From contig OY987301.1 of assembly GCA_963920635.1 (NCBI GenBank), positions 43,251,820 to 43,315,819 of the forward strand: 64,000 bases of DNA, in the 5' to 3' direction. The notes below the pieces were generated by a model. The model did not search any database and had not been told where the DNA came from. It saw only the letters and a program-made list of their open reading frames with translations. Position numbers and translations under genes: made by a program. Positions 1 to 64,000 of the stretch are shown piece after piece (within the stretch, counting starts at the first letter, position 1; every line of letters starts with the position of its first letter). Source of the DNA: Pseudeuparius sepicola (taxonomy: Eukaryota > Arthropoda > Insecta > Coleoptera > Anthribidae).

Positions 1-463
1 GCGTTAATATAGACCCCTTTTTATAAATACTTTTTACGACAAAACAATAATAAAACAAATTACAATAGATTTGTTCATCATCTAAAACTAGGTAAAAAAT
101 ATTTTTTCTCTATTATTTGTTACTCCATTCATATAAACTTTAGAGCAAAATATGTAGCAAAATGAAAGCAAATTGTGTATAAAAAGTTCTGTGTCCATGG
201 GCCTGTTTCGAAGTAAAGCTGGATATATTATTTTCTTTACTTTCTTAATTGCTTTCATGATTGTATTCATATTTTGTTTTCTACCAACCCTCTTCTACAT
301 ATATGAAATGTTTTATACTTGTAAGGTATTTTATAGAATTAAAACAAAGAAATATATGTGCTTTGTATTAAAAATACAATAAACATTTATACCTAAATAC
401 TTATACTTATTATATACACTTATACATATTCTTTTGTTTTCTTCCTGGTAGTTATAGATCATT
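1..463. other. AT-rich intergenic, no gene seen
   Basis: Strongly AT-rich sequence with short overlapping reading frames on both strands, none with a recognisable motif or splice structure. I see nothing else supportable here. Confidence 0.6.
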
Positions 464-918
464 TAAATAAAATATCCTGGGTACTCCACCAAAGTGTATT
501 TAAAACGACAAGCAAAACTTTTTTTTCTCCTTTACATATCCTCTTGAACAACGTACGTTTCGGCGTTTAAGCCATCTTCTAACATGTAGCCTCATATGAA
601 ACATCTCATTTAAGAAAAAAAATTTTTATACTGAAAAATTACATCCTCCACAACATGCTTATGGATTAACCTTTTAATTTTGTTTGACTTTAATGAATGT
701 GTGATCATATCGAAGTTGGCGAGATAAAACCGTATTTAGAACATAATGTTCAAGTAATTGTTATGATTCAAAAATACTCAAAATTTTAATATGTACCTGA
801 AGATGGCTTAAACGCCGAAACGTACGTTGTATAAGAGGATATGTAAAGGAAAAAAAAGTTTTGCTTATCGTTTTAAATACACTTTGGTAGAGTACCCAGG
901 ATATTTCATTTAAACTTA
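464..918. repeat. Inverted-repeat element, likely paired Penelope-like terminal repeats
   Basis: Two ~110-bp arms (about 464-580 and 800-918) are near-perfect reverse complements, running from a shared ATATCCTGGGTAC end to the motif GCCGAAACGTACGTT. About 220 bp of unrelated AT-rich sequence separates them. The arm interior carries the CTGAAGA...GAAAC motif seen in terminal repeats of Penelope-like retroelements, which often insert with an inverted partial copy upstream. A Penelope-like endonuclease remnant at 37470-37972 shows that such elements occur in this genome. An ordinary foldback MITE is the alternative. Confidence 0.6.
792..833 (+). ncRNA. Hammerhead-like ribozyme motif (candidate)
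   Basis: The order of elements fits a type I hammerhead. A 5-nt stem I strand TGTAC (792-796) precedes the core CTGAAGA (797-803), a short stem II GGC/GCC with loop TTAAAC, GAAA (817-820), a tiny self-complementary stem III around GTAC, and GTT followed by GTATA, which pairs with the first strand. Very short palindromic stem III helices are known in Penelope-element hammerheads, which act as dimers. Weak points are U804, which must bulge or mispair next to stem II, and the inverted partner copy near 545-600, which has lost the CTGA of the core. Activity is not shown. Confidence 0.35.
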
Positions 919-1060
919 TTTTAGGTACACTTATAAAGATATGCTTGTGAGTGAGTGATTTACGTAGCCCGCGGCGGTCTATATCTTCCACATTGTTAAT
1001 GCTAGAAAAAAAAACTTGTAGAGTAACATGAGTACTACATTCAGAAAATATTTTCCAAGA

Positions 1061-2732
1061 TACAGGGTGATCCAATAAGTATAGTGGCGACCCACTAAAA
1101 TGTACTACTTAAATGTATTTTGAAAGCCCTTAAAGAGTATGTTCTTTTTTCCTGCAGGGTGTTAACGGTCTATAGTTAAAGGTTAGGGAGTTATTTTAAT
1201 TTTAAACGAAAAAAGGGACCACTTTTGGAAATGTATTACTCAAAAACCAAATAAGATTTTGGGCTATAACTTGGACTGGAGATTGCCTGTTACGCCTAGT
1301 TATCAATTTTGGCCCGATATGTTCTGAAGAACATAGCGGGCGCTACACTTACGCAAATCCTAAGTTTACTCGCTAATTTTAAATGGAATACCCTATATTT
1401 TATTACATGTTTGGAAAGTCCTTAAAGAGTAGATACTTTTTGGAATAGGGTATTATGGGTCTAACTTTAAAAGCTTCTTACTGATATTTTGCGATTGCTA
1501 ATTTATCATCATTATATGCGTTCAGCCGTTCAGTGCAGTTTAATTTCAATATAACTGCAACTTGCGACCTTCCACGTTTAAGATTAATCATACTTATACG
1601 GTGTATTTAGTTGATTAAGGCTAAATGCGGTTTTGTGCACCTTTTTGGAGTGGTGAGGCTAATGCTCTCATATACGTTGGCCATTTTTACTGTTTTTCTA
1701 TTTTCTCGTCTGTTAGCGAATTGATGACTAAATGATGTCCACCATCTCTATACTTCCATACCATAGTTATTTTAAGCTGTCGTTATTTCCTCTCCTATAA
1801 CTTCATGACCCAAATTTGGAGGTACTGGAGGTACCAATAATTTTATTTTTATTTTACGTGTTATGTTATTATATATAGGAAATAGGAAACAGTTATAAGT
1901 AGGTGTATATAAATTCATTGATTAATAAGCTAAGTGGGCCTTCTTTGTAACCCGTTTCTATACTATTTGTTTTTTGTCTTTTTTACTTCATGTAATGATC
2001 ATAATGATCATGTATTAATGCTACTATACTGCTATAATTTAATAATTACTATTTTTTAGAAAGTAATAGGACCTCGATTCATTTCGAAATATGCAATAAA
2101 AAACTCAGACCTTTATTTAAAAAAATTAAGACGATCCTATCTCAAAAACGATATGTCAGCACGAAAATCTAAAAATACTTTGATATTGTCCAGAAGAAGT
2201 TGCAAGTTTGAATTGTTTTTCAATATTTTACCAAATGGCGCCAGCAAAAAGTAAAGTTTAAAATAATTTTCAAGATTTCAGTTTTTCTTAAATACCTCAG
2301 CCACCCATGAAAATGTTTCTCAACGGCATATAGACAACGCGCAACCTTGCGCCCATTTGACCGATTTCGTAATTGTTAAGTTTTCCGAGATCCCCATTTT
2401 GAGAACCGAAACAGAATCACTCCGTATATGAATTGTTTTGAGCATGTATTATACAAAACTAAAGCATTGGCGAAAGTTTAACCTGCGTTTTCATAATAAC
2501 GTTAACGAAAATGCAAAAATAAACTTGAGTAACAATCGAGTTAGGAATAATCATTTTATATAGTAGCCCTGAACCAAATCTGATCAAAAGCGGCCAAACC
2601 ACTCAATCATTTTAGCTAAAAACCGAAATATAGGCCAACATTTAAGGGCTTATATGACCGTTAATCCGGATCTGTGCGCAGAATATTAGAAAGGGTCCCA
2701 TAATTTTTTGAGTGCAATATCACCCTGCGTAT
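1061..2732. mobile_element. Possible TIR element, degenerate
   Basis: Left end TACAGGGTGATCC (1061) and right end ATCACCCTGCGTA (to 2732) are inverted over about 13 bp. Inside, a short direct repeat (TTTGAAAGCCCTTAAAGAGTA-like) occurs near 1118 and 1410. No transposase remnant is recognisable. The short inverted ends resemble the TACAGGGTG ends of other elements in this window, but they could also belong to two unrelated fragments. Confidence 0.3.
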
Positions 2733-3766
2733 AGTAAGGCAGTAAGTTATGAACGATTATGTATGTTCATAACAATTGTTTTAAACATAGGAAATAGTCA
2801 CAGCATCATAGATATAAAAAGTATATAATATGTTTCTATTGTGGACGAATACAATTTTATTCTACCTTTGATAAAAGATAATTTGTTGCGTAATTTCCCC
2901 GTATAATATAGCCGGAAGGTAGGTTGGTTGCCGGAAAGAAGGGTTCTTAGCATCCTTATCTTTTCAAAGTAACAAGAAGGTTGTTTGGTATTTAGAGTGC
3001 TTGCCCGAGGGACAAAAAGGGCCCCAGACACTATCTGGCTTCCGGCTTGAGGTGTCTCAAGGGTGGTTCGGTGGGCAGTCACACTACTGTTGCACATTAA
3101 TACAAATCTCAAAAAAGCACGACTGTCTCGTTTTACCTTACTTTAATTAATCATTAATATCACAACTAGCCACAATGCTTACCTTCCAAAAATTTACAGT
3201 AAAAACCTCTCCAAGCGGTATGGTAAATCACCCGCAACGTTCAGCCATAAGCAAGCAATAAGAAAGTATCCATTCTCTAACAATGGTTCAGCAATCAATT
3301 AATCAGTGCGCGTTTAATAAAAAAAACAATAGGGAAGACCGCAAGATTAACACGAAGTGGTTTGTCTGAATCCTCCACTGACGATCTGTGCATGGTAGGT
3401 CATGACTGAAATAATCTCTAAAAGCTCGGAGTGTCGTCAAACAGCTCTGCTGGCTAGCTGGCTAGTTACTGAGGGACCCCGAATGGTTCGTGGGGTGCCC
3501 TGATGAAATTAACGAGCTTTCAAGCAGGATTTTAAAATTATATTAATTTATTAACATGTAATAAGCATCGAATTGATGGAAGGAGTATAGAGAGAGAAAC
3601 TGGCAGCCAAACTTGAGTGAGTAAAACATCAAATAAATCAACACAACCACATAACACAAATATTAGAGAGAAACCATGTTTTGTGGGCAAAACGTCAGAT
3701 TCTTCCTTCGTTTGTGCCAGTCGCATAACGATTATCTGGCTTTATATGTTTTAATTTCCTTTTATA
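2733..3766. other. Intergenic, no gene seen
   Basis: A 104-codon minus-strand frame (2798-3112) lacks recognisable motifs and conserved context, so I do not call it a gene. No repeats or RNA genes were recognised. Confidence 0.5.
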
Positions 3767-4987
3767 TACAGGGTGTCTCATTTTGATCTGGAACACCCCT
3801 GCAAAATTTGAACTGGCTTACGGATTTTAACGAATTTTTTTTTGTATACAGGGTCCTCCTAGACGCACTTATCAAACACTTTTCAATGACCATACGATTA
3901 TTCCAGGGCCGGATTAAAAAAAAAATTACCCAAAATTTCGAGTTAAGGTATCAGCGATTTTTTTATCGGAAATCTCATAACGTGGCGTTAATCAGCGCCC
4001 CTGAAACCCCACAGATTCCAAATTTCAAGAAATTATTCCCACGAATTATACTTTTTACACTGCATCACAATTGCAAAAAACCAAAATTTCAATTTGAGTT
4101 CAGCAAATAAGGTGGCTATGGAAACAAGTGAAAATGGTAAAAAGAGGTCCACAGGGGACAATAGTAATAAACCTGATAGAAAACTGTACTCGGTTTCTCT
4201 TTTCATTATTGCTGTACAGTACAAATTTTATGCTATTTTGAGACGCAAGAGAGCTCGCTGCCGTCGCAGGCAGCCGTGGAAAAACAATGGCTTGCAGAAA
4301 TGTCAGTTTATGCATTTTTACAACAAATGTTATTCAGGGGTTGATGTTGCTAAAATAATTTAGGTGTTACAAATAATTTAGTGGGTATAAAATGTAATTT
4401 CTAATCGATTCGTCAATACATTTCTGCCGTTTAAAATATTGCTGCTTTTAATTATATTCTTCAAATACGTACTTTGTGGTGCATAATCTTATACTTTATT
4501 ATTTGTAACAAAAAAAAAGTAAAAATTAACGTTTCTCAAAGTGTTTGCCCTTGCACGACTGCCTGCGACGGCAGCGAGCTCTCTTGCGTCTCAAATGGCA
4601 TAAAATTTGTACTGTACAGCAATACTGAAAAGAGAAACCGAGTACCGTTTCCGATCAGGTTTATTACTATTGTCCTATGTAGACCTCTTTTTACCATTTT
4701 CACTTGTTTCCATAGCCACCTTAATAGCTGAACTCAAATTGAAATTTAGATTTTTTGCAATTGTGATGCAGTGTAAAAAGTATAATTTGTGGGAATAATT
4801 TCTTGAAATTTGGAATCTGGGGGTTTTCAGGGGCGATGATTAATGCCCTGGAATAATCGTATGGTCATTGAAAAGTGTTTGATAAGTACGTCCAGGACGG
4901 CCCTGTATACAAAAAAAAATTCGTTATAATCCGTAAGCCAGTTCAAATTTTACAGGGGTGTTCCAGATCAAAATGAGACACCCTGTA
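3767..4987. mobile_element. Hairpin (foldback) MITE with ~430-510-bp arms
   Basis: The left arm (3767-4276) and right arm (about 4557-4987) are reverse complements along their length, with terminal TACAGGGTGTCTCATTTTG and a ~280-bp loop. Short open frames occur in both arms and are mirror artefacts of the inverted repeat. The left flank is TA, as for Tc1/mariner insertions, but the right flank is not, so a target duplication is not confirmed. No transposase motif is visible; it is a non-autonomous element. Confidence 0.85.
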
Positions 4988-6770
4988 GGTATTGTGCGTT
5001 ATTACTAGTATTCGTTCTTTAAAATAGAGTGCCTATAGTTTTGTGAGTGTGTTTGGTATAAATATAAAATGGTACACAGGAAATTGTACTTGATGATGTT
5101 TTGCAGTTGTTTCGGTTTTCCACCCAGCTACAGTTTTACTCTTAGGTATGCACCTAAATTAATAAACTAACTATAAAACCATGTTTACTAAATGTGTTTA
5201 TATTCAAGGTGCTGTTGGAAGCTCTCAGAAGTTGGCTGCTTAATAAAACGCCGAGAATTTGTCTCGTGTGATACTTCTTTACTACTTATTAATTCGATGG
5301 TAGTATAGTAATTGATTGGCAAATGTCAGGCTGGATAATATTTTTCTCAAGAATATTAGTAATTTCTCTCGAATTTCTGTATAAATCGATTGGATTTTCA
5401 CCAGCTACTTCGCGCACTCCTTTTATCCTTTATATGGACAAGAAACTAAGAAACGAACAGCCGTAACCTTTAGGTCGACCGCATCTTCCGCTCTCGGTCG
5501 AGATCTCGTCGTTCAATTTCTACAATATTTCATCCGATTTTTCGGCACCGTTTGGCTCGGAAGCCAAGCACGAAGCGCGCGCGAGAAAGTCCTCCGCGGT
5601 ACTTTCGCTTTCTCTGTGTAAATACCTTCGGTCACGATTGAAAAGCGCCTAAATGTTTTGCCAAATAAAATGGTGTTTATCGATCTCGACTATAACATTC
5701 CGATAGACGCTAGGTTTAGCGACAGGGAATGAGAGAGACGACGTATATGGAGCGTATCTGCCAAAGTAATTGATTTTTAATTCCGTTTTGCAGGTTTCGG
5801 GTGCCCCAGATAAGTTTCGTTAGGTTTCGTCTATTTTATAGGATTCTGCAATTTCTCCTTGACCTTGAGCCTGACTTGATCTGGAAATAGAAACACAACA
5901 AAAACAAGAATGAAAAAAATGCTGTCCAAGTATTTATTACAAGTTTATTTGAAGAGACAAGGTACAATAATAGTTATTTGGTTACCAAGGCAGTGAAGTT
6001 CAACTTTTTATAACGAATGTGGAATTTAGTTGACCAGGCCTCTAAGGTCAAAATTTTATTAGGCATAATAATTGAAAAAGATCACCCATTCATGAGTCGA
6101 GAGCGAGCGCAGTTGTTTTGCCTCTACAGGAACCCACACACCCAGAAGGAAGACCCCACAATTAAGTCTTTGCGTGTTTTTCTTGTGTTAAACCCGTACC
6201 TACTCAGTTCATCCCAGACACTGTGCGTCTTCCAGGTCAGTTTGCGCGTCAAGTTTGTCAGTGATGTTATCCAGAAAGGAGCTTTATACGACAGTAGCGA
6301 GCGCTTGTATACGAGTAACCATCGATCCCAGTGGAAAAAGTATTAAGTATAAAAGTCTATTAAAACACCATGAACATTCCTGGCGTGCTAATGTCAAATG
6401 AATGAAGGGCTCAACGACTTGTAGCTACACACACAGTTATCCACGTGCGGTTGTAATTGACGCTAAAAATCAAATTGACGGACTTTAATGCGCATTCCAA
6501 AGATTTGGCCACACGCGATACATTTTTATTGTATAATACCACGCACGTGATACAGTTAAGTCTCGAATCTTCCCTCTGTTTGTGTAGGCCGCCTATTGCT
6601 CTACATATGATCCAGCACGATGCGGTACGGCGGAACTTGTCTGCAGGAGTCCTCTAGTTCCTCTCTGGCAGTCTACATGGAAAATATTCTTGTTGTTTAA
6701 ACCGACCAAAATACTTAGGTATAACTGAATACTGAAAGATTGCATTGTTATAGGTAACAATTCCGCAAGG
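4988..6770. other. Intergenic with a CpG-rich pocket
   Basis: Mostly AT-rich, but 5440-5640 is noticeably richer in C, G and CpG than its surroundings (for example the GAAGCGCGCGCGAGAAAG stretch near 5571). That contrast can mark a host promoter or exon. A 109-codon plus-strand frame at 6017-6346 has no recognisable domain. I see no complete gene. Confidence 0.45.
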
Positions 6771-7584
6771 AGGCTGAAAAGTTAAATTATACTTTATTGA
6801 CCGGGTTTTGAATAACTGGCCACGTTTGACGGGCAACGGGCCCGTCTGGCGTTTGGTTTTCACATCTGTGTTTTCATTTCTGTGCTTTTAATGGAAAAAA
6901 AACTCATTCTTTCATATCCAGTGCTGAATTTTTGTGTCGTTGGCAGATTGATTTAACGGAACAACAGGGAACAACGAAGAAATGTTCCTATTGACAGGTT
7001 GCAGACATTATTTATTTTGTCACGTTAACCTTTAACGTTTTTCTTGACTTTGATAGTAATAATTGGAAATAAAGTTTTTGTCATCGCTCTATACCAATTT
7101 GATACTGGACACCTTAGAAATATATGAAGGGCAAGGGAAACAAATGGTCTCTATTTTTTTATTGGTAGTTCCAAGGGAGGCTGAAAAGTTAAATTATACT
7201 TTATTGACCGGGTTTTGAATAACTGGCCACGTTTGACGGGCAACGGGCCCGTCTGGCGTTTGGTTTTCACATCTGTGTTTTCATTTCTGTGCTTTTAATG
7301 GAAAAAAAACTCATTCTTTCATATCCAGTGCTGAATTTTTGTGTCGTTGGCAGATTGATTTAACGGAACAACAGGGAACAACGAAGAAATGTTCCTATTG
7401 ACAGGTTGCAGACATTATTTATTTTGTCACGTTAACCTTTAACGTTTTTCTTGACTTTGATAGTAATAATTGGAAATAAAGTTTTTGTCATCGCTCTATA
7501 CCAATTTGATACTGGACACCTTAGAAATATATGAAGGGCAAGGGAAACAAATGGTCTCTATTTTTTTATTGGTAGTTCCAAGGG
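6771..7584. repeat. Direct tandem duplication, 407-bp unit x2
   Basis: Unit 1 (6771-7177) and unit 2 (7178-7584) appear identical by eye. Each runs from AGGCTGAAAAGTTAAATT to TAGTTCCAAGGG. The unit joins flanking sequence to the first ~80 bp of the foldback element that follows. The break points share the microhomology AGG or GGGAGG, which suggests a recent duplication by slippage or unequal exchange. Confidence 0.9.
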
Positions 7585-8208
7585 AGGGTATCTCATAGGG
7601 GGTGGTATTTGGATCGGGTAATTATTTCATGGCCTGCTATGATTGTTTAAAATGCCATTTTTCAAGAAACCCTATTAGGGATTTTTTTACGACAAAATGT
7701 TATTGAGAAAACTTGTTCAGAATGAAAAACTGAGTAGATTTGCAAAATGGCAAAACTCTACGCCTACTTTGATTTTTAGACTTTTCGCCTTTTTCTCCCA
7801 CTTTTTTTCTTATAAATGTGTCCTTTCTGGAGTGAAAATATTATTAAGGAAACTTGTTCATAGTGAAAAAATAAAATTTTGACGTGAAAGCTCCAGAAAG
7901 AACACTTTTCTAAGAAAAAAGTGGGAGATAAATCTAAAGTAGGTCTAGAGTTTTTAAATTTTACGAAGCCACTCAGTTTTTCATTCTGAATAAGTTTTCT
8001 TAATTCGTAAAAAAATCCCTAATGGGGTTTCTTGAAAATTTGCTACTTTAAAAAATCATAGCAGGCCATGAAATAATAACCCATCCAAATACTACCGCCT
8101 ATGAGTGGTAGTCTCTTGGGACTACCAATAAAAAAACAGAGACCATTTGTTTCCCTTGCCCTTCATATATTTCTGAGGTGTCCAATATCAAACTGGGGCG
8201 CTCTGTAT
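7494..8208. mobile_element. Foldback MITE with ~340-bp arms
   Basis: The sequence from about 7494 to 7840 is the reverse complement of about 7870-8208. The arms share TTTGATACTGGACACC near the tips, then TAGTTCCAAGGGAGG, the AGCAGGCCATGAAATAAT region and the GAAAAACTGAGT region. The right tip reads CGCTCTGTATA, matching other TACAG-ended elements here. The left tip has been copied by the adjoining 407-bp tandem duplication. No coding remnant is recognised. Confidence 0.8.
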
Positions 8209-8670
8209 AATCTACATGTACCTAGTGAAATCTTGGATAAAAACTTTGAAAGCACTAGACATAAAAACATGTGTATAATAAATTTGCTAGCCGTTTAACG
8301 AGCATACTATTTCGTCAACTCGAAGCCGAAATTAAAAAAGTTTTTCCCAATACATCATGATTTTCAAAGTATAGAGGACGTGTCGACTGGCACCTATGTC
8401 AGAAAAATGTAATTTTGCTCAAGGCCGAGGGCTTCAATTTTGTCTTTCAGACTTAAAAGATTCAAGGTGAAATTTAACATTCCAATATGAGTTATTGGAA
8501 ATGTTTAAACTTTTCATAAAAAAATAGTTTTTTAAAACATTCTGTATACTTTCTCGATTTTTGAATGCATACTTGAATATTTTTCGGATTACAAAGATAG
8601 ACATTTTAGTATATCATCTTCAAAAACAACCTAGTTATTTTATTCTAAATTTAAAAACAATTTTTATATT

Positions 8671-8804
8671 GGGTTTGTTCCAACAGCAGTTCCGAACCGG
8701 TTCTTGTCGATGTAATTGGTTGAAAACAGTTCTGGAATTGCCTTCCTGCATTGTGATTTGTGATTGGCTAGAACTGGTTCAGAACTACGTGTTGTAACAA
8801 AGCT
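8671..8804. mobile_element. Short MITE (~130 bp)
   Basis: About 30-bp imperfect inverted ends: TTTGTTCCAACAGCAGTTCC at the left, and the reverse complement of GAACTACGTGTTGTAACAAA at the right, each followed inward by GAACC(G/A)GTTCT. Internal sequence is short and non-coding. The superfamily is uncertain. Confidence 0.6.
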
Positions 8805-9572
8805 TTAAATAATTTTAAAAAAACATGCTTATTATATTTAATATACCGGCAACTGGCAAATGGCCAATAAGTTCTTTAGTAGGAGAATACTTTCACATTG
8901 AAAATTGATGGCACTTGGTTGGCCTTGAATGTCCATTTATTTTTTTAAATTAACTTAACTGAGCAACATCGACACATTTTGTTTTTTTTTAGATTTTTTT
9001 TGTAGGGCGCAAAAGGAGCGAGAAAATAATTTTAATAACAAATAAATTAAAAAATGCATAGCCTCAAGAGAGCCGAAGACCCTGTGTAATTTTCTGAAAC
9101 TATCTGAATAGTCTGTTGCATAAACCTTCTCCAGTATCGTCAATTTTCAATACTAAGACTTTGCATAATTTGAGTTTTTTTATATTACGCGACAAGTTGG
9201 CCATGGATGCCGATTTTCTTTTCGGCTCACCTAGCTATCCAAAATTGACACGTTTTTGTTTCTTAAGTTTTTTCGTTGCGAGGCGCAAAATAAGCACTGG
9301 TGGTAAACCCAAAAAAATCGTCCTCTATATCATTTTCCGATCACCTAGTGCTTTCTGTGATTATAACTTAGTAGAGTATTAAATTGGCTCTTGTTTGTTT
9401 TCGTAGTTAGAAAGTCTTAATTACTTAATCAAGAGTCTATGCCGTACCAAATGGACCGATTTGAAACACCTAATCATCGTTAGTGTCTGAATAGTGTGAA
9501 TGTGGTTCAATTGCATTTTTTACTGTGCAAATTTTGCTAAATTAATAGGAGGTAGTTATAACCTAACCTAGA
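8805..9572. other. Intergenic, no gene seen
   Basis: AT-rich sequence. An 88-codon frame at 9116-9382 has no recognisable domain. Nothing else is supportable. Confidence 0.5.
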
Positions 9573-10260
9573 CACAGGGTGTAACTTTGATTAGTACAGA
9601 AATTTTACTGGCGGTAGGTGCCGACCGCAAAGTAAAAGTGAAAAGTTATGGTTTGAGAGCCACTGGTCTCAAGGTCGCTCCATCACTGAAGCGATGGCTT
9701 CCTACTACAGCGTTGCCATGCCGTCCGATATTTTCTTGAAAAAATATTTGTAAGATATTGCAAATTTCCACAATACTCTTTTTGTACATGACAAGGATGT
9801 ACCTAAACCTTGAACTTTCTAAGTGCAGAAGTCATGTGCGAAATGTTGAATCTAGCGTCCAATCTTCTTGTGCTCGTTCCAGGAGTTTCTTCAATTGCCT
9901 CTAAAATTTGAGATTCTAAATGTCTTACTCGAGCGGTTTCTTCACGGCCATTATCTTGCTTGGTGTTTGCAAAATCTCATAATCTCCGGACAATTCTAAC
10001 AAAAGTTCGCCCATTTGGAGTATTCCTTCAACTGTTTGCTGTTTGAGGCGGCCTGGTGCCTCGCGGTCTGACGACACATTAATTGTGGCAACGTCGCATC
10101 GCATGATGACAGTCGCGTAGGAACCAGAAGCACTAAAAAGTTTCTAACTATAAAAGTAATTTTGTCATATTTTTGGCGATTTTTTCTTCATTGGCATGCT
10201 TTTGAGGTTAAAACCTACCGCCATTTAAAATTTCTGTATAAATCAAAGTTACACCCTGTA
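9573..10260. mobile_element. Internally deleted mariner-like element
   Basis: Inverted ends of about 45 bp: CACAGGGTGTAACTTTGATT at 9573 and the reverse complement of AATCAAAGTTACACCCTGTA ending at 10260. They extend inward through ACAGAAATTTT and the CCGCCA/TGGCGG region. The interior retains a transposase N-terminal remnant on the minus strand. The ~690-bp length is far below an autonomous element. Confidence 0.8.
9800..10060 (-). pseudogene. Mariner-like transposase fragment (N-terminal helix-turn-helix)
   Basis: Reading the minus strand gives a patchy frame containing RVRHLESQILEAIEE, then TPGTSTRRLDARFNIS. This is the typical second helix-turn-helix of insect mariner-like transposases (HLE..IL.AIEE.PGTSTR.L..RFNIS). 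Upstream a shifted frame shows NGRTFVRIVRRL, matching the preceding segment. Frameshifts and stops separate the pieces and no DDE/D catalytic part remains. It lies inside the 9573-10260 element and is a dead remnant of its parent's transposase. Confidence 0.65.
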
Positions 10261-10420
10261 TAATATGTACAAAATTAGCATTACCATAAAATCTATACCA
10301 ATAATGAAAGAAAACATTTAATATAAGAAGGCATAGGGGATATATTTGTTCATTGTTAAAAATTGTCTTTTTTTTTATTCGGGAAATCTCCAATATAAAC
10401 TATACTTAGTTTTACCACAG

Positions 10421-10478
10421 ACAATGAGGTATAGCCTACGGCAACAGGAGTCTGATCAGTGTGATCAGCATGGAACAG
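10421..10478 (+). other. Candidate host internal exon (58 bp)
   Basis: A strong donor, ACAG|GTAAGT, at 10478/10479 and an acceptor-like TTTTACCACAG ending at 10420 bracket an open 58-bp stretch. It contains an ATG and reads MRYSLRQQESDQCDQHGT in one frame. The surroundings are AT-rich and the GC-rich sequence downstream (10490-10570) would be intronic. I do not recognise the peptide; the call rests on splice-site appearance only. Confidence 0.3.
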
Positions 10479-11187
10479 GTAAGTCCTTCGCTCTTCCAAA
10501 GCCGAGGGCGGCAGCTGCGGCGGGCGTCGTTGCCGATTCTCTTTCCTCGAATTGCCCGCCGTCAATGTTTACCACTTTATGCTGTTGTCTGTTATCAATG
10601 AGGAAAAGGTGCACAATCCGACATACCAACACCTGTCCGTCTATGACAAAATTTGAACTGGTATCCGCGGCATCTCTTACAGAGTAGCATAAGCTGCCTT
10701 CGAATTTGCACTTGCATAGATTATATTGGACCAGACTTCTGTTGCTGTAGGGTATACTGTGGTTTTACCCATAAACAAGCATACCTATAAAGATCTTTAC
10801 AAATGGTGCATATAACGTAAGGTCACACAGCTGCAGAATAAAAGCAATAATTCAGTTGTACGACCTTCCAGTTATATAATCGTTGTCCTTTAACCTTATT
10901 TATTTAGCTTCCCGTTCCTTTTATGCTAATCGCTGAGATTGAAATTGAAATCAGTTAATGGGTATGTTAATAATTGCGTAAAATGGTAATTCAAAATTAT
11001 TTTTCTTCATGAAATCGTTGGGGTTTTGAAAGCGAACTTTCCAATTATTTTGGAGAAACTGTACGAGTAATTACTGCGAGATTGATTGTCCATATTTGAA
11101 TGCAATATTAATTGATAAGCAATTTTCTTCATAGTTCACATGTTTTATCCAGCAAGTAGTATAACAGCAGAAACGAGATATGTATGA

Positions 11188-13093
11188 TATAGTATGTCCA
11201 CGGATGGGGTAAATAAGAGGACAAATGGACCAAAAAGTGAAAGAGACGAAAAAATGTTATTCTTTATAAAAGTTTTTGCTTGCTTTAAAAATAAGATCCA
11301 CGATGCCAAAAATTTGTTTTTTTGTACAGGGTATGCAAAAAATACAAAAACGTAAAATTTGATGAAGAGTAAAGTTGGCTTTTAATAAATTTTAATGCAA
11401 AACGTTAAATAAAAAACTTTTTTGAAATTTTAAAAGAATTCTTATTCCAGATCCAAGAAAAATTTGAAATTTCTAAATTACTCTTTTAAAACCGAAATTT
11501 TTCCAAGTCATATTCTGACCATTTTATTTGATTACGCTATTGATAACTGTTACTGTGACATATTTGTCAAAATAAGAACGATGTTGTCTTTAGAGCAAAG
11601 AATATTTATAATCCAAAATTACAGAAACGGCGAGAATAGTTATCGCTACGTTATTGAGAATTTTTAAGAAAAGTTTCCAAATGTACAATTATGCATAAGT
11701 TCAGTACATAAGTTAGTAATCAGATTTAAAAAAACTGGATCCGTTAATGATTTAAAGAAGACGAAGAAAAGATACGACGAAAACGATGCTTCTACAGTAT
11801 TAATTTTGCAATCTGTTGATGAAAACCCTATGCTGTCTTTAAGAAAACGAGCCCAAAGTTTACAAATCTGTAAAAAAAGCCATATTCAAAATGTGTTGAA
11901 GGAAAATAAAATTTATCCTTTTAAGCCAATTTTTAACCATACTTTGGGGACAGTTACAAACGCTTGGATTTTTGTTTGTGGGTCGGTGACGGTGATGAAA
12001 TTCTAAATAACAACGTGAACTTTCATAAGCTGATAATGTTCTCAGATGAGTCAACCTTCAGTACAAACGGCACTGTAGCCTCTCAGCATATGAGATACTG
12101 GAGTAGGAGAAACCCAGAGTTTAGAATTGCGAACCGCCGCCAGTATTTTAAAAAAGTAAATGTTTGGTGCGCCATTTCCTATTATGGGATTATAACATAT
12201 TTTTTTGATAATACGTGTAACAGACATTGTTATTTGCATATTCTGGAGTCATTTCTGTCAGACAAGTTAGAAGAATTGCCTCTTCAATATCGCCAAAATA
12301 TGTATTTTCAGCACGATGGGTGTCCTGCCCATTATGCTACAGAAGTCAGGGATTGGCTCAATCGCAAATTTGGAAATCGATGGATGGGCCGAAATGCTCA
12401 AATTTTGTGGCCCCCTAGGAGTCCCAACTTGACAATTTGTGATATGTTTCTATGGGGGCGCATTAAACAACTAACATATGAAGAAGTTTTAAAGCAGAGA
12501 ATTTTATGAGCGATAGAATCAATTTCACTAGGAGAAATAAGAAGCAGCTTTAGCCATTTACGACGTCAGTTAAAAAAATTCTAGAATATGGAGGAGAAGT
12601 TTTTGAAAAATAAAAATAATGTGCCCCTAATTGTTTTAAAGTTTAATAAAATGAGAAATATTTCTTGAGTATTACAATTATTATTTAATATTCCATTAGT
12701 AATTTTATTTAACCTGTCTGTAATTTTGGATTATAAATATTCTTTGCTCTTTAAAAACATCTTTCTTATTTTGACAAATACGCCACAGTTATCAAAGGTG
12801 TAATCAAATAAAAAGGTCAGAATATGACTTGGAAAAATTTCGGTTTTAAAAGAGTAATTTAGAAATTTCAAATTTTTCCTTGAAAATCTGGAATAAGAAT
12901 TCTTTTAAAATTTCAAACAAGTTTTTTATTTAACGTTTTGCATTAAAATTTATAAAATGCCAACTTTACTTTTCATCAAATTTTACGTTTTTGTATTTTT
13001 TGCAAAAACTTTTATAAAGAATAACATTTTTTCGTATCTTTCACTTTTTGGTCCATTTGTCCTCTTATTTACCCCATCCGTGGACATACTGTA
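11188..13093 (+). mobile_element. DD41D-type mariner-like transposon with ~400-bp TIRs
   Basis: About 1.9 kb bounded by inverted ends beginning AGTATGTCCACGGATGGGG (left, 11191) and closing with the reverse complement (ending 13090). The inverted arms are unusually long: left about 11191-11626, right about 12717-13090. They reach into the start of the transposase frame. The left arm has ~60 bp absent from the right. The transposase inside is broken, so the copy is non-autonomous today. A TA target duplication could not be assigned with confidence. Confidence 0.85.
11581..12590 (+). pseudogene. Mariner-like (DD41D) transposase, broken
   Basis: The frame starts at ATG 11581 (MLSLEQRIFIIQNYRNG), typical of insect mariner-like transposases. 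A TAA interrupts at about 11665, after which EKFPNVQLCISSVHKLV continues in frame. A frameshift near 11950-11964 moves the frame to the best-preserved part (11964-12509). That part has FSDEST with the first catalytic Asp, YFQHDGCPAHYATEV with the second, and WPPRSPNLTICDMFLWG with the third. Forty-one residues separate the second and third Asp, hence DD41D. The usual SPDL Asp is Asn here, but that residue is not catalytic. A TGA at 12507 interrupts the C-terminus, which still reads on to about 12580. The catalytic triad is intact but the gene is dead. Confidence 0.85.
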
Positions 13094-15542
13094 TACAGGC
13101 TGCGGCGCGAAGACCGTGCACAGTAACTCGTAAAAGTAAAAAGAAAAGTTCAAATAACCTTAACTTTGTTTTCGAGATACAGGGTGTTAAGTTTATTATT
13201 TGTTTTTAAACTTTTCGACGAAAAAATGATTTCGAATATTAGAATTCCCGACCAGGGATTACTTAAAATATTAAACTGTTACAAGGTTTGTCGAAAAAAC
13301 AATATTTTATTATTTCTTTCATCAGGCGCTGAAGGATTTTATTTTTTCTCGAAAAGTAAGCAAGATTCGCAAAAATTCAAGTGACAAAAAATTGCATTTC
13401 TAATTATTTAATATTAAAATAATATCAAACTTACGAAAAAGCAGTTATGTGCTCAAATTATTTCTTAAAATATCTAGCAAGGATGTATAGCGCCGCCCCG
13501 GAACAAATAAACTAAATCTAATTCACAGGGCCGGATTAACGCTTAGGCCAACAAGGTCCGGGCCTGGGGCGGCAATTTATCAAACTGTATGTATTTTAGA
13601 AAATCCCTATGATGAGCAAATAAAAAGTGACCACCTGGTACAGTCAATATTTCTTTTATTTTCGTAAACCAGTAAACTACTTAAATAAATAATATTATAT
13701 TATTGCTAACCTTTCACAGTTTTGTATTAAATTATACACGTAATAAATATTTGCAAAATATATTGGTGCGCCGTGCGCCTAATCTTTTTACAAGCTTTTA
13801 TTTAACTTGCAATGTACGTATTATTAAAACCACTTCTTGACAACCAATTGAGCAGAAAATTTGCATACATCTTTAGGTCTGGTGACAATATAATATATGC
13901 AATACTCAATATTGTAATACTTTCAAAAGGTAGCGGATGTGGTATTTTTGTCAACCCCCTTAATATGGGTATCAAAATGAACGGGCTTGAAGAGTAGAAA
14001 ACGAGAAAGTTAGTGACATCACAATTATACAATTGTGTAATGATATAAGAGCTTGTCGCTAGATTTTCGTGTGTAAATTTTTTTATAGAAAAATACAATT
14101 TCTACTTAGAATTACTTTCAAGATATACAGGGTGTCCCAGGTTTTTTGATCAGGACTTTTACATTTTGTAGAAAACTCATTTTAAGGTGGTTGCTCATAT
14201 AAACATAGATTTTAAAGTTCTTCGTTTCTGAGATACAGGGCGTTGTATAGTTATCTTTTTGAAAATTGAATTATAAACATCTCCCAAAATAATCAAGCTG
14301 TTGAACTGAAATTTGGCACTGGATGGAAAATAAGCTAAAAATGTCAATTTCTACGTATCTCACAGAGGGCGCCACTTGCGCTGTTTTTGTATCGTGCTTT
14401 TACTCGTAACTTTTTGACGTTATCTTTTTGGCCTTGCAGGTCCCATCATATTAGGGCACCTTTTCATTTGCAACAAACGTGTACTCTTGTTTCATGACGA
14501 TAAAATCATCCGTTTGGGTGGAAATATGACAAAACGTACCCCAAAACATCTGTTTTCTTAAATATTCGAAACATAAAATGTTCACCTACCGTTTTGAACC
14601 AAAAATTATTCTCTTTCAAAATAGAAAGGATTAAATTTGACAAATTTGGACACCCTATTTCAAAAAAGCCATGGTGTTTTTGATCAGTGTCCATTTGGAA
14701 TTTTTTCTTCATTTTGAATGTAAGTGGTCCGTAACATTTGAAAGCGGTAAGTGAAAATGTTATGTTTTGAATGTTTTGAACGTTTTGGCACGGTTGATTT
14801 ATATCATTATGATTTTTATCATTATGAAACAAGAGTACACTTTTGTTGCAAATGAAAAGATGCACTAAAATGGTGGACCTGCAGGACTGGAAAGATAACC
14901 TCAAACAAGTTACGAGTAAAAGCACGATCGAAAAATAGCTCAACTGGGGTCCTCTGTGAAGTATGTAGAAATTGACATTTTTTCAGCTTATCCTCCATCC
15001 TCAAAAACACAGAAGTGCAAAATTTCAGTTCAGTAGCTTGAAAGATATTGCCATACTTCAATTTCAAAAAGCCCTATATTTTAGAAACAAAGAACCTTAG
15101 GACCTATATTTATATGAGTAAACCACCTTACAATGAGTTTTTCTACAAAATGTTAAAGTCCTGATCAAAAAAACCTGGGACACCCTGTATATATTCTCGC
15201 GACAAGCTTTTATATCATGTACAATTGTTATTATATTGTTATTATACATATATATTATTATTTTATTATTATTACCAAGTTTGGGGCGGCAATTATTGAA
15301 AAGCCTATAGGTGCGGCAAACTTCTTAATCCGCAAATTAATAACCTAGTTATTACTAAAATCTTGCCAAGGTTTTCAAAATCCGCCAAGTACTTATTGAT
15401 TTTTGAAAGAAAAAACAAGTTTTTTTGTTAAGTTTAACACCCGGTATCTCGAACACAAACATACAAGTTCATATGAACTAAGTATTTTTACGAGTTCTAT
15501 CGAATATTAAATTTTCCCGGTTAAAACCTGAGCCACACTGTA
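13094..15542. mobile_element. Nested cluster of TIR elements
   Basis: The outer inverted ends (TACAGGCTGCGGCG at 13094; reverse complement TACAGTGTGGCTCAGG ending 15542) are followed inward by matching ACTCGTAAAA, GTTCA.A.AACTT and GAGATAC(A/C)GGGTGTTAA on both sides. Inside is a second pair starting near GGGCCGGATTAA (13532) and TTAATCCGC (15343), with GGGGCGGCAATT in direct orientation near 13568 and 15283. A third pair shares GATATAAGAGCTTGTCGC (14041) and GCGACAAGCTTTTATATC (15199). The fourth and innermost is the hairpin element 14126-15189. Divergence rises outward, as expected for successive insertion. Confidence 0.6.
14126..15189. mobile_element. Hairpin MITE, TACAGGGTGTCCCAGG ends
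   Basis: Arms of about 400 bp (from 14126 and back from 15189) are reverse complements, with terminal TACAGGGTGTCCCAGGTTTT and shared internal AAAACTCATTTTAAGGTGG, GAAATTTG and CATAATATGATGG-like segments. TA flanks both ends (14124-14125 and 15190-15191), consistent with a TA target duplication of the Tc1/mariner type. Frames on the minus strand (14506-15067) are mirror products of the arms and show no domain. Confidence 0.85.
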
Positions 15543-16680
15543 GGTATACTATTACATTAACAATATACACCTAACAGAATAATAAAATTATATCGAATAC
15601 TTCCTAATTCCTAGGGCTTTAAGTTGCGTTAAGGTGCGTTAAAAGTGATAAAGAATAGTTGATAAAAAAACGTAAAATTATAATTTGAAAAATGTTACAA
15701 GAAACAATAAGTGCATAAATTAGCTTGCACTCTATCTACAAAATTATTAAAAAACATAAATAGGTACATTTCGAAATGAAGGGTGTGAATTTCTTTACAC
15801 CCGTTTCACTTATTTCTCGCCGCTTTCAATGCTGTGAAATTAAAACTAAAATTAAATGTGTCGAGCGCAAAAAACCAGCAACAGATCACTTTCTTCAAGG
15901 CTCAAGGCGAAAGTCAGCATCCGTATCGCCATTTTTAGCACCTCAAAATTCAATGAAACACTATAGAGGAGGATACCATAAAATATGAGTAACAAATCAA
16001 GGAAAAATATAATTGGAAGGTAATCTTTTTAAAATGTCCATAAAAAAATTTGGGAACCCATTAAATAATACCTACCTATAAAAAGTTCCAAATGTTGCTA
16101 TTGCTATTGTAGTAGCAACACATATAACCTAAAGATATAAAAAATATTTCAGATCTACAAACAGAAAGTTTTGAAAGATCACATTTCTGTTAGGTACTGG
16201 AACTATTTTTATAATTAGCTACCTACGTATTAGCGTATTCGGTATTCAATTTTAATTTGCTTCCAGGTCCTTATGAAGGCTCTTGAATACACACTGACAA
16301 TAACAACACACTCAAAACACTTTCTTCAAACCGACATATTCATTTTATAGGATATAAAAATGTAACAAAACAAAGATCAAATGTAGAAGATAGATCAAAC
16401 ATTTTAATTTTCTGATTGAGCTTTGGAATAATAAATCACTAATAAAGTTGAGAGTCAATTAATGTTTAGGAATTGATGTTCTAAAATCGATGGTGAACCT
16501 ATTACTGAAAAGGAACTAATAATATATTCATACATATCAATTTGGCCAAATAATGAAGAAGGTCTTCCTGTAGGCATGTGTAACTTGTCACTGTTTATAT
16601 TTCCACGCACTATAAACAATTCTAAATGTCGGCTAAAGTTAACATATTTAATAAATTTGATAACCTTCCACCAATTCGAT
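15543..16680. other. Intergenic, no gene seen
   Basis: AT-rich. A 70-codon frame at 15776-15988 shows no recognisable domain. No repeat structure was noticed. Confidence 0.5.
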
Positions 16681-16815
16681 AATGTTCATTTTTAGCATGA
16701 TAGCAAAATAAAGATCAATAATATGTCGAGGAAGAACTTTCAAGCAAGAAGCAAGGCAAGATGTAAAGGTTCTTCCCAAATTTTGGCCTCGGAGTCTGGG
16801 CGAGGTCACATAGAG
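16681..16815. repeat. Conserved ~130-bp stem-loop element, copy 1
   Basis: Shares with 21105-21250 and 21608-21775 an ordered set of blocks: GTTCATTTTTAG, AAAGATCAAT, GAGGAAGAACTT, GTAAAGGTTCTTCCCAAA, TT(A/T)(A/G)GCCTCG and a G-rich AGGTC end. GGAAGAAC and GTTCTTCC are complementary, so a hairpin can form around the variable centre. It is not bounded by TIRs. The function is unknown: a small dispersed repeat, a regulatory module or a structured RNA. Confidence 0.55.
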
Positions 16816-17226
16816 TGTAGACAAGACAATGAAAATGAAACATTATTAATAACTTTTATCAAAATGTAGAGTAAAATTGATATAGGTCTCCGTTGTTCAA
16901 GCTGTTTACAGAATTAGATTAGGTAGGTATACCTTCTCTGTGGAGACTGTAGAAACCATGCACTCGAAGAAACAGCAATAGCCTTTATTCACCATCAAAT
17001 TCTAGTGTTTTCATCGCTAGCCATCGCTAGAAGTGGGTCATTTACTTAAACAACTGATCAAACATACCAAATTGTCTATTTTTTTATTGAAATATTTTTG
17101 GTGTAGTTTTTCAAGAATATATCTGCTGAAAGAGCTCATGGTTTTTATTTACATCATAAAAATAATACCTATATAATTTTTTTATGTAACTGGTTTACCG
17201 TAACGCCTCCGTATGTACCTAATATA
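16816..17226. other. Intergenic, no gene seen
   Basis: AT-rich with no recognised feature. Confidence 0.5.
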
Positions 17227-17549
17227 TACAGGGTGAGTTTTTTCGATGCCCACTATAGGGATCTCGGAAACTAGCAGAGCTAGAACAAAGGTTAAATGGG
17301 GAAAGAATTGCAGTTTTGATTGCTCAATCTAATGCCCCTTTTAGATATTTAAAAAAGTTCATGGCTCACTAGACATTTTGAAAAGAGTGATTTGGTCAGA
17401 TCCTCTGTAGCTCCGTTATTTCTGATTATACAGAAAAACTGTAGAGACAAAAATTGTAGATAATTTTGTGCTTAATAAGATAATCTTATCCAATTTTTTA
17501 TGTTGTTTGTGATTTTTGAGATATGACATAAACTTGTGTTTTTTTAAAT

Positions 17550-19544
17550 TGTAACGGAAATTTTGTCTCATTCCGTTACAACATTTTAATTTCTTTAAAT
17601 TTATCAATTCATTATTGAACCACCCCTGTAACCGAAAGATAATGCTACGCCTATCGCGCATACGATCAGGCTCTTCTTCTTCTGACGTGGATTTGTATTT
17701 TGTGGTTGTGTGAATATTGGTCGGCGAGCCAGATTCCAAAGTTCAGGTATGTTACTAAATAATTCCCTTTGATTGCTTGCTAAAGTAAAATACCTTTTAA
17801 TTCGTTGTGCTTACTTTTGGCAATAAATACCTGATATTATTCCGATCATATCAAATTTATCTAACTAAAGTGATTTGTGATTAGTCGATTCCCCGGTCAA
17901 GTGTCAATTTTGTCGTTCATCTACCTAACCTTTTTTGTGGTACGAGTCACAAACACAAACGGAAATTATATTAAAAAAATGTTAGTTTTTCATAGTGCCT
18001 TTCTATTAAGAATTTTCGCGGGTTGTCTATAGAATTCGATAGAACATTCCATAATCTCGAAACCGGATATCGTGCCCCAAAAGGTTCTGATTAAGTTCTC
18101 GTTCCGAAGACACTTTCCGTTGCGTTCTCGAGGTGCTCGCATCGTATTTTTGGCTTGGCCACTTTTTTCAATTTTTCATCCCTAATTTAGCGGTGTGATC
18201 AAGAGTGTATCGTTGAAATTTTACTATTCATTAATTAATATTTGTTATCTTTCAATTTCATGTGAAACCTATCTACTGGAGCCCTGGTTTTCTGGTGTAG
18301 TCAACCACGTGTACTACCCCAAGAGTTCAACTTCATTTCAGCCAGCACAGAAGGGGTCCACAGGGGCTCGAGCGCCGTGGAAGTCCGTGGAAACCCTGGT
18401 GAGTAGATTTTATCTCATTTATCTTTTTTCTTATCGTATTTTTTGTACCGTTTTCTCGATATATCTACTCACCTAGGTTCTACGAACTCGAGCTGTCCTC
18501 TGGACTTCGGCCTGTGTTCTGCTCCTGATTATATTGCCGTATCTTAAATTTTTTTTAACCTTATTAACTTTTAACGATACCACTCTAGGTCTGATCCCCG
18601 AAGGAACGTAACGGAGAGTCGCCTCAGATTTTCTTTTGCTATTATCACAAATTTTCTCTGTCATTAAACTTGTTTTTCTTACCCAGAGAACATATAAGTG
18701 TGTGTTAATATAGCTTTTAATCGAAAACAAAAATCGTTCTCGTCCCAGTCTGAGGTTCAGATTTCTTTTTAATAGCAAGTATCAAATTGTATATCTCATT
18801 TTTACAAGTAAATATTTTGCATTATTTTCGCTATCTCTGTGCACAGGTTTTTTTAAATAATTATAAATATCGCATTAATAAATTAGTCATACATGGTTGT
18901 AATTTAGATAGTTTTACTAACTATACAAGTTTTAAATTATAAGTAAATAGAAACAATATCGCCTATAGTTCTCTAAATATTTTCTCGACTTAAGAGATTG
19001 GGTACTGCTTGGTTTTCGACTTCACAGATACTTCGAAGCTATTACAACACACCTCCTCCTACGGCATCACAAGCTCTGGTTTGGTCACGTGCAGCTAAGC
19101 GGCAGATCCACCAGCCACAACAAACACCCACGTCCCAGCTAGTCGGCACTGCAGCGTTGCAGCTAAAAGTGGTCTGGTTTGGTTCTCGCATATTGGGCAC
19201 AGGCTTATATGAATGTGGAGTTGAGGTATTGTGTTGGACTATATCACTTTTACCCAAGTCGAAAGGACAGAATTGAGCCGCAGTAAAAATCTCAGTCGGT
19301 ATAACCTAAAGCGATTGTTTAATCTCAAATTTCAAATTTACTTCTGTTTAAATTTTCAGAAACTCTCTTTTGTAAGGCAATTTAATGCAAGAACGTTCAA
19401 ATTGTAATAAAACTTGTTTTTAGAATATTGTGTTTTATTTGATCGCCTCATAACTAGTTCCAAGAGAAACACTTGCTCTCCGCATCTCGCTATCTCAATA
19501 CATTTTTCTTTGTAGTTTTTTTTAAGTAACACCTAGTTGTTACA
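17550..19544 (+). mobile_element. Solo-LTR-like insertion, 1,995 bp
   Basis: Begins TGTAACGGAAATTTTG and ends CTAGTTGTTACA, the TG...CA ends of an LTR, with short inverted TGTAAC/GTTACA tips. It is flanked by a perfect 4-bp duplication AAAT (17546-17549 and 19545-19548). The related arms at 20473-20500 and 33860 show the uninterrupted TTTTTTTAAATGTAAATC, which confirms the empty site. A polyadenylation-like AATAAA lies near 19408. No second copy of the start occurs within it and no gag, pol or tRNA-primer site is recognised. A solo LTR left by recombination is therefore likeliest; a coding-less LTR element is possible. Four-bp duplications fit the Ty3/gypsy-like class. Small frames inside (e.g. 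18998-19276) have no known domain. Confidence 0.75.
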
Positions 19545-19939
19545 AAATGTAAATCACAGTTGGCTGTGGCCTTATAAAATCGACCATTTTTTGAGCTTTC
19601 CAAAGATATAATACTTGGCATAGTCATTATAAAAAATAAAAGAGCTATGGCTAATTTTCTGATATTATTTTTAATATAATAATTTATTTAGTCAAAATGA
19701 GGTATATATCTGGACAACAGACTAAAACAAATTTTCTGTTTTTTTTTAATTTTCACATAGTCAGCCATGGATTTCATAATTACGTTCTATTTTATAATAA
19801 GACATACCTACTTCAAACTTTCAAATATTTTATTTTTAGCTGGTAACAAAATGTTACAAAATAAAACAAAAATTATCATGATGGAACTCCACCACATAAT
19901 TTTTTGGCCGTAAGAAATTACCTAGATCAGCTCTATCCA

Positions 19940-20140
19940 AATAGTTGGATAGGGAGAAATAGACCTATTTCCTGGCAGCCCCGATCCCCCCGATTTGTCT
20001 GTTTTGGGTTTCTTTTTGTGGGGAACAGTACAAAATAAAGTATCAGACAATTATTGTTGAATTAAGAGTAGCTGTTTTATAAGCAATTGCCAGTATTGAC
20101 ATGCGCTCTCTAAGAAAGGCGACAAATTCAGATTTAAAAA
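19940..20140 (+). pseudogene. Mariner-like transposase C-terminal remnant
   Basis: A plus-strand frame reads WIGRNRPISWQPRSP followed by shifted FVCFGFLFVG. This matches the RWIGR.GPI.WP.RSPDL...DFFLWG segment of mariner-like transposases with the third catalytic region. Downstream TIVELRAAV-like and RRSLRKATNSVLKR-like pieces appear in other frames. The catalytic Asp is not preserved and several frameshifts are present. It lies inside the 17227-20788 element. Confidence 0.6.
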
Positions 20141-21104
20141 GATAAATAATAATGGTGGATTGTTTGAACCCCTTTTTTATTTTATAAGGTGACCTTTTAA
20201 AATAATAATAATTTGAATTTGAGTTTTTTAATTTTTGTTTTATTTTGTTACATTTTTTTACCAGCTAAAAACAAAATATTAGAAAGTTTGAAGTATGTCT
20301 AATTATAAAATAGAACGTAATTATGAAAATATTCCATGGCTGAAAATGTGAAAATTAAAAAAAAATCAGAAAATTAGCCATAGCTCCTATATTTCTTATA
20401 ATAACTATGCCGAGTATTATATCTTTGGAAAGATAAAAAAATGTCCGATTTGATAAGGCCACAGCCAACTATGATTTACATTTAAAAAAACACAAGTTTA
20501 TGTCATATCTCAAAAATAACAAACACCATAAAAAATTGGATAAGGTCATCTTATTAAGTCCAAAATTATCTACAATTTTTGTCTCTACAGTTTTTCTGAA
20601 TAATCCGAAATAACGGAGCAAAAAATCACTCTTTTCAAAATATCTAGTGAGCATGAACATTTTTAAAAATCCAAAAGGGGCATTAGATTGAGCATTCAAA
20701 ACTGCAATTCTTTCCCCATTTAACCTTTGTTCTAGCTCTGCTAGTTTCCGAGATCCCCATAGTGGGCATCGAAAAAACTCACCCGATATACTATTGTCTT
20801 TTTTCTGTAAGTTGACTTTGGTTCCACATTCGTTATAAAAAGTTTAACTTCAATGCATTGATACACAAATAACTTATTACTGAACTTCATTATCTTTAAG
20901 ACGGATAGATACCTAACTTATTTGTACTGTGTAGTTTGAAAAATAATTTATAAATGCAATATGTTTTCAGTAGATTGTAATGAATCGTAACTATTATCTT
21001 TAGATTGGACTGTTTACTTCTCCGGACATTTATGAAGTGCCACTTTTCTATATCATATGCAAACACTGTTCGAATTATAAAGTCTTTACTTTCTTATGCT
21101 ATTT

Positions 21105-21250
21105 ATTTTATCTTTCAAGTTCATTTTTAGAATGGATCAAGACCGAGGCAAAGATCAATGAAGCCAATTGAGGAAGAACTTTGACACAAGGTAACTTTGT
21201 AAAGGTTCTTCCCAAAATTTTAGCCTCGTAGTCTGACTAGGTCGATGGGA
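21105..21250. repeat. Conserved ~130-bp stem-loop element, copy 2
   Basis: The longest match with copy 3 begins at TTTATCTTTCAAGTTCATTTT (positions 21107 on) and ends at GACTAGGTCGATGG. The core has GAGGAAGAACTTTG and TTTGTAAAGGTTCTTCCC, which can pair. Confidence 0.55.
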
Positions 21251-21270
21251 TTTATGTATACCTGTTGACA

Positions 21271-21447
21271 TACAGGGTGTATCAGGTTGTGATCAAGGAA
21301 ATTAATAGGCCATAGAACTCCTGAAAATTAAAAGAAAAGTTCATATGAACTTGTATTTTTCGAGATGCAAGGAGTTAAATTTAATAAAGAACTTTAATTA
21401 GATATGTGCAGTTGCTCTATGTCCCATTATTAATGAAACACCCTGTA
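21271..21447. mobile_element. Small TACAGGGTGT MITE (~177 bp)
   Basis: Ends TACAGGGTGTATCAGG and ATGAAACACCCTGTA are inverted over about 10 bp. It sits exactly between copies 2 and 3 of the stem-loop element. It has no coding potential. Confidence 0.45.
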
Positions 21448-21607
21448 AATTTCTCTAAAAGAAACACTCGATTGTATCAAAGACAAAAATTGTATAGGGA
21501 ACACACAAGCAAAAACCAACAAGGTAATGAATGACGTATTTATTATGAGGTTAGTTACTTTCTTTGTGCCGTGTTCATTAGGTAGGTACTAGGTACTCTA
21601 TTTTCTC

Positions 21608-21775
21608 TTTTATCTTCAAGTACGCTACGTTCAAGTTCATTTTAGAACGGATCGCCGTCGATAACCGACACAAAGATCAATGAAATCCGAACGAGGAAGA
21701 ACTACGGCGCAAGGTGACCGCGCGCAAAGGTTCCCAAAATTTTAGCCTCGGCATCGGGCTAAGGTCGCGTACCGC
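21608..21775. repeat. Conserved ~130-bp stem-loop element, copy 3 (GC-rich variant)
   Basis: Same block order as copies 1 and 2, but the centre between GAGGAAGAACT and AAAGGTTCCCAAAATTTTAG is replaced by a CG-rich stretch (ACGGCGCAAGGTGACCGCGCG). Conserved flanks with a changed centre suggest that flanking blocks or pairing, not the loop, are maintained. Confidence 0.55.
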
Positions 21776-22118
21776 ATAAGCGACCGGTGTATAGCTGAAA
21801 AAAAACCAGCGCATTATTATTATTATTACGAAACGGCGTGCGGCGCGCCAGTCATGACCTTGCTCAAGCTAACGGAACTCTCGAAGCAATAACTGTCAAG
21901 GTCGCCTCTAATCAGCTCAGATAGCACACAACCGCCGCGCGCGGTTGTCGGCATCAGTCAATCGGACTGGGTTTCGAAGTCGTTGTTTGTTGGTTCTCTG
22001 AATTTCAAATTTATACCCTTCATCTTCAGGACTTCAGGTTAACAGAAGGTGAAAAAGGACTTTTAAGTATTTGATTACCTTTAGTAGGTGTTTAGTTTTG
22101 GCCAGATTAGCAGTAGTA
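21776..22118. other. CpG-rich pocket with a free (ATT)5 tract
   Basis: Contains ATT repeats at about 21810-21826, an unoccupied TAA-type microsatellite. It also has GCGTGCGGCGCGCC and a short palindrome ACAACCGC...GCGGTTGT (21929-21951). A TCAGTC initiator-like motif lies near 21955. Base composition differs sharply from the AT-rich flanks, as for a host promoter, but no downstream gene is recognised. Confidence 0.35.
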
Positions 22119-22836
22119 TAGTCCTCCTTGCGGCAGAATGCGTGCGACGTAAGGGGGAAGAACTCGCAAATATTATAGAATTAGTCACAGTTCAGGGGCG
22201 TAGCTCAATTTTGTGTAACTCACCGACTTAATTTTCATATAATTGTTATTTAATTTATTGTTAATATTATTCTTAACGGTGATGCCTTAGACTATGGAGG
22301 AAGGCAAACCCTTATAACATTGGCAATTATTTCTCGTGCTTGAGAATGCAACGTTCTTCCCTGTTTACTCATTTTGCACACGTTAACTCCCGAACATATG
22401 AAACGCCACTGAGCTCTCTGAGCCGGCGGAAAAAACTTGCCAGCGGCCTAAAAAATGAGGTCTGTGTGGTAGCCCAATACGCAGTTAACTTTACGTACTA
22501 TAGAAACAGGCACAAAACACGTTGGCTAATTGATTTTGTCAGCCGACTCCTTGGCACAAATGCTGTGTTGCCGTATTTCAAAGGCGATGGTAGACGCGAC
22601 GATGTTGAAAAAAATATAATAGGTGTTTTATCACACCGCGTTAAAAATAAATGATAAACAAAAATGGGTAAGTGGTCCCGTGATGCGAGCTTTATTTTTT
22701 CGGTATAACAGAGTTCAGAAATTCGGCTTCAATATGATAAAACTTGTATTCGCCAATAAATAACGACCACTCGTATAGGAAATCTCGCAACGCTGCCCGC
22801 ATTCTTTAGAAACGTTTTCTTTCGTGCTTTGGACTA
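22119..22836 (+). mobile_element. 718-bp TIR repeat, copy 1
   Basis: Bounded by TAGTCC...GGACTA and flanked by TA on both sides, and it recurs in opposite orientation at 38156-38867 with high similarity. The two copies diverge abruptly just outside these ends, which defines the unit. Both copies keep an open frame ending at 22651, with shared VNFTYYRNRHKTRW, VLPYFKGDGRRDDVEK and HRVKNK segments. I do not recognise this peptide; it may be an element-borne fragment or chance. A TA duplication suggests a Tc1/mariner-like or related mobiliser. Confidence 0.7.
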
Positions 22837-23714
22837 TAGCAAGTTTAGAGTTGTAATTGACACTGCTGACATTGCCATTGAAAATTTAGGATAAAAATTT
22901 ATTTCCAGTGAAAATGACTTATAGGTGATTTTTAGGAAATCTTCAATAGAAACAAAAATTTAAATGCCTGGCGAAAATTCACTTATTCTACTAAAATAAC
23001 CTAATTATGTAAAAATGTATACCTACTTTCTAGTAACCCTACCATTCTTGGCTAATTTAGTTATTACTTATTACCATACCACATCACTACATGAGTGGAA
23101 ATAATGAGTGCGAGTAAAATGTCGGTTCGGTGGATTTGGTCAAGTCAAAGAATGAAGTGGGGTCGTTTATGTGGAAGACAATGATCGGATCGTTATTTAT
23201 TGCAGCTCTGAGAAGGGGATTAGGGTGAGTCGAGGGATGAGTTTATAGTTTCCTCTTTGTGTAGGTTGCTAGAGTTTTCTACTATTACTATAACCACAGA
23301 TAACGTAACCTAGATTGGCAGGGCGGGTTATTCCTTCAATCACCGCCAAAATATAAAAATTCTGGGTGATTCTTGTTTACGCCGAAAAGGTCTCCGCCCC
23401 CCGATCGATACGGATGTTGTCATAGCAACCGAACACGCTAGTCCAGGCAGAATATTAAAACACTTCCGGTTTCTTTGTATTTAATACGAGGTTGGTATTT
23501 TATGACATGCAATAAAACTGAGTATAATCAGAGAACAAGGAAGGGTGTTCTCTGGTATAATCCTACGGCTACTTCTCCCCATTTACAAATATTACTAGGG
23601 GCTAAATAGTATTATTCATTCGATCTCTGCTCTTTCGGAATCGGAAGTGTACCTACCTATATTGTTATTCTGGTGAAGCGAATCGTAGTTTGGTTTGAAT
23701 AATGGTAATATAGA
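22837..23714. other. Intergenic, no gene seen
   Basis: Mixed AT-rich sequence with no recognised motif apart from the exon candidate that follows. Confidence 0.45.
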
Positions 23715-23857
23715 GTGCCAGGAATCTAATCAAAGGAAACCGAAGAAAAGAAGAAAGGGTAACAAGTGTGTTTTTATGAATTGCAAGAATATTGCAGGCC
23801 ATGCTGTCATGCATAGATTCCCCCCGAACGAAACAATACCTATCGAGAGAGTGGATT
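23715..23857 (+). pseudogene. THAP-like zinc-finger exon fragment
   Basis: The frame reads KKRRKGNKCVFMNCKN and then HAVMHRFPPNET. This resembles the start of a THAP zinc finger, a DNA-binding fold of P-element transposases and host regulators, with its first Cys pair (C-x4-C) and the HRFP block. A good donor, ATT|GTAAGA, lies at 23857/23858. The Trp, third Cys and His of the domain are not in this exon. No ATG begins the frame, so an upstream exon would be needed. It may be a dead fragment or a real exon. Confidence 0.35.
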
Positions 23858-24041
23858 GTAAGATCAGGTATAATAAGCATATTTCGCACTATTGTTATTT
23901 ACTTAAATGGCGGATAAACTATCAATTTTTTTAAATAGATAGTAGCATAATTAGATGGTGCGTTATCTTTACGCTATCTCAAAATTTGTAAGTTGTGAAA
24001 TACAGTGTGTCCCCGGGCAAAGATGTACCCTATAGATCAAC

Positions 24042-24605
24042 ATACAGCGTCTCCTGCTCTGATGCCCAGAAGAGAGAAAAGTTTTTTATTCGTGGGTTTA
24101 CGACAAAAAGTCACTCTTTAATAAAACTCCTGCTTGTTCCAAAAAGTCCAAAACTGTTAAAATATTTTTGATTTTTTATACAAGGCCTGATTCTTGCCTG
24201 TATAATAGAAATAGAAATTTATTTTTGTACATTTAAATAACATTATTCTTTGTTCATGAAATTATCCATATTGTTGGCAATAAATTGACGTAATAATATT
24301 AAAGAAATTGATTATTGTACAAATTCTGCAAATATCAAATAAAGTGGCACAGTTAAATTAGCTACCCGACTTGTTAAAAAAAAATAAACATAAATTGCTG
24401 AAACCTCAACATGTTTACACCTTATGGATTCTAAATGACGTCCCTGATAGTATTTTTCGATATCGTCAAAAACAACGGTACTCTCTACTTTACTCTTGGT
24501 GACTAACAACATTTTTCTAAATTCTAAATAGTGACTTCTTGTCATAAACCCCATCAATAAAAAAACTTTTCTCTTTTCCGGACATCAGAGCGGGACACGC
24601 TGTAT
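24042..24605. mobile_element. MITE, ATACAGCGTG ends (~564 bp)
   Basis: Inverted ends of about 48 bp: ATACAGCGTCTCCTGCTCTG at the left and the reverse complement of CAGAGCGGGACACGCTGTAT at the right. They extend inward through GAGAAAAGTTTTTTTATT. A minus-strand 81-codon frame (24312-24557) has no recognisable domain. Confidence 0.75.
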
Positions 24606-25758
24606 GTTCTTCTTAATGAAACTTTACATCCAGAATTCCTTTGCGCTATTTCAAACTGCAAAAGCATAATATAGAATATAGGAATTTTTTATGTCGTTTC
24701 GATATTTCGATAAATAACTGACGTTTTTTTCTTGTCAAATGTCAAATTTGACAGTTACCACGTGACGGTGAGACCACTTTTGCGAACGTAATTTTTATCC
24801 TTGTACAAGCACAAACTGCTGGCAAAGTCAAATTTTAAATAGTTCTGCAAAAAATTCCCTTATTATACAGACCTTATTTTTTGTCACATTGTATATTATC
24901 CAAAGGAGAAAAATGGTCATTATAACTTATATTATATAATCCTACATTGTCCTTCCCTCGCATTCATCTATAAAACGTTAAAATAACACTCCTACAACCT
25001 ACCACATAAATGTGTAACCTAAATAGGTACTTCCACACTAGAGTTCAAGAAATTTCCTAGTTGTGATAACTTATAGTGGTTGTTATAGAACTGCAACGCT
25101 GTCTGCCTTATTATTTTTTTTTCTGTACCTACCTACCTCTACCTATTCATAAATACAAAATCGCCTGTGCGGGTTGGCAGTATTTTTTTACACAATACTC
25201 TCATAATGAGCGCCCCTGGTAGAATTGCCTATGAGCCTTCCATTTTGAGATAGGAGGGGCCACCGGCAGAGGGAATGGATTTATTGCACTTCTTGACTGC
25301 CGTCGACAGTTTTTGAGACTATAAAGTAGGGTTTTGGAATATTTTCTAATAGGTGACTCTGAGGCGAATCCGAATTCGGAGAACAAAGGATCTGCCAATC
25401 TAGGTTACGTTATCTGTGCTATAACTAACCATCAACCATTTGGTAAGCAAAATAATCTGCAAATCAAATGCTATTGGGTACTGCTCGCACTTCTTCATTC
25501 ATGGTGTTTGCATTGTTTGGCCTGAATCAACAAATCCTGAAAATGTGTTTTCGTTTGCTTCTTTCTTAAATAATAACATCGGCGAAACATGATAGATTTC
25601 GGGTTACGGTTTGGAAGAATTGACTTTTTTCGGTTGGCTTATTCCTCCAATAAAGCATTTATGCCGTTTTATGGCATTATATTTAGAGATGAGGGATGCG
25701 TTGTGGATGTGAAGCACCTGCTTGCGTCACAGGTTTGACCCGATTATAATGTGCATAA
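24606..25758. other. Intergenic, no gene seen
   Basis: Short frames at 25201-25525 on both strands overlap each other and lack recognisable domains. Nothing else is supported. Confidence 0.45.
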
Positions 25759-25803
25759 TACCACAGAATAAATAGCGCTGTAGGCTATATATATTCTGTG
25801 ATA
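25759..25803. repeat. Mini inverted repeat, CACAGA family
   Basis: TACCACAGAATAAATAGC and the inverted GCTATATATATTCTGTGATA enclose a few bases. It forms an almost complete 45-nt hairpin. Confidence 0.55.
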
Positions 25804-26173
25804 ATACGCATAAAAATATAATATCTGTCAACTGCTGTTGTTTTCGTTTAATTACAATTTACAATAATTAATTATCGCCTAATGCTGTGGCCATTCAGTT
25901 GTTTACCAGGAAGCAGAAGAATGCTGGTGGTATAGTATTCGCAATCAAGGTCTCCTTGGCTCCGGTCTAAAAGGTTACGCGAACCGAGTAGTTATGTTGT
26001 TAGGTACACCAGTAATGCAATTCTATTGCTAAGTCATTCCAAAACATGCAAAATATTACGTCATATTATTGTCATTTCATGGTACTCGGCATATTTTTTG
26101 TCTTATTCCATTCCCATCTTTCCTGCGTTTTAATTTGTAGGATATTATTTGACTTTTTTATATGGGAACCTAC

Positions 26174-26191
26174 TATCACAGAATAAATAGC
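26174..26191. repeat. Half-copy of the CACAGA mini repeat
   Basis: TATCACAGAATAAATAGC occurs alone, without the inverted partner. It matches the left half of the hairpin at 25759-25803. Confidence 0.4.
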
Positions 26192-26312
26192 TTCGCAACA
26201 GAAGCCTCCTTAAAGGGTATGTGTCAAAAATAAGCGAGTCTCCATTTCCATTTACAGCAAAACAGCCAGGATTGTATGCATACATTTAATTCTAATATAA
26301 TCTCTTGGCTCT

Positions 26313-26455
26313 GTAGTTTAACGTAAAATCAAATAAGATGCACAATACTGATCTTTTTATAAGGTATTTCGCCCAAAACCGAGTCTCCTTTTGATATATG
26401 TTACTAAGGAATTATAATTGTCTGTATTACTCGTTAGTCTGTGCTATACTATGCT
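26313..26455 (+). repeat. Diverged direct repeat, copy 1 of 2
   Basis: Matches 42709-42840 in the same orientation in blocks: TTAACGTAAAATCAAATAA, ATGCACAAT, ATTTCGCC, GAGTC.CCTTTTGA, CTAAGGAATT and GT(T)AGACTGTG-like ends. It is non-coding and of unknown origin, perhaps an old transposon. Confidence 0.55.
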
Positions 26456-27620
26456 TTTATATCCAGTGCACTTTACCCCAGTATTTCACGATGTATCTAT
26501 TATATACATACCTACATACTGTACTTCCCATTGCCATCAAAGTCGAGAAAAATGAATTAATGGAATAATGTCGCTGGTACTTGCAACAATAATCTACCAA
26601 TAAGGACGTTTTATGTTGTTCCCCAAAGGTTTAACAAAAAAAAATGTCATGGTATAAAATCTCTAGTCAAGCTTTCATTACAAACAGAATGTAGAATGAT
26701 GATGTGATGAGAATTCTAAAACAAAAATATGTACTACAGGGTGCAGCGAGCAAAAAGTGTTTCACCTGAATCTTCGTAAAGCTAAAGTGGCATGTTTGAA
26801 TTCGAAGGTAAAAAATTTATAGAGTGTCAAATTTTGAGGCTTGTGACTTACCTAGGTAATTTGTATACCTGCGGTCAATTTGAACTTTCAATGTCTTGGG
26901 GGTTTCTGAGAGGCCATCGGCCTTCCGGCTACATGACTAGCCGCCAGGCCAGCCGCTTTCGCCTGCCTTCCCTTCACCGTCGGCTCTTTTGAAACGCGAT
27001 GTGCGGGTGGGGAAAGGGCGGTGTTGCCGGATGTCTCAGGGTCTCCCTCATTTCGGCAAAGAGTTCAGACGGCCTTGCACGTGCAAATTGGCCGCAACTG
27101 TACATGTTTTTTTCTCTGATCCAATTATTTTCTAAACTTATTTTTCCACGAGACGAACGTGCTTAAAATTGCATTTAGCATAGTCAGATGCATGGCGCTA
27201 AATGACATTTTAAACACTCTTTTTAAGTCGTGATTAAAAACCGCTGAAGTTACGAGCGGAAATTGGCAACGAATTTTTAATCACGGGGTGAAGTTAGCTG
27301 CAGTTTTCGGCTTTTCAGCAGTGTTGCCAGAGTTAGTAGATAATGTTCAAATCTAGTACATTTTTGCATTCCTTATACAAAAAGACATTTTTGATTATGG
27401 TAGTACCTTTTTGCAGGATGCAAAAACTTCAAGGTTATATTTGTTTTGGCTTTAGAGTTATGTGTTTTGTATCTGGCGGTTTTGTTTTGGGTGGAGAGTG
27501 AAGGTCGCAAATCTTAGATGTTTTTTGTGTGTGGTGACAGTACCATCTTTATAAACATTTAATTCATAAGTTATTAAAATGCTCCTGTTGACTTCATAGG
27601 AAAAGTAAAATGTTGCATAG

Positions 27621-27662
27621 TATCACAGACCTATATTAGCGAAGCTATATAGGTCTGTGATA
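27621..27662. repeat. Mini inverted repeat, perfect 16-bp arms
   Basis: TATCACAGACCTATAT, a 10-nt loop TAGCGAAGCT, then ATATAGGTCTGTGATA. The CACAGACCTA end also occurs alone near 33053 and 35509, so this is a dispersed family. Confidence 0.6.
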
Positions 27663-28551
27663 GTATACTATTAGTTCACACATGATTATTGTTGGGTATT
27701 TTTTCAAGATAAACAAGAAAATTTTATAATAAAGGTATTAATATGAAGGTCGCAAAATTATATTATTCCAGCTTCTAGATGACCAATTATTGATAGTGAC
27801 AATGACTATTATGTAATTGATTAGGTAGTGAATTACGTTTTCGATATTATACTACTTTTTGTTACATCCCTGATCCAGAGCTCTTGGATCCTGTTTCGTT
27901 GTTTTTATAAGGATTTTTGAAAATACAATAAGTGACATAAAATTTCTAAAATATGACCAATAATAATAATAATAATTGTAATTGTTAAAATATCGCAGTC
28001 AGGAATAATACTTATTTAATTATGTTTTTAAAAATTTCACAGTGCAATACCTTATTGAAAAGACACTTACCCTGGTTATTTCGGTCGGTGACGGTTATGG
28101 CTTATAAGATCTATATATCTCACTGACTCGTTCCAATTAGCAGAGACAATGCTAATAACATAGATACTTGCAAATCTAAATAAAAACGGCTGTTTTATTG
28201 AAAAACGTTGCACATAATTAATGCCAGTAAGTGATAGCGCGCAGTAATTAAAAGCTGTTTTTTAAAAGCGAGTCCTTGGCGACCTTGCCGGAACCTGGAA
28301 GTTCAACGTAGAGGCGCATAGTTTAGAAACGACGCGACGGGGCGGGCAAGGTTAACCGATTCCAGTGGTGTAGTCGGGTAAGATTAGAGAGAGGCCTGTT
28401 TATTGTTTAACAGATGGGAAAAAAACTACTGACCACGCGCTTTAAGCTTTATTGAACTTTTTGTCATCACAATAGTTTGAATGCAGATATTTTTTCTTGA
28501 AACACTTAAAATTACGGAAGCGTAGAAGGGCCACCAAAATTTATGTTTGTT

Positions 28552-28575
28552 AATTCCGACTTTAAAGTCGGAATT
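28552..28575. repeat. Perfect 24-bp palindrome
   Basis: AATTCCGACTTT is followed directly by its exact reverse complement, with a half-copy ATTCCGAGTTTAAAGTC just downstream (28583-28600). No element boundary is recognised. Confidence 0.6.
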
Positions 28576-29139
28576 AGCCCTAATTCCGAGTTTAAAGTCA
28601 TTTTAAAGCATTTGCGCAAAAAACCTAATAACGGCCATTGTGATAAATATTTTTAAATAATTTTTGTCTCAAAATGTGAGTAATTACTTAGATTAAAATT
28701 TGTATTGACCAAGAATTTAAAATTTTGCGTGTTACTCGCCACAGATCGAAAAAAGCCATTTTATGGGTCAAAATGTTGAATCACCACATACGTGCTGTAC
28801 ATTAAGCCTTAATCGAAATCAGAGTTCAAAAATATTAAATTTTTGTGTCCAACTTTCTGCCGGTCCCTGTATAGCAAGTGTCAAGTGATGTCCTTCAGTG
28901 GTTCACATATAATAGTAAAATCACCAACTACCATAGCTATGCAATGAGACAATTCCTCGTTCTTTGGAAGTTTCACGCTTGGGGCGCCGATGAGGTGCTT
29001 GCCTAGGGCGCTCTCGACTTTTAATCCGCCTCTGCGAACCAGGTTTGTAAAAGACATTTCTCTGCAAGAGAAACACTATAGTTTTAAATGTTCACGATGC
29101 ACTGGTACATCAGCAGCCCTCTAGCACTGTTCGCAGCGT

Positions 29140-30135
29140 ATAGTTGTGGCATGTTCGAATATGACTGGAGTTGAACAGTCAACCATTTATAGATTTCTGA
29201 AAGAAACAAGGACCACAGGTGAACTTCATGAAGTTAAGAAGAAACCAGGGAAGAAGCCAACGCGAATCGACAGCGTTGCTAAGTATGCCATAAGAAGTTC
29301 TATTTCAAATATAAGAGCTACTAACATTAAATAAAATCTTACAAGCTGTGAATGAAGTCAACGACTTGCCTGTAGTGAATAGAACCACATTATGGACAGT
29401 CGTTAAGAACATGAATTTTCGCTGGGCGAAACCGAACCGAAACTCTATTCTCATAGACAATCCCGAAATTATTTGTTCGAGAAGGGAACACCTACAGGCG
29501 ATAAGAAGATTTCGAAATGAGGGAAGAAACATTTTTTAATTGGATGAAACTTATGGAATGTATAGAAAGACAAAAATATTCAAATTTCTCTTCAAGCTTT
29601 TATGGATGGGTGGTCAAACGTATATATATATACCCTCGGTCTGGAAAAGGTCGTAGATTTATAATAACACCCATTGGAAGGGAAGATGGATTTCTAGATG
29701 GAGCTTTATTAGACTGTCAATCCGATATACTTACCACGTGGAAATGACGGCCGATGTATTTGAAGAATATTTTTAGCAAATGATATAGCGGATACCAAAT
29801 AATTCCATATTTGTAATGGATAATGCGAGTTATCATTCTATACTAGTGGCAGCATAGGCCAGAATTTAATAAGAAATATATAGTTGACGAAATGCCGCCA
29901 TTTCCCATAGAGCTTATATGGACCCAAAACCCAAATAAAATGACATGTTGCACTGCTTTTAAGCTTGAGGATGTCCGGCAGCTGATGATCAATTCACTGG
30001 ACATTATTACTGTAGAAAGTTGGCGAAACGCGATATAACATGTTATTGCGGAAGAAAATATAATGTAGAATCTTGATGAATTGATTGACGACGCTCTGGA
30101 AATTGAGCCTCGCCTCTTATTAATACCTTAGAATA
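29140..30135 (+). pseudogene. Tc1/IS630-superfamily transposase pseudogene
   Basis: Pieces in several frames follow the order of insect IS630/Tc1-type transposases. They are an N-terminal helix-turn-helix (VEQSTIYRFLKE), a KPTRIDS linker, LDETY with the first catalytic Asp (near 29535), GKGRRFIITPIGREDGF, a GALL segment, and FVMDNASYHS-like with the second Asp (near 29810-29840). A shortened PP...PIELIW follows (near 29893-29920), with the third catalytic block partly deleted, and then a C-terminal helix region. Multiple stops and frameshifts make it dead. Inverted ends were not identified. Confidence 0.7.
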
Positions 30136-30539
30136 CCACGAATTTTCCGAAGACGATCCTTTATATTTTGAATTGTAATATTATTTTAATAAATAAAATT
30201 CTCTATGTGAAATTGTATCGCCAACATTATTATAAATATCAAATTAGTTTTATTAGTATTTCAAAATTTACTAGTTTTGTCAAACTGTTCGGTTGGTTTT
30301 AGGAACAAGTAAAAACGATATTAAACCTTTTATTTTCTTTACCTGGCCCTTAACCCAAACAAACAATTTTTCAAGTGACTAACAGTGCCCTAATTTTACT
30401 TGCAACAAAATAACTACCTACCCGACCCTCCGCCTATGGGCTTACAATTTACAATTTTCTATATTAGCACCTTGAAATCCATGAAACTTTTAAGTTTGCA
30501 ATTTTGATGCCCAATGTTTTAAAAATTAAATCTTTTATA

Positions 30540-31055
30540 TACAGGGTGAGTTTTTTTCGATGCCCACTATGGGGATCTCGGAAACTAGCAGAGCTAGAAC
30601 AAAGGTTAAATGGGGAAAGAATTGCAATTTTGAATGCTCAATCTAATGCCCCTTTTGGATTTTTAAAAAAGTTCATGGCTCACTAGATATTTTGAAAAGA
30701 GTGTTTTTTGCTATTTCATCAGATCTCCGTAGCTCCGTTATTTCTGATTATACAGAAAAACTGTAGAGACAAAAATTGTAGATAATTTTGGGCTTAATAA
30801 GATAATCTTATCCAATTTTTTATGTTGTTTGTGATTTTTGAGATATGACATAAACTTGTGTTTTTTTAAACGTAAATCATGGTTGGCTGTGGCCTTATAA
30901 AATCGGCCATTTTTTTGAACTTTCCAAAGATATAATACTCTATTATAAAAAATAAAAGAGCTATATGGCTAATTTTCTGATTTTATTTTTAATATAATAA
31001 TTTATTTAGTCAAAATGAGGTATGTATCTGGACAACAGACTGAAACTTTTTTATA
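30540..31055 (+). mobile_element. 3'-truncated member of the TACAGGGTGAG family
   Basis: Begins TACAGGGTGAGTTTTTTTCG and follows the left half of the 17227-20788 element, including the segment GTTGGCTGTGGCCTTATAAA and GGACAACAGACTGAAAC. It then stops, with no right inverted arm nearby. Confidence 0.75.
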
Positions 31056-32310
31056 GCTGTTAATTGTCTGAAGAAGAGCACCTAATTTTGATCAGTGGTT
31101 ACCCCGAATCAGATGTTTTGGCCTGAGTCCTTATAATACCATAGAAGCAGGAAATACGTATTTGCAGGCCGATGCTATAAAGGGCAGCTTGGCCGAGAAT
31201 TTGGAGCTTTTTTCCTTCTCTGTTCATCAATGCGACAGGTTCGGAATTTGAAATCATAAATCTTAATCATCGTGCCTAATAATCACCTCTTTTAAGTGAG
31301 ACAAGGATTGTCCTCTTGTAGGTTTAGTCTTTGGCAATACAGTGATCTGGGGTGAGTATTTTTCAAATATTGTTTTTATTAAATTTGGGCTATGCCAACT
31401 TGAGAAAAAAACTGATCACTTAGATCTGCCTTGCCTTTGGGGCCTCTTGCCGAAGGCTGATCGTCGCACCAAAGTGATCACTGAGTGTGCACAGCATTAA
31501 TGTAATATAAATTCTAACCTTTAATTTAACTTAATAGACTCTTTCTGCCGCATATTTGGACGTAGACTGTTTCGCTTTTTATCCTTTCATATGACATGAG
31601 GAAGAAAAAGGACGAACTACAGAGAGGTACACGACTTCACCATACCGTCCATACCACAGTTTAAGAATACCCAGTTGTTTAATATGCTGTCGGCGCCTTT
31701 GATCTCGGGGGTAGTGACTTTCGTTTTTTTACAAACGCATTCTCCAACAGAATCTCGCTTTAAAGTCACGTTGTCGACTCATTTTGGACCATAATATATG
31801 CCCGTCCAATCTGGTATAAAAGTAGGTGCAATACAGGACCGGATTAAATTATGTTCTTACATTAATGGTTTGGAGAATTATTTGCATGTTATTATTGTTA
31901 TAATAAATTTCTAATCCTTTTTTATCTATTAAAATTCCAAACGGGTAAACTGGCAGAGTGCAGGTAGAGAATCATGGGAAATCTCAATACCGGTGAAATT
32001 TCCATAATATTCGCATACATCCCTGATGCATCCCTCGAATTCCATTCTCGACCTATTCTGGATATCGCCTTTACGAAATCCGGTTTTCTTTTTGTAGCAC
32101 ACAAAAACAAGCGATGAAGTTTGTACACCACCGAATCCAGCTCAAAACCTAAGACTGCATCTTCAAGGGATGACGGGCGACTGAGCAGTAGCCAAACACC
32201 GTCAAGACAGGTATCCCTATCTACAGTGATAGTTCAAAATTGTCAGAAACTTTAACAAGTAAAGTGTTCGAAACAAGTTTAGTTATATACCTAACTTTTT
32301 TAAACTCTAA
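31056..32310. other. Intergenic, no gene seen
   Basis: A 69-codon minus frame (31922-32131) has no recognised domain. GGACCGGATTAAA near 31837 resembles the GGGCCGGATTAA end at 13532, a probable lone transposon tip. Confidence 0.4.
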
Positions 32311-32403
32311 GTTTAACCCTTGTTTATGAGACTAGTTAGCTTTTGCTTATGGCGGAATTTCTATATATTAATAGATTTAGTTGCTTGTGTCGGCCTCTAA
32401 GGA

Positions 32404-32565
32404 CCAAATCTAAAACTAAGGGAGATCTGATTCACAAGGCGCCACCTATTATCAAAATCTAAAACTAACGGAGATCTATGATCGGATTCATAAGGCGCCT
32501 CCTATTATCAAAATCTAAAACTAACGGAGATCTATGATCGGATTCACAAGGGCGCCACCTATTAT
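32404..32565. repeat. Tandem repeat, ~56-bp unit x3
   Basis: Units at 32404, 32453 and 32509 share CAAAATCTAAAACTAACGG, AGATCTATGATCGGATTCA and GGCGCC(A/T)CCTATTAT. The first unit lacks an 8-bp ATGATCGG segment. Units lie just inside the left TIR of the 4.1-kb element, where subterminal transposase-binding repeats often occur. Confidence 0.8.
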
Positions 32566-33526
32566 CAAAATCAAAAACCTTAGCGCTTCTTACTCGATCT
32601 CGTTTAGAAACCTGTCACGCTACGCAGATCCCATACGGTGTATATTCGCAGACTTATCGATCGGCAGTGACGTCACTGGAGCCCTCGGCCGGTTTGTTTA
32701 CTCTTGGCACAGCCGACCAGAGTAATAAAAACGGTTGAAAGCGATTTTTTCTAGTTTTTGTATCGATCGCTGAGTCATCACCGGTCAGCCGGCCCGCGAA
32801 CAACCATGCCTCCCTAGGTCGACGCATTATAATATTACAAATGAATTTTAGGTGTTGAAAATAATTACGGAAACAATAATTAAAATAAAGTTTATTCAGA
32901 TATTTACAATTATATACCTAGCTATACCTTGGTGTTGAAAACATTTTAAATAATAAACTGAAATAATCCTCAAGAAGAATTTGCTTGTGCATGCTTTCGT
33001 TGATTGAGGATTCCTTCCTACATCGACGAGGCTTTTAACGAGGATAAGATCACAGACCTATACAGGATGTCTATATTAAAGGGGAGCCAGTGAATATCTT
33101 GATAAATATGCATTTTTTGGTTTCGGGCAACTTTCTTTGAAAGAAAAGATTGCTTTTTTGATGGTCTAACTTTATGCAAAAGCATATTCGAGAATTACGG
33201 CCTATACTTTCCGAGATAATTTTGAAAAACCTTTGTAAAAACCGCCTTGTTTTAAGAGTTACCGAAAAAATTCTTAATGACGTTTGTGGGCAAAACTGAC
33301 TGCTTTCAGTTTACTTTATTAGAATTTGGAAAAAGGACTCCGTTTATAGCACTAAAAAAAAACTCAGCTGGCATGCTAGAAAATTTTAAAACTGTCCGAG
33401 ATAGTTTTACCTTTACCACAGGATAAACAATACCTTTACCAATACCTCCTGAGAAATTTCCAAGATTTGCAAAATAGTAGTTATGTTGTGAAATATAGCG
33501 TTGATTTTCATCGACGAATGTAGGTA

Positions 33527-35037
33527 TACAGGGTGAGTTTTTTTTTCGATGCCCAGTATGGGGATCTCGGAAACTAGCAGAGCTAGAACAAAGGTTAAAT
33601 GGGAAAAGAATTGCGGTTTTGAATGCTCAATCTAATGCCTCTTTTGAAATTTAAAAAAAGTTCATGGCTCACTAGATATTTTGAAAAGAGTGTTTTTTTG
33701 CTATTTTTCATAAGATCTCTGTAGCTCCGTTATTTCTTATTATACAGAAAAACTCTAGAGACAAAAATTTTAGATCATTTTGGGATTAATAAGATAATCT
33801 TATCCACTTTTTTATGTTGTTTCTGATTTTTGAAATATGACATAAACTTGTGTTTTTTTGAATGTAAATCATAGTTGGCTAAGGCCTTATAAAATCGGCC
33901 ATTTTTTGAGCTTTCCAAAGATATAATACTCGACATAGTTATTATAAAAAATAAAAGAGCTATGGCTAATTTTCTGATTTTTTTTCAAAATTTTCACATA
34001 TTCAGCCATGGAATATTTTCATAATTACATTCTATTTTATAATTAGACATTCTTCAAACTTCCTAATATTTTGTTTTTAGCTGATATCAAAATGTAACAA
34101 AATAAAACAAAAATTAAAAAACTTAATTCAAATTATTATTTTTTTAAAAGGTCGCCTTTTAAAATAAAAAAGGTGTTCAAACAATCTATCATTTACGCAA
34201 ATATTGCATCTTTTTAAAACTGAATTTGTCGCCTTTCTAAGAGAGCGCCTGTCAATACTGACAATTGCTTCTAAAACAGCTGCTCTTAATTCAACAATTG
34301 TCTCGTACTTTATTTTGTACTATCCAAAACAGACAAATTGGGGGATCTGGGCTGCCAGGAAATAGGTATATTTCTCCCTATCAAACTATTTGGATATAGC
34401 TGATCTAGGTAATTTCTTACGGGCAGATAATAATTATCTGCCCATAAATTATCACATAATTATTATGTGATGGAGCTCCATCATGATAATTTTTGTTTTA
34501 TTTTGTTACATTTTGTTACCAGCTAAAAATAAAATATTTGAAAGTTTGAAGTATGTCTTATTATAAAATAGAACGTAATTATGAAAATATTCCATGGCTG
34601 ACTATGTGAAAATTAAGAAAAAAATCAGAAAATTAGCCATAGCTATTTTATTTGTTAACTATGCAGAGTATTATATTTTTGAAAAGCTCAAAAAATGGCC
34701 GATTTGATAAGGCCACAGACAACTACGATTTACATTTAAAAAAACACAAGTCTATGTCATATCTCAAAAATCACAAACAACATAAAAAATTGGATTACAT
34801 ATCTACAATTTTTGTCTCTACAGTTTTTCTGTATAATCAGAAATGAAGGAGCTACAGAGATCTGATAGCAAAAAATCACTATTTTCAAAATATCTAGTGA
34901 GCCATGAACTTTTTTAAAAATCCAAAAGGGGCATTAGATTGAGCATTCAAAACTGCAATTCTTCCCCGCAATTCTTTGTTGTAGTTCTGCTAGTTTCCAA
35001 GATCCCTATAGTGGGCATCGAAAAAACTCACCCTGTA
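33527..35037. mobile_element. Complete TACAGGGTGAG-family long-TIR element
   Basis: Ends TACAGGGTGAG and CTCACCCTGTA with a TA duplication (33525-33526 and 35038-35039). The arms of several hundred bp match 17227-20788 and 30540-31055. It inserted into the interior of the 32311-36442 element. A transposase remnant lies on the minus strand at about 34240-34400. Confidence 0.85.
34240..34400 (-). pseudogene. Mariner-like transposase remnant
   Basis: Reading the minus strand gives, with frameshifts, a degraded WQPRSP-type block, then TIVELRAAVLEAI and SIDRRSLRKATNSVLKR. This is the same C-terminal transposase end as at 19940-20140. It is far too short and broken to function. Confidence 0.5.
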
Positions 35038-35505
35038 TAGATAGCGTCTGCCAGAAAGTTGGACACAAATGGGAATTTTCTATATTTGAAGTTTCTCAGA
35101 AAAAAAATATTCTTGATAAAAGTTGGTACTTGTGCTTAAACTCAAAATATACCCGAAAAATTTTAAAATTTCTATTCGTATACAGGGAAGGTTGAAAAAT
35201 ACTTATGAAAATTCCTCAAGAGTAAAGTAACCTTATTTTTAGAACTACAGCACTATGGCACTAAGAAGAGTTGTTTGGAATCCCAAGACAATGTCAAATA
35301 TGAATTTACAGGCACCTACTCAAAAGAAAGAAAAATATAATATAATAAAATTAACTTGCCATGAAAATTTAAAACCTTTAGCTAAACGTGGAATTTTTAA
35401 AGGTACACGTAGTTTCACCAGTTTATTCTAAACAAACCGTTAATTGAGGACCATCGACGAACACACGTAGTCTCCCTTTCAATGTCTTGTGTTAAAAAGT
35501 GTTGT

Positions 35506-35781
35506 TCACAGACCTACAATAACCCGAAGCTTTATAAAAAATATATAAAAAATGTAACATATAACATACCTTGAATGTTTCTTGACTACAAAGTAAGCAC
35601 TTTTTATGGCTTGTACCCTTGTTTGTATAAATAAGGCTTGCACCCATTTTGCCCTCAAAACTGGATCCTTAGGAAAGGCAAAACCGGACACTTTTGGCTT
35701 TGGCCCGGTTAGGTAATTGCCTTTCCAATTTGGGCGTCGATTGATTCCTTCCTCCATCGACGAATTTGGGACACAACACAT
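35506..35781 (-). pseudogene. THAP-like exon fragment
   Basis: The 91-codon frame starts MCCVPNSSMEEG and contains VSGFAFPKDPVLRAKWVQAL. The latter matches the conserved FPKDP.LR.KW..A block of THAP zinc fingers. The initial CCVPN fits the first Cys pair, but the expected second Cys is Ser. A possible donor, CAAG|GTATGT, near 35565 could end the exon before the hydrophobic tail, which would then be intron. It lies in the 32311-36442 TIR element. A decayed P-type transposase exon is likeliest; a host THAP fragment is the alternative. Confidence 0.45.
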
Positions 35782-36442
35782 GCATGGCTAGAACCGTTGA
35801 TTTGCATCGATTCTAAAACCACAAGAAAACACTCATTTTGATACAACCATAGAATAATCTACTACGACTAGATTCTTCTATGATACAACAAAACACATTT
35901 TCACTTCCTAACCTCTGTACCTATTTATCGTTTATCTGATGGCTCAAAACACGAAATGTTTTTTATATGCACACACTAATTATCGGACTAGAACACCACC
36001 GCACACTATCCACCAAATACAGGTAACAATAATATAAGTGGAAATAAGAAAACGAGAATCACAGCAAATTAATAACCGGCAGCAAAAAGCAAAAACAGCT
36101 GGCTGGACCTTGGACGTGACGATGCGCTTGGTCGATCGATACCCGGCCCGCGTACGTATGTACATAATTACAGTTTCCTGCCCTGTAAAATTTAACCTTC
36201 TTCCATCGACGCTTTTCTCCAAACGTCGATTGCGGATTCCTTCCTTCATCGACGGCTCGGACCGTGGTTCGGAATTTGGCGCCACCGTACGGACGCGTCT
36301 CGGTGAAATGTAAGGGAACGAGACAGAAATATTTAGTAACAAGTGGGAATGTGACAGACAGACCATAAGGACATATTTGAAGGTTATAGAAATTCCGCCA
36401 TAAGCAAAAGCTAACTAGAACCTCCATAAACAAGGGTTTAAC

Positions 36443-37469
36443 TAATCTTTGACCAATAATCCTTGTACTTTTTAAGTAAAAAGCTATATAATTTTCGGTA
36501 ACTATTGTAGATAGTGTAAATACATATTAACTGAAATTCTCGATTAAATCTTGTAAATATTCATTTAGTTGCATTATTCGAACTTCAACGTCTGAATTCA
36601 GTTGTCTGATTCATAATTATTAATTATAAAAAAGTATAATTAATTGGCGACCAATTTTTAGACACCATTTTGGTTATAATCATGAATCCACATTGGGCCC
36701 AGTGTTTTTGCCCATCACCGGTGCATGCAGCCTGCCCCGGATGGATGTAAGGTAGATTGAAAACAGAAAAGGTCGAGCGCGCTGATGCCCATTTCGATTA
36801 ATTTAGTTTCCATATCTGAAATTGACATTGACACGACCAAAAAATCTAAATTATAAGCGATAATTAATATAAATATTCCACTGCGTTCCGAATTTTCGAA
36901 TAAGTTAACTAACAGGGTACGCCCCTGTGATCAGCACGTTGTTTACCGAGATTATTATGCTTTGTTCTCTACTCACCCTTTATTGTAAATGGCTTTAGGT
37001 CCTTTGTCCTTTAAGGATAAAATATAAATATTCGTCGCATATGCCTCAAGACCTCATCTCATTACTATTAACCCGACTGTTTATTATTGTGTGTGCTTGA
37101 CTTGATCTTGATGTTCGTTTTAGGGATTACGTTGTAGCTTATCTTGGTGAGTTAATGCGTACTACGCACGTCGCACGTCACTGGATTATTCATAACAAAT
37201 ATCATTCTTTGTTTATTGCAAAGGTAGGCTATTAGTCACGTAGTATGTCTGCGACTGGGTGATCCAAATACAGACGAAGCGAATAATTACCAACGCATGT
37301 CATTCTCATTTATTGTTTTCTGCTTTGGTAACGCTGCGTATTTTATTTGTTAGATTAGTTATTACCCCTACAACATACCAGAAGTCAGTTATTGTTTTCT
37401 TAAAGGAATGCAAGGTTATAAAGAATAATGCAGAAAAATTAATGCTAAAATAATAATAGATGTTATTAA
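36443..37469. other. Intergenic, no gene seen
   Basis: No domain or repeat recognised. The last ~200 bp may belong to the Penelope-like remnant that follows. Confidence 0.4.
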
Positions 37470-37972
37470 TTCCGTAGTTTATAGAGAAATTTCCCTCTCA
37501 GAACCTGAAAATCTTAATAAAGAACTGGATTATCTTACCAATGTTCTACCATTGAGTACGAGTGGTGTATATCCTGAGCTATGTCCATGTGGACAAGAAT
37601 GCCTATATTGGAGAAACAGAACGTACCTACTGTATCAACGCGTGATAATGAACACGAACGGTGTATAAGTACAGTTATGTCAACCGGGCAATTCTGCACT
37701 TGCCGACCATTATCTGGACACGGGGCACAAAGTCTTGCTTAATGATACTAAAATCCTATCAAAATAATGCCCTCCCACCCAACAAAAAATTTTTTGAATC
37801 CATTGGAATTATTATTAAACACCCTAACCACCTGAACCGTGATCAGGGTTTATTTTTACTTGTTGGCGCGCGTTTTTCACAAATACGCGGCAAAACCAAT
37901 CAACTTGGTTTCTTGGAACGAGAACTTTTGCGGACGCAGGATTCATCCGGAAGAAACTCAGATTCGGCATAG
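37470..37972 (+). pseudogene. Penelope-like element, GIY-YIG endonuclease remnant
   Basis: Several frames read in order like the 3' end of a Penelope-like ORF. They are EPENLNKELDYLTNVL (linker), a CPCG-like piece, AYIGETERTYCIN with the YIG tyrosine and the conserved Arg, then RDNEHE, GNSALADHYLDTGHKVLL and KKFFESIGIIIKHPNH with the catalytic-type Glu, and LNRDQGLFL. At least three frameshifts separate the blocks (near 37640, 37690 and 37765). No reverse transcriptase is present upstream, so the copy is a truncated dead remnant. Confidence 0.8.
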
Positions 37973-38155
37973 ATGTTTCCTCCACACACCTTTTTTACCC
38001 CATTGCGCGTGACAGTGCGCAGGTAACAGATATAGAGATAGAATACGTCGCCATTTTGATCCCTAATTTTACAATTTGTGTCTAACCTAACTTTAACCTT
38101 TATGCTTTGTAGTTTCCATTAATTTTATTTCATGGTGGAGAGACCCCGTTGGTTG

Positions 38156-38867
38156 TAGTCCAAAGCACGAAAGAAAACGTTTCTAAAGAATGCGGGCAGC
38201 GTTGCGAGATTTCCTATACGAGTAGTCGTTATTTATTGGCGAATACAAGTTTTATCATATTGAAGCCGAATTTCTGAACTCTGTTATACCGAAAAAATAA
38301 AGCTAGCATCACGGGACCACTTACCCATTTTTGTTTATCATTTATTTTTAACGCGGTGTGGTAAAACACCTCTTATATTTTTTTCAACATCGTCGCGTCT
38401 ACCATCGCCTTTGAAATACGGCAACACAGCACTTCTACCAAGCAGTCGGCTGACAAAAGCGGTTAGCCAACGCGTTTTGTGCCTGTTTCTATAGTACGTA
38501 AAGTTAACTGCGTATTTATTTTGGTCTACCACACAGACCTCATTTTTTAGGCCGCTGGCAAGTTTTTTCCGCCGGCCCAGAGTGGCGTTTCATATGTTCG
38601 GGAGTTAAAGTGTGCAAAATGAGTAAACAGGGAAGAACGTTGCATTCTCAAGCACGAGAAATAATTGCCAATGTTATAAGGGTTTGCCTTCCTCCATAGT
38701 CTAAGGCATCACCGTTAAGAATTAACAACAAATTAAATAACAATTATATGAAAATTATGTCAGTGAGTTACACAAAATTGAGCTACGCCCCTGAACTGTG
38801 ACTAATTCTATAATATTTGCGATTTCTTCCCCCTTACGTCGCACGCATTCTGCCGTAAGGAGGACTA
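38156..38867 (-). mobile_element. TIR repeat, copy 2 (inverted relative to 22119-22836)
   Basis: Reverse complement of copy 1 with the same TAGTCC...GGACTA ends. Differences are scattered substitutions and small indels. The open frame (38338-38532, minus strand) keeps the shared KTRW, VLPYFKGDGRR and HRVKNK segments, with several amino-acid changes. Confidence 0.7.
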
Positions 38868-40860
38868 TACTATTATAAATTTGAACAAAATTTACTATTT
38901 CATTTATTCCATTTCTTCATTTCTATGATCGATGTACCTACTTATTTTCCTTGATCGCCAATATAAAATTACACCCATCAACCAAATTTATAGCCGAAGG
39001 TCGACACTATTATTATCCCGGCTTTGGATTCGTTTTAATTAATATTTGCCCCAGTAAAGTTAATCGTGTGGCAATATTTAATTCGACTATAAATCAAGAA
39101 GCCATAAACTTCACATATTGTACTATACTACGTAGGTACCGACTAAAAAATAGCATGTCTAAATATTTATCCCATATGGGACAAAATGTTTTGGTTCTTG
39201 GCAACACCAAACTAGTTTCCAATATTTAGTACGGGTCTTTTGGGGGTGTGCAGACCACGACAGGCACTTGTTGACGGACTTGTTAGCCTTCATCAGGCAG
39301 GCGCAGCGCACTTCACCGAAAGGCCCAAGCATTCGCTGGCTATGTGGAATTAAGAAATAAGATTGAGACTCACGGTTCGATCCTTGACAATTTCTATATA
39401 TTAGAAGACAGTCGGTGCCAAACCAATTGAGGTTCTTGGTTCCGTATGTTTGCTTCTTCTGTGTTTTTCACCGCGCCGCACGCCGATTATAAATATTCAT
39501 TTTGTCCAAATAAATATTGTTAAAGAACATAATATCCTTGTATATGCTGGATATAAACGAAGAAGATTTTTATAGCTTGAGTTGGTGAGATCCTAGCAAT
39601 ACTACTGGACATTAAACTACTTTTCTTCTTTATTTTCTTCCAGAAACTTAATATTTTTAGAGCTATATGATTGGGCTGTAATGTTCTGAAATGCTCTCCC
39701 TGTAGTGTTTTTTTTTTAATATAAAAGACCTGGACATTCTTCCATGTTAACAAAACATTGCCCATACATGTCTAAAAGCGAAATCCTACGGAAAATGATT
39801 AGTATTTTTTATCGATTTCGACGTAAACAATTTCATAGGAATTTTTAGCACAGCGCGATGACTTATTATTCCCATGCATGTCCAACAACAATATTCAAAA
39901 TAGGAAATACTACACGAAAATAAGGAATGAAAATAAAACCAATTTACTAAACTCAAAGATAATGCCCGATCATTATTAGATAATGTCTTTGGAGTTTGGA
40001 GAATTTAAAATCGCATTATCCCCTCCAAAATAAGAGAATACCCTAACCTCCCTCTAACTAACTTGGATCTTTTACATAATCAATGAAGTTAAAGCAAAGG
40101 AAAATGCGCGACGATCTCCACTGACATCATCGATCCCATAATCTAACCTTGAGGTTTTATTTTTACGCATTTTACGACTTAACTTTATTCACCATAAATC
40201 CGTATTATTCATTAGCGAAAAACTTGACTCGTATAACCCGAACGAAATATTGTAGGGCGCTCGTAAATTCAAATGGGGCGGTCTAAAATGTACAACAATA
40301 AAAAGGTTTCTTAACTATTAATAAATACTTAGTAAATAGAATAATGATTTATTAGGTTAAAGTAACCAAGCCGTTTGACGTCAGAGCAAACTTACCTTAA
40401 AAGGCCAAGGAGAGTTCATCAAGGACAAAGGCGGAGAATAGAGCTTTTCATAATTTATTTACTTATCGCGTATTACCATGGGCGTCGTTCCACAAGGGCA
40501 AGAAGAGGGAGCGGGCAGTTGAAACAAGTTTCTAATAAATTTAGAGTTTTCCAGATATAATGAACGTTTTCCAATTTTCTTTCCAGAAATGAATCGGCAT
40601 ATTGGGCTTATATTACATTTTTGGCTGATTAAAACTGATGTGATAGCCCTGGGAAAATATACCTGTGTTTTTTTTTTCACATTTTTTGAAGCTCGGTTTT
40701 CTATAAAACAAAAAATGTACGGAAAACCGTGAAATGAAAATTAGCTCATAATTTAAATACACCGCTCATATTATCATGAGGGGCGCATTTTAAACATAGG
40801 TGTAAATTTGCTTATCAATGTCCTAATCCTAAAATAGATTAATTTAGATGATTACAGTAA
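38868..40860. other. Intergenic, no gene seen
   Basis: Frames at 38951-39229 (plus) and 39520-39765 (minus) have no recognisable domain. No inverted repeats were noticed. Confidence 0.45.
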
Positions 40861-41375
40861 TAGACCGTCAGGGATAAAATGAATTGCAATAAAACTTTCT
40901 ATAGTTTCAGAGGCATAAGCGAGAAATCAGTTGACGAAAAAAAAAGGTTTTTCCGGCTTATTTTCCGACCCAAAAGTGCATTTTTCCCCACGCGTCACTT
41001 CTGCCAAACAATTTTTGGGCTAGTGAGGATAATAAGTTTTCACCATTTCGAACGGCATAACTGACGGAGTCAGCAAACCAAGTCATTTTTTGTGTGATCT
41101 GCCAAATCCTTAATTCAACCCTTTTTCCACACGCTACACTTATGCCTTTGGGTTTTCGAGGTCGGAATAGTATAAGAAATCATACGGTAAACATGGCATA
41201 AGTGAGAATTAGTACCTTTTTTTCTGTTTTGAAAAATCGAATTTTCCATATGTTTTCCCCGGGGGCCAAACTTAAAATTACTATTTTCCGACTCAGCATC
41301 GATTTACCTTTCAACCCTCTCCAAGGCATAAATGAGAAAATCAGTAAGGAAAATCTGTCACTGTCGGACGGTCTA
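40861..41375. mobile_element. Short TIR element with internal ~140-bp periodicity
   Basis: Ends TAGACCGTC and GACGGTCTA, flanked by TAA on both sides, a 3-bp duplication of the type made by PIF/Harbinger elements. Inside, GGCATAA followed by (C/G/T)GA...TCAG recurs near 40911, 41054, 41196 and 41325. Confidence 0.5.
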
Positions 41376-41693
41376 TAACCTTTTTTCTAATTGAATAATG
41401 CGGCATTCAAATTGACAAGAAGTGACAGTATCGACTTAAAAAAACCGTTTTCAGAACGAAGAAAATTTATTTGCTTTTAATTTTTTTACATTGTCATGTG
41501 TCAATATCAAACCTTAGATGACGGAAGACAGAAGATACGAAAATCCGGCTTTAGACGGCTATGAAACGTGTGACACAAAATCGATCCGGTGACATTTTTG
41601 GTCGCAGACATTTGAGGTGAAATCTTCATTCGGATTTTCGTGATTTTTGTCGTTATACAAGCCATCCGAAGATTTACGTTTTCTGGTAGTAAT

Positions 41694-41765
41694 ATGGTGC
41701 ACTGCCACGCGTATGGCTGCAAAACCTACGATGGGCGGAAAGGAGCCTGGAATTACCTTTCATAA
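41694..41765 (+). pseudogene. THAP-domain first-exon fragment
   Basis: Starts ATG and reads MVHCHAYGCKTYDGRKGA, with the first Cys pair of a THAP zinc finger (C-x4-C). After a one-base shift it reads PGITFHK, the usual next block, ending at a donor-like GTAAAA (41766). The single-base shift breaks the frame unless it is a sequencing error. No later THAP exon was found in the next kilobase. Confidence 0.45.
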
Positions 41766-42708
41766 GTAAAAATACTCTATATCGGCTTCCTGCGTGATTT
41801 TTATTTTATGTTATATATCTCCTTTGTGAGTGCAGAGGTATACCCTATTTCAAAGTATGATTAAGGCCATAGTTCGAGCTACTTTTTTTTATTGTAATTT
41901 GCACTAGGTCTGTTGAACTTTGTATTCAAGGTTTTGGTCCGATTTGATAACACAACAGTTCCTGGTTTGAGTGGTTTGACGTGTTTCCTCTCTTCCCTTG
42001 TCTAAGTCTCAAACAATGGAATTTCCCTGGCAATAATGAGGAGACCGGCAATTCTATATATGCCCTCAGCTTTGTAAGGCCTGCTTTCGAAAGGATAATG
42101 ATAATAATAATAATAATAATTCTCTCCCTGACAATACTCCAAACTAGGAGTACCTACCCCAGAAGTAACCACATGCTTGTGCGGGGGAGGGGGGCAATTA
42201 CTATTATTTTGTCTTCGTTGCCATTTGCGGCAACTAATATTCTTGCAGATGCGAACATAACTTTGATCATGCGTGCCTCACTATTCCACTGCTAGTCTTG
42301 ACATCAGCCACATGACTGACTCCATCTTGTCCTGATAATATCAGACACACCTTGCTTATCTTCGTCATTTAACTCGTGTCGTTGCAATTATGTAATATGT
42401 ATTCTTTGTATCACCGTTTCCAGAAGTTAATAAAAAAAATGAGCAGGTGTGATAGATTAATGTACAAAAGGGCGTAGCACACTCTTATGATACTAGAACA
42501 AGGAATCAATTCAGAATTCCAAGGCATCGACTAAATGAAACAAAGAATTCAAGACTTGCAATGGAGTCCATTGAAAGGACACTAAAATATCAAACAAGTT
42601 ATCCACAAATATTAAAACATCTGATCTTGCGTAGGTACAGTTTTTGATTCAGACATTGCCTTGTAATTTTCGAAAGGCGAAAGCAGACAGCATTTTAAAC
42701 AGAAATTT
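41766..42708. other. Intergenic with a free (AAT)n tract
   Basis: AAT repeats at about 42095-42120 are an unoccupied site of the kind used by the retrotransposon at the right of the window. The 104-codon frame crossing it (41981-42295) has no recognised domain. Confidence 0.4.
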
Positions 42709-42840
42709 ATGTAGATTAACGTAAAATCAAATAAAATGCACAATGTTTATCCCTTTAGAAGATATTTCGCCTAGAAGAGAGTCACCTTTTGACACAAATC
42801 GCTAAGGAATTTTCTGAATTATTCGGTAGACTGTGGTAGG
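42709..42840 (+). repeat. Diverged direct repeat, copy 2 of 2
   Basis: Partner of 26313-26455, same orientation, shared blocks as listed there. Confidence 0.55.
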
Positions 42841-43518
42841 TAGCACAAATAAAGGTATGCTCACGCGCATCTCGACATAACGTCACGTTCGAGCAAAAAT
42901 TCGAGGTGTGTTAAAAAAATAACAGGAATTTGTAATTTCGCAGGTTGTATCAAGGCAAGGTAAATTCACATTCGAGGGAAAATACTCGTAAGTGTTAGCG
43001 CTTTGGATTCTTACTTTTGAGTAGGTTGAGTTTTTTCTTGCTACAAATGAAGGATCTTGAAAAATATACATTTTCTGCTAAGATATAGGTACCAGATTTC
43101 CGCAATCTCGATTTTATTCTTCCGAGAAATGGGACGGGTGTACATTGGCAAAATTGACGGAAAATCCTCCGAAACCACTCTTGGAAATGTGGTGTTTTTT
43201 CTCATGTCTCGATTTTTTGGGGGCGCCGGAGGCATCCGAACATGACCTGAAGACATGGAGGAAGCTTAAAAATTGCGATCTCGCGGCCCCGAGCCGAAAT
43301 AACGTAGCTACGGCCCGACGAAAACGGTCAATTCCTGACAATTTCGAGACATTTTCTCCGTAATTTTTAGGCGCAGCGCGACATATAAAAACGAACCGAT
43401 TTCTATCGAGAAAAAAGCTTAATATCGCTCGCATTTTTAAAAAACCCGAAAAAGTGTTAAATCTCTTCTCCGGACCTTCCTCTCGCTTCCCGTCGCTATT
43501 TCCCTCACCCTACCGCCC

Positions 43519-43811
43519 TATTTAAGCATCTTCTTCGCCTCGCTCTCAGCCGAGACAGTTTTCACGGGCCACTGTATCACCCAAAATCCTATCCACCTCT
43601 TTACCGCACACCTCGAGGAGCCCAGACCTACCGTCGCCTTTCACGTCTCGTTAAATCGAGGAGACACGCGCGAGCTTCGACGGTACGCGCGTTGTACGGG
43701 GAGGGGACGGCCGCTGGCATGAAACGTATATTGCAAATTGGCCCTTTTTCTTTTTCGACCCCATTTAGAAAAGGCCGCCCTTATCAGCTACTAATATATT
43801 TTTTACGCAAG
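43519..43811 (+). promoter_or_regulatory. Candidate core promoter and first exon
   Basis: TATTTAAG (43519-43526) lies 29 bases upstream of the A of an initiator-like TCAG (43546-43549), in a C-rich segment unlike the AT-rich flanks. Downstream, the first ATG (43719) opens a 31-codon stretch (MKRILQIGPFSFSTPFRKGR...) that ends exactly at a donor, CAAG|GTAAAC (43811/43812). The spacing fits an insect RNA polymerase II promoter with a 5' UTR of about 170 bases. No downstream exon is recognised and the peptide is unknown. Confidence 0.35.
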
Positions 43812-45087
43812 GTAAACTATAAACAGCACCAAAGGTCATGATATTTGACTTTGACAGCACCTTGTAAACAGCTTATCTAATTAACGCGTCAAGCCGCCGA
43901 TCCTCGCTTGTTCTGCATCGAACGTGACGTGATGCGTGGCGCGGTCGAATTTTTGTTCGCGTCTTGACCATACCTTTGTTTATTTATACTTACCTACTTA
44001 TTTTGTAGACTAGAAAGCTCACAATTTGAAAATAACAATAAGACATGACCGATTAGGGATCAGGTGCCACAATGTCGCGGAACTTATTTACGAAATGTTT
44101 CAAAATATCAATATTATGCCCCGACCTCAGTTGAAAAACATTCGCTGAAAATATGTTGTTTGCGGATTAGCCAGAAAAATCCTATTTCTGATAACGCCAA
44201 ACTGATAGAAGTCAAGTGTAACTATAGTCAAGGCCGCCGGTGTGTAATTTCGAATTTTATTATCGTAATAAATATATTTAAGTAACGCAAAGCTTTCATT
44301 TAAAATGGATAAACCACTAGGTATTATAATTTCGAGAATGTAACTTTTGACTGCAACTTATTCGCATCTACCTGTATTAAGTAAAACATTTTTTTGGCGA
44401 AGCAAGTATAAGTTCGAAATTTGACTCACCCGGTATGGTGTAGGGCTGATAAGGTTGGCGGTTTCATCACGTTTTTCTCGGCGAGGGAATTGCGTGTATG
44501 CTTTAGCAAGGTCAATAATTTGCGAAACAAATACTGATAATGTTTCGACAAACTTGAAATTTGTTACTCATTCGGATAAAATATTGGACATTTCGACCTT
44601 GATTTTATGTACGTTGTTTCTGAGAAAAACGACCGACTCCCTTGTATTACATTATTTTTATTGTTATCATCTAAGACGTTTGCTTGACAGAGTAGGTAAA
44701 ACTTATGATAATTTTTCGGATAGTTTTGCAACTAAAAGCGACCGAAACAACAACAAATCAAAACCTGTAAAAAAATTTATCGTGGAGTAAGCAATATAAG
44801 CATGTTGTGAAAAGGAGGACTTGGCTATTGATAGTTTTTCATCCCTCAAATAAAAATAGTCAAATAAACGAAACAGATGTGGTTTTAATGACACTCTACC
44901 CAATTTATGAAATCATTTATGTGGTGAAAGCGCCGAAAATGTCACATTTCACCTTCACTTCATATCCCAAGTAAAATGCTTGTTTATTATGGCCCTTTAA
45001 TGTAATAAGTTTATATGGCATATTTCCATAGATTTTCTCAAGACAAGCCAATCTGAAAAGAAAGCAAGAGTATTTTGGTACCTTTTA
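43812..45087. other. Intergenic, no gene seen
   Basis: A 111-codon frame at 44455-44790 begins at a non-ATG codon and has no recognised domain. This is the host flank immediately left of the retrotransposon array. Confidence 0.4.

Positions 45088-45123
<36 letters not shown>
45088..45123. repeat. (AAT)11 tract at the left edge of the array
   Basis: Eleven AAT units between host sequence ending CCTTTTA and copy A. It is presumably the original target microsatellite. Four bases (GGCA) of unclear origin precede the first recognisable element base. Confidence 0.9.
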
Positions 45124-45129
45124 GGCAGT

Positions 45130-47838
45130 AAAGACATAGGACAAGTGACGGAATATATCAGAGGAGTTAGAACTAGAAGGATCCAGAGGGCGGTGCAGGC
45201 AGTAATGAGCCGCACCCAAATGCATTCTCGGCATGACCCCGCGAACATCACTGCTCAACAATGTCTTGACACATTAAAACAAAAACTTTCTGTTTTCGCA
45301 GGGCGTCTGAGGAGATACAAGGCTAGTAACAACAGGAAACGAGACAATAAACTCTTTGAACGATCAGAAAAGGGTTTCTACCGTGCTTTTAATTCTAGCG
45401 CCGATGCCACAAATGCGAGTTACCCTAGCAGAGAACAGGTCGACGGTTTCTGGAGAAATCAACTTGCCACACCAGGTCCATACAATGTCAGTGCAAGCTG
45501 GATCAGCGAAGAACGCGAGATGGGCCAAAACTATAGCCAGATGCAACACGAGCAATTCACAACCGCTGAAGTCTCCGATGTCATCAAGAATTCCCACAAC
45601 TGGAAGGCACCAGGTCCAGATCATCTCCAAAATTATTGGATTAAGAAGTTGTGGTGCACGCATGAACAAATAACTACCTTAATTAATGAAGTCTTGCTCG
45701 ATCCTCTGAAAATGCCATTGTTTCTTACACAGGGTGCAACTTACCTGTTACCAAAAGACCAGCGGAATACGGATAACCCTGCCAAGTACCGCCCAATAAC
45801 CTGCTTGCCTACGCTTTACAAGATAATCACATCTTGCCTTACGCAGCGAATATATGCTCACTGCGAGCGGAACAACATCATTACAATGCAGCAGAAGGGC
45901 TGCTCGAAGGGCGCAATGGGATGCAAAGAGCAACTCATCATAGACTCTGTCATCTGCAACCAGGCTCATTCCAAGCAACGAAACCTCCACATGGCTTATG
46001 TGGACTACAAAAAAGCATTTGATTCCGTACCTCACGACTGGCTCACAGGTATCTTAAAGCTGTATAAAATAGATCATCATACAGTTTCCTTTTTAGAACA
46101 CGTTATGACAACCTGGCGCACTAAGATACAACTCAGAACCGCAGACAGTAACATCGAGACCGACACAATCAACATCCGAAGAGGGATTTTCCAAGGAGAT
46201 TCACTCAGTCCACTGTGGTTCTGCATGGCGATGAACCCTCTATCACATCGGTTGAACTCTACAAAATATGGCTTCGCTATCAAAAGCAACAACGCAGAAG
46301 CGATCAAGTTGAATCACCTATTATATATGGATGATTTAAAACTGATCGCCGCAACCAAAAACCAACTAACGCAAATGCTTAAAATTGTAGAGGAGTTCTC
46401 CAGGGACATCGGAATGCTGTTTGGACTGGACAAGTGCCGCACCCTTAATATCATCCGGGGAAAGCTCGAACAAAGCGCACACGAGATGCAGGACGGCCAG
46501 GAGATCGAAGCAATGAGCAAGGGAGATACATACAAGTATCTCGGGATGAAACAAGCTCAAAGGATAGACCATCGAACAATGAAGACTGATTTAACGAATG
46601 AATTCATCAAGAGAGTAAGACAAGTAGTGCGAACTGATCTTAACAGCAGGAATTTGTTTAAGGCCCTGAACACGTATGCGTGCTCTGTACTCAGCTATTC
46701 GTTCGGAATAGTGAATTGGACCAACACGGACATCAACAACCTGCAACGAAAAGTTAGGACACTACTGACAAAAGCTCATAAACATCATCCCCGTAGCGCC
46801 GTAGAAAGAACAACTCTGCCACGTCAACTAGGAGGAAGAGGATTGGCAGATCTCAGCAAGCAATTGGACCAACAAATATTAAATCTGCGTAATTATTTCT
46901 ACAGGCAGGCCAACAGCTCCACACTACATAGGGCTATATGCGGAGCAGACGTCTCAACACCGCTACGTCTGACGGAACACGAGCGTCAAAATCACCACCG
47001 AACCGACAACGATAAACTACAGAGGTGGTTGGGGAAGCCGCTGCACGGGAGACATCCTAATGAGGTTAACCAGGAACATGTCGACAAGTTAGCGTCGAAC
47101 TATTGGCTGACCTCGGGACGAATGTTCCCCGAGACGGAAGGCTTCCTACTGGCCATACAAGATCAGGTTATACCAACTCGCAACTACCTAAAATTCATTG
47201 TAGGAGATGCATCGGTAGTGGATGACAGATGCAGATACGGGTGCCCAACTTCAGAAACAATCCAGCACATAACAGGAGGATGTCAGATGTTCGCATCAAC
47301 GGAATATAAGGAACGACACGATTCGGTTGCCAAGATCTTGCACCGGGAACTGGCGGAAAAGCTGCTGCTTGTGCAGACAGAAAGGGTCCCATATTACAAC
47401 TACACACCTGAGCCTGTTCTTGAGAACAGCAACTACAAGATGTACTGGGATCGTACAGTTCTGACTGATCAACGAGTTGCCCATAACAGACCGGACCTTA
47501 TAATAGTTGATAAAATTTCTAGGAAGACAACTCTGATTGATGTGGCCATCCCGAACAACAACAACCTGCGTGTGAAGCAAGTCGAGAAGATCGCGAAGTA
47601 CAGAGACTTAGAAGAACGAATTAGAAGGCAATGGGAAATGGAGAACGTCCAGACGATTCCAATCATCATGTCAACAACTGGTGTTATACCAAAAAGTTTG
47701 CTGAGAAACATCAAGGAGCTGAATCTAACTGATAGTCTTTACAGGTCCATGCAGAAAGCGGTACTACTTGCGACAGCCCGAACCGTCAGGAAATTCATGG
47801 GGAATGCAGGATCGTCCAAGAACATCAATGTCACCTAG
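45130..47838 (+). pseudogene. R4/Dong-type polyprotein, N-terminally truncated (copy A)
   Basis: About 900 codons are open up to TAG 47838. All of reverse transcriptase (VDYKKAFDSVPH, GIFQGDSLSP, YMDDLKL), the CCHC knuckle and the RPDLII...LIDVAIP endonuclease are present. The N-terminal Myb-like segment and natural start are missing. The frame is continuous leftward through the AAT tract as poly-Asn into flank, so no authentic start exists. Closest to copy F over the 5' half (both have RAVQAV, others RAVQAI) and to B and E over the 3' half. Confidence 0.85.
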
Positions 47839-47954
47839 GGCCCGATAACATGGCAAGGGTCTCGTCCGAGCCAGATCCTTTTGGTATCCGGGATGCCCGG
47901 GATCTGAGTGAATGTTCCCCGTAGAGGGAGTGCGAATGCCTTTTGGCTAAGTCG

Positions 47955-47957
<3 letters not shown>
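47839..47957 (+). terminator. 3' UTR of the retrotransposon (copy A; same in B-E)
   Basis: Follows every complete copy: GGGCCCGATAACATGGCAAGG to GGCTAAGTCGA, then TAA repeats. It contains a perfect 5-bp stem with a triloop (CCGGG-ATG-CCCGG; ATA loop in B and C). In related elements the 3' UTR RNA is bound by the reverse transcriptase to start target-primed synthesis. Copy E has one extra T in the CTTTTTGGC run. No AATAAA is present before the TAA tract. Confidence 0.6.

Positions 47958-47999
<42 letters not shown>
47958..47999. repeat. (TAA)14 junction between copies A and B
   Basis: Fourteen uninterrupted TAA units. It is both the 3' tail of copy A and the insertion site of copy B. Confidence 0.9.
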
Positions 48000-48001
<2 letters not shown>

Positions 48002-48035
48002 TGTCATAGGGCCGCTGCCTGGGGATCGCCAGGGC

Positions 48036-51000
48036 ATGTCTGGAGCCGGCGCTGGGCATGACAGTGAGCGGGACGTCGGTGACAGGGCGCTGATGAGGCG
48101 GGCCCCTGTTGCACAAACAGCTACAGCCCAGCAACACGAACATCTACAACATGGGAGCCAAACGAGAACTAGGGTTCCACCCACCGAAGGTGCTGCGCGG
48201 GAACTTCAGCCAGCGTTCACTCAGGCGGGATTACAACGACGACGCATGAAATGGACTGGGTCCATGAATGAATCGATAATGCGTATTTTTTACAGGGTGA
48301 CAAACTTAGGACAAGAGATGATCGGCTACCGACAACAACTGCATGCCGAGTTCTGCAGGGAGTTTCCACACATGCAAGTGCCTGTACAAAGAGTGTCAGA
48401 TCAGTATCGAACTATTCTAAGAAATAACCGAATTCCAGAAACGCGACTTAACGCTATAAAACGGGAAGTTGAGCTAGAGATCCATGGCGAACACATAGAC
48501 ATAGACAACAACAACGGGGAAATTCAAGTGCCTGGACCACAACAAGAAGCCGGAACGGCAGAGCGAACAACTGAGAATCGGGAAATTCAAGTGCCTGGAC
48601 CACAACAAGAAGCCGAGACGGCGGGACGAACAACTGAGAATCGGGAATCAGTTAACGGAGAACACTTTGAAAGCCTGGACACACAGCTGAGAAGGGCGGT
48701 ATTGCGATACGAAGGCACAGACCCACTGAGCAGACCACCACTACCAAGATTGAATTCTTCCAGGAAGCTTGCAATCATGCTCGATATTATGAACACCAGA
48801 ATTTTACCCAACTATGTTTCAGTAACACCCACATTAGAACATATGCACATGTTAATCTACTGTGCCGCAACGGCCATCATCACTGCAATGGGAGCCAAGA
48901 TCCGGACGGCTCAAGAGTTAAATCGTGCAAGACCAGAACCACGAATGGCTCAATGGGAGATGCGACTAAATCGGAAGATCGAGAGTCTCCGTAAAGACAT
49001 AGGACAAGTAACCGAATATATCAGAGGAGTTAGAACTAGAAAGATCCAGAGGGCGGTGCAGGCAATAATGAGCCGCACCCAAATGCATTCTCAGCGTGAC
49101 CCCGCGAACATCACTGCTCAACAATGTCTTGATACATTAAAACAAAAACTTTCTGTTTTCGCAGGGCGTCTGAGGAGATACAAGGCCAGTAACAACAGGA
49201 AACGAGACAACAAACTCTTTGAACGATCAGAAAAGGGTTTCTACCGTACTTTGAATTCTAGCGCCGATGCCACAAATACGAGTTACCCTAGCAAAGAACA
49301 GGTCGACGGTTTCTGGAGAAATCAGCTTGCCACACCAGGTCCATGCAATGTCAGTGCAAGCTGGATCAGTGAAGAACGCGAGATGGGCCGGAACTATAGC
49401 CAGATGCAACACGAGCAATTCACAACCGATGAAGTCTCCAATGTCATCAAGAATTCCCACAACTGGAAGGCACCAGGTCCAGATCATCTCCAAAATTATT
49501 GGATTAAGAAGTTGTGTTGCACGCATGAACAAATAACTACCTTAATTAATGAAGTCTTGCTCGATCCTCTGAAAATGCCATTGTTTCTTACACAGGGTGC
49601 CACCTACTTGTTACCAAAAGACCAGCGGAATACGGATAACCCTGCCAAGTACCGCCCAATAACCTGCTTGCCTACGCTGTACAAGATAATCACTTCTTGC
49701 CTTACGCAGCGAATATATGCTCACTGCGAGCGGAACAACATCATGGCAATGCAGCAGAAGGGCTGCGCGAAGGGCGCAATGGGATGCAAAGAGCAACTCA
49801 TCATAGACTCTGTCATCTGCAACCAGGCTCATTCCAAGCAACGAAACCTCTACATGGCTTATGTGGACTACAAAAAAGCATTTGATTCCGTACCTCACGA
49901 CTGGCTAACAGGTATCTTAAAGCTGTATAAAATAGATCATCATACAGTTTCCTTTTTAGAACACGCTATGACAACCTGGCGCACTAAGATACAACTCAGA
50001 ACCGCAAGCAGCAACATCGAGACCGACACAATCAACATCCGAAGAGGGATTTTCCAAGGAGATTCACTCAGTCCACTGTGGTTCTGCATGGCGATGAACC
50101 CTCTATCACATCGGTTGAACTCTACAAAATACGGCTTCGCTATCAAAAGCAACAACGCAGAAGTGATCAAGTTGAATCACCTATTATATATGGATGATTT
50201 AAAACTGATGGCCGCAACCAAAAACCAACTAACGCAAATGCTTAAAATTGTAGAGGAGTTCTCCAGGGACATCGGAATGCTGTTTGGACTGGACAAGTGC
50301 CGCACCCTTAATATCATCCGGGGAAAGCTCGAACAAAGCGCACACGAGATGCAGGACGGCCAGGAGATCGAAGCAATGAGCAAGGGAGACACATACAAGT
50401 ATCTCGGGATGAAACAAGCTCAAAGGATAGACCATCGAACAATGAAGACTGATTTAACGAATGAATTCATCAAGAGAGTAAGACAAGTAGTGCGAACTGA
50501 TCTTAACAGCAGGAATTTGTTTAAGGCCCTGAACACGTATGCGTGCTCTGTACTCAGCTATTCGTTCGGAATAGTGAATTGGACCAACACGGACATCAAC
50601 AACCTGCAACGAAAAGTTAGGACACTACTGACAAAAGCTCATAAACATCATCCCCGTAGCGCCGTAGAAAGAACAACTCTGCCACGTCAACTAGGAGGAA
50701 GAGGATTGGCAGATCTCAGCAAGCAATTGGACCAACAAATATTAAATCTGCGTAATTATTTCTACAGGCAGGCCAACAGCTCCACACTACATAGGGCTAT
50801 ATGCGGAGCAGACGTCTCAACACCGCTACGTCTGACGGAACACGAGCGTCAAAATCACCACCGAACCGACAACGATAAACTACAGAGGTGGTTGGGGAAG
50901 CCGCTGCACGGGAGACATCCTAATGAGGTTAACCAGGAACATGTCGACAAGTTAGCGTCGAACTATTGGCTGACCTCGGGACGAATGTTCCCCGAGACGG

Positions 51001-51701
51001 AAGGCTTCCTACTGGCCATACAAGATCAGGTTATACCAACTCGCAACTACCTAAAATTCATTGTAGGAGATGCATCGGTAGTGGATGACAGATGCAGATA
51101 CGGGTGCCCAACTTCAGAAACAATCCAGCACATAACAGGAGGATGTCAGATGTTCGCATCAACGGAATATAAGGAACGACACGATTCGGTTGCCAAGATC
51201 TTGCACCGGGAACTGGCGGAAAAGCTGCTGCTTGTGCAGACAGAAAGGGTCCCATATTACAACTACACACCTGAGCCTGTTCTTGAGAACAGCAACTACA
51301 AGATGTACTGGGATCGTACAGTTCTGACTGATCAACGAGTTGCCCATAACAGACCGGACCTTATAATAGTTGATAAAATTTCTAGGAAGACAACTCTGAT
51401 TGATGTGGCCATCCCGAACAACAACAACCTGCGTGTGAAGCAAGTCGAGAAGATCGCGAAGTACAGAGACTTAGAAGAACGAATTAGAAGGCAATGGGAA
51501 ATGGAGAACGTCCAGACGATTCCAATCATCATGTCAACAACTGGTGTTATACCAAAAAGTTTGCTCAGAAACATCAAGGAGCTGAATCTAACTGATAGTC
51601 TTTACAGGTCCATGCAGAAAGCGGTACTACTTGCGACAGCCCGAACCGTCAGGAAATTCATGGGGAATGCAGGATCGTCCAAGAACATCAATGTCACCTA
51701 G
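48036..51701 (+). CDS. R4/Dong-type retrotransposon protein, intact (copy B, 1,221 aa)
   Basis: Reverse transcriptase and endonuclease that would nick TAA-repeat DNA and copy the element RNA onto it. Order: basic, Gln-rich N-terminus; Myb/trihelix-like segment at residues ~72-140 (KWTGSMNESIMRIFYR..., YRQQLHAEFCREFP, RVSDQYRTILRNN). An Asn/Gln-rich linker with a 21-residue tandem duplication (~162-203) follows. Next are APGPDHLQNYW, PAKYRPITCLPTLYK, catalytic Asp 611 in VDYKKAFD, GIFQGDSLSP (671-680) and YMDD (718-721). Then comes a CCHC knuckle C1020-x3-C1024-x7-H1032-x4-C1037. Last is a restriction-like nuclease with RPD (Asp 1108), LIDVAIP (Asp 1123) and a K/Y-rich helix. There is no apurinic-type endonuclease and no RNase H, as in the R2/R4 group. 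TAA in the tract closes the frame upstream, so ATG 48036 is the first usable start here. No stop or frameshift is present. Confidence 0.95.
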   Translation: MSGAGAGHDSERDVGDRALMRRAPVAQTATAQQHEHLQHGSQTRTRVPPTEGAARELQPAFTQAGLQRRRMKWTGSMNESIMRIFYRVTNLGQEMIGYRQQLHAEFCREFPHMQVPVQRVSDQYRTILRNNRIPETRLNAIKREVELEIHGEHIDIDNNNGEIQVPGPQQEAGTAERTTENREIQVPGPQQEAETAGRTTENRESVNGEHFESLDTQLRRAVLRYEGTDPLSRPPLPRLNSSRKLAIMLDIMNTRILPNYVSVTPTLEHMHMLIYCAATAIITAMGAKIRTAQELNRARPEPRMAQWEMRLNRKIESLRKDIGQVTEYIRGVRTRKIQRAVQAIMSRTQMHSQRDPANITAQQCLDTLKQKLSVFAGRLRRYKASNNRKRDNKLFERSEKGFYRTLNSSADATNTSYPSKEQVDGFWRNQLATPGPCNVSASWISEEREMGRNYSQMQHEQFTTDEVSNVIKNSHNWKAPGPDHLQNYWIKKLCCTHEQITTLINEVLLDPLKMPLFLTQGATYLLPKDQRNTDNPAKYRPITCLPTLYKIITSCLTQRIYAHCERNNIMAMQQKGCAKGAMGCKEQLIIDSVICNQAHSKQRNLYMAYVDYKKAFDSVPHDWLTGILKLYKIDHHTVSFLEHAMTTWRTKIQLRTASSNIETDTINIRRGIFQGDSLSPLWFCMAMNPLSHRLNSTKYGFAIKSNNAEVIKLNHLLYMDDLKLMAATKNQLTQMLKIVEEFSRDIGMLFGLDKCRTLNIIRGKLEQSAHEMQDGQEIEAMSKGDTYKYLGMKQAQRIDHRTMKTDLTNEFIKRVRQVVRTDLNSRNLFKALNTYACSVLSYSFGIVNWTNTDINNLQRKVRTLLTKAHKHHPRSAVERTTLPRQLGGRGLADLSKQLDQQILNLRNYFYRQANSSTLHRAICGADVSTPLRLTEHERQNHHRTDNDKLQRWLGKPLHGRHPNEVNQEHVDKLASNYWLTSGRMFPETEGFLLAIQDQVIPTRNYLKFIVGDASVVDDRCRYGCPTSETIQHITGGCQMFASTEYKERHDSVAKILHRELAEKLLLVQTERVPYYNYTPEPVLENSNYKMYWDRTVLTDQRVAHNRPDLIIVDKISRKTTLIDVAIPNNNNLRVKQVEKIAKYRDLEERIRRQWEMENVQTIPIIMSTTGVIPKSLLRNIKELNLTDSLYRSMQKAVLLATARTVRKFMGNAGSSKNINVT
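48519..48644 (+). repeat. 63-bp in-frame tandem duplication in copy B
   Basis: Two 63-bp units encode EIQVPGPQQEA..TA.RTTENR twice in the linker after the Myb-like segment. The other copies that reach this region (C, E, F) have a single unit. Confidence 0.85.
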
Positions 51702-51817
51702 GGCCCGATAACATGGCAAGGGTCTCGTCCGAGCCAGATCCTTATGGTATCCGGGATACCCGGGATCTGAGTGAATGTTCCCCGTAGAGGGAGTGCGAAT
51801 GCCTTTTGGCTAAGTCG

Positions 51818-51857
51818 ATAATAATAATAATAATAAAAATAATAATAATAATAATAA
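51818..51857. repeat. TAA junction between copies B and C
   Basis: TAA repeats with one interruption (AATAAAAATAAT near 51834-51843), unlike the perfect tracts elsewhere. Confidence 0.85.
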
Positions 51858-54800
51858 CATCTACAACATGGGAGCCAAACGAGAACTAGGGTTCCACCCA
51901 CCGAAGGTGCTGCGCGGGAACTTCAGCCAGCGTTCACAGAGGCGGGATTACAACGACGACGCATGAAATGGACTGTGTCCATGAATGAATCGATTATGCG
52001 TATTTTTTACAGGGTGACAAACTTAGGACAAGAGATGATCGGCTACCGACAACAACTGCATGCCGAGTTCTGCAGGGAGTTTCCATACATGCAAGTGTCT
52101 GAACAAAGAGTGTCAGATCAGTATCGAACTATTCTAAGAAATAACCGAATTCCAGAAACGCGACTTAACGCTATCAAACGGGAAGTTGAGCTAGAGATCC
52201 ACGGCGAACACATAGCCATAGATGACAACAACAACAATGGGGAACTTCAAGCGCCTGGACAACAACTAGAAGCCGAAACGGTAGAACCAACAACCGAGAG
52301 TCTGGAATCGGTTAACGAAGAACATTTTGAAGGCTTAAACGCACATATGAGACAGGCAGTATTGCGATACGAAGGCACAGACCCACTGAGCAGGCCACCG
52401 CTACCAAGATTAAATTCTTCCAGGAAACTTGCGATCGTGCTCGATCTTATGAACACACGAATTTTACCAAACTATGTTTCAGTGACACCAACATTAGAAC
52501 GTATGCACATGTTAATCTACTGTGCCGCAACGGCAGTCACCACTGTAATGGGTGCCAAGATCCGAACGGCCCAGGAGTTGAATCGTGCAAGACCAGAACC
52601 ACGAATGGCTCAATGGGAAATGCGACTAAATCGGAAGATCGAGAGTCTCCGTAAAGACATAGGACAAGTGACGGAATATATCAGAGGAGTTAGAACTAGA
52701 AGGATCCAGAGGGCGGTGCAGGCAATAATGAGCCGCACCCAAATGCATTCTCGGCATGACCCCGCGAACATCACTGCTCAACAATGTCTTGACACATTAA
52801 AACAAAAACTTTCTGTTTCCGCAGGGCGTCTGAGGAGATACAAGGCTAGTAACAACAGGAAACGAGACAACAAACTCTTTGAACGATCAGAAAAGGGTTT
52901 CTACCGTGCTTTTAATTCTAGCGCCGATGCCACAAATGCGAGTTACCCTAGCAGAGAACAGGTCGACGGTTTCTGGAGAAATCAACTTGCCACACCAGGT
53001 CCATACAATGTCAGTGCAAGTTGGATCAGCGAAGAACGCGAGATGGGCCGGAACTATAGCCAGATGCAACACGAGCAATTCACAACCGCTGAGGTCTCCG
53101 ATGTCATCAAGAATTCCCACAACTGGAAGGCACCAGGTCCAGATCATCTCCAAAATTATTGGATTAAGAAGTTGTGGTGCACGCATGAACAGATAACTAC
53201 CTTAATTAATGAAGTCTTGCTCGATCCTCTGAAAATGCCATTGTTTCTTACACAGGGTGCAACCTACCTGTTACAAAAAGACCAGCGGAATACGGATAAC
53301 CCTGCCAAGTACCGCCCAATAACCTGCTTGCCTACGCTGTACAAGATAATCACATCTTGCCTTACGCAGCGAATATATGCTCACTGCGAGCGGAACAACA
53401 TCATTGCAATGCAGCAGAAGGGCTGCTCGAAGGGCGCAATGGGATGCAAAGAGCAACTCATCATAGACTCTGTCATCTGCAACCAGGCTCATTCCAAGCA
53501 ACGAAACCTCCACATGGCTTATGTGGACTACAAAAAAGCATTTGATTCCGTACCTCACGACTGGCTCACAGGTATCTTAAAGCTGTATAAAATAGATCAT
53601 CATACAGTTTCCTTTTTAGAACACGTTATGACAACCTGGCGCACTAAGATACAACTCAGAACCGCAGACAGTAACATCGAGACCGACACAATCAACATCC
53701 GAAGAGGGATTTTCCAAGGAGATTCACTCAGTCCACTGTGGTTCTGCATGGCGATGAACCCTCTATCACATCGGTTGAACTCTACAAAATATGGCTTCGC
53801 TATCAAAAGCAACAACGCAGAAGCGATCAAGTTAAATCACCTATTATATATGGATGATTTAAAACTGATCGCAGCAACCAAAAACCAACTAACGCAAATG
53901 CTTAAAATTGTAGAGGAGTTCTCCAGGGACATCGGAATGCTGTTTGGACTGGACAAGTGCCGCACCCTTAATATCATCCGGGGAAAGCTCGAACAAAGCG
54001 CACACGAGATGCAGGACGGCCAGGAGATCGAAGCAATGAGCAAGGAAGATACATACAAGTATCTCGGGATGAAACAAGCTCAAAGGATAGACCATCGAAC
54101 AATGAAGACTGATTTAACGAATGAATTCATCAAGAGAGTAAGACAAGTAGTGCGAACTGATCTTAACAGCAGGAATTTGTTTAAGGCCCTGAACACGTAT
54201 GCGTGCTCTGTACTCAGCTATTCGTTCGGAATAGTGAATTGGACCAACACGGACATCAACAACCTGCAACGAAAAGTTAGGACACTACTGACAAAAGCTC
54301 ATAAACATCATCCCCGTAGCGCATTAGAAAGAACAACTCTGCCACGTCAACTAGGAGGAAGAGGATTGGCAGATCTCAGCAAGCAATTGGACCAACAAAT
54401 ATTAAAGCTGCGTAATTATTTCTACAGGCAGGCCAACAGCTCCACACTACATAGGGCTATATGCGGAGCAGACGTCTCAACACCGCTACGTCTGACGGAA
54501 CACGAGCGTCAAAATCACCACCGAACCGACAACGATAAACTACAGAGGTGGTTGGGGAAGCCGCTGCACGGGAGGCATCCTAACGAGGTTAACCAGGAAC
54601 ATGTCGACAAGTTAGCGTCGAACTATTGGCTGACCTCGGGACGAATGTTCCCCGAGACGGAAGGCTTCCTACTGGCCATACAAGACCATACAAGATCAGG
54701 TTATACCAACTCGCAACTACCTAAAATTCATTGTAGGAGATGCATCGGTAGTGGATGACAGATGCAGATACGGGTGCCCAACTTCAGAAACAATCCAGCA

Positions 54801-55489
54801 CATAACAGGAGGATGTCAGATGTTCGCATCAACGGAATATAAGGAACGACACGATTCGGTTGCCAAGATCTTGCACCAGGAACTGGCGGAAAAGCTGCTG
54901 CTTGTGCAGGCAGAGAGGGTCCCATATTACAACTACACACCTGAGCCTGTTCTTGAGAACAGCAACTACAAGATGTACTGGGATCGTACAGTTCTGACAG
55001 ATCAACGAGTTGCCCATAACAGACCGGACCTTATAATAGTTGATAAAATTTCTGGGCAGACAACTCTGATTGATGTGGCCATCCCGAACAACAACAACCT
55101 GCGTGTGAAGCAAGTCGAGAAGGTCGCGAAGTACCGAGATTTAGAAGAACGAATTAGAAGGCAATGGGAAATGAAGAACGTCCAGACGATTCCAATCATC
55201 ATGTCAACAACTGGTGTTATACCAAAAAGTTTGCTGAGAAACATCAAGGAGCTGGGTCTAACTGATAGTCTTTACAGGTCCATGCAGAAAGCGGTACTAC
55301 TTGCGACAGCCCGAACCGTCAGGAAATTCATGGGGAGTGCAGGAACGTCCGACAACATCAATGTCACCTAAGGCCCGATAACATGGCAAGGGTCTCGTCC
55401 GAGCCAGATCCTTTTGGTATCCGGGATACCCGGGATCTGAGTGAATGTTCCCCGTAGAGGGAGTGCGAATGCCTTTTGGCTAAGTCGAG
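51856..55489 (+). mobile_element. Retrotransposon copy C, 5'-truncated and frameshifted
   Basis: Starts AACATCTACAACATGGGAGC, missing the 5' UTR and the first ~35 codons. 3' UTR complete. It has the same 5' junction as copy E. Confidence 0.9.
51963..55371 (+). pseudogene. R4/Dong-type protein broken by a 10-bp duplication (copy C)
   Basis: Open from ATG 51963 (MKWTVSMNES) through the Myb-like segment and the whole reverse transcriptase. A tandem repeat of CCATACAAGA at 54675-54694 then shifts the frame and the first part ends at 54758. The remaining CCHC and nuclease parts continue in another frame from about 54700 to TAA 55371. The 3' part carries private changes (HQELAEK, KISGQTT, KELGLTD, AGTSDN), so C is the most diverged copy downstream. 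LQKDQRN replaces LPKDQRN, shared with E only. Confidence 0.9.

Positions 55490-55533
<44 letters not shown>
55490..55533. repeat. TAA junction between copies C and D
   Basis: About 14 perfect units, overlapping AATT of the element at the copy D break point. Confidence 0.9.
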
Positions 55534-55537
55534 TCAT

Positions 55538-55575
<38 letters not shown>

Positions 55576-56914
55576 AGACAAGTAGTGCGAACTGATCTTA
55601 ACAGCAGGAATTTGTTTAAGGCCCTGAACACGTATGCGTGCTCTGTACTCAGCTATTCGTTCGGAATAGTGAATTGGACCAACACGGACATCAACAACCT
55701 GCAACGAAAAGTTAGGACACTACTGACAAAAGCTCATAAACATCATCCCCGTAGCGCCGTAGAAAGAACAACTCTGCCACGTCAACTAGGAGGAAGAGGA
55801 TTGGCAGATCTCAGCAAGCAATTGGACCAACAAATATTAAATCTGCGTAATTATTTCTACAGGCAGGCCAACAGCTCCACACTACATAGGGCTATATGCG
55901 GAGCAGACGTCTCAACACCGCTACGTCTGACGGAACACGAGCGTCAAAATCACCACCGAACCGACAACGATAAACTACAGAGGTGGTTGGGGAAGCCGCT
56001 GCACGGGAGACATCCTAATGAGGTTAACCAGGAACATGTCGACAAGTTAGCGTCGAACTATTGGCTGACCTCGGGACGAATGTTCCCCGAGACGGAAGGC
56101 TTCCTACTGGCCATACAAGATCAGGTTATACCAACTCGCAACTACCTAAAATTCATTGTAGGAGATGCATCGGTAGTGGATGACAGATGCAGATACGGGT
56201 GCCCAACTTCAGAAACAATCCAGCACATAACAGGAGGATGTCAGATGTTCGCATCAACGGAATATAAGGAACGACACGATTCGGTTGCCAAGATCTTGCA
56301 CCGGGAACTGGCGGAAAAACTGCTGCTTGTGCAGGCAGAGAGGGACCCATATTACAGCTACACACCGGAGCCTGTTCTTGAGAACAGCAACTACAAGATG
56401 TACTGGGATCGTACAGTTCTGACAGATCAACGAGTTGCCCATAACAGACCGGACCTTATAATAGTTGATAAAATTTCTAGGCAGACAACTCTGATTGATG
56501 TGGCCATCCCGAACAACAACAACCTGCGTGTGAAACAAGTCGAGAAGATCGCGAAGTACAGAGATTTAGAAGAACGAATTAGAAGGCAATGGGAAATGGA
56601 GAACGTCCAGACGATTCCAATCATCATGTCAACAACTGGTGTTATACCAAAAAGTTTGCTGAGAAACATCAAGGAGCTGAATCTAACTGATAGTCTTTAC
56701 AGGTCCATGCAGAAAGCGGTACTACTTGCGACAGCCCGAACCGTCAGGAAATTCATGGGGAATGCAGGATCGTCCAAGAACATCAATGTCACCTAGGGCC
56801 CGATAACATGGCAAGGGTCTCGTCCGAGCCAGATCCTTTTGGTATCCGGGATGCCCGGGATCTGAGTGAATGTTCCCCGTAGAGGGAGTGCGAATGCCTT
56901 TTGGCTAAGTCGAG
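55534..56914 (+). mobile_element. Retrotransposon copy D, heavily 5'-truncated
   Basis: Starts at TTCATCAAGAG, downstream of the YMDD region, and keeps the C-terminal third and the 3' UTR. It begins with an expanded GA tract. Confidence 0.9.
55541..55573 (+). repeat. (GA)n expansion at the start of copy D
   Basis: 33 nt of GA repeat replace the GAGAG found at this position in the other copies (TCAAGAGAGTAAGAC). A new microsatellite of 14 extra GA units has arisen within 10 bp of the insertion junction. Confidence 0.9.
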
Positions 56915-56924
56915 ATAATAATAA
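56915..56924. repeat. Short TAA junction between copies D and E
   Basis: Only about three units, the shortest in the array, between CTAAGTCGAG and AACATCTAC. Confidence 0.85.
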
Positions 56925-59900
56925 CATCTACAACATGGGAGCCAAACGAGAACTAGGGTTCCACCCACCGAAGGTGCTGCGCGGGAACTTCAGCCAGCGT
57001 TCACAGAGGCGGGATTACAACGACGACGCATGAAATGGACTGTGTCCATGAATGAATCGATTATGCGTATTTTTTACAGGGTGACAAACTTAGGACAAGA
57101 GATGATCGGCTACCGACAACAACTGCATGCCGAGTTCTGCAGGGAGTTTCCATACATGCAAGTGTCTGAACAAAGAGTGTCAGATCAGTATCGAACTATT
57201 CTAAGAAATAACCGAATTCCAGAAACGCGACTTAACGCTATCAAACGGGAAGTTGAGCTAGAGATCCACGGCGAACACATAGCCATAGATGACAACAACA
57301 ACAATGGGGAACTTCAAGCGCCTGGACAACAACTAGAAGCCGAAACGGTAGAACCAACAACCGAGAGTCTGGAATCGGTTAACGAAGAACATTTTGAAGG
57401 CTTAAACGCACATATGAGACAGGCAGTATTGCGATACGAAGGCACAGACCCACTGAGCAGGCCACCGCTACCAAGATTAAATTCTTCCAGGAAACTTGCG
57501 ATCGTGCTCGATCTTATGAACACACGAATTTTACCAAACTATGTTTCAGTGACACCAACATTAGAACGTATGCACATGTTAATCTACTGTGCCGCAACGG
57601 CAGTCACCACTGTAATGGGTGCCAAGATCCGAACGGCCCAGGAGTTGAATCGTGCAAGACCAGAACCACGAATGGCTCAATGGGAAATGCGACTAAATCG
57701 GAAGATCGAGAGTCTCCGTAAAGACATAGGACAAGTGACGGAATATATCAGAGGAGTTAGAACTAGAAGGATTCAGAGGGCGGTGCAGGCAATAATGAGC
57801 CGCACCCAAATGCATTCTCGGCATGACCCCGCGAACATCACTGCTCAACAATGTCTTGACACATTAAAACAAAAACTTTCTGTTTCCGCAGGGCGTCTGA
57901 GGAGATACAAGGCTAGTAACAACAGGAAACGAGACAACAAACTCTTTGAACGATCAGAAAAGGGTTTCTACCGTGCTTTTAATTCTAGCGCCGATGCCAC
58001 AAATGCGAGTTACCCTAGCAGAGAACAGGTCGACGGTTTCTGGAGAAATCAACTTGCCACACCAGGTCCATACAATGTCAGTGCAAGTTGGATCAGCGAA
58101 GAACGCGAGATGGGCCGGAACTATAGCCAGATGCAACACGAGCAATTCACAACCGCTGAGGTCTCCGATGTCATCAAGAATTCCCACAACTGGAAGGCAC
58201 CAGGTCCAGATCATCTCCAAAATTATTGGATTAAGAAGTTGTGGTGCACGCATGAACAGATAACTACCTTAATTAATGAAGTCTTGCTCGATCCTCTGAA
58301 AATGCCATTGTTTCTTACACAGGGTGCAACCTACCTGTTACAAAAAGACCAGCGGAATACGGATAACCCTGCCAAGTACCGCCCAATAACCTGCTTGCCT
58401 ACGCTGTACAAGATAATCACATCTTGCCTTACGCAGCGAATATATGCTCACTGCGAGCGGAACAACATCATTGCAATGCAGCAGAAGGGCTGCTCGAAGG
58501 GCGCAATGGGATGCAAAGAGCAACTCATCATAGACTCTGTCATCTGCAACCAGGCTCATTCCAAGCAACGAAACCTCCACATGGCTTATGTGGACTACAA
58601 AAAAGCATTTGATTCCGTACCTCACGACTGGCTCACAGGTATCTTAAAGCTGTATAAAATAGATCATCATACAGTTTCCTTTTTAGAACACGTTATGACA
58701 ACCTGGCGCACTAAGATACAACTCAGAACCGCAGACAGTAACATCGAGACCGACACAATCAACATCCGAAGAGGGATTTTCCAAGGAGATTCACTCAGTC
58801 CACTGTGGTTCTGCATGGCGATGAACCCTCTATCACATCGGTTGAACTCTACAAAATATGGCTTCGCTATCAAAAGCAACAACGCAGAAGCGATCAAGTT
58901 AAATCACCTATTATATATGGATGATTTAAAACTGATCGCAGCAACCAAAAACCAACTAACGCAAATGCTTAAAATTGTAGAGGAGTTCTCCAGGGACATC
59001 GGAATGCTGTTTGGACTGGACAAGTGCCGCACCCTTAATATCATCCGGGGAAAGCTCGAACAAAGCGCACACGAGATGCAGGACGGCCAGGAGATCGAAG
59101 CAATGAGCAAGGAAGATACATACAAGTATCTCGGGATGAAACAAGCTCAAAGGATAGACCATCGAACAATGAAGACTGATTTAACGAATGAATTCATCAA
59201 GAGAGTAAGACAAGTAGTGCGAACTGATCTTAACAGCAGGAATTTGTTTAAGGCCCTGAACACGTATGCGTGCTCTGTACTCAGCTATTCGTTCGGAATA
59301 GTGAATTGGACCAACACGGACATCAACAACCTGCAACGAAAAGTTAGGACACTACTGACAAAAGCTCATAAACATCATCCCCGTAGCGCCGTAGAAAGAA
59401 CAACTCTGCCACGTCAACTAGGAGGAAGAGGATTGGCAGATCTCAGCAAGCAATTGGACCAACAAATATTAAATCTGCGTAATTATTTCTACAGGCAGGC
59501 CAACAGCTCCACACTACATAGGGCTATATGCGGAGCAGACGTCTCAACACCGCTACGTCTGACGGAACACGAGCGTCAAAATCACCACCGAACCGACAAC
59601 GATAAACTACAGAGGTGGTTGGGGAAGCCGCTGCACGGGAGACATCCTAATGAGGTTAACCAGGAACATGTCGACAAGTTAGCGTCGAACTATTGGCTGA
59701 CCTCGGGACGAATGTTCCCCGAGACGGAAGGCTTCCTACTGGCCATACAAGATCAGGTTATACCAACTCGCAACTACCTAAAATTCATTGTAGGAGATGC
59801 ATCGGTAGTGGATGACAGATGCAGATACGGGTGCCCAACTTCAGAAACAATCCAGCACATAACAGGAGGATGTCAGATGTTCGCATCAACGGAATATAAG

Positions 59901-60546
59901 GAACGACACGATTCGGTTGCCAAGATCTTGCACCGGGAACTGGCGGAAAAGCTGCTGCTTGTGCAGACAGAAAGGGTCCCATATTACAACTACACACCTG
60001 AGCCTGTTCTTGAGAACAGCAACTACAAGATGTACTGGGATCGTACAGTTCTGACTGATCAACGAGTTGCCCATAACAGACCGGACCTTATAATAGTTGA
60101 TAAAATTTCTAGGAAGACAACTCTGATTGATGTGGCCATCCCGAACAACAACAACCTGCGTGTGAAGCAAGTCGAGAAGATCGCGAAGTACAGAGACTTA
60201 GAAGAACGAATTAGAAGGCAATGGGAAATGGAGAACGTCCAGACGATTCCAATCATCATGTCAACAACTGGTGTTATACCAAAAAGTTTGCTGAGAAACA
60301 TCAAGGAGCTGAATCTAACTGATAGTCTTTACAGGTCCATGCAGAAAGCGGTACTACTTGCGACAGCCCGAACCGTCAGGAAATTCATGGGGAATGCAGG
60401 ATCGTCCAAGAACATCAATGTCACCTAGGGCCCGATAACATGGCAAGGGTCTCGTCCGAGCCAGATCCTTTTGGTATCCGGGATGCCCGGGATCTGAGTG
60501 AATGTTCCCCGTAGAGGGAGTGCGAATGCCTTTTTGGCTAAGTCGA

Positions 60547-60547
<1 letters not shown>
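56923..60547 (+). mobile_element. Retrotransposon copy E, slightly 5'-truncated, ORF intact
   Basis: Same 5' break point (AACATCTAC) as copy C and nearly identical to it for over 2 kb. The 3' half matches copies A and B instead. Confidence 0.95.
57030..60428 (+). CDS. R4/Dong-type retrotransposon protein (copy E, 1,132 aa)
   Basis: Uninterrupted from ATG 57030 (MKWTVSMNES) to TAG 60428, with the Myb-like segment, full reverse transcriptase (VDYKKAFD, GIFQGDSLSP, YMDD), CCHC and RPD/LIDVAIP nuclease. The first ~70 codons of the copy B protein are missing or not in frame, because TAA of the junction tract precedes CATCTACAA. The protein would therefore start at this internal Met with its core domains complete. 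The 5' half equals copy C (including LQKDQRN and SKEDTYK), and the 3' half equals A and B (HRELAEK, KISRKTT). The switch lies between about 59112 and 59388. Confidence 0.92.
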   Translation: MKWTVSMNESIMRIFYRVTNLGQEMIGYRQQLHAEFCREFPYMQVSEQRVSDQYRTILRNNRIPETRLNAIKREVELEIHGEHIAIDDNNNNGELQAPGQQLEAETVEPTTESLESVNEEHFEGLNAHMRQAVLRYEGTDPLSRPPLPRLNSSRKLAIVLDLMNTRILPNYVSVTPTLERMHMLIYCAATAVTTVMGAKIRTAQELNRARPEPRMAQWEMRLNRKIESLRKDIGQVTEYIRGVRTRRIQRAVQAIMSRTQMHSRHDPANITAQQCLDTLKQKLSVSAGRLRRYKASNNRKRDNKLFERSEKGFYRAFNSSADATNASYPSREQVDGFWRNQLATPGPYNVSASWISEEREMGRNYSQMQHEQFTTAEVSDVIKNSHNWKAPGPDHLQNYWIKKLWCTHEQITTLINEVLLDPLKMPLFLTQGATYLLQKDQRNTDNPAKYRPITCLPTLYKIITSCLTQRIYAHCERNNIIAMQQKGCSKGAMGCKEQLIIDSVICNQAHSKQRNLHMAYVDYKKAFDSVPHDWLTGILKLYKIDHHTVSFLEHVMTTWRTKIQLRTADSNIETDTINIRRGIFQGDSLSPLWFCMAMNPLSHRLNSTKYGFAIKSNNAEAIKLNHLLYMDDLKLIAATKNQLTQMLKIVEEFSRDIGMLFGLDKCRTLNIIRGKLEQSAHEMQDGQEIEAMSKEDTYKYLGMKQAQRIDHRTMKTDLTNEFIKRVRQVVRTDLNSRNLFKALNTYACSVLSYSFGIVNWTNTDINNLQRKVRTLLTKAHKHHPRSAVERTTLPRQLGGRGLADLSKQLDQQILNLRNYFYRQANSSTLHRAICGADVSTPLRLTEHERQNHHRTDNDKLQRWLGKPLHGRHPNEVNQEHVDKLASNYWLTSGRMFPETEGFLLAIQDQVIPTRNYLKFIVGDASVVDDRCRYGCPTSETIQHITGGCQMFASTEYKERHDSVAKILHRELAEKLLLVQTERVPYYNYTPEPVLENSNYKMYWDRTVLTDQRVAHNRPDLIIVDKISRKTTLIDVAIPNNNNLRVKQVEKIAKYRDLEERIRRQWEMENVQTIPIIMSTTGVIPKSLLRNIKELNLTDSLYRSMQKAVLLATARTVRKFMGNAGSSKNINVT

Positions 60548-60593
<46 letters not shown>
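60548..60593. repeat. (TAA)15 junction between copies E and F
   Basis: About 15 perfect units, followed by the first base of the copy F 5' UTR. Confidence 0.9.
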
Positions 60594-60594
<1 letters not shown>

Positions 60595-60596
<2 letters not shown>

Positions 60597-61003
60597 CGCA
60601 GGGGGGATCTGACTTGTGAGAGAGGCAGATCCACGGGTGTGACAATCCCGCGCTCCCCAGTTACGCAGGGATGAGTCTGGCCTGTGAGAGGGGCAGATTC
60701 ACGGGTGTAACGATCCCGCGATTCCCAGTTACGCATGGAGAGGCTTGGCCTGTGACAGGGGCAGACCTACGGGTGTGACAATCCCGCGATATCCAGTTGC
60801 GCAGGGAGGGGTCTAGCCGGTGACGGGGGCTGATCCTCGGGGGTGACAATCCCGCGACTCCCAGTTACACAGGGATGGGTCTAGCCTGTGAGAGGGGCAG
60901 ATCCTCGGGTGTAACGATCCCGTGTTTCCCAGTTAACGCAAGGAGGGGTTTGGCCGGTGACAGGGGCAGATCCTCGGGAGTAACGATCCCGCGTTATCCT
61001 AGT
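60595..61003 (+). promoter_or_regulatory. Six ~68-bp monomers in the 5' UTR
   Basis: Units start at 60595, 60662, 60730, 60798, 60866 and 60934. Each has T(A/G)CGCAGGGA, GGCC(T/G)GTGA, GGGGCAGATCC, CGGGTGTAACGATCCCGCG and ends CCAGT. A degenerate seventh begins at 61004 (TGACCCGTATGGG). Tandem monomers at the 5' end of a non-LTR element recall the promoter monomers of rodent L1. A promoter role is inference. Confidence 0.75.
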
Positions 61004-61160
61004 TGACCCGTATGGGTAGCGGGTTAGAATACTCCTATCGTGGCTCCGCGAGTCGTAAAAGGCGACCGAGGGCCGTCACTCCCACGTTACGGGAGAAAAC
61101 TATGGAATGGAGAATGATAGGATGATTGTCATAGGGCCGCTGCCTGGGGATCGCCAGGGC
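61004..61160 (+). promoter_or_regulatory. Unique leader with short uORF overlapping an in-frame ATG
   Basis: Contains GTCG-TAAAAGG-CGAC (a small hairpin at 61052-61066). An 8-codon uORF (ATG 61102 to TGA 61123-61125) has a stop that overlaps an ATG (61122) as ATGA; that ATG is in frame with the main ORF. In-frame ATGs also occur at 61107 and 61161. A CCTGG...CCAGG stem lies just before ATG 61161. Confidence 0.45.
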
Positions 61161-64000
61161 ATGTCTGGAGCCGGCGCTGGGCATGACAGCGAGCGGGACG
61201 TCGGTGACAGGGCGCTGATGAGGCGGGCCCCTGTTGCACAAACAGCTACAGCCCAACAACAACACGAACATCTACAACATGGGAGCCAAACGAGAACTAG
61301 GGTTCCACCCACCGAAGGTGCTGCGCGGGAACTTCAGCCAGCGTTCACAGAGGCGGGATTACAACGACGACGCATGAAATGGACTGTGTCCATGAATGAA
61401 TCGATTATGCGTATTTTCTACAGGGTGACAAACTTAGGACAAGAGATTATCGGCTACCGACAACAACTGCATGCCGAGTTCTGCAGGGAGTTTCCACACA
61501 TGCAAGTGTCTGAACAAAGAGTGTCAGATCAGTATCGAACTATTCTAAGAAATAACCGAATTCCAGAAACGCGACTTAACGCTATCAAACGGGAAGTTGA
61601 GCTAGAGATCCACGGCGAACACATAGACATAGATGACAACAACAACAATGGGGAACTTCAAGAGCCTGGACAACAACTAGAAGCCGAAACGGTAGAACCA
61701 ACAACCGAGAGTCTGGAACGGGTTAACGAAGAACATTTTGAAGGCTTGGACACACATATGAGACAGGCAGTATTGCGATACGAAGGCACAGACCCACTTA
61801 GCAGGCCACCGCTACCAAGATTAAATTCTTCCAGGAAACTTGCGATCGTGCTCGATCTTATGAACACAAGAATTTTACCAAGCTATGTTTCAGTGACACC
61901 AACATTAGAACGTATGCACATGTTAATCTACTGTGCCGCAACGGCAGTCATCACTGTAATGGGTGCCAAGATCCGAACGGCCCAAGAGTTGAATCGTGCA
62001 AGACCAGAACCACGAATGGCTCAATGGGAAATGCGACTAAATCGGAAGATCGAGAGTCTCCGTAAAGACATAGGACAAGTGACGGAATATATCAGAGGAG
62101 TTAGAACTAGAAGGATCCAGAGGGCGGTGCAGGCAGTAATGAGCCGCACCCAAATGCATTCTCGGCATGACCCCGCGAACATCACTGCTCAACAATGTCT
62201 TGACACATTAAAACAAAAACTTTCTGTTTTCGCAGGGCGTCTGAGGAGATACAAGGCTAGTAACAACAGGAAACGAGACAATAAACTCTTTGAACGATCA
62301 GAAAAGGGTTTCTACCGTGCTTTTAATTCTAGCGCCGATGCCACAAATGCGAGTTACCCTAACAGAGAACAGGTCGACGGTTTCTGGAGAAATCAACTTG
62401 CCACACCAGGTCCATACAATGTCAGTGCAAGCTGGATCAGCGAAGAACGCGAGATGGGCCGGAACTATAGCCAGATGCAACACGAGCAATTCACAACCGC
62501 TGAGGTCTCCGATGTCATCAAGAATTCCCACAACTGGAAGGCACCAGGTCCAGATCATCTCCAAAATTATTGGATTAAGAAGTTGTGGTGCACGCATGAA
62601 CAAATAACTACCTTAATTAATGAAGTCTTGCTCGATCCTCTGAAAATGCCATTGTTTCTTACACAGGGTGCAACTTACCTGTTACCAAAAGACCAGCGGA
62701 ATACGGATAACCCTGCCAAGTACCGCCCAATAACCTGCTTGCCTACGCTTTACAAGATAATCACATCTTGCCTTACGCAGCGAATATATGCTCACTGCGA
62801 GCGGAACAACATCATTGCAATGCAGCAGAAGGGCTGCTCGAAGGGCGCAATGGGATGCAAAGAGCAACTCATCATAGACTCTGTCATCTGCAACCAGGCT
62901 CATTCCAAGCAACGAAACCTCCACATGGCTTATGTGGACTACAAAAAAGCATTTGATTCCGTACCTCACGACTGGCTCACAGGTATCTTAAAGCTGTATA
63001 AAATAGATCATCATACAGTTTCCTTTTTAGAACACGTTATGACAACCTGGCGCACTAAGATACAACTCAGAACCGCAGACAGTAACATCGAGACCGACAC
63101 AATCAACATCCGAAGAGGGATTTTCCAAGGAGATTCACTCAGTCCACTGTGGTTCTGCATGGCGATGAACCCTCTATCACATCGGTTGAACTCTACAAAA
63201 TATGGCTTCGCTATCAAAAGCAACAACGCAGAAGCGATCAAGTTGAATCACCTATTATATATGGATGATTTAAAACTGATCGCCGCAACCAAAAACCAAC
63301 TAACGCAAATGCTTAAAATTGTAGAGGAGTTCTCCAGGGACATCGGAATGCTGTTTGGACTGGACAAGTGCCGCACCCTTAATATCATCCGGGGAAAGCT
63401 CGAACAAAGCGCACACGAGATGCAGGACGGCCAGGAGATCGAAGCAATGAGCAAGGGAGATACATACAAGTATCTCGGGATGAAACAAGCTCAAAGGATA
63501 GACCATCGAACAATGAAAACTGATTTAACGAATGAATTCATCAAGAGAGTAAGACAAGTAGTGCGAACTGATCTTAACAGCAGGAATTTGTTTAAGGCCC
63601 TGAACACGTATGCGTGCTCTGTACTCAGCTATTCGTTCGGAATAGTGAATTGGACCAACACGGACATCAACAACCTACAACGAAAAGTTAGGACACTACT
63701 GACAAAAGCTCATAAACATCATCCCCGTAACGCCGTAGAAAGAACAACTCTGCCACGTCAACTAGGAGGAAGAGGATTGGCAGATCTCAGCAAGCAATTG
63801 GACCAACAAATATTAAATCTGCGTAATTATTTCTACAGGCAGGCCAACAGCTCCACACTACATAGGGCTATATGCGGAGCAGACGTCTCAACACCGCTAC
63901 GTCTGACGGAACACGAGCGTCAAAATCACCACCGAACCGACAACGATAAACTACAGAGGTGGTTGGGGAAGCCGCTGCACGGGAGACATCCTAATGAGGT
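61161..64000 (+). CDS. R4/Dong-type retrotransposon protein (copy F), partial
   Basis: Open from ATG 61161 (MSGAGAGHDSERDVG, matching copy B) to the edge, about 946 codons, without a stop. The frame could begin earlier at ATG 61122 or 61107, since the leader is open from 61059. One extra Gln codon occurs near residue 36 relative to copy B. The Myb-like segment and full reverse transcriptase with YMDD are present; the CCHC and nuclease lie beyond the window. It has single linker units (no 63-bp duplication) and private changes such as LERVNEEHFEGLD and YPNREQ. Potentially complete and active if the rest is intact. Confidence 0.9.
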   Translation, partial: MSGAGAGHDSERDVGDRALMRRAPVAQTATAQQQHEHLQHGSQTRTRVPPTEGAARELQPAFTEAGLQRRRMKWTVSMNESIMRIFYRVTNLGQEIIGYRQQLHAEFCREFPHMQVSEQRVSDQYRTILRNNRIPETRLNAIKREVELEIHGEHIDIDDNNNNGELQEPGQQLEAETVEPTTESLERVNEEHFEGLDTHMRQAVLRYEGTDPLSRPPLPRLNSSRKLAIVLDLMNTRILPSYVSVTPTLERMHMLIYCAATAVITVMGAKIRTAQELNRARPEPRMAQWEMRLNRKIESLRKDIGQVTEYIRGVRTRRIQRAVQAVMSRTQMHSRHDPANITAQQCLDTLKQKLSVFAGRLRRYKASNNRKRDNKLFERSEKGFYRAFNSSADATNASYPNREQVDGFWRNQLATPGPYNVSASWISEEREMGRNYSQMQHEQFTTAEVSDVIKNSHNWKAPGPDHLQNYWIKKLWCTHEQITTLINEVLLDPLKMPLFLTQGATYLLPKDQRNTDNPAKYRPITCLPTLYKIITSCLTQRIYAHCERNNIIAMQQKGCSKGAMGCKEQLIIDSVICNQAHSKQRNLHMAYVDYKKAFDSVPHDWLTGILKLYKIDHHTVSFLEHVMTTWRTKIQLRTADSNIETDTINIRRGIFQGDSLSPLWFCMAMNPLSHRLNSTKYGFAIKSNNAEAIKLNHLLYMDDLKLIAATKNQLTQMLKIVEEFSRDIGMLFGLDKCRTLNIIRGKLEQSAHEMQDGQEIEAMSKGDTYKYLGMKQAQRIDHRTMKTDLTNEFIKRVRQVVRTDLNSRNLFKALNTYACSVLSYSFGIVNWTNTDINNLQRKVRTLLTKAHKHHPRNAVERTTLPRQLGGRGLADLSKQLDQQILNLRNYFYRQANSSTLHRAICGADVSTPLRLTEHERQNHHRTDNDKLQRWLGKPLHGRHPNE

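Follow-up and report, generated by a model that had tools for sequence, protein, structure and literature searches.

Several groups of retrotransposons offer close comparisons to the element described here. According to the accessible part of PMC7998251, R4/Dong elements carry an RT plus a REL endonuclease and an N-terminal Myb/SANT-like domain, and (TAA)n is their reported target in an ostracod and in “most insects, mollusks and cnidarians”. In Bombyx mori, Dong has its 5′ end directly after TAA, and an HDV-like ribozyme has been shown at the 5′ end of both R4 and Dong (PMC3774820, in excerpt). Another group comprises the telomeric LINEs SART/TRAS, GilM/GilT, Zepp and MoTeR, which build up within the simple repeat they target (PMC10088271, in excerpt). 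Occasional tandem insertion at the target is also on record for Utopia, a U2 snRNA gene-specific family with a REL endonuclease (PMC4640811, in excerpt).

The element of the beetle Pseudeuparius sepicola reported here shares with R4/Dong the RT, a putative REL endonuclease and the (TAA)n target; the TAA specificity that the original prediction had cited for Dong agrees with the accessible text of PMC7998251 and PMC3774820. It differs from R4/Dong in forming head-to-tail arrays, which the same portions of these two papers do not describe, and from Bombyx Dong in that the 5′ ribozyme reported there (PMC3774820, in excerpt) was not recognised. As with the telomeric LINEs, its arrays sit in the simple repeat that is the target. 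Those of the telomeric LINEs, however, lie in telomeric repeats, whereas ours are internal, both on the sampled contig C1 and in the array first noticed, which sits 43.3 Mb into a contig of 68.5 Mb; the likeness to SART/TRAS that had been proposed thus holds for the principle and not for the location. While Utopia targets a gene, the target here is a repeat that the element itself appears to leave behind. TAA targeting was already known; the genome-wide TAA-joined arrays of a Dong-like family look new, and we found no report of internal arrays of this kind among the titles and abstract openings of the open-access literature.

The window, that is, the whole 64,000-nt stretch of DNA analysed, lies at C4:43251820-43315819 in an assembly of 16 contigs totalling 769 Mb. 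Repeat and BLAST analyses bore out six same-strand copies joined by (TAA)n at 45088-64000, long pairwise matches among them showing 94.5-99.6% identity. The array does not stop at the window edge: the sixth copy continues beyond it and two more follow before non-element sequence is reached, so that, with the adjoining genome, eight copies (c1 to c8) span 45123-69328. Its parts are the following:

45090-45122, forward strand: (TAA)11 at the left edge, with non-element sequence on its left
45123-47957, forward strand: c1, 5′-truncated, with an 897-aa open frame
47958-47999, forward strand: (TAA)14 between c1 and c2
48000-51818, forward strand: c2, beginning in the leader, with a 1221-aa open frame at 48036-51701
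51819-51857, forward strand: (TAA)6 AAA (TAA)6 between c2 and c3
51858-55490, forward strand: c3, with a broken frame and the same 5′ junction as c5
55491-55532, forward strand: (TAA)14 between c3 and c4
55533-56915, forward strand: c4, a short 3′ fragment containing an (AG)n expansion
56916-56924, forward strand: (TAA)3 between c4 and c5
56925-60548, forward strand: c5, with a 1132-aa open frame
60549-60593, forward strand: (TAA)15 between c5 and c6
60594-64891, forward strand: c6, with an intact 5′ end, 4298 bp, crossing the window edge at 64000
64910-67110: c7, beyond the window, preceded by (TAA)6
67129-69328: c8, beyond the window, preceded by (TAA)6, with a broken frame

From the window, two intact ORFs and one open partial ORF had been counted. 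The frames of c2 and c5 are indeed open; that of c6, open at the window edge, is complete beyond it (1221 aa from the ATG at 61107, stop at 64772), and the c1 frame is open too. All copies share a common 3′ end, as had been noted, but the 5′ extent does not differ everywhere: c3 agrees with c5 and c7 with c8, which leaves six distinct 5′ junctions among the eight copies. The leader of c6 (60595-60993) contains a 68-bp repeat in 5.9 copies, which two further element copies with intact 5′ ends have retained. As a separate observation, c4 holds an (AG)17 tract detected by TRF (55540-55573), separated from its 5′ junction by a few bases, at a place where the AG run of the other copies is short; it is a microsatellite grown inside the array.

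By its sequence, the element can be assigned to the R4/Dong-like non-LTR retrotransposons, as originally predicted, an assignment supported by an R2-like RT, a C-terminal endonuclease and the TAA flanks, (TAA)n or rDNA being the targets of that clade. The reverse transcriptase domain (RVT_1, E 6e-31) matches R2 and LINE-1 structures; R2 provides the closest solved structures both by sequence and by fold, the fold alignment extending to residue 1121-1130, although the target of R2 is the 28S rDNA and not TAA. Two C-terminal motifs, which we take to be a CCHC and a REL endonuclease (RPD..D..K), are well kept across 28 proteins: RPD and the later D and K are conserved, and C, H and C of the CCHC are invariant, the second C being unevenly aligned. 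As regards a Myb/SANT-like domain, the N-terminus gave no Pfam hits and a poor single-sequence model, and three helices at 5-59 in the aligned model. No named Dong or R4 protein occurs among the 120 relatives listed, no relatives appeared in a scan of viral contigs, and an Rfam search run without a positive control returned no HDV-like ribozyme at the 5′ region of c6 or c2.

Both ends of the element adjoin TAA. Every copy of the window array ends in GGCTAAGTCGA, followed by GA, TA, AA or nothing and then by TAA; among 61 copies in the sampled blocks these classes number 33, 16, 1 and 11, respectively. The sample consists of 36 blocks (322 kb): the first 30 3′-end loci (3 kb each), C1 stretches at 17.24-24.15 Mb, and the window plus 30 kb beyond. 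In these blocks, 59 of 65 complete 3′ ends have at least three TAA within 4 nt; of the remaining six, four carry TAA-like tails that are short or interrupted, and the last two have virtually no TAA tail. TAA lies directly upstream of 51 of the 56 visible 5′ ends, the other five comprising c4, where (AG)n intervenes, one end inside a chimeric copy, and about 3/56 without TAA. Genome-wide, searches for the 3′ end plus three TAA gave 1771 and 2037 matches (some minus-strand tails counted twice), with none for a reversed control. After TAA, three copies from separate loci share one starting base, which falls in the A/TAA overlap, and such intact 5′ ends number 332 in the genome at up to two mismatches (control, 0).

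At the 5′ junctions, the element and the TAA tract share a mean of 1.55 nt, compared with 0.38 expected, in the 33 scorable junctions out of 53 (c3/c5 and c7/c8 each entering twice), at least 1 nt being shared in 29 of the 33. The 20 unscored junctions are 18 with no clean TAA and two off the reference. This microhomology suggests that the cDNA end may anneal to TAA during joining of the upstream side.

A genome search for further TAA-joined arrays and for solo copies found both, so the window array is not a one-off. There are 4476 matches to the 3′ end in the genome. On C1, 39 pairs of neighbours at 6 kb or less occur among the initial 100 exact 3′ ends (0.7-32.1 Mb), all 39 on the same strand, where random placement expects 1.86 pairs. 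In the sampled blocks, the next copy starts within 100 nt of 31 of the 65 complete 3′ ends (24 of 57 without the window array), and 40 of the 61 copies outside the window belong to arrays, shares that are lower bounds because many of the 3-kb loci cut off 5′ ends. A 3′ end is followed at 8-38 nt by an intact 5′ start in 90 matches, 89 of them distinct (one place was matched twice), seven belonging to an array on contig C3; the gaps at the 89 are TAA tracts, some of them interrupted. The ratio of the 332 intact 5′ ends to these 90 matches is rough, as the mismatch rules differ.

TAA tracts and copies as similar as these are hard to assemble, and dispersed copies could have been joined through their TAA ends. 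We regard such an artefact as barely credible, and reject it as a general cause: the array contains no N and is contiguous in the assembly, non-element sequence flanks it on both sides, most of its copies can be told apart, and the same one-strand arrangement recurs at many loci.

The TAA content of these loci rises with the number of copies they hold. Over 21 complete loci the gain is 9.6 TAA units per copy (r 0.97), and 7.7 units over the 20 loci other than the window (r 0.93); solo insertions have a mean of 11.7 units, and the window array totals 85. If insertions had merely divided long TAA microsatellites that were already there, without any renewal, such a linear rise would not be expected. 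Neither would the scarcity of long tracts in 200 kb of unoccupied sequence, with ten tracts of at least four units and the longest of only eight, nor the position of (TAA)9 on C1 below 20.9 Mb, where 20 of 36 loci among the matches listed (merged by hand from 100 places) have an exact 3′ end no farther than 6 kb away, a zone that makes up 2.4% of the sequence. On the other hand, empty (TAA)10-11 tracts are present at four loci (L001, L004, L006, L008), and a fixed pool comprising some 3200 long tracts predicts an array share of 0.76, compared with 0.66 observed; since such a pool fits the array share as well, clustering alone is not decisive. Pure splitting of old microsatellites is rejected on the TAA gain and on the clustering of (TAA)9 near 3′ ends, and plain insertion into pre-existing tracts is in our view very unlikely. 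The rise of about 8-10 units per copy thus favours renewal of the TAA target by insertion, even though later slippage or an attraction to long tracts could also yield a gain. The outer upstream tracts, with a mean of 9.0 units, are longer than the outer downstream ones, with 4.5 (P 0.002), a difference for which renewal gives no account.

Arrays could also have grown at the DNA level, a few insertions being multiplied by unequal crossing over or conversion with TAA merely as the joint. Outside the window there are 24 junctions, both 5′ ends being visible at 19, and in 18 of these 19 adjacent C1 pairs the 5′ starts are clearly different, the exception being a chimeric copy at 18.33 Mb, whose start and that of its neighbour are no more than 8 nt apart. 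In the final 1 kb, C1 copies sharing an array are 2.78% apart and those at different loci 2.72% (12 within-array pairs, 37 copies; permutation P 0.59), with P 0.14 and 0.80 for a shorter and a longer region. Because unlinked copies resemble one another as much as neighbours do, and the truncations of neighbours differ, independent insertions were the main source of growth in the sampled C1 arrays; the divergence comparison rules out pure duplication as their main cause. The chimeric copy (L050-L051) joins about reference positions 3407-4024 to 1623-4296, is counted as two pieces in this k=5 locus, and would have arisen by recombination or template switching.

The window array presents a different picture, its six distinct 5′ junctions notwithstanding. 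Its copies are on average 1.25% apart, some pairs only 0-0.3%. Copies c3 and c5, with their common 5′ junction, differ at a single site over 2465 bp and at 26 over the following 1.17 kb (binomial 3e-12), c5 being like c3 in its 5′ 2.46 kb and like c1/c2 in its 3′ part. Likewise, c1 and c2 have 42 differences in their first 1.4 kb and three in the remainder, c2 being a mosaic whose 5′ part has diverged and whose 3′ part equals c1 for some 1.2 kb. The start of c7 matches c8, also at the two sites where c8 and c6 differ, and afterwards there is one difference from c6, the pattern that a single unequal crossover would give. The c3/c5 junction has three exact matches in the genome, two in the window array and one on C1; because this truncation recurs on C1, a shared truncation alone is weak evidence, and the case for duplication of c3/c5 rests on the shared sequence with its sharp change. 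The common 5′ junctions and the mosaic make-up of c3/c5 and c7/c8 mean that DNA-level processes built or homogenised part of the window array. The same probably holds for the C3 array (C3:52641881-52667828), whose seven junctions recur at exact intervals of 4316 bp, as long as c6 (4298) and (TAA)6 together; judged by junction spacing alone, it would be a macrosatellite. As the main explanation of the arrays in general, DNA-level amplification is nevertheless unlikely. Growth by target-renewing insertion, as originally predicted, is supported by the TAA flanks, the TAA gain and the many arrays, and falls short of a full account of the window array.

The hypothesis that we consider probable is that a TAA-inserting element renews its target, that arrays thereby grow head to tail, and that recombination then reworks the copies. 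We infer TPRT itself, a TAA tail copied from the RNA and an endonuclease choosing TAA. The 3′ end of the element would carry TAA units, leaving TAA on both sides after insertion and adding roughly 8-10 units to the locus each time. Any such tract could then receive the next insertion, in head-to-tail orientation every time, and the position of its 5′ end would depend on the extent of cDNA synthesis and on the few bases in which the cDNA end matches TAA. Once adjacent, copies might be duplicated or homogenised by unequal crossing over or conversion, as in c3/c5 and c7/c8. A bolder reading, which we find possible though somewhat doubtful, makes the element a niche builder that produces a large share of its own long TAA tracts, with rich-get-richer loci and with arrays seeding macrosatellites through recombination, the latter being suggested by the exact 4316-bp array on C3.

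These observations point to a mobile element, internally located and thousands of copies strong, that multiplies its target rather than using it up. Because one genome holds solo insertions as well as mixed arrays, partly homogenised ones and one that is exactly periodic, the path from retrotransposon to satellite would be directly traceable, and the TAA gained per insertion would offer a measurable growth law.

Other repeats accompany the element. A dispersed repeat with a (TAA)n edge followed by TTCTCACCCTCACAATACTCCAAACTAGGAGTA occurs at 42102-42160 of the window, at L004 and at C1 loci; five of the sampled copies are immediately followed by it, it also adjoins element-free TAA tracts, and it may act as a supplier of landing pads. 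The left part of the window contains direct and inverted repeats (6769-7587, 7501-8196, 14120-15195, and 19730-20791 with 33524-34634), which are probably other transposons.
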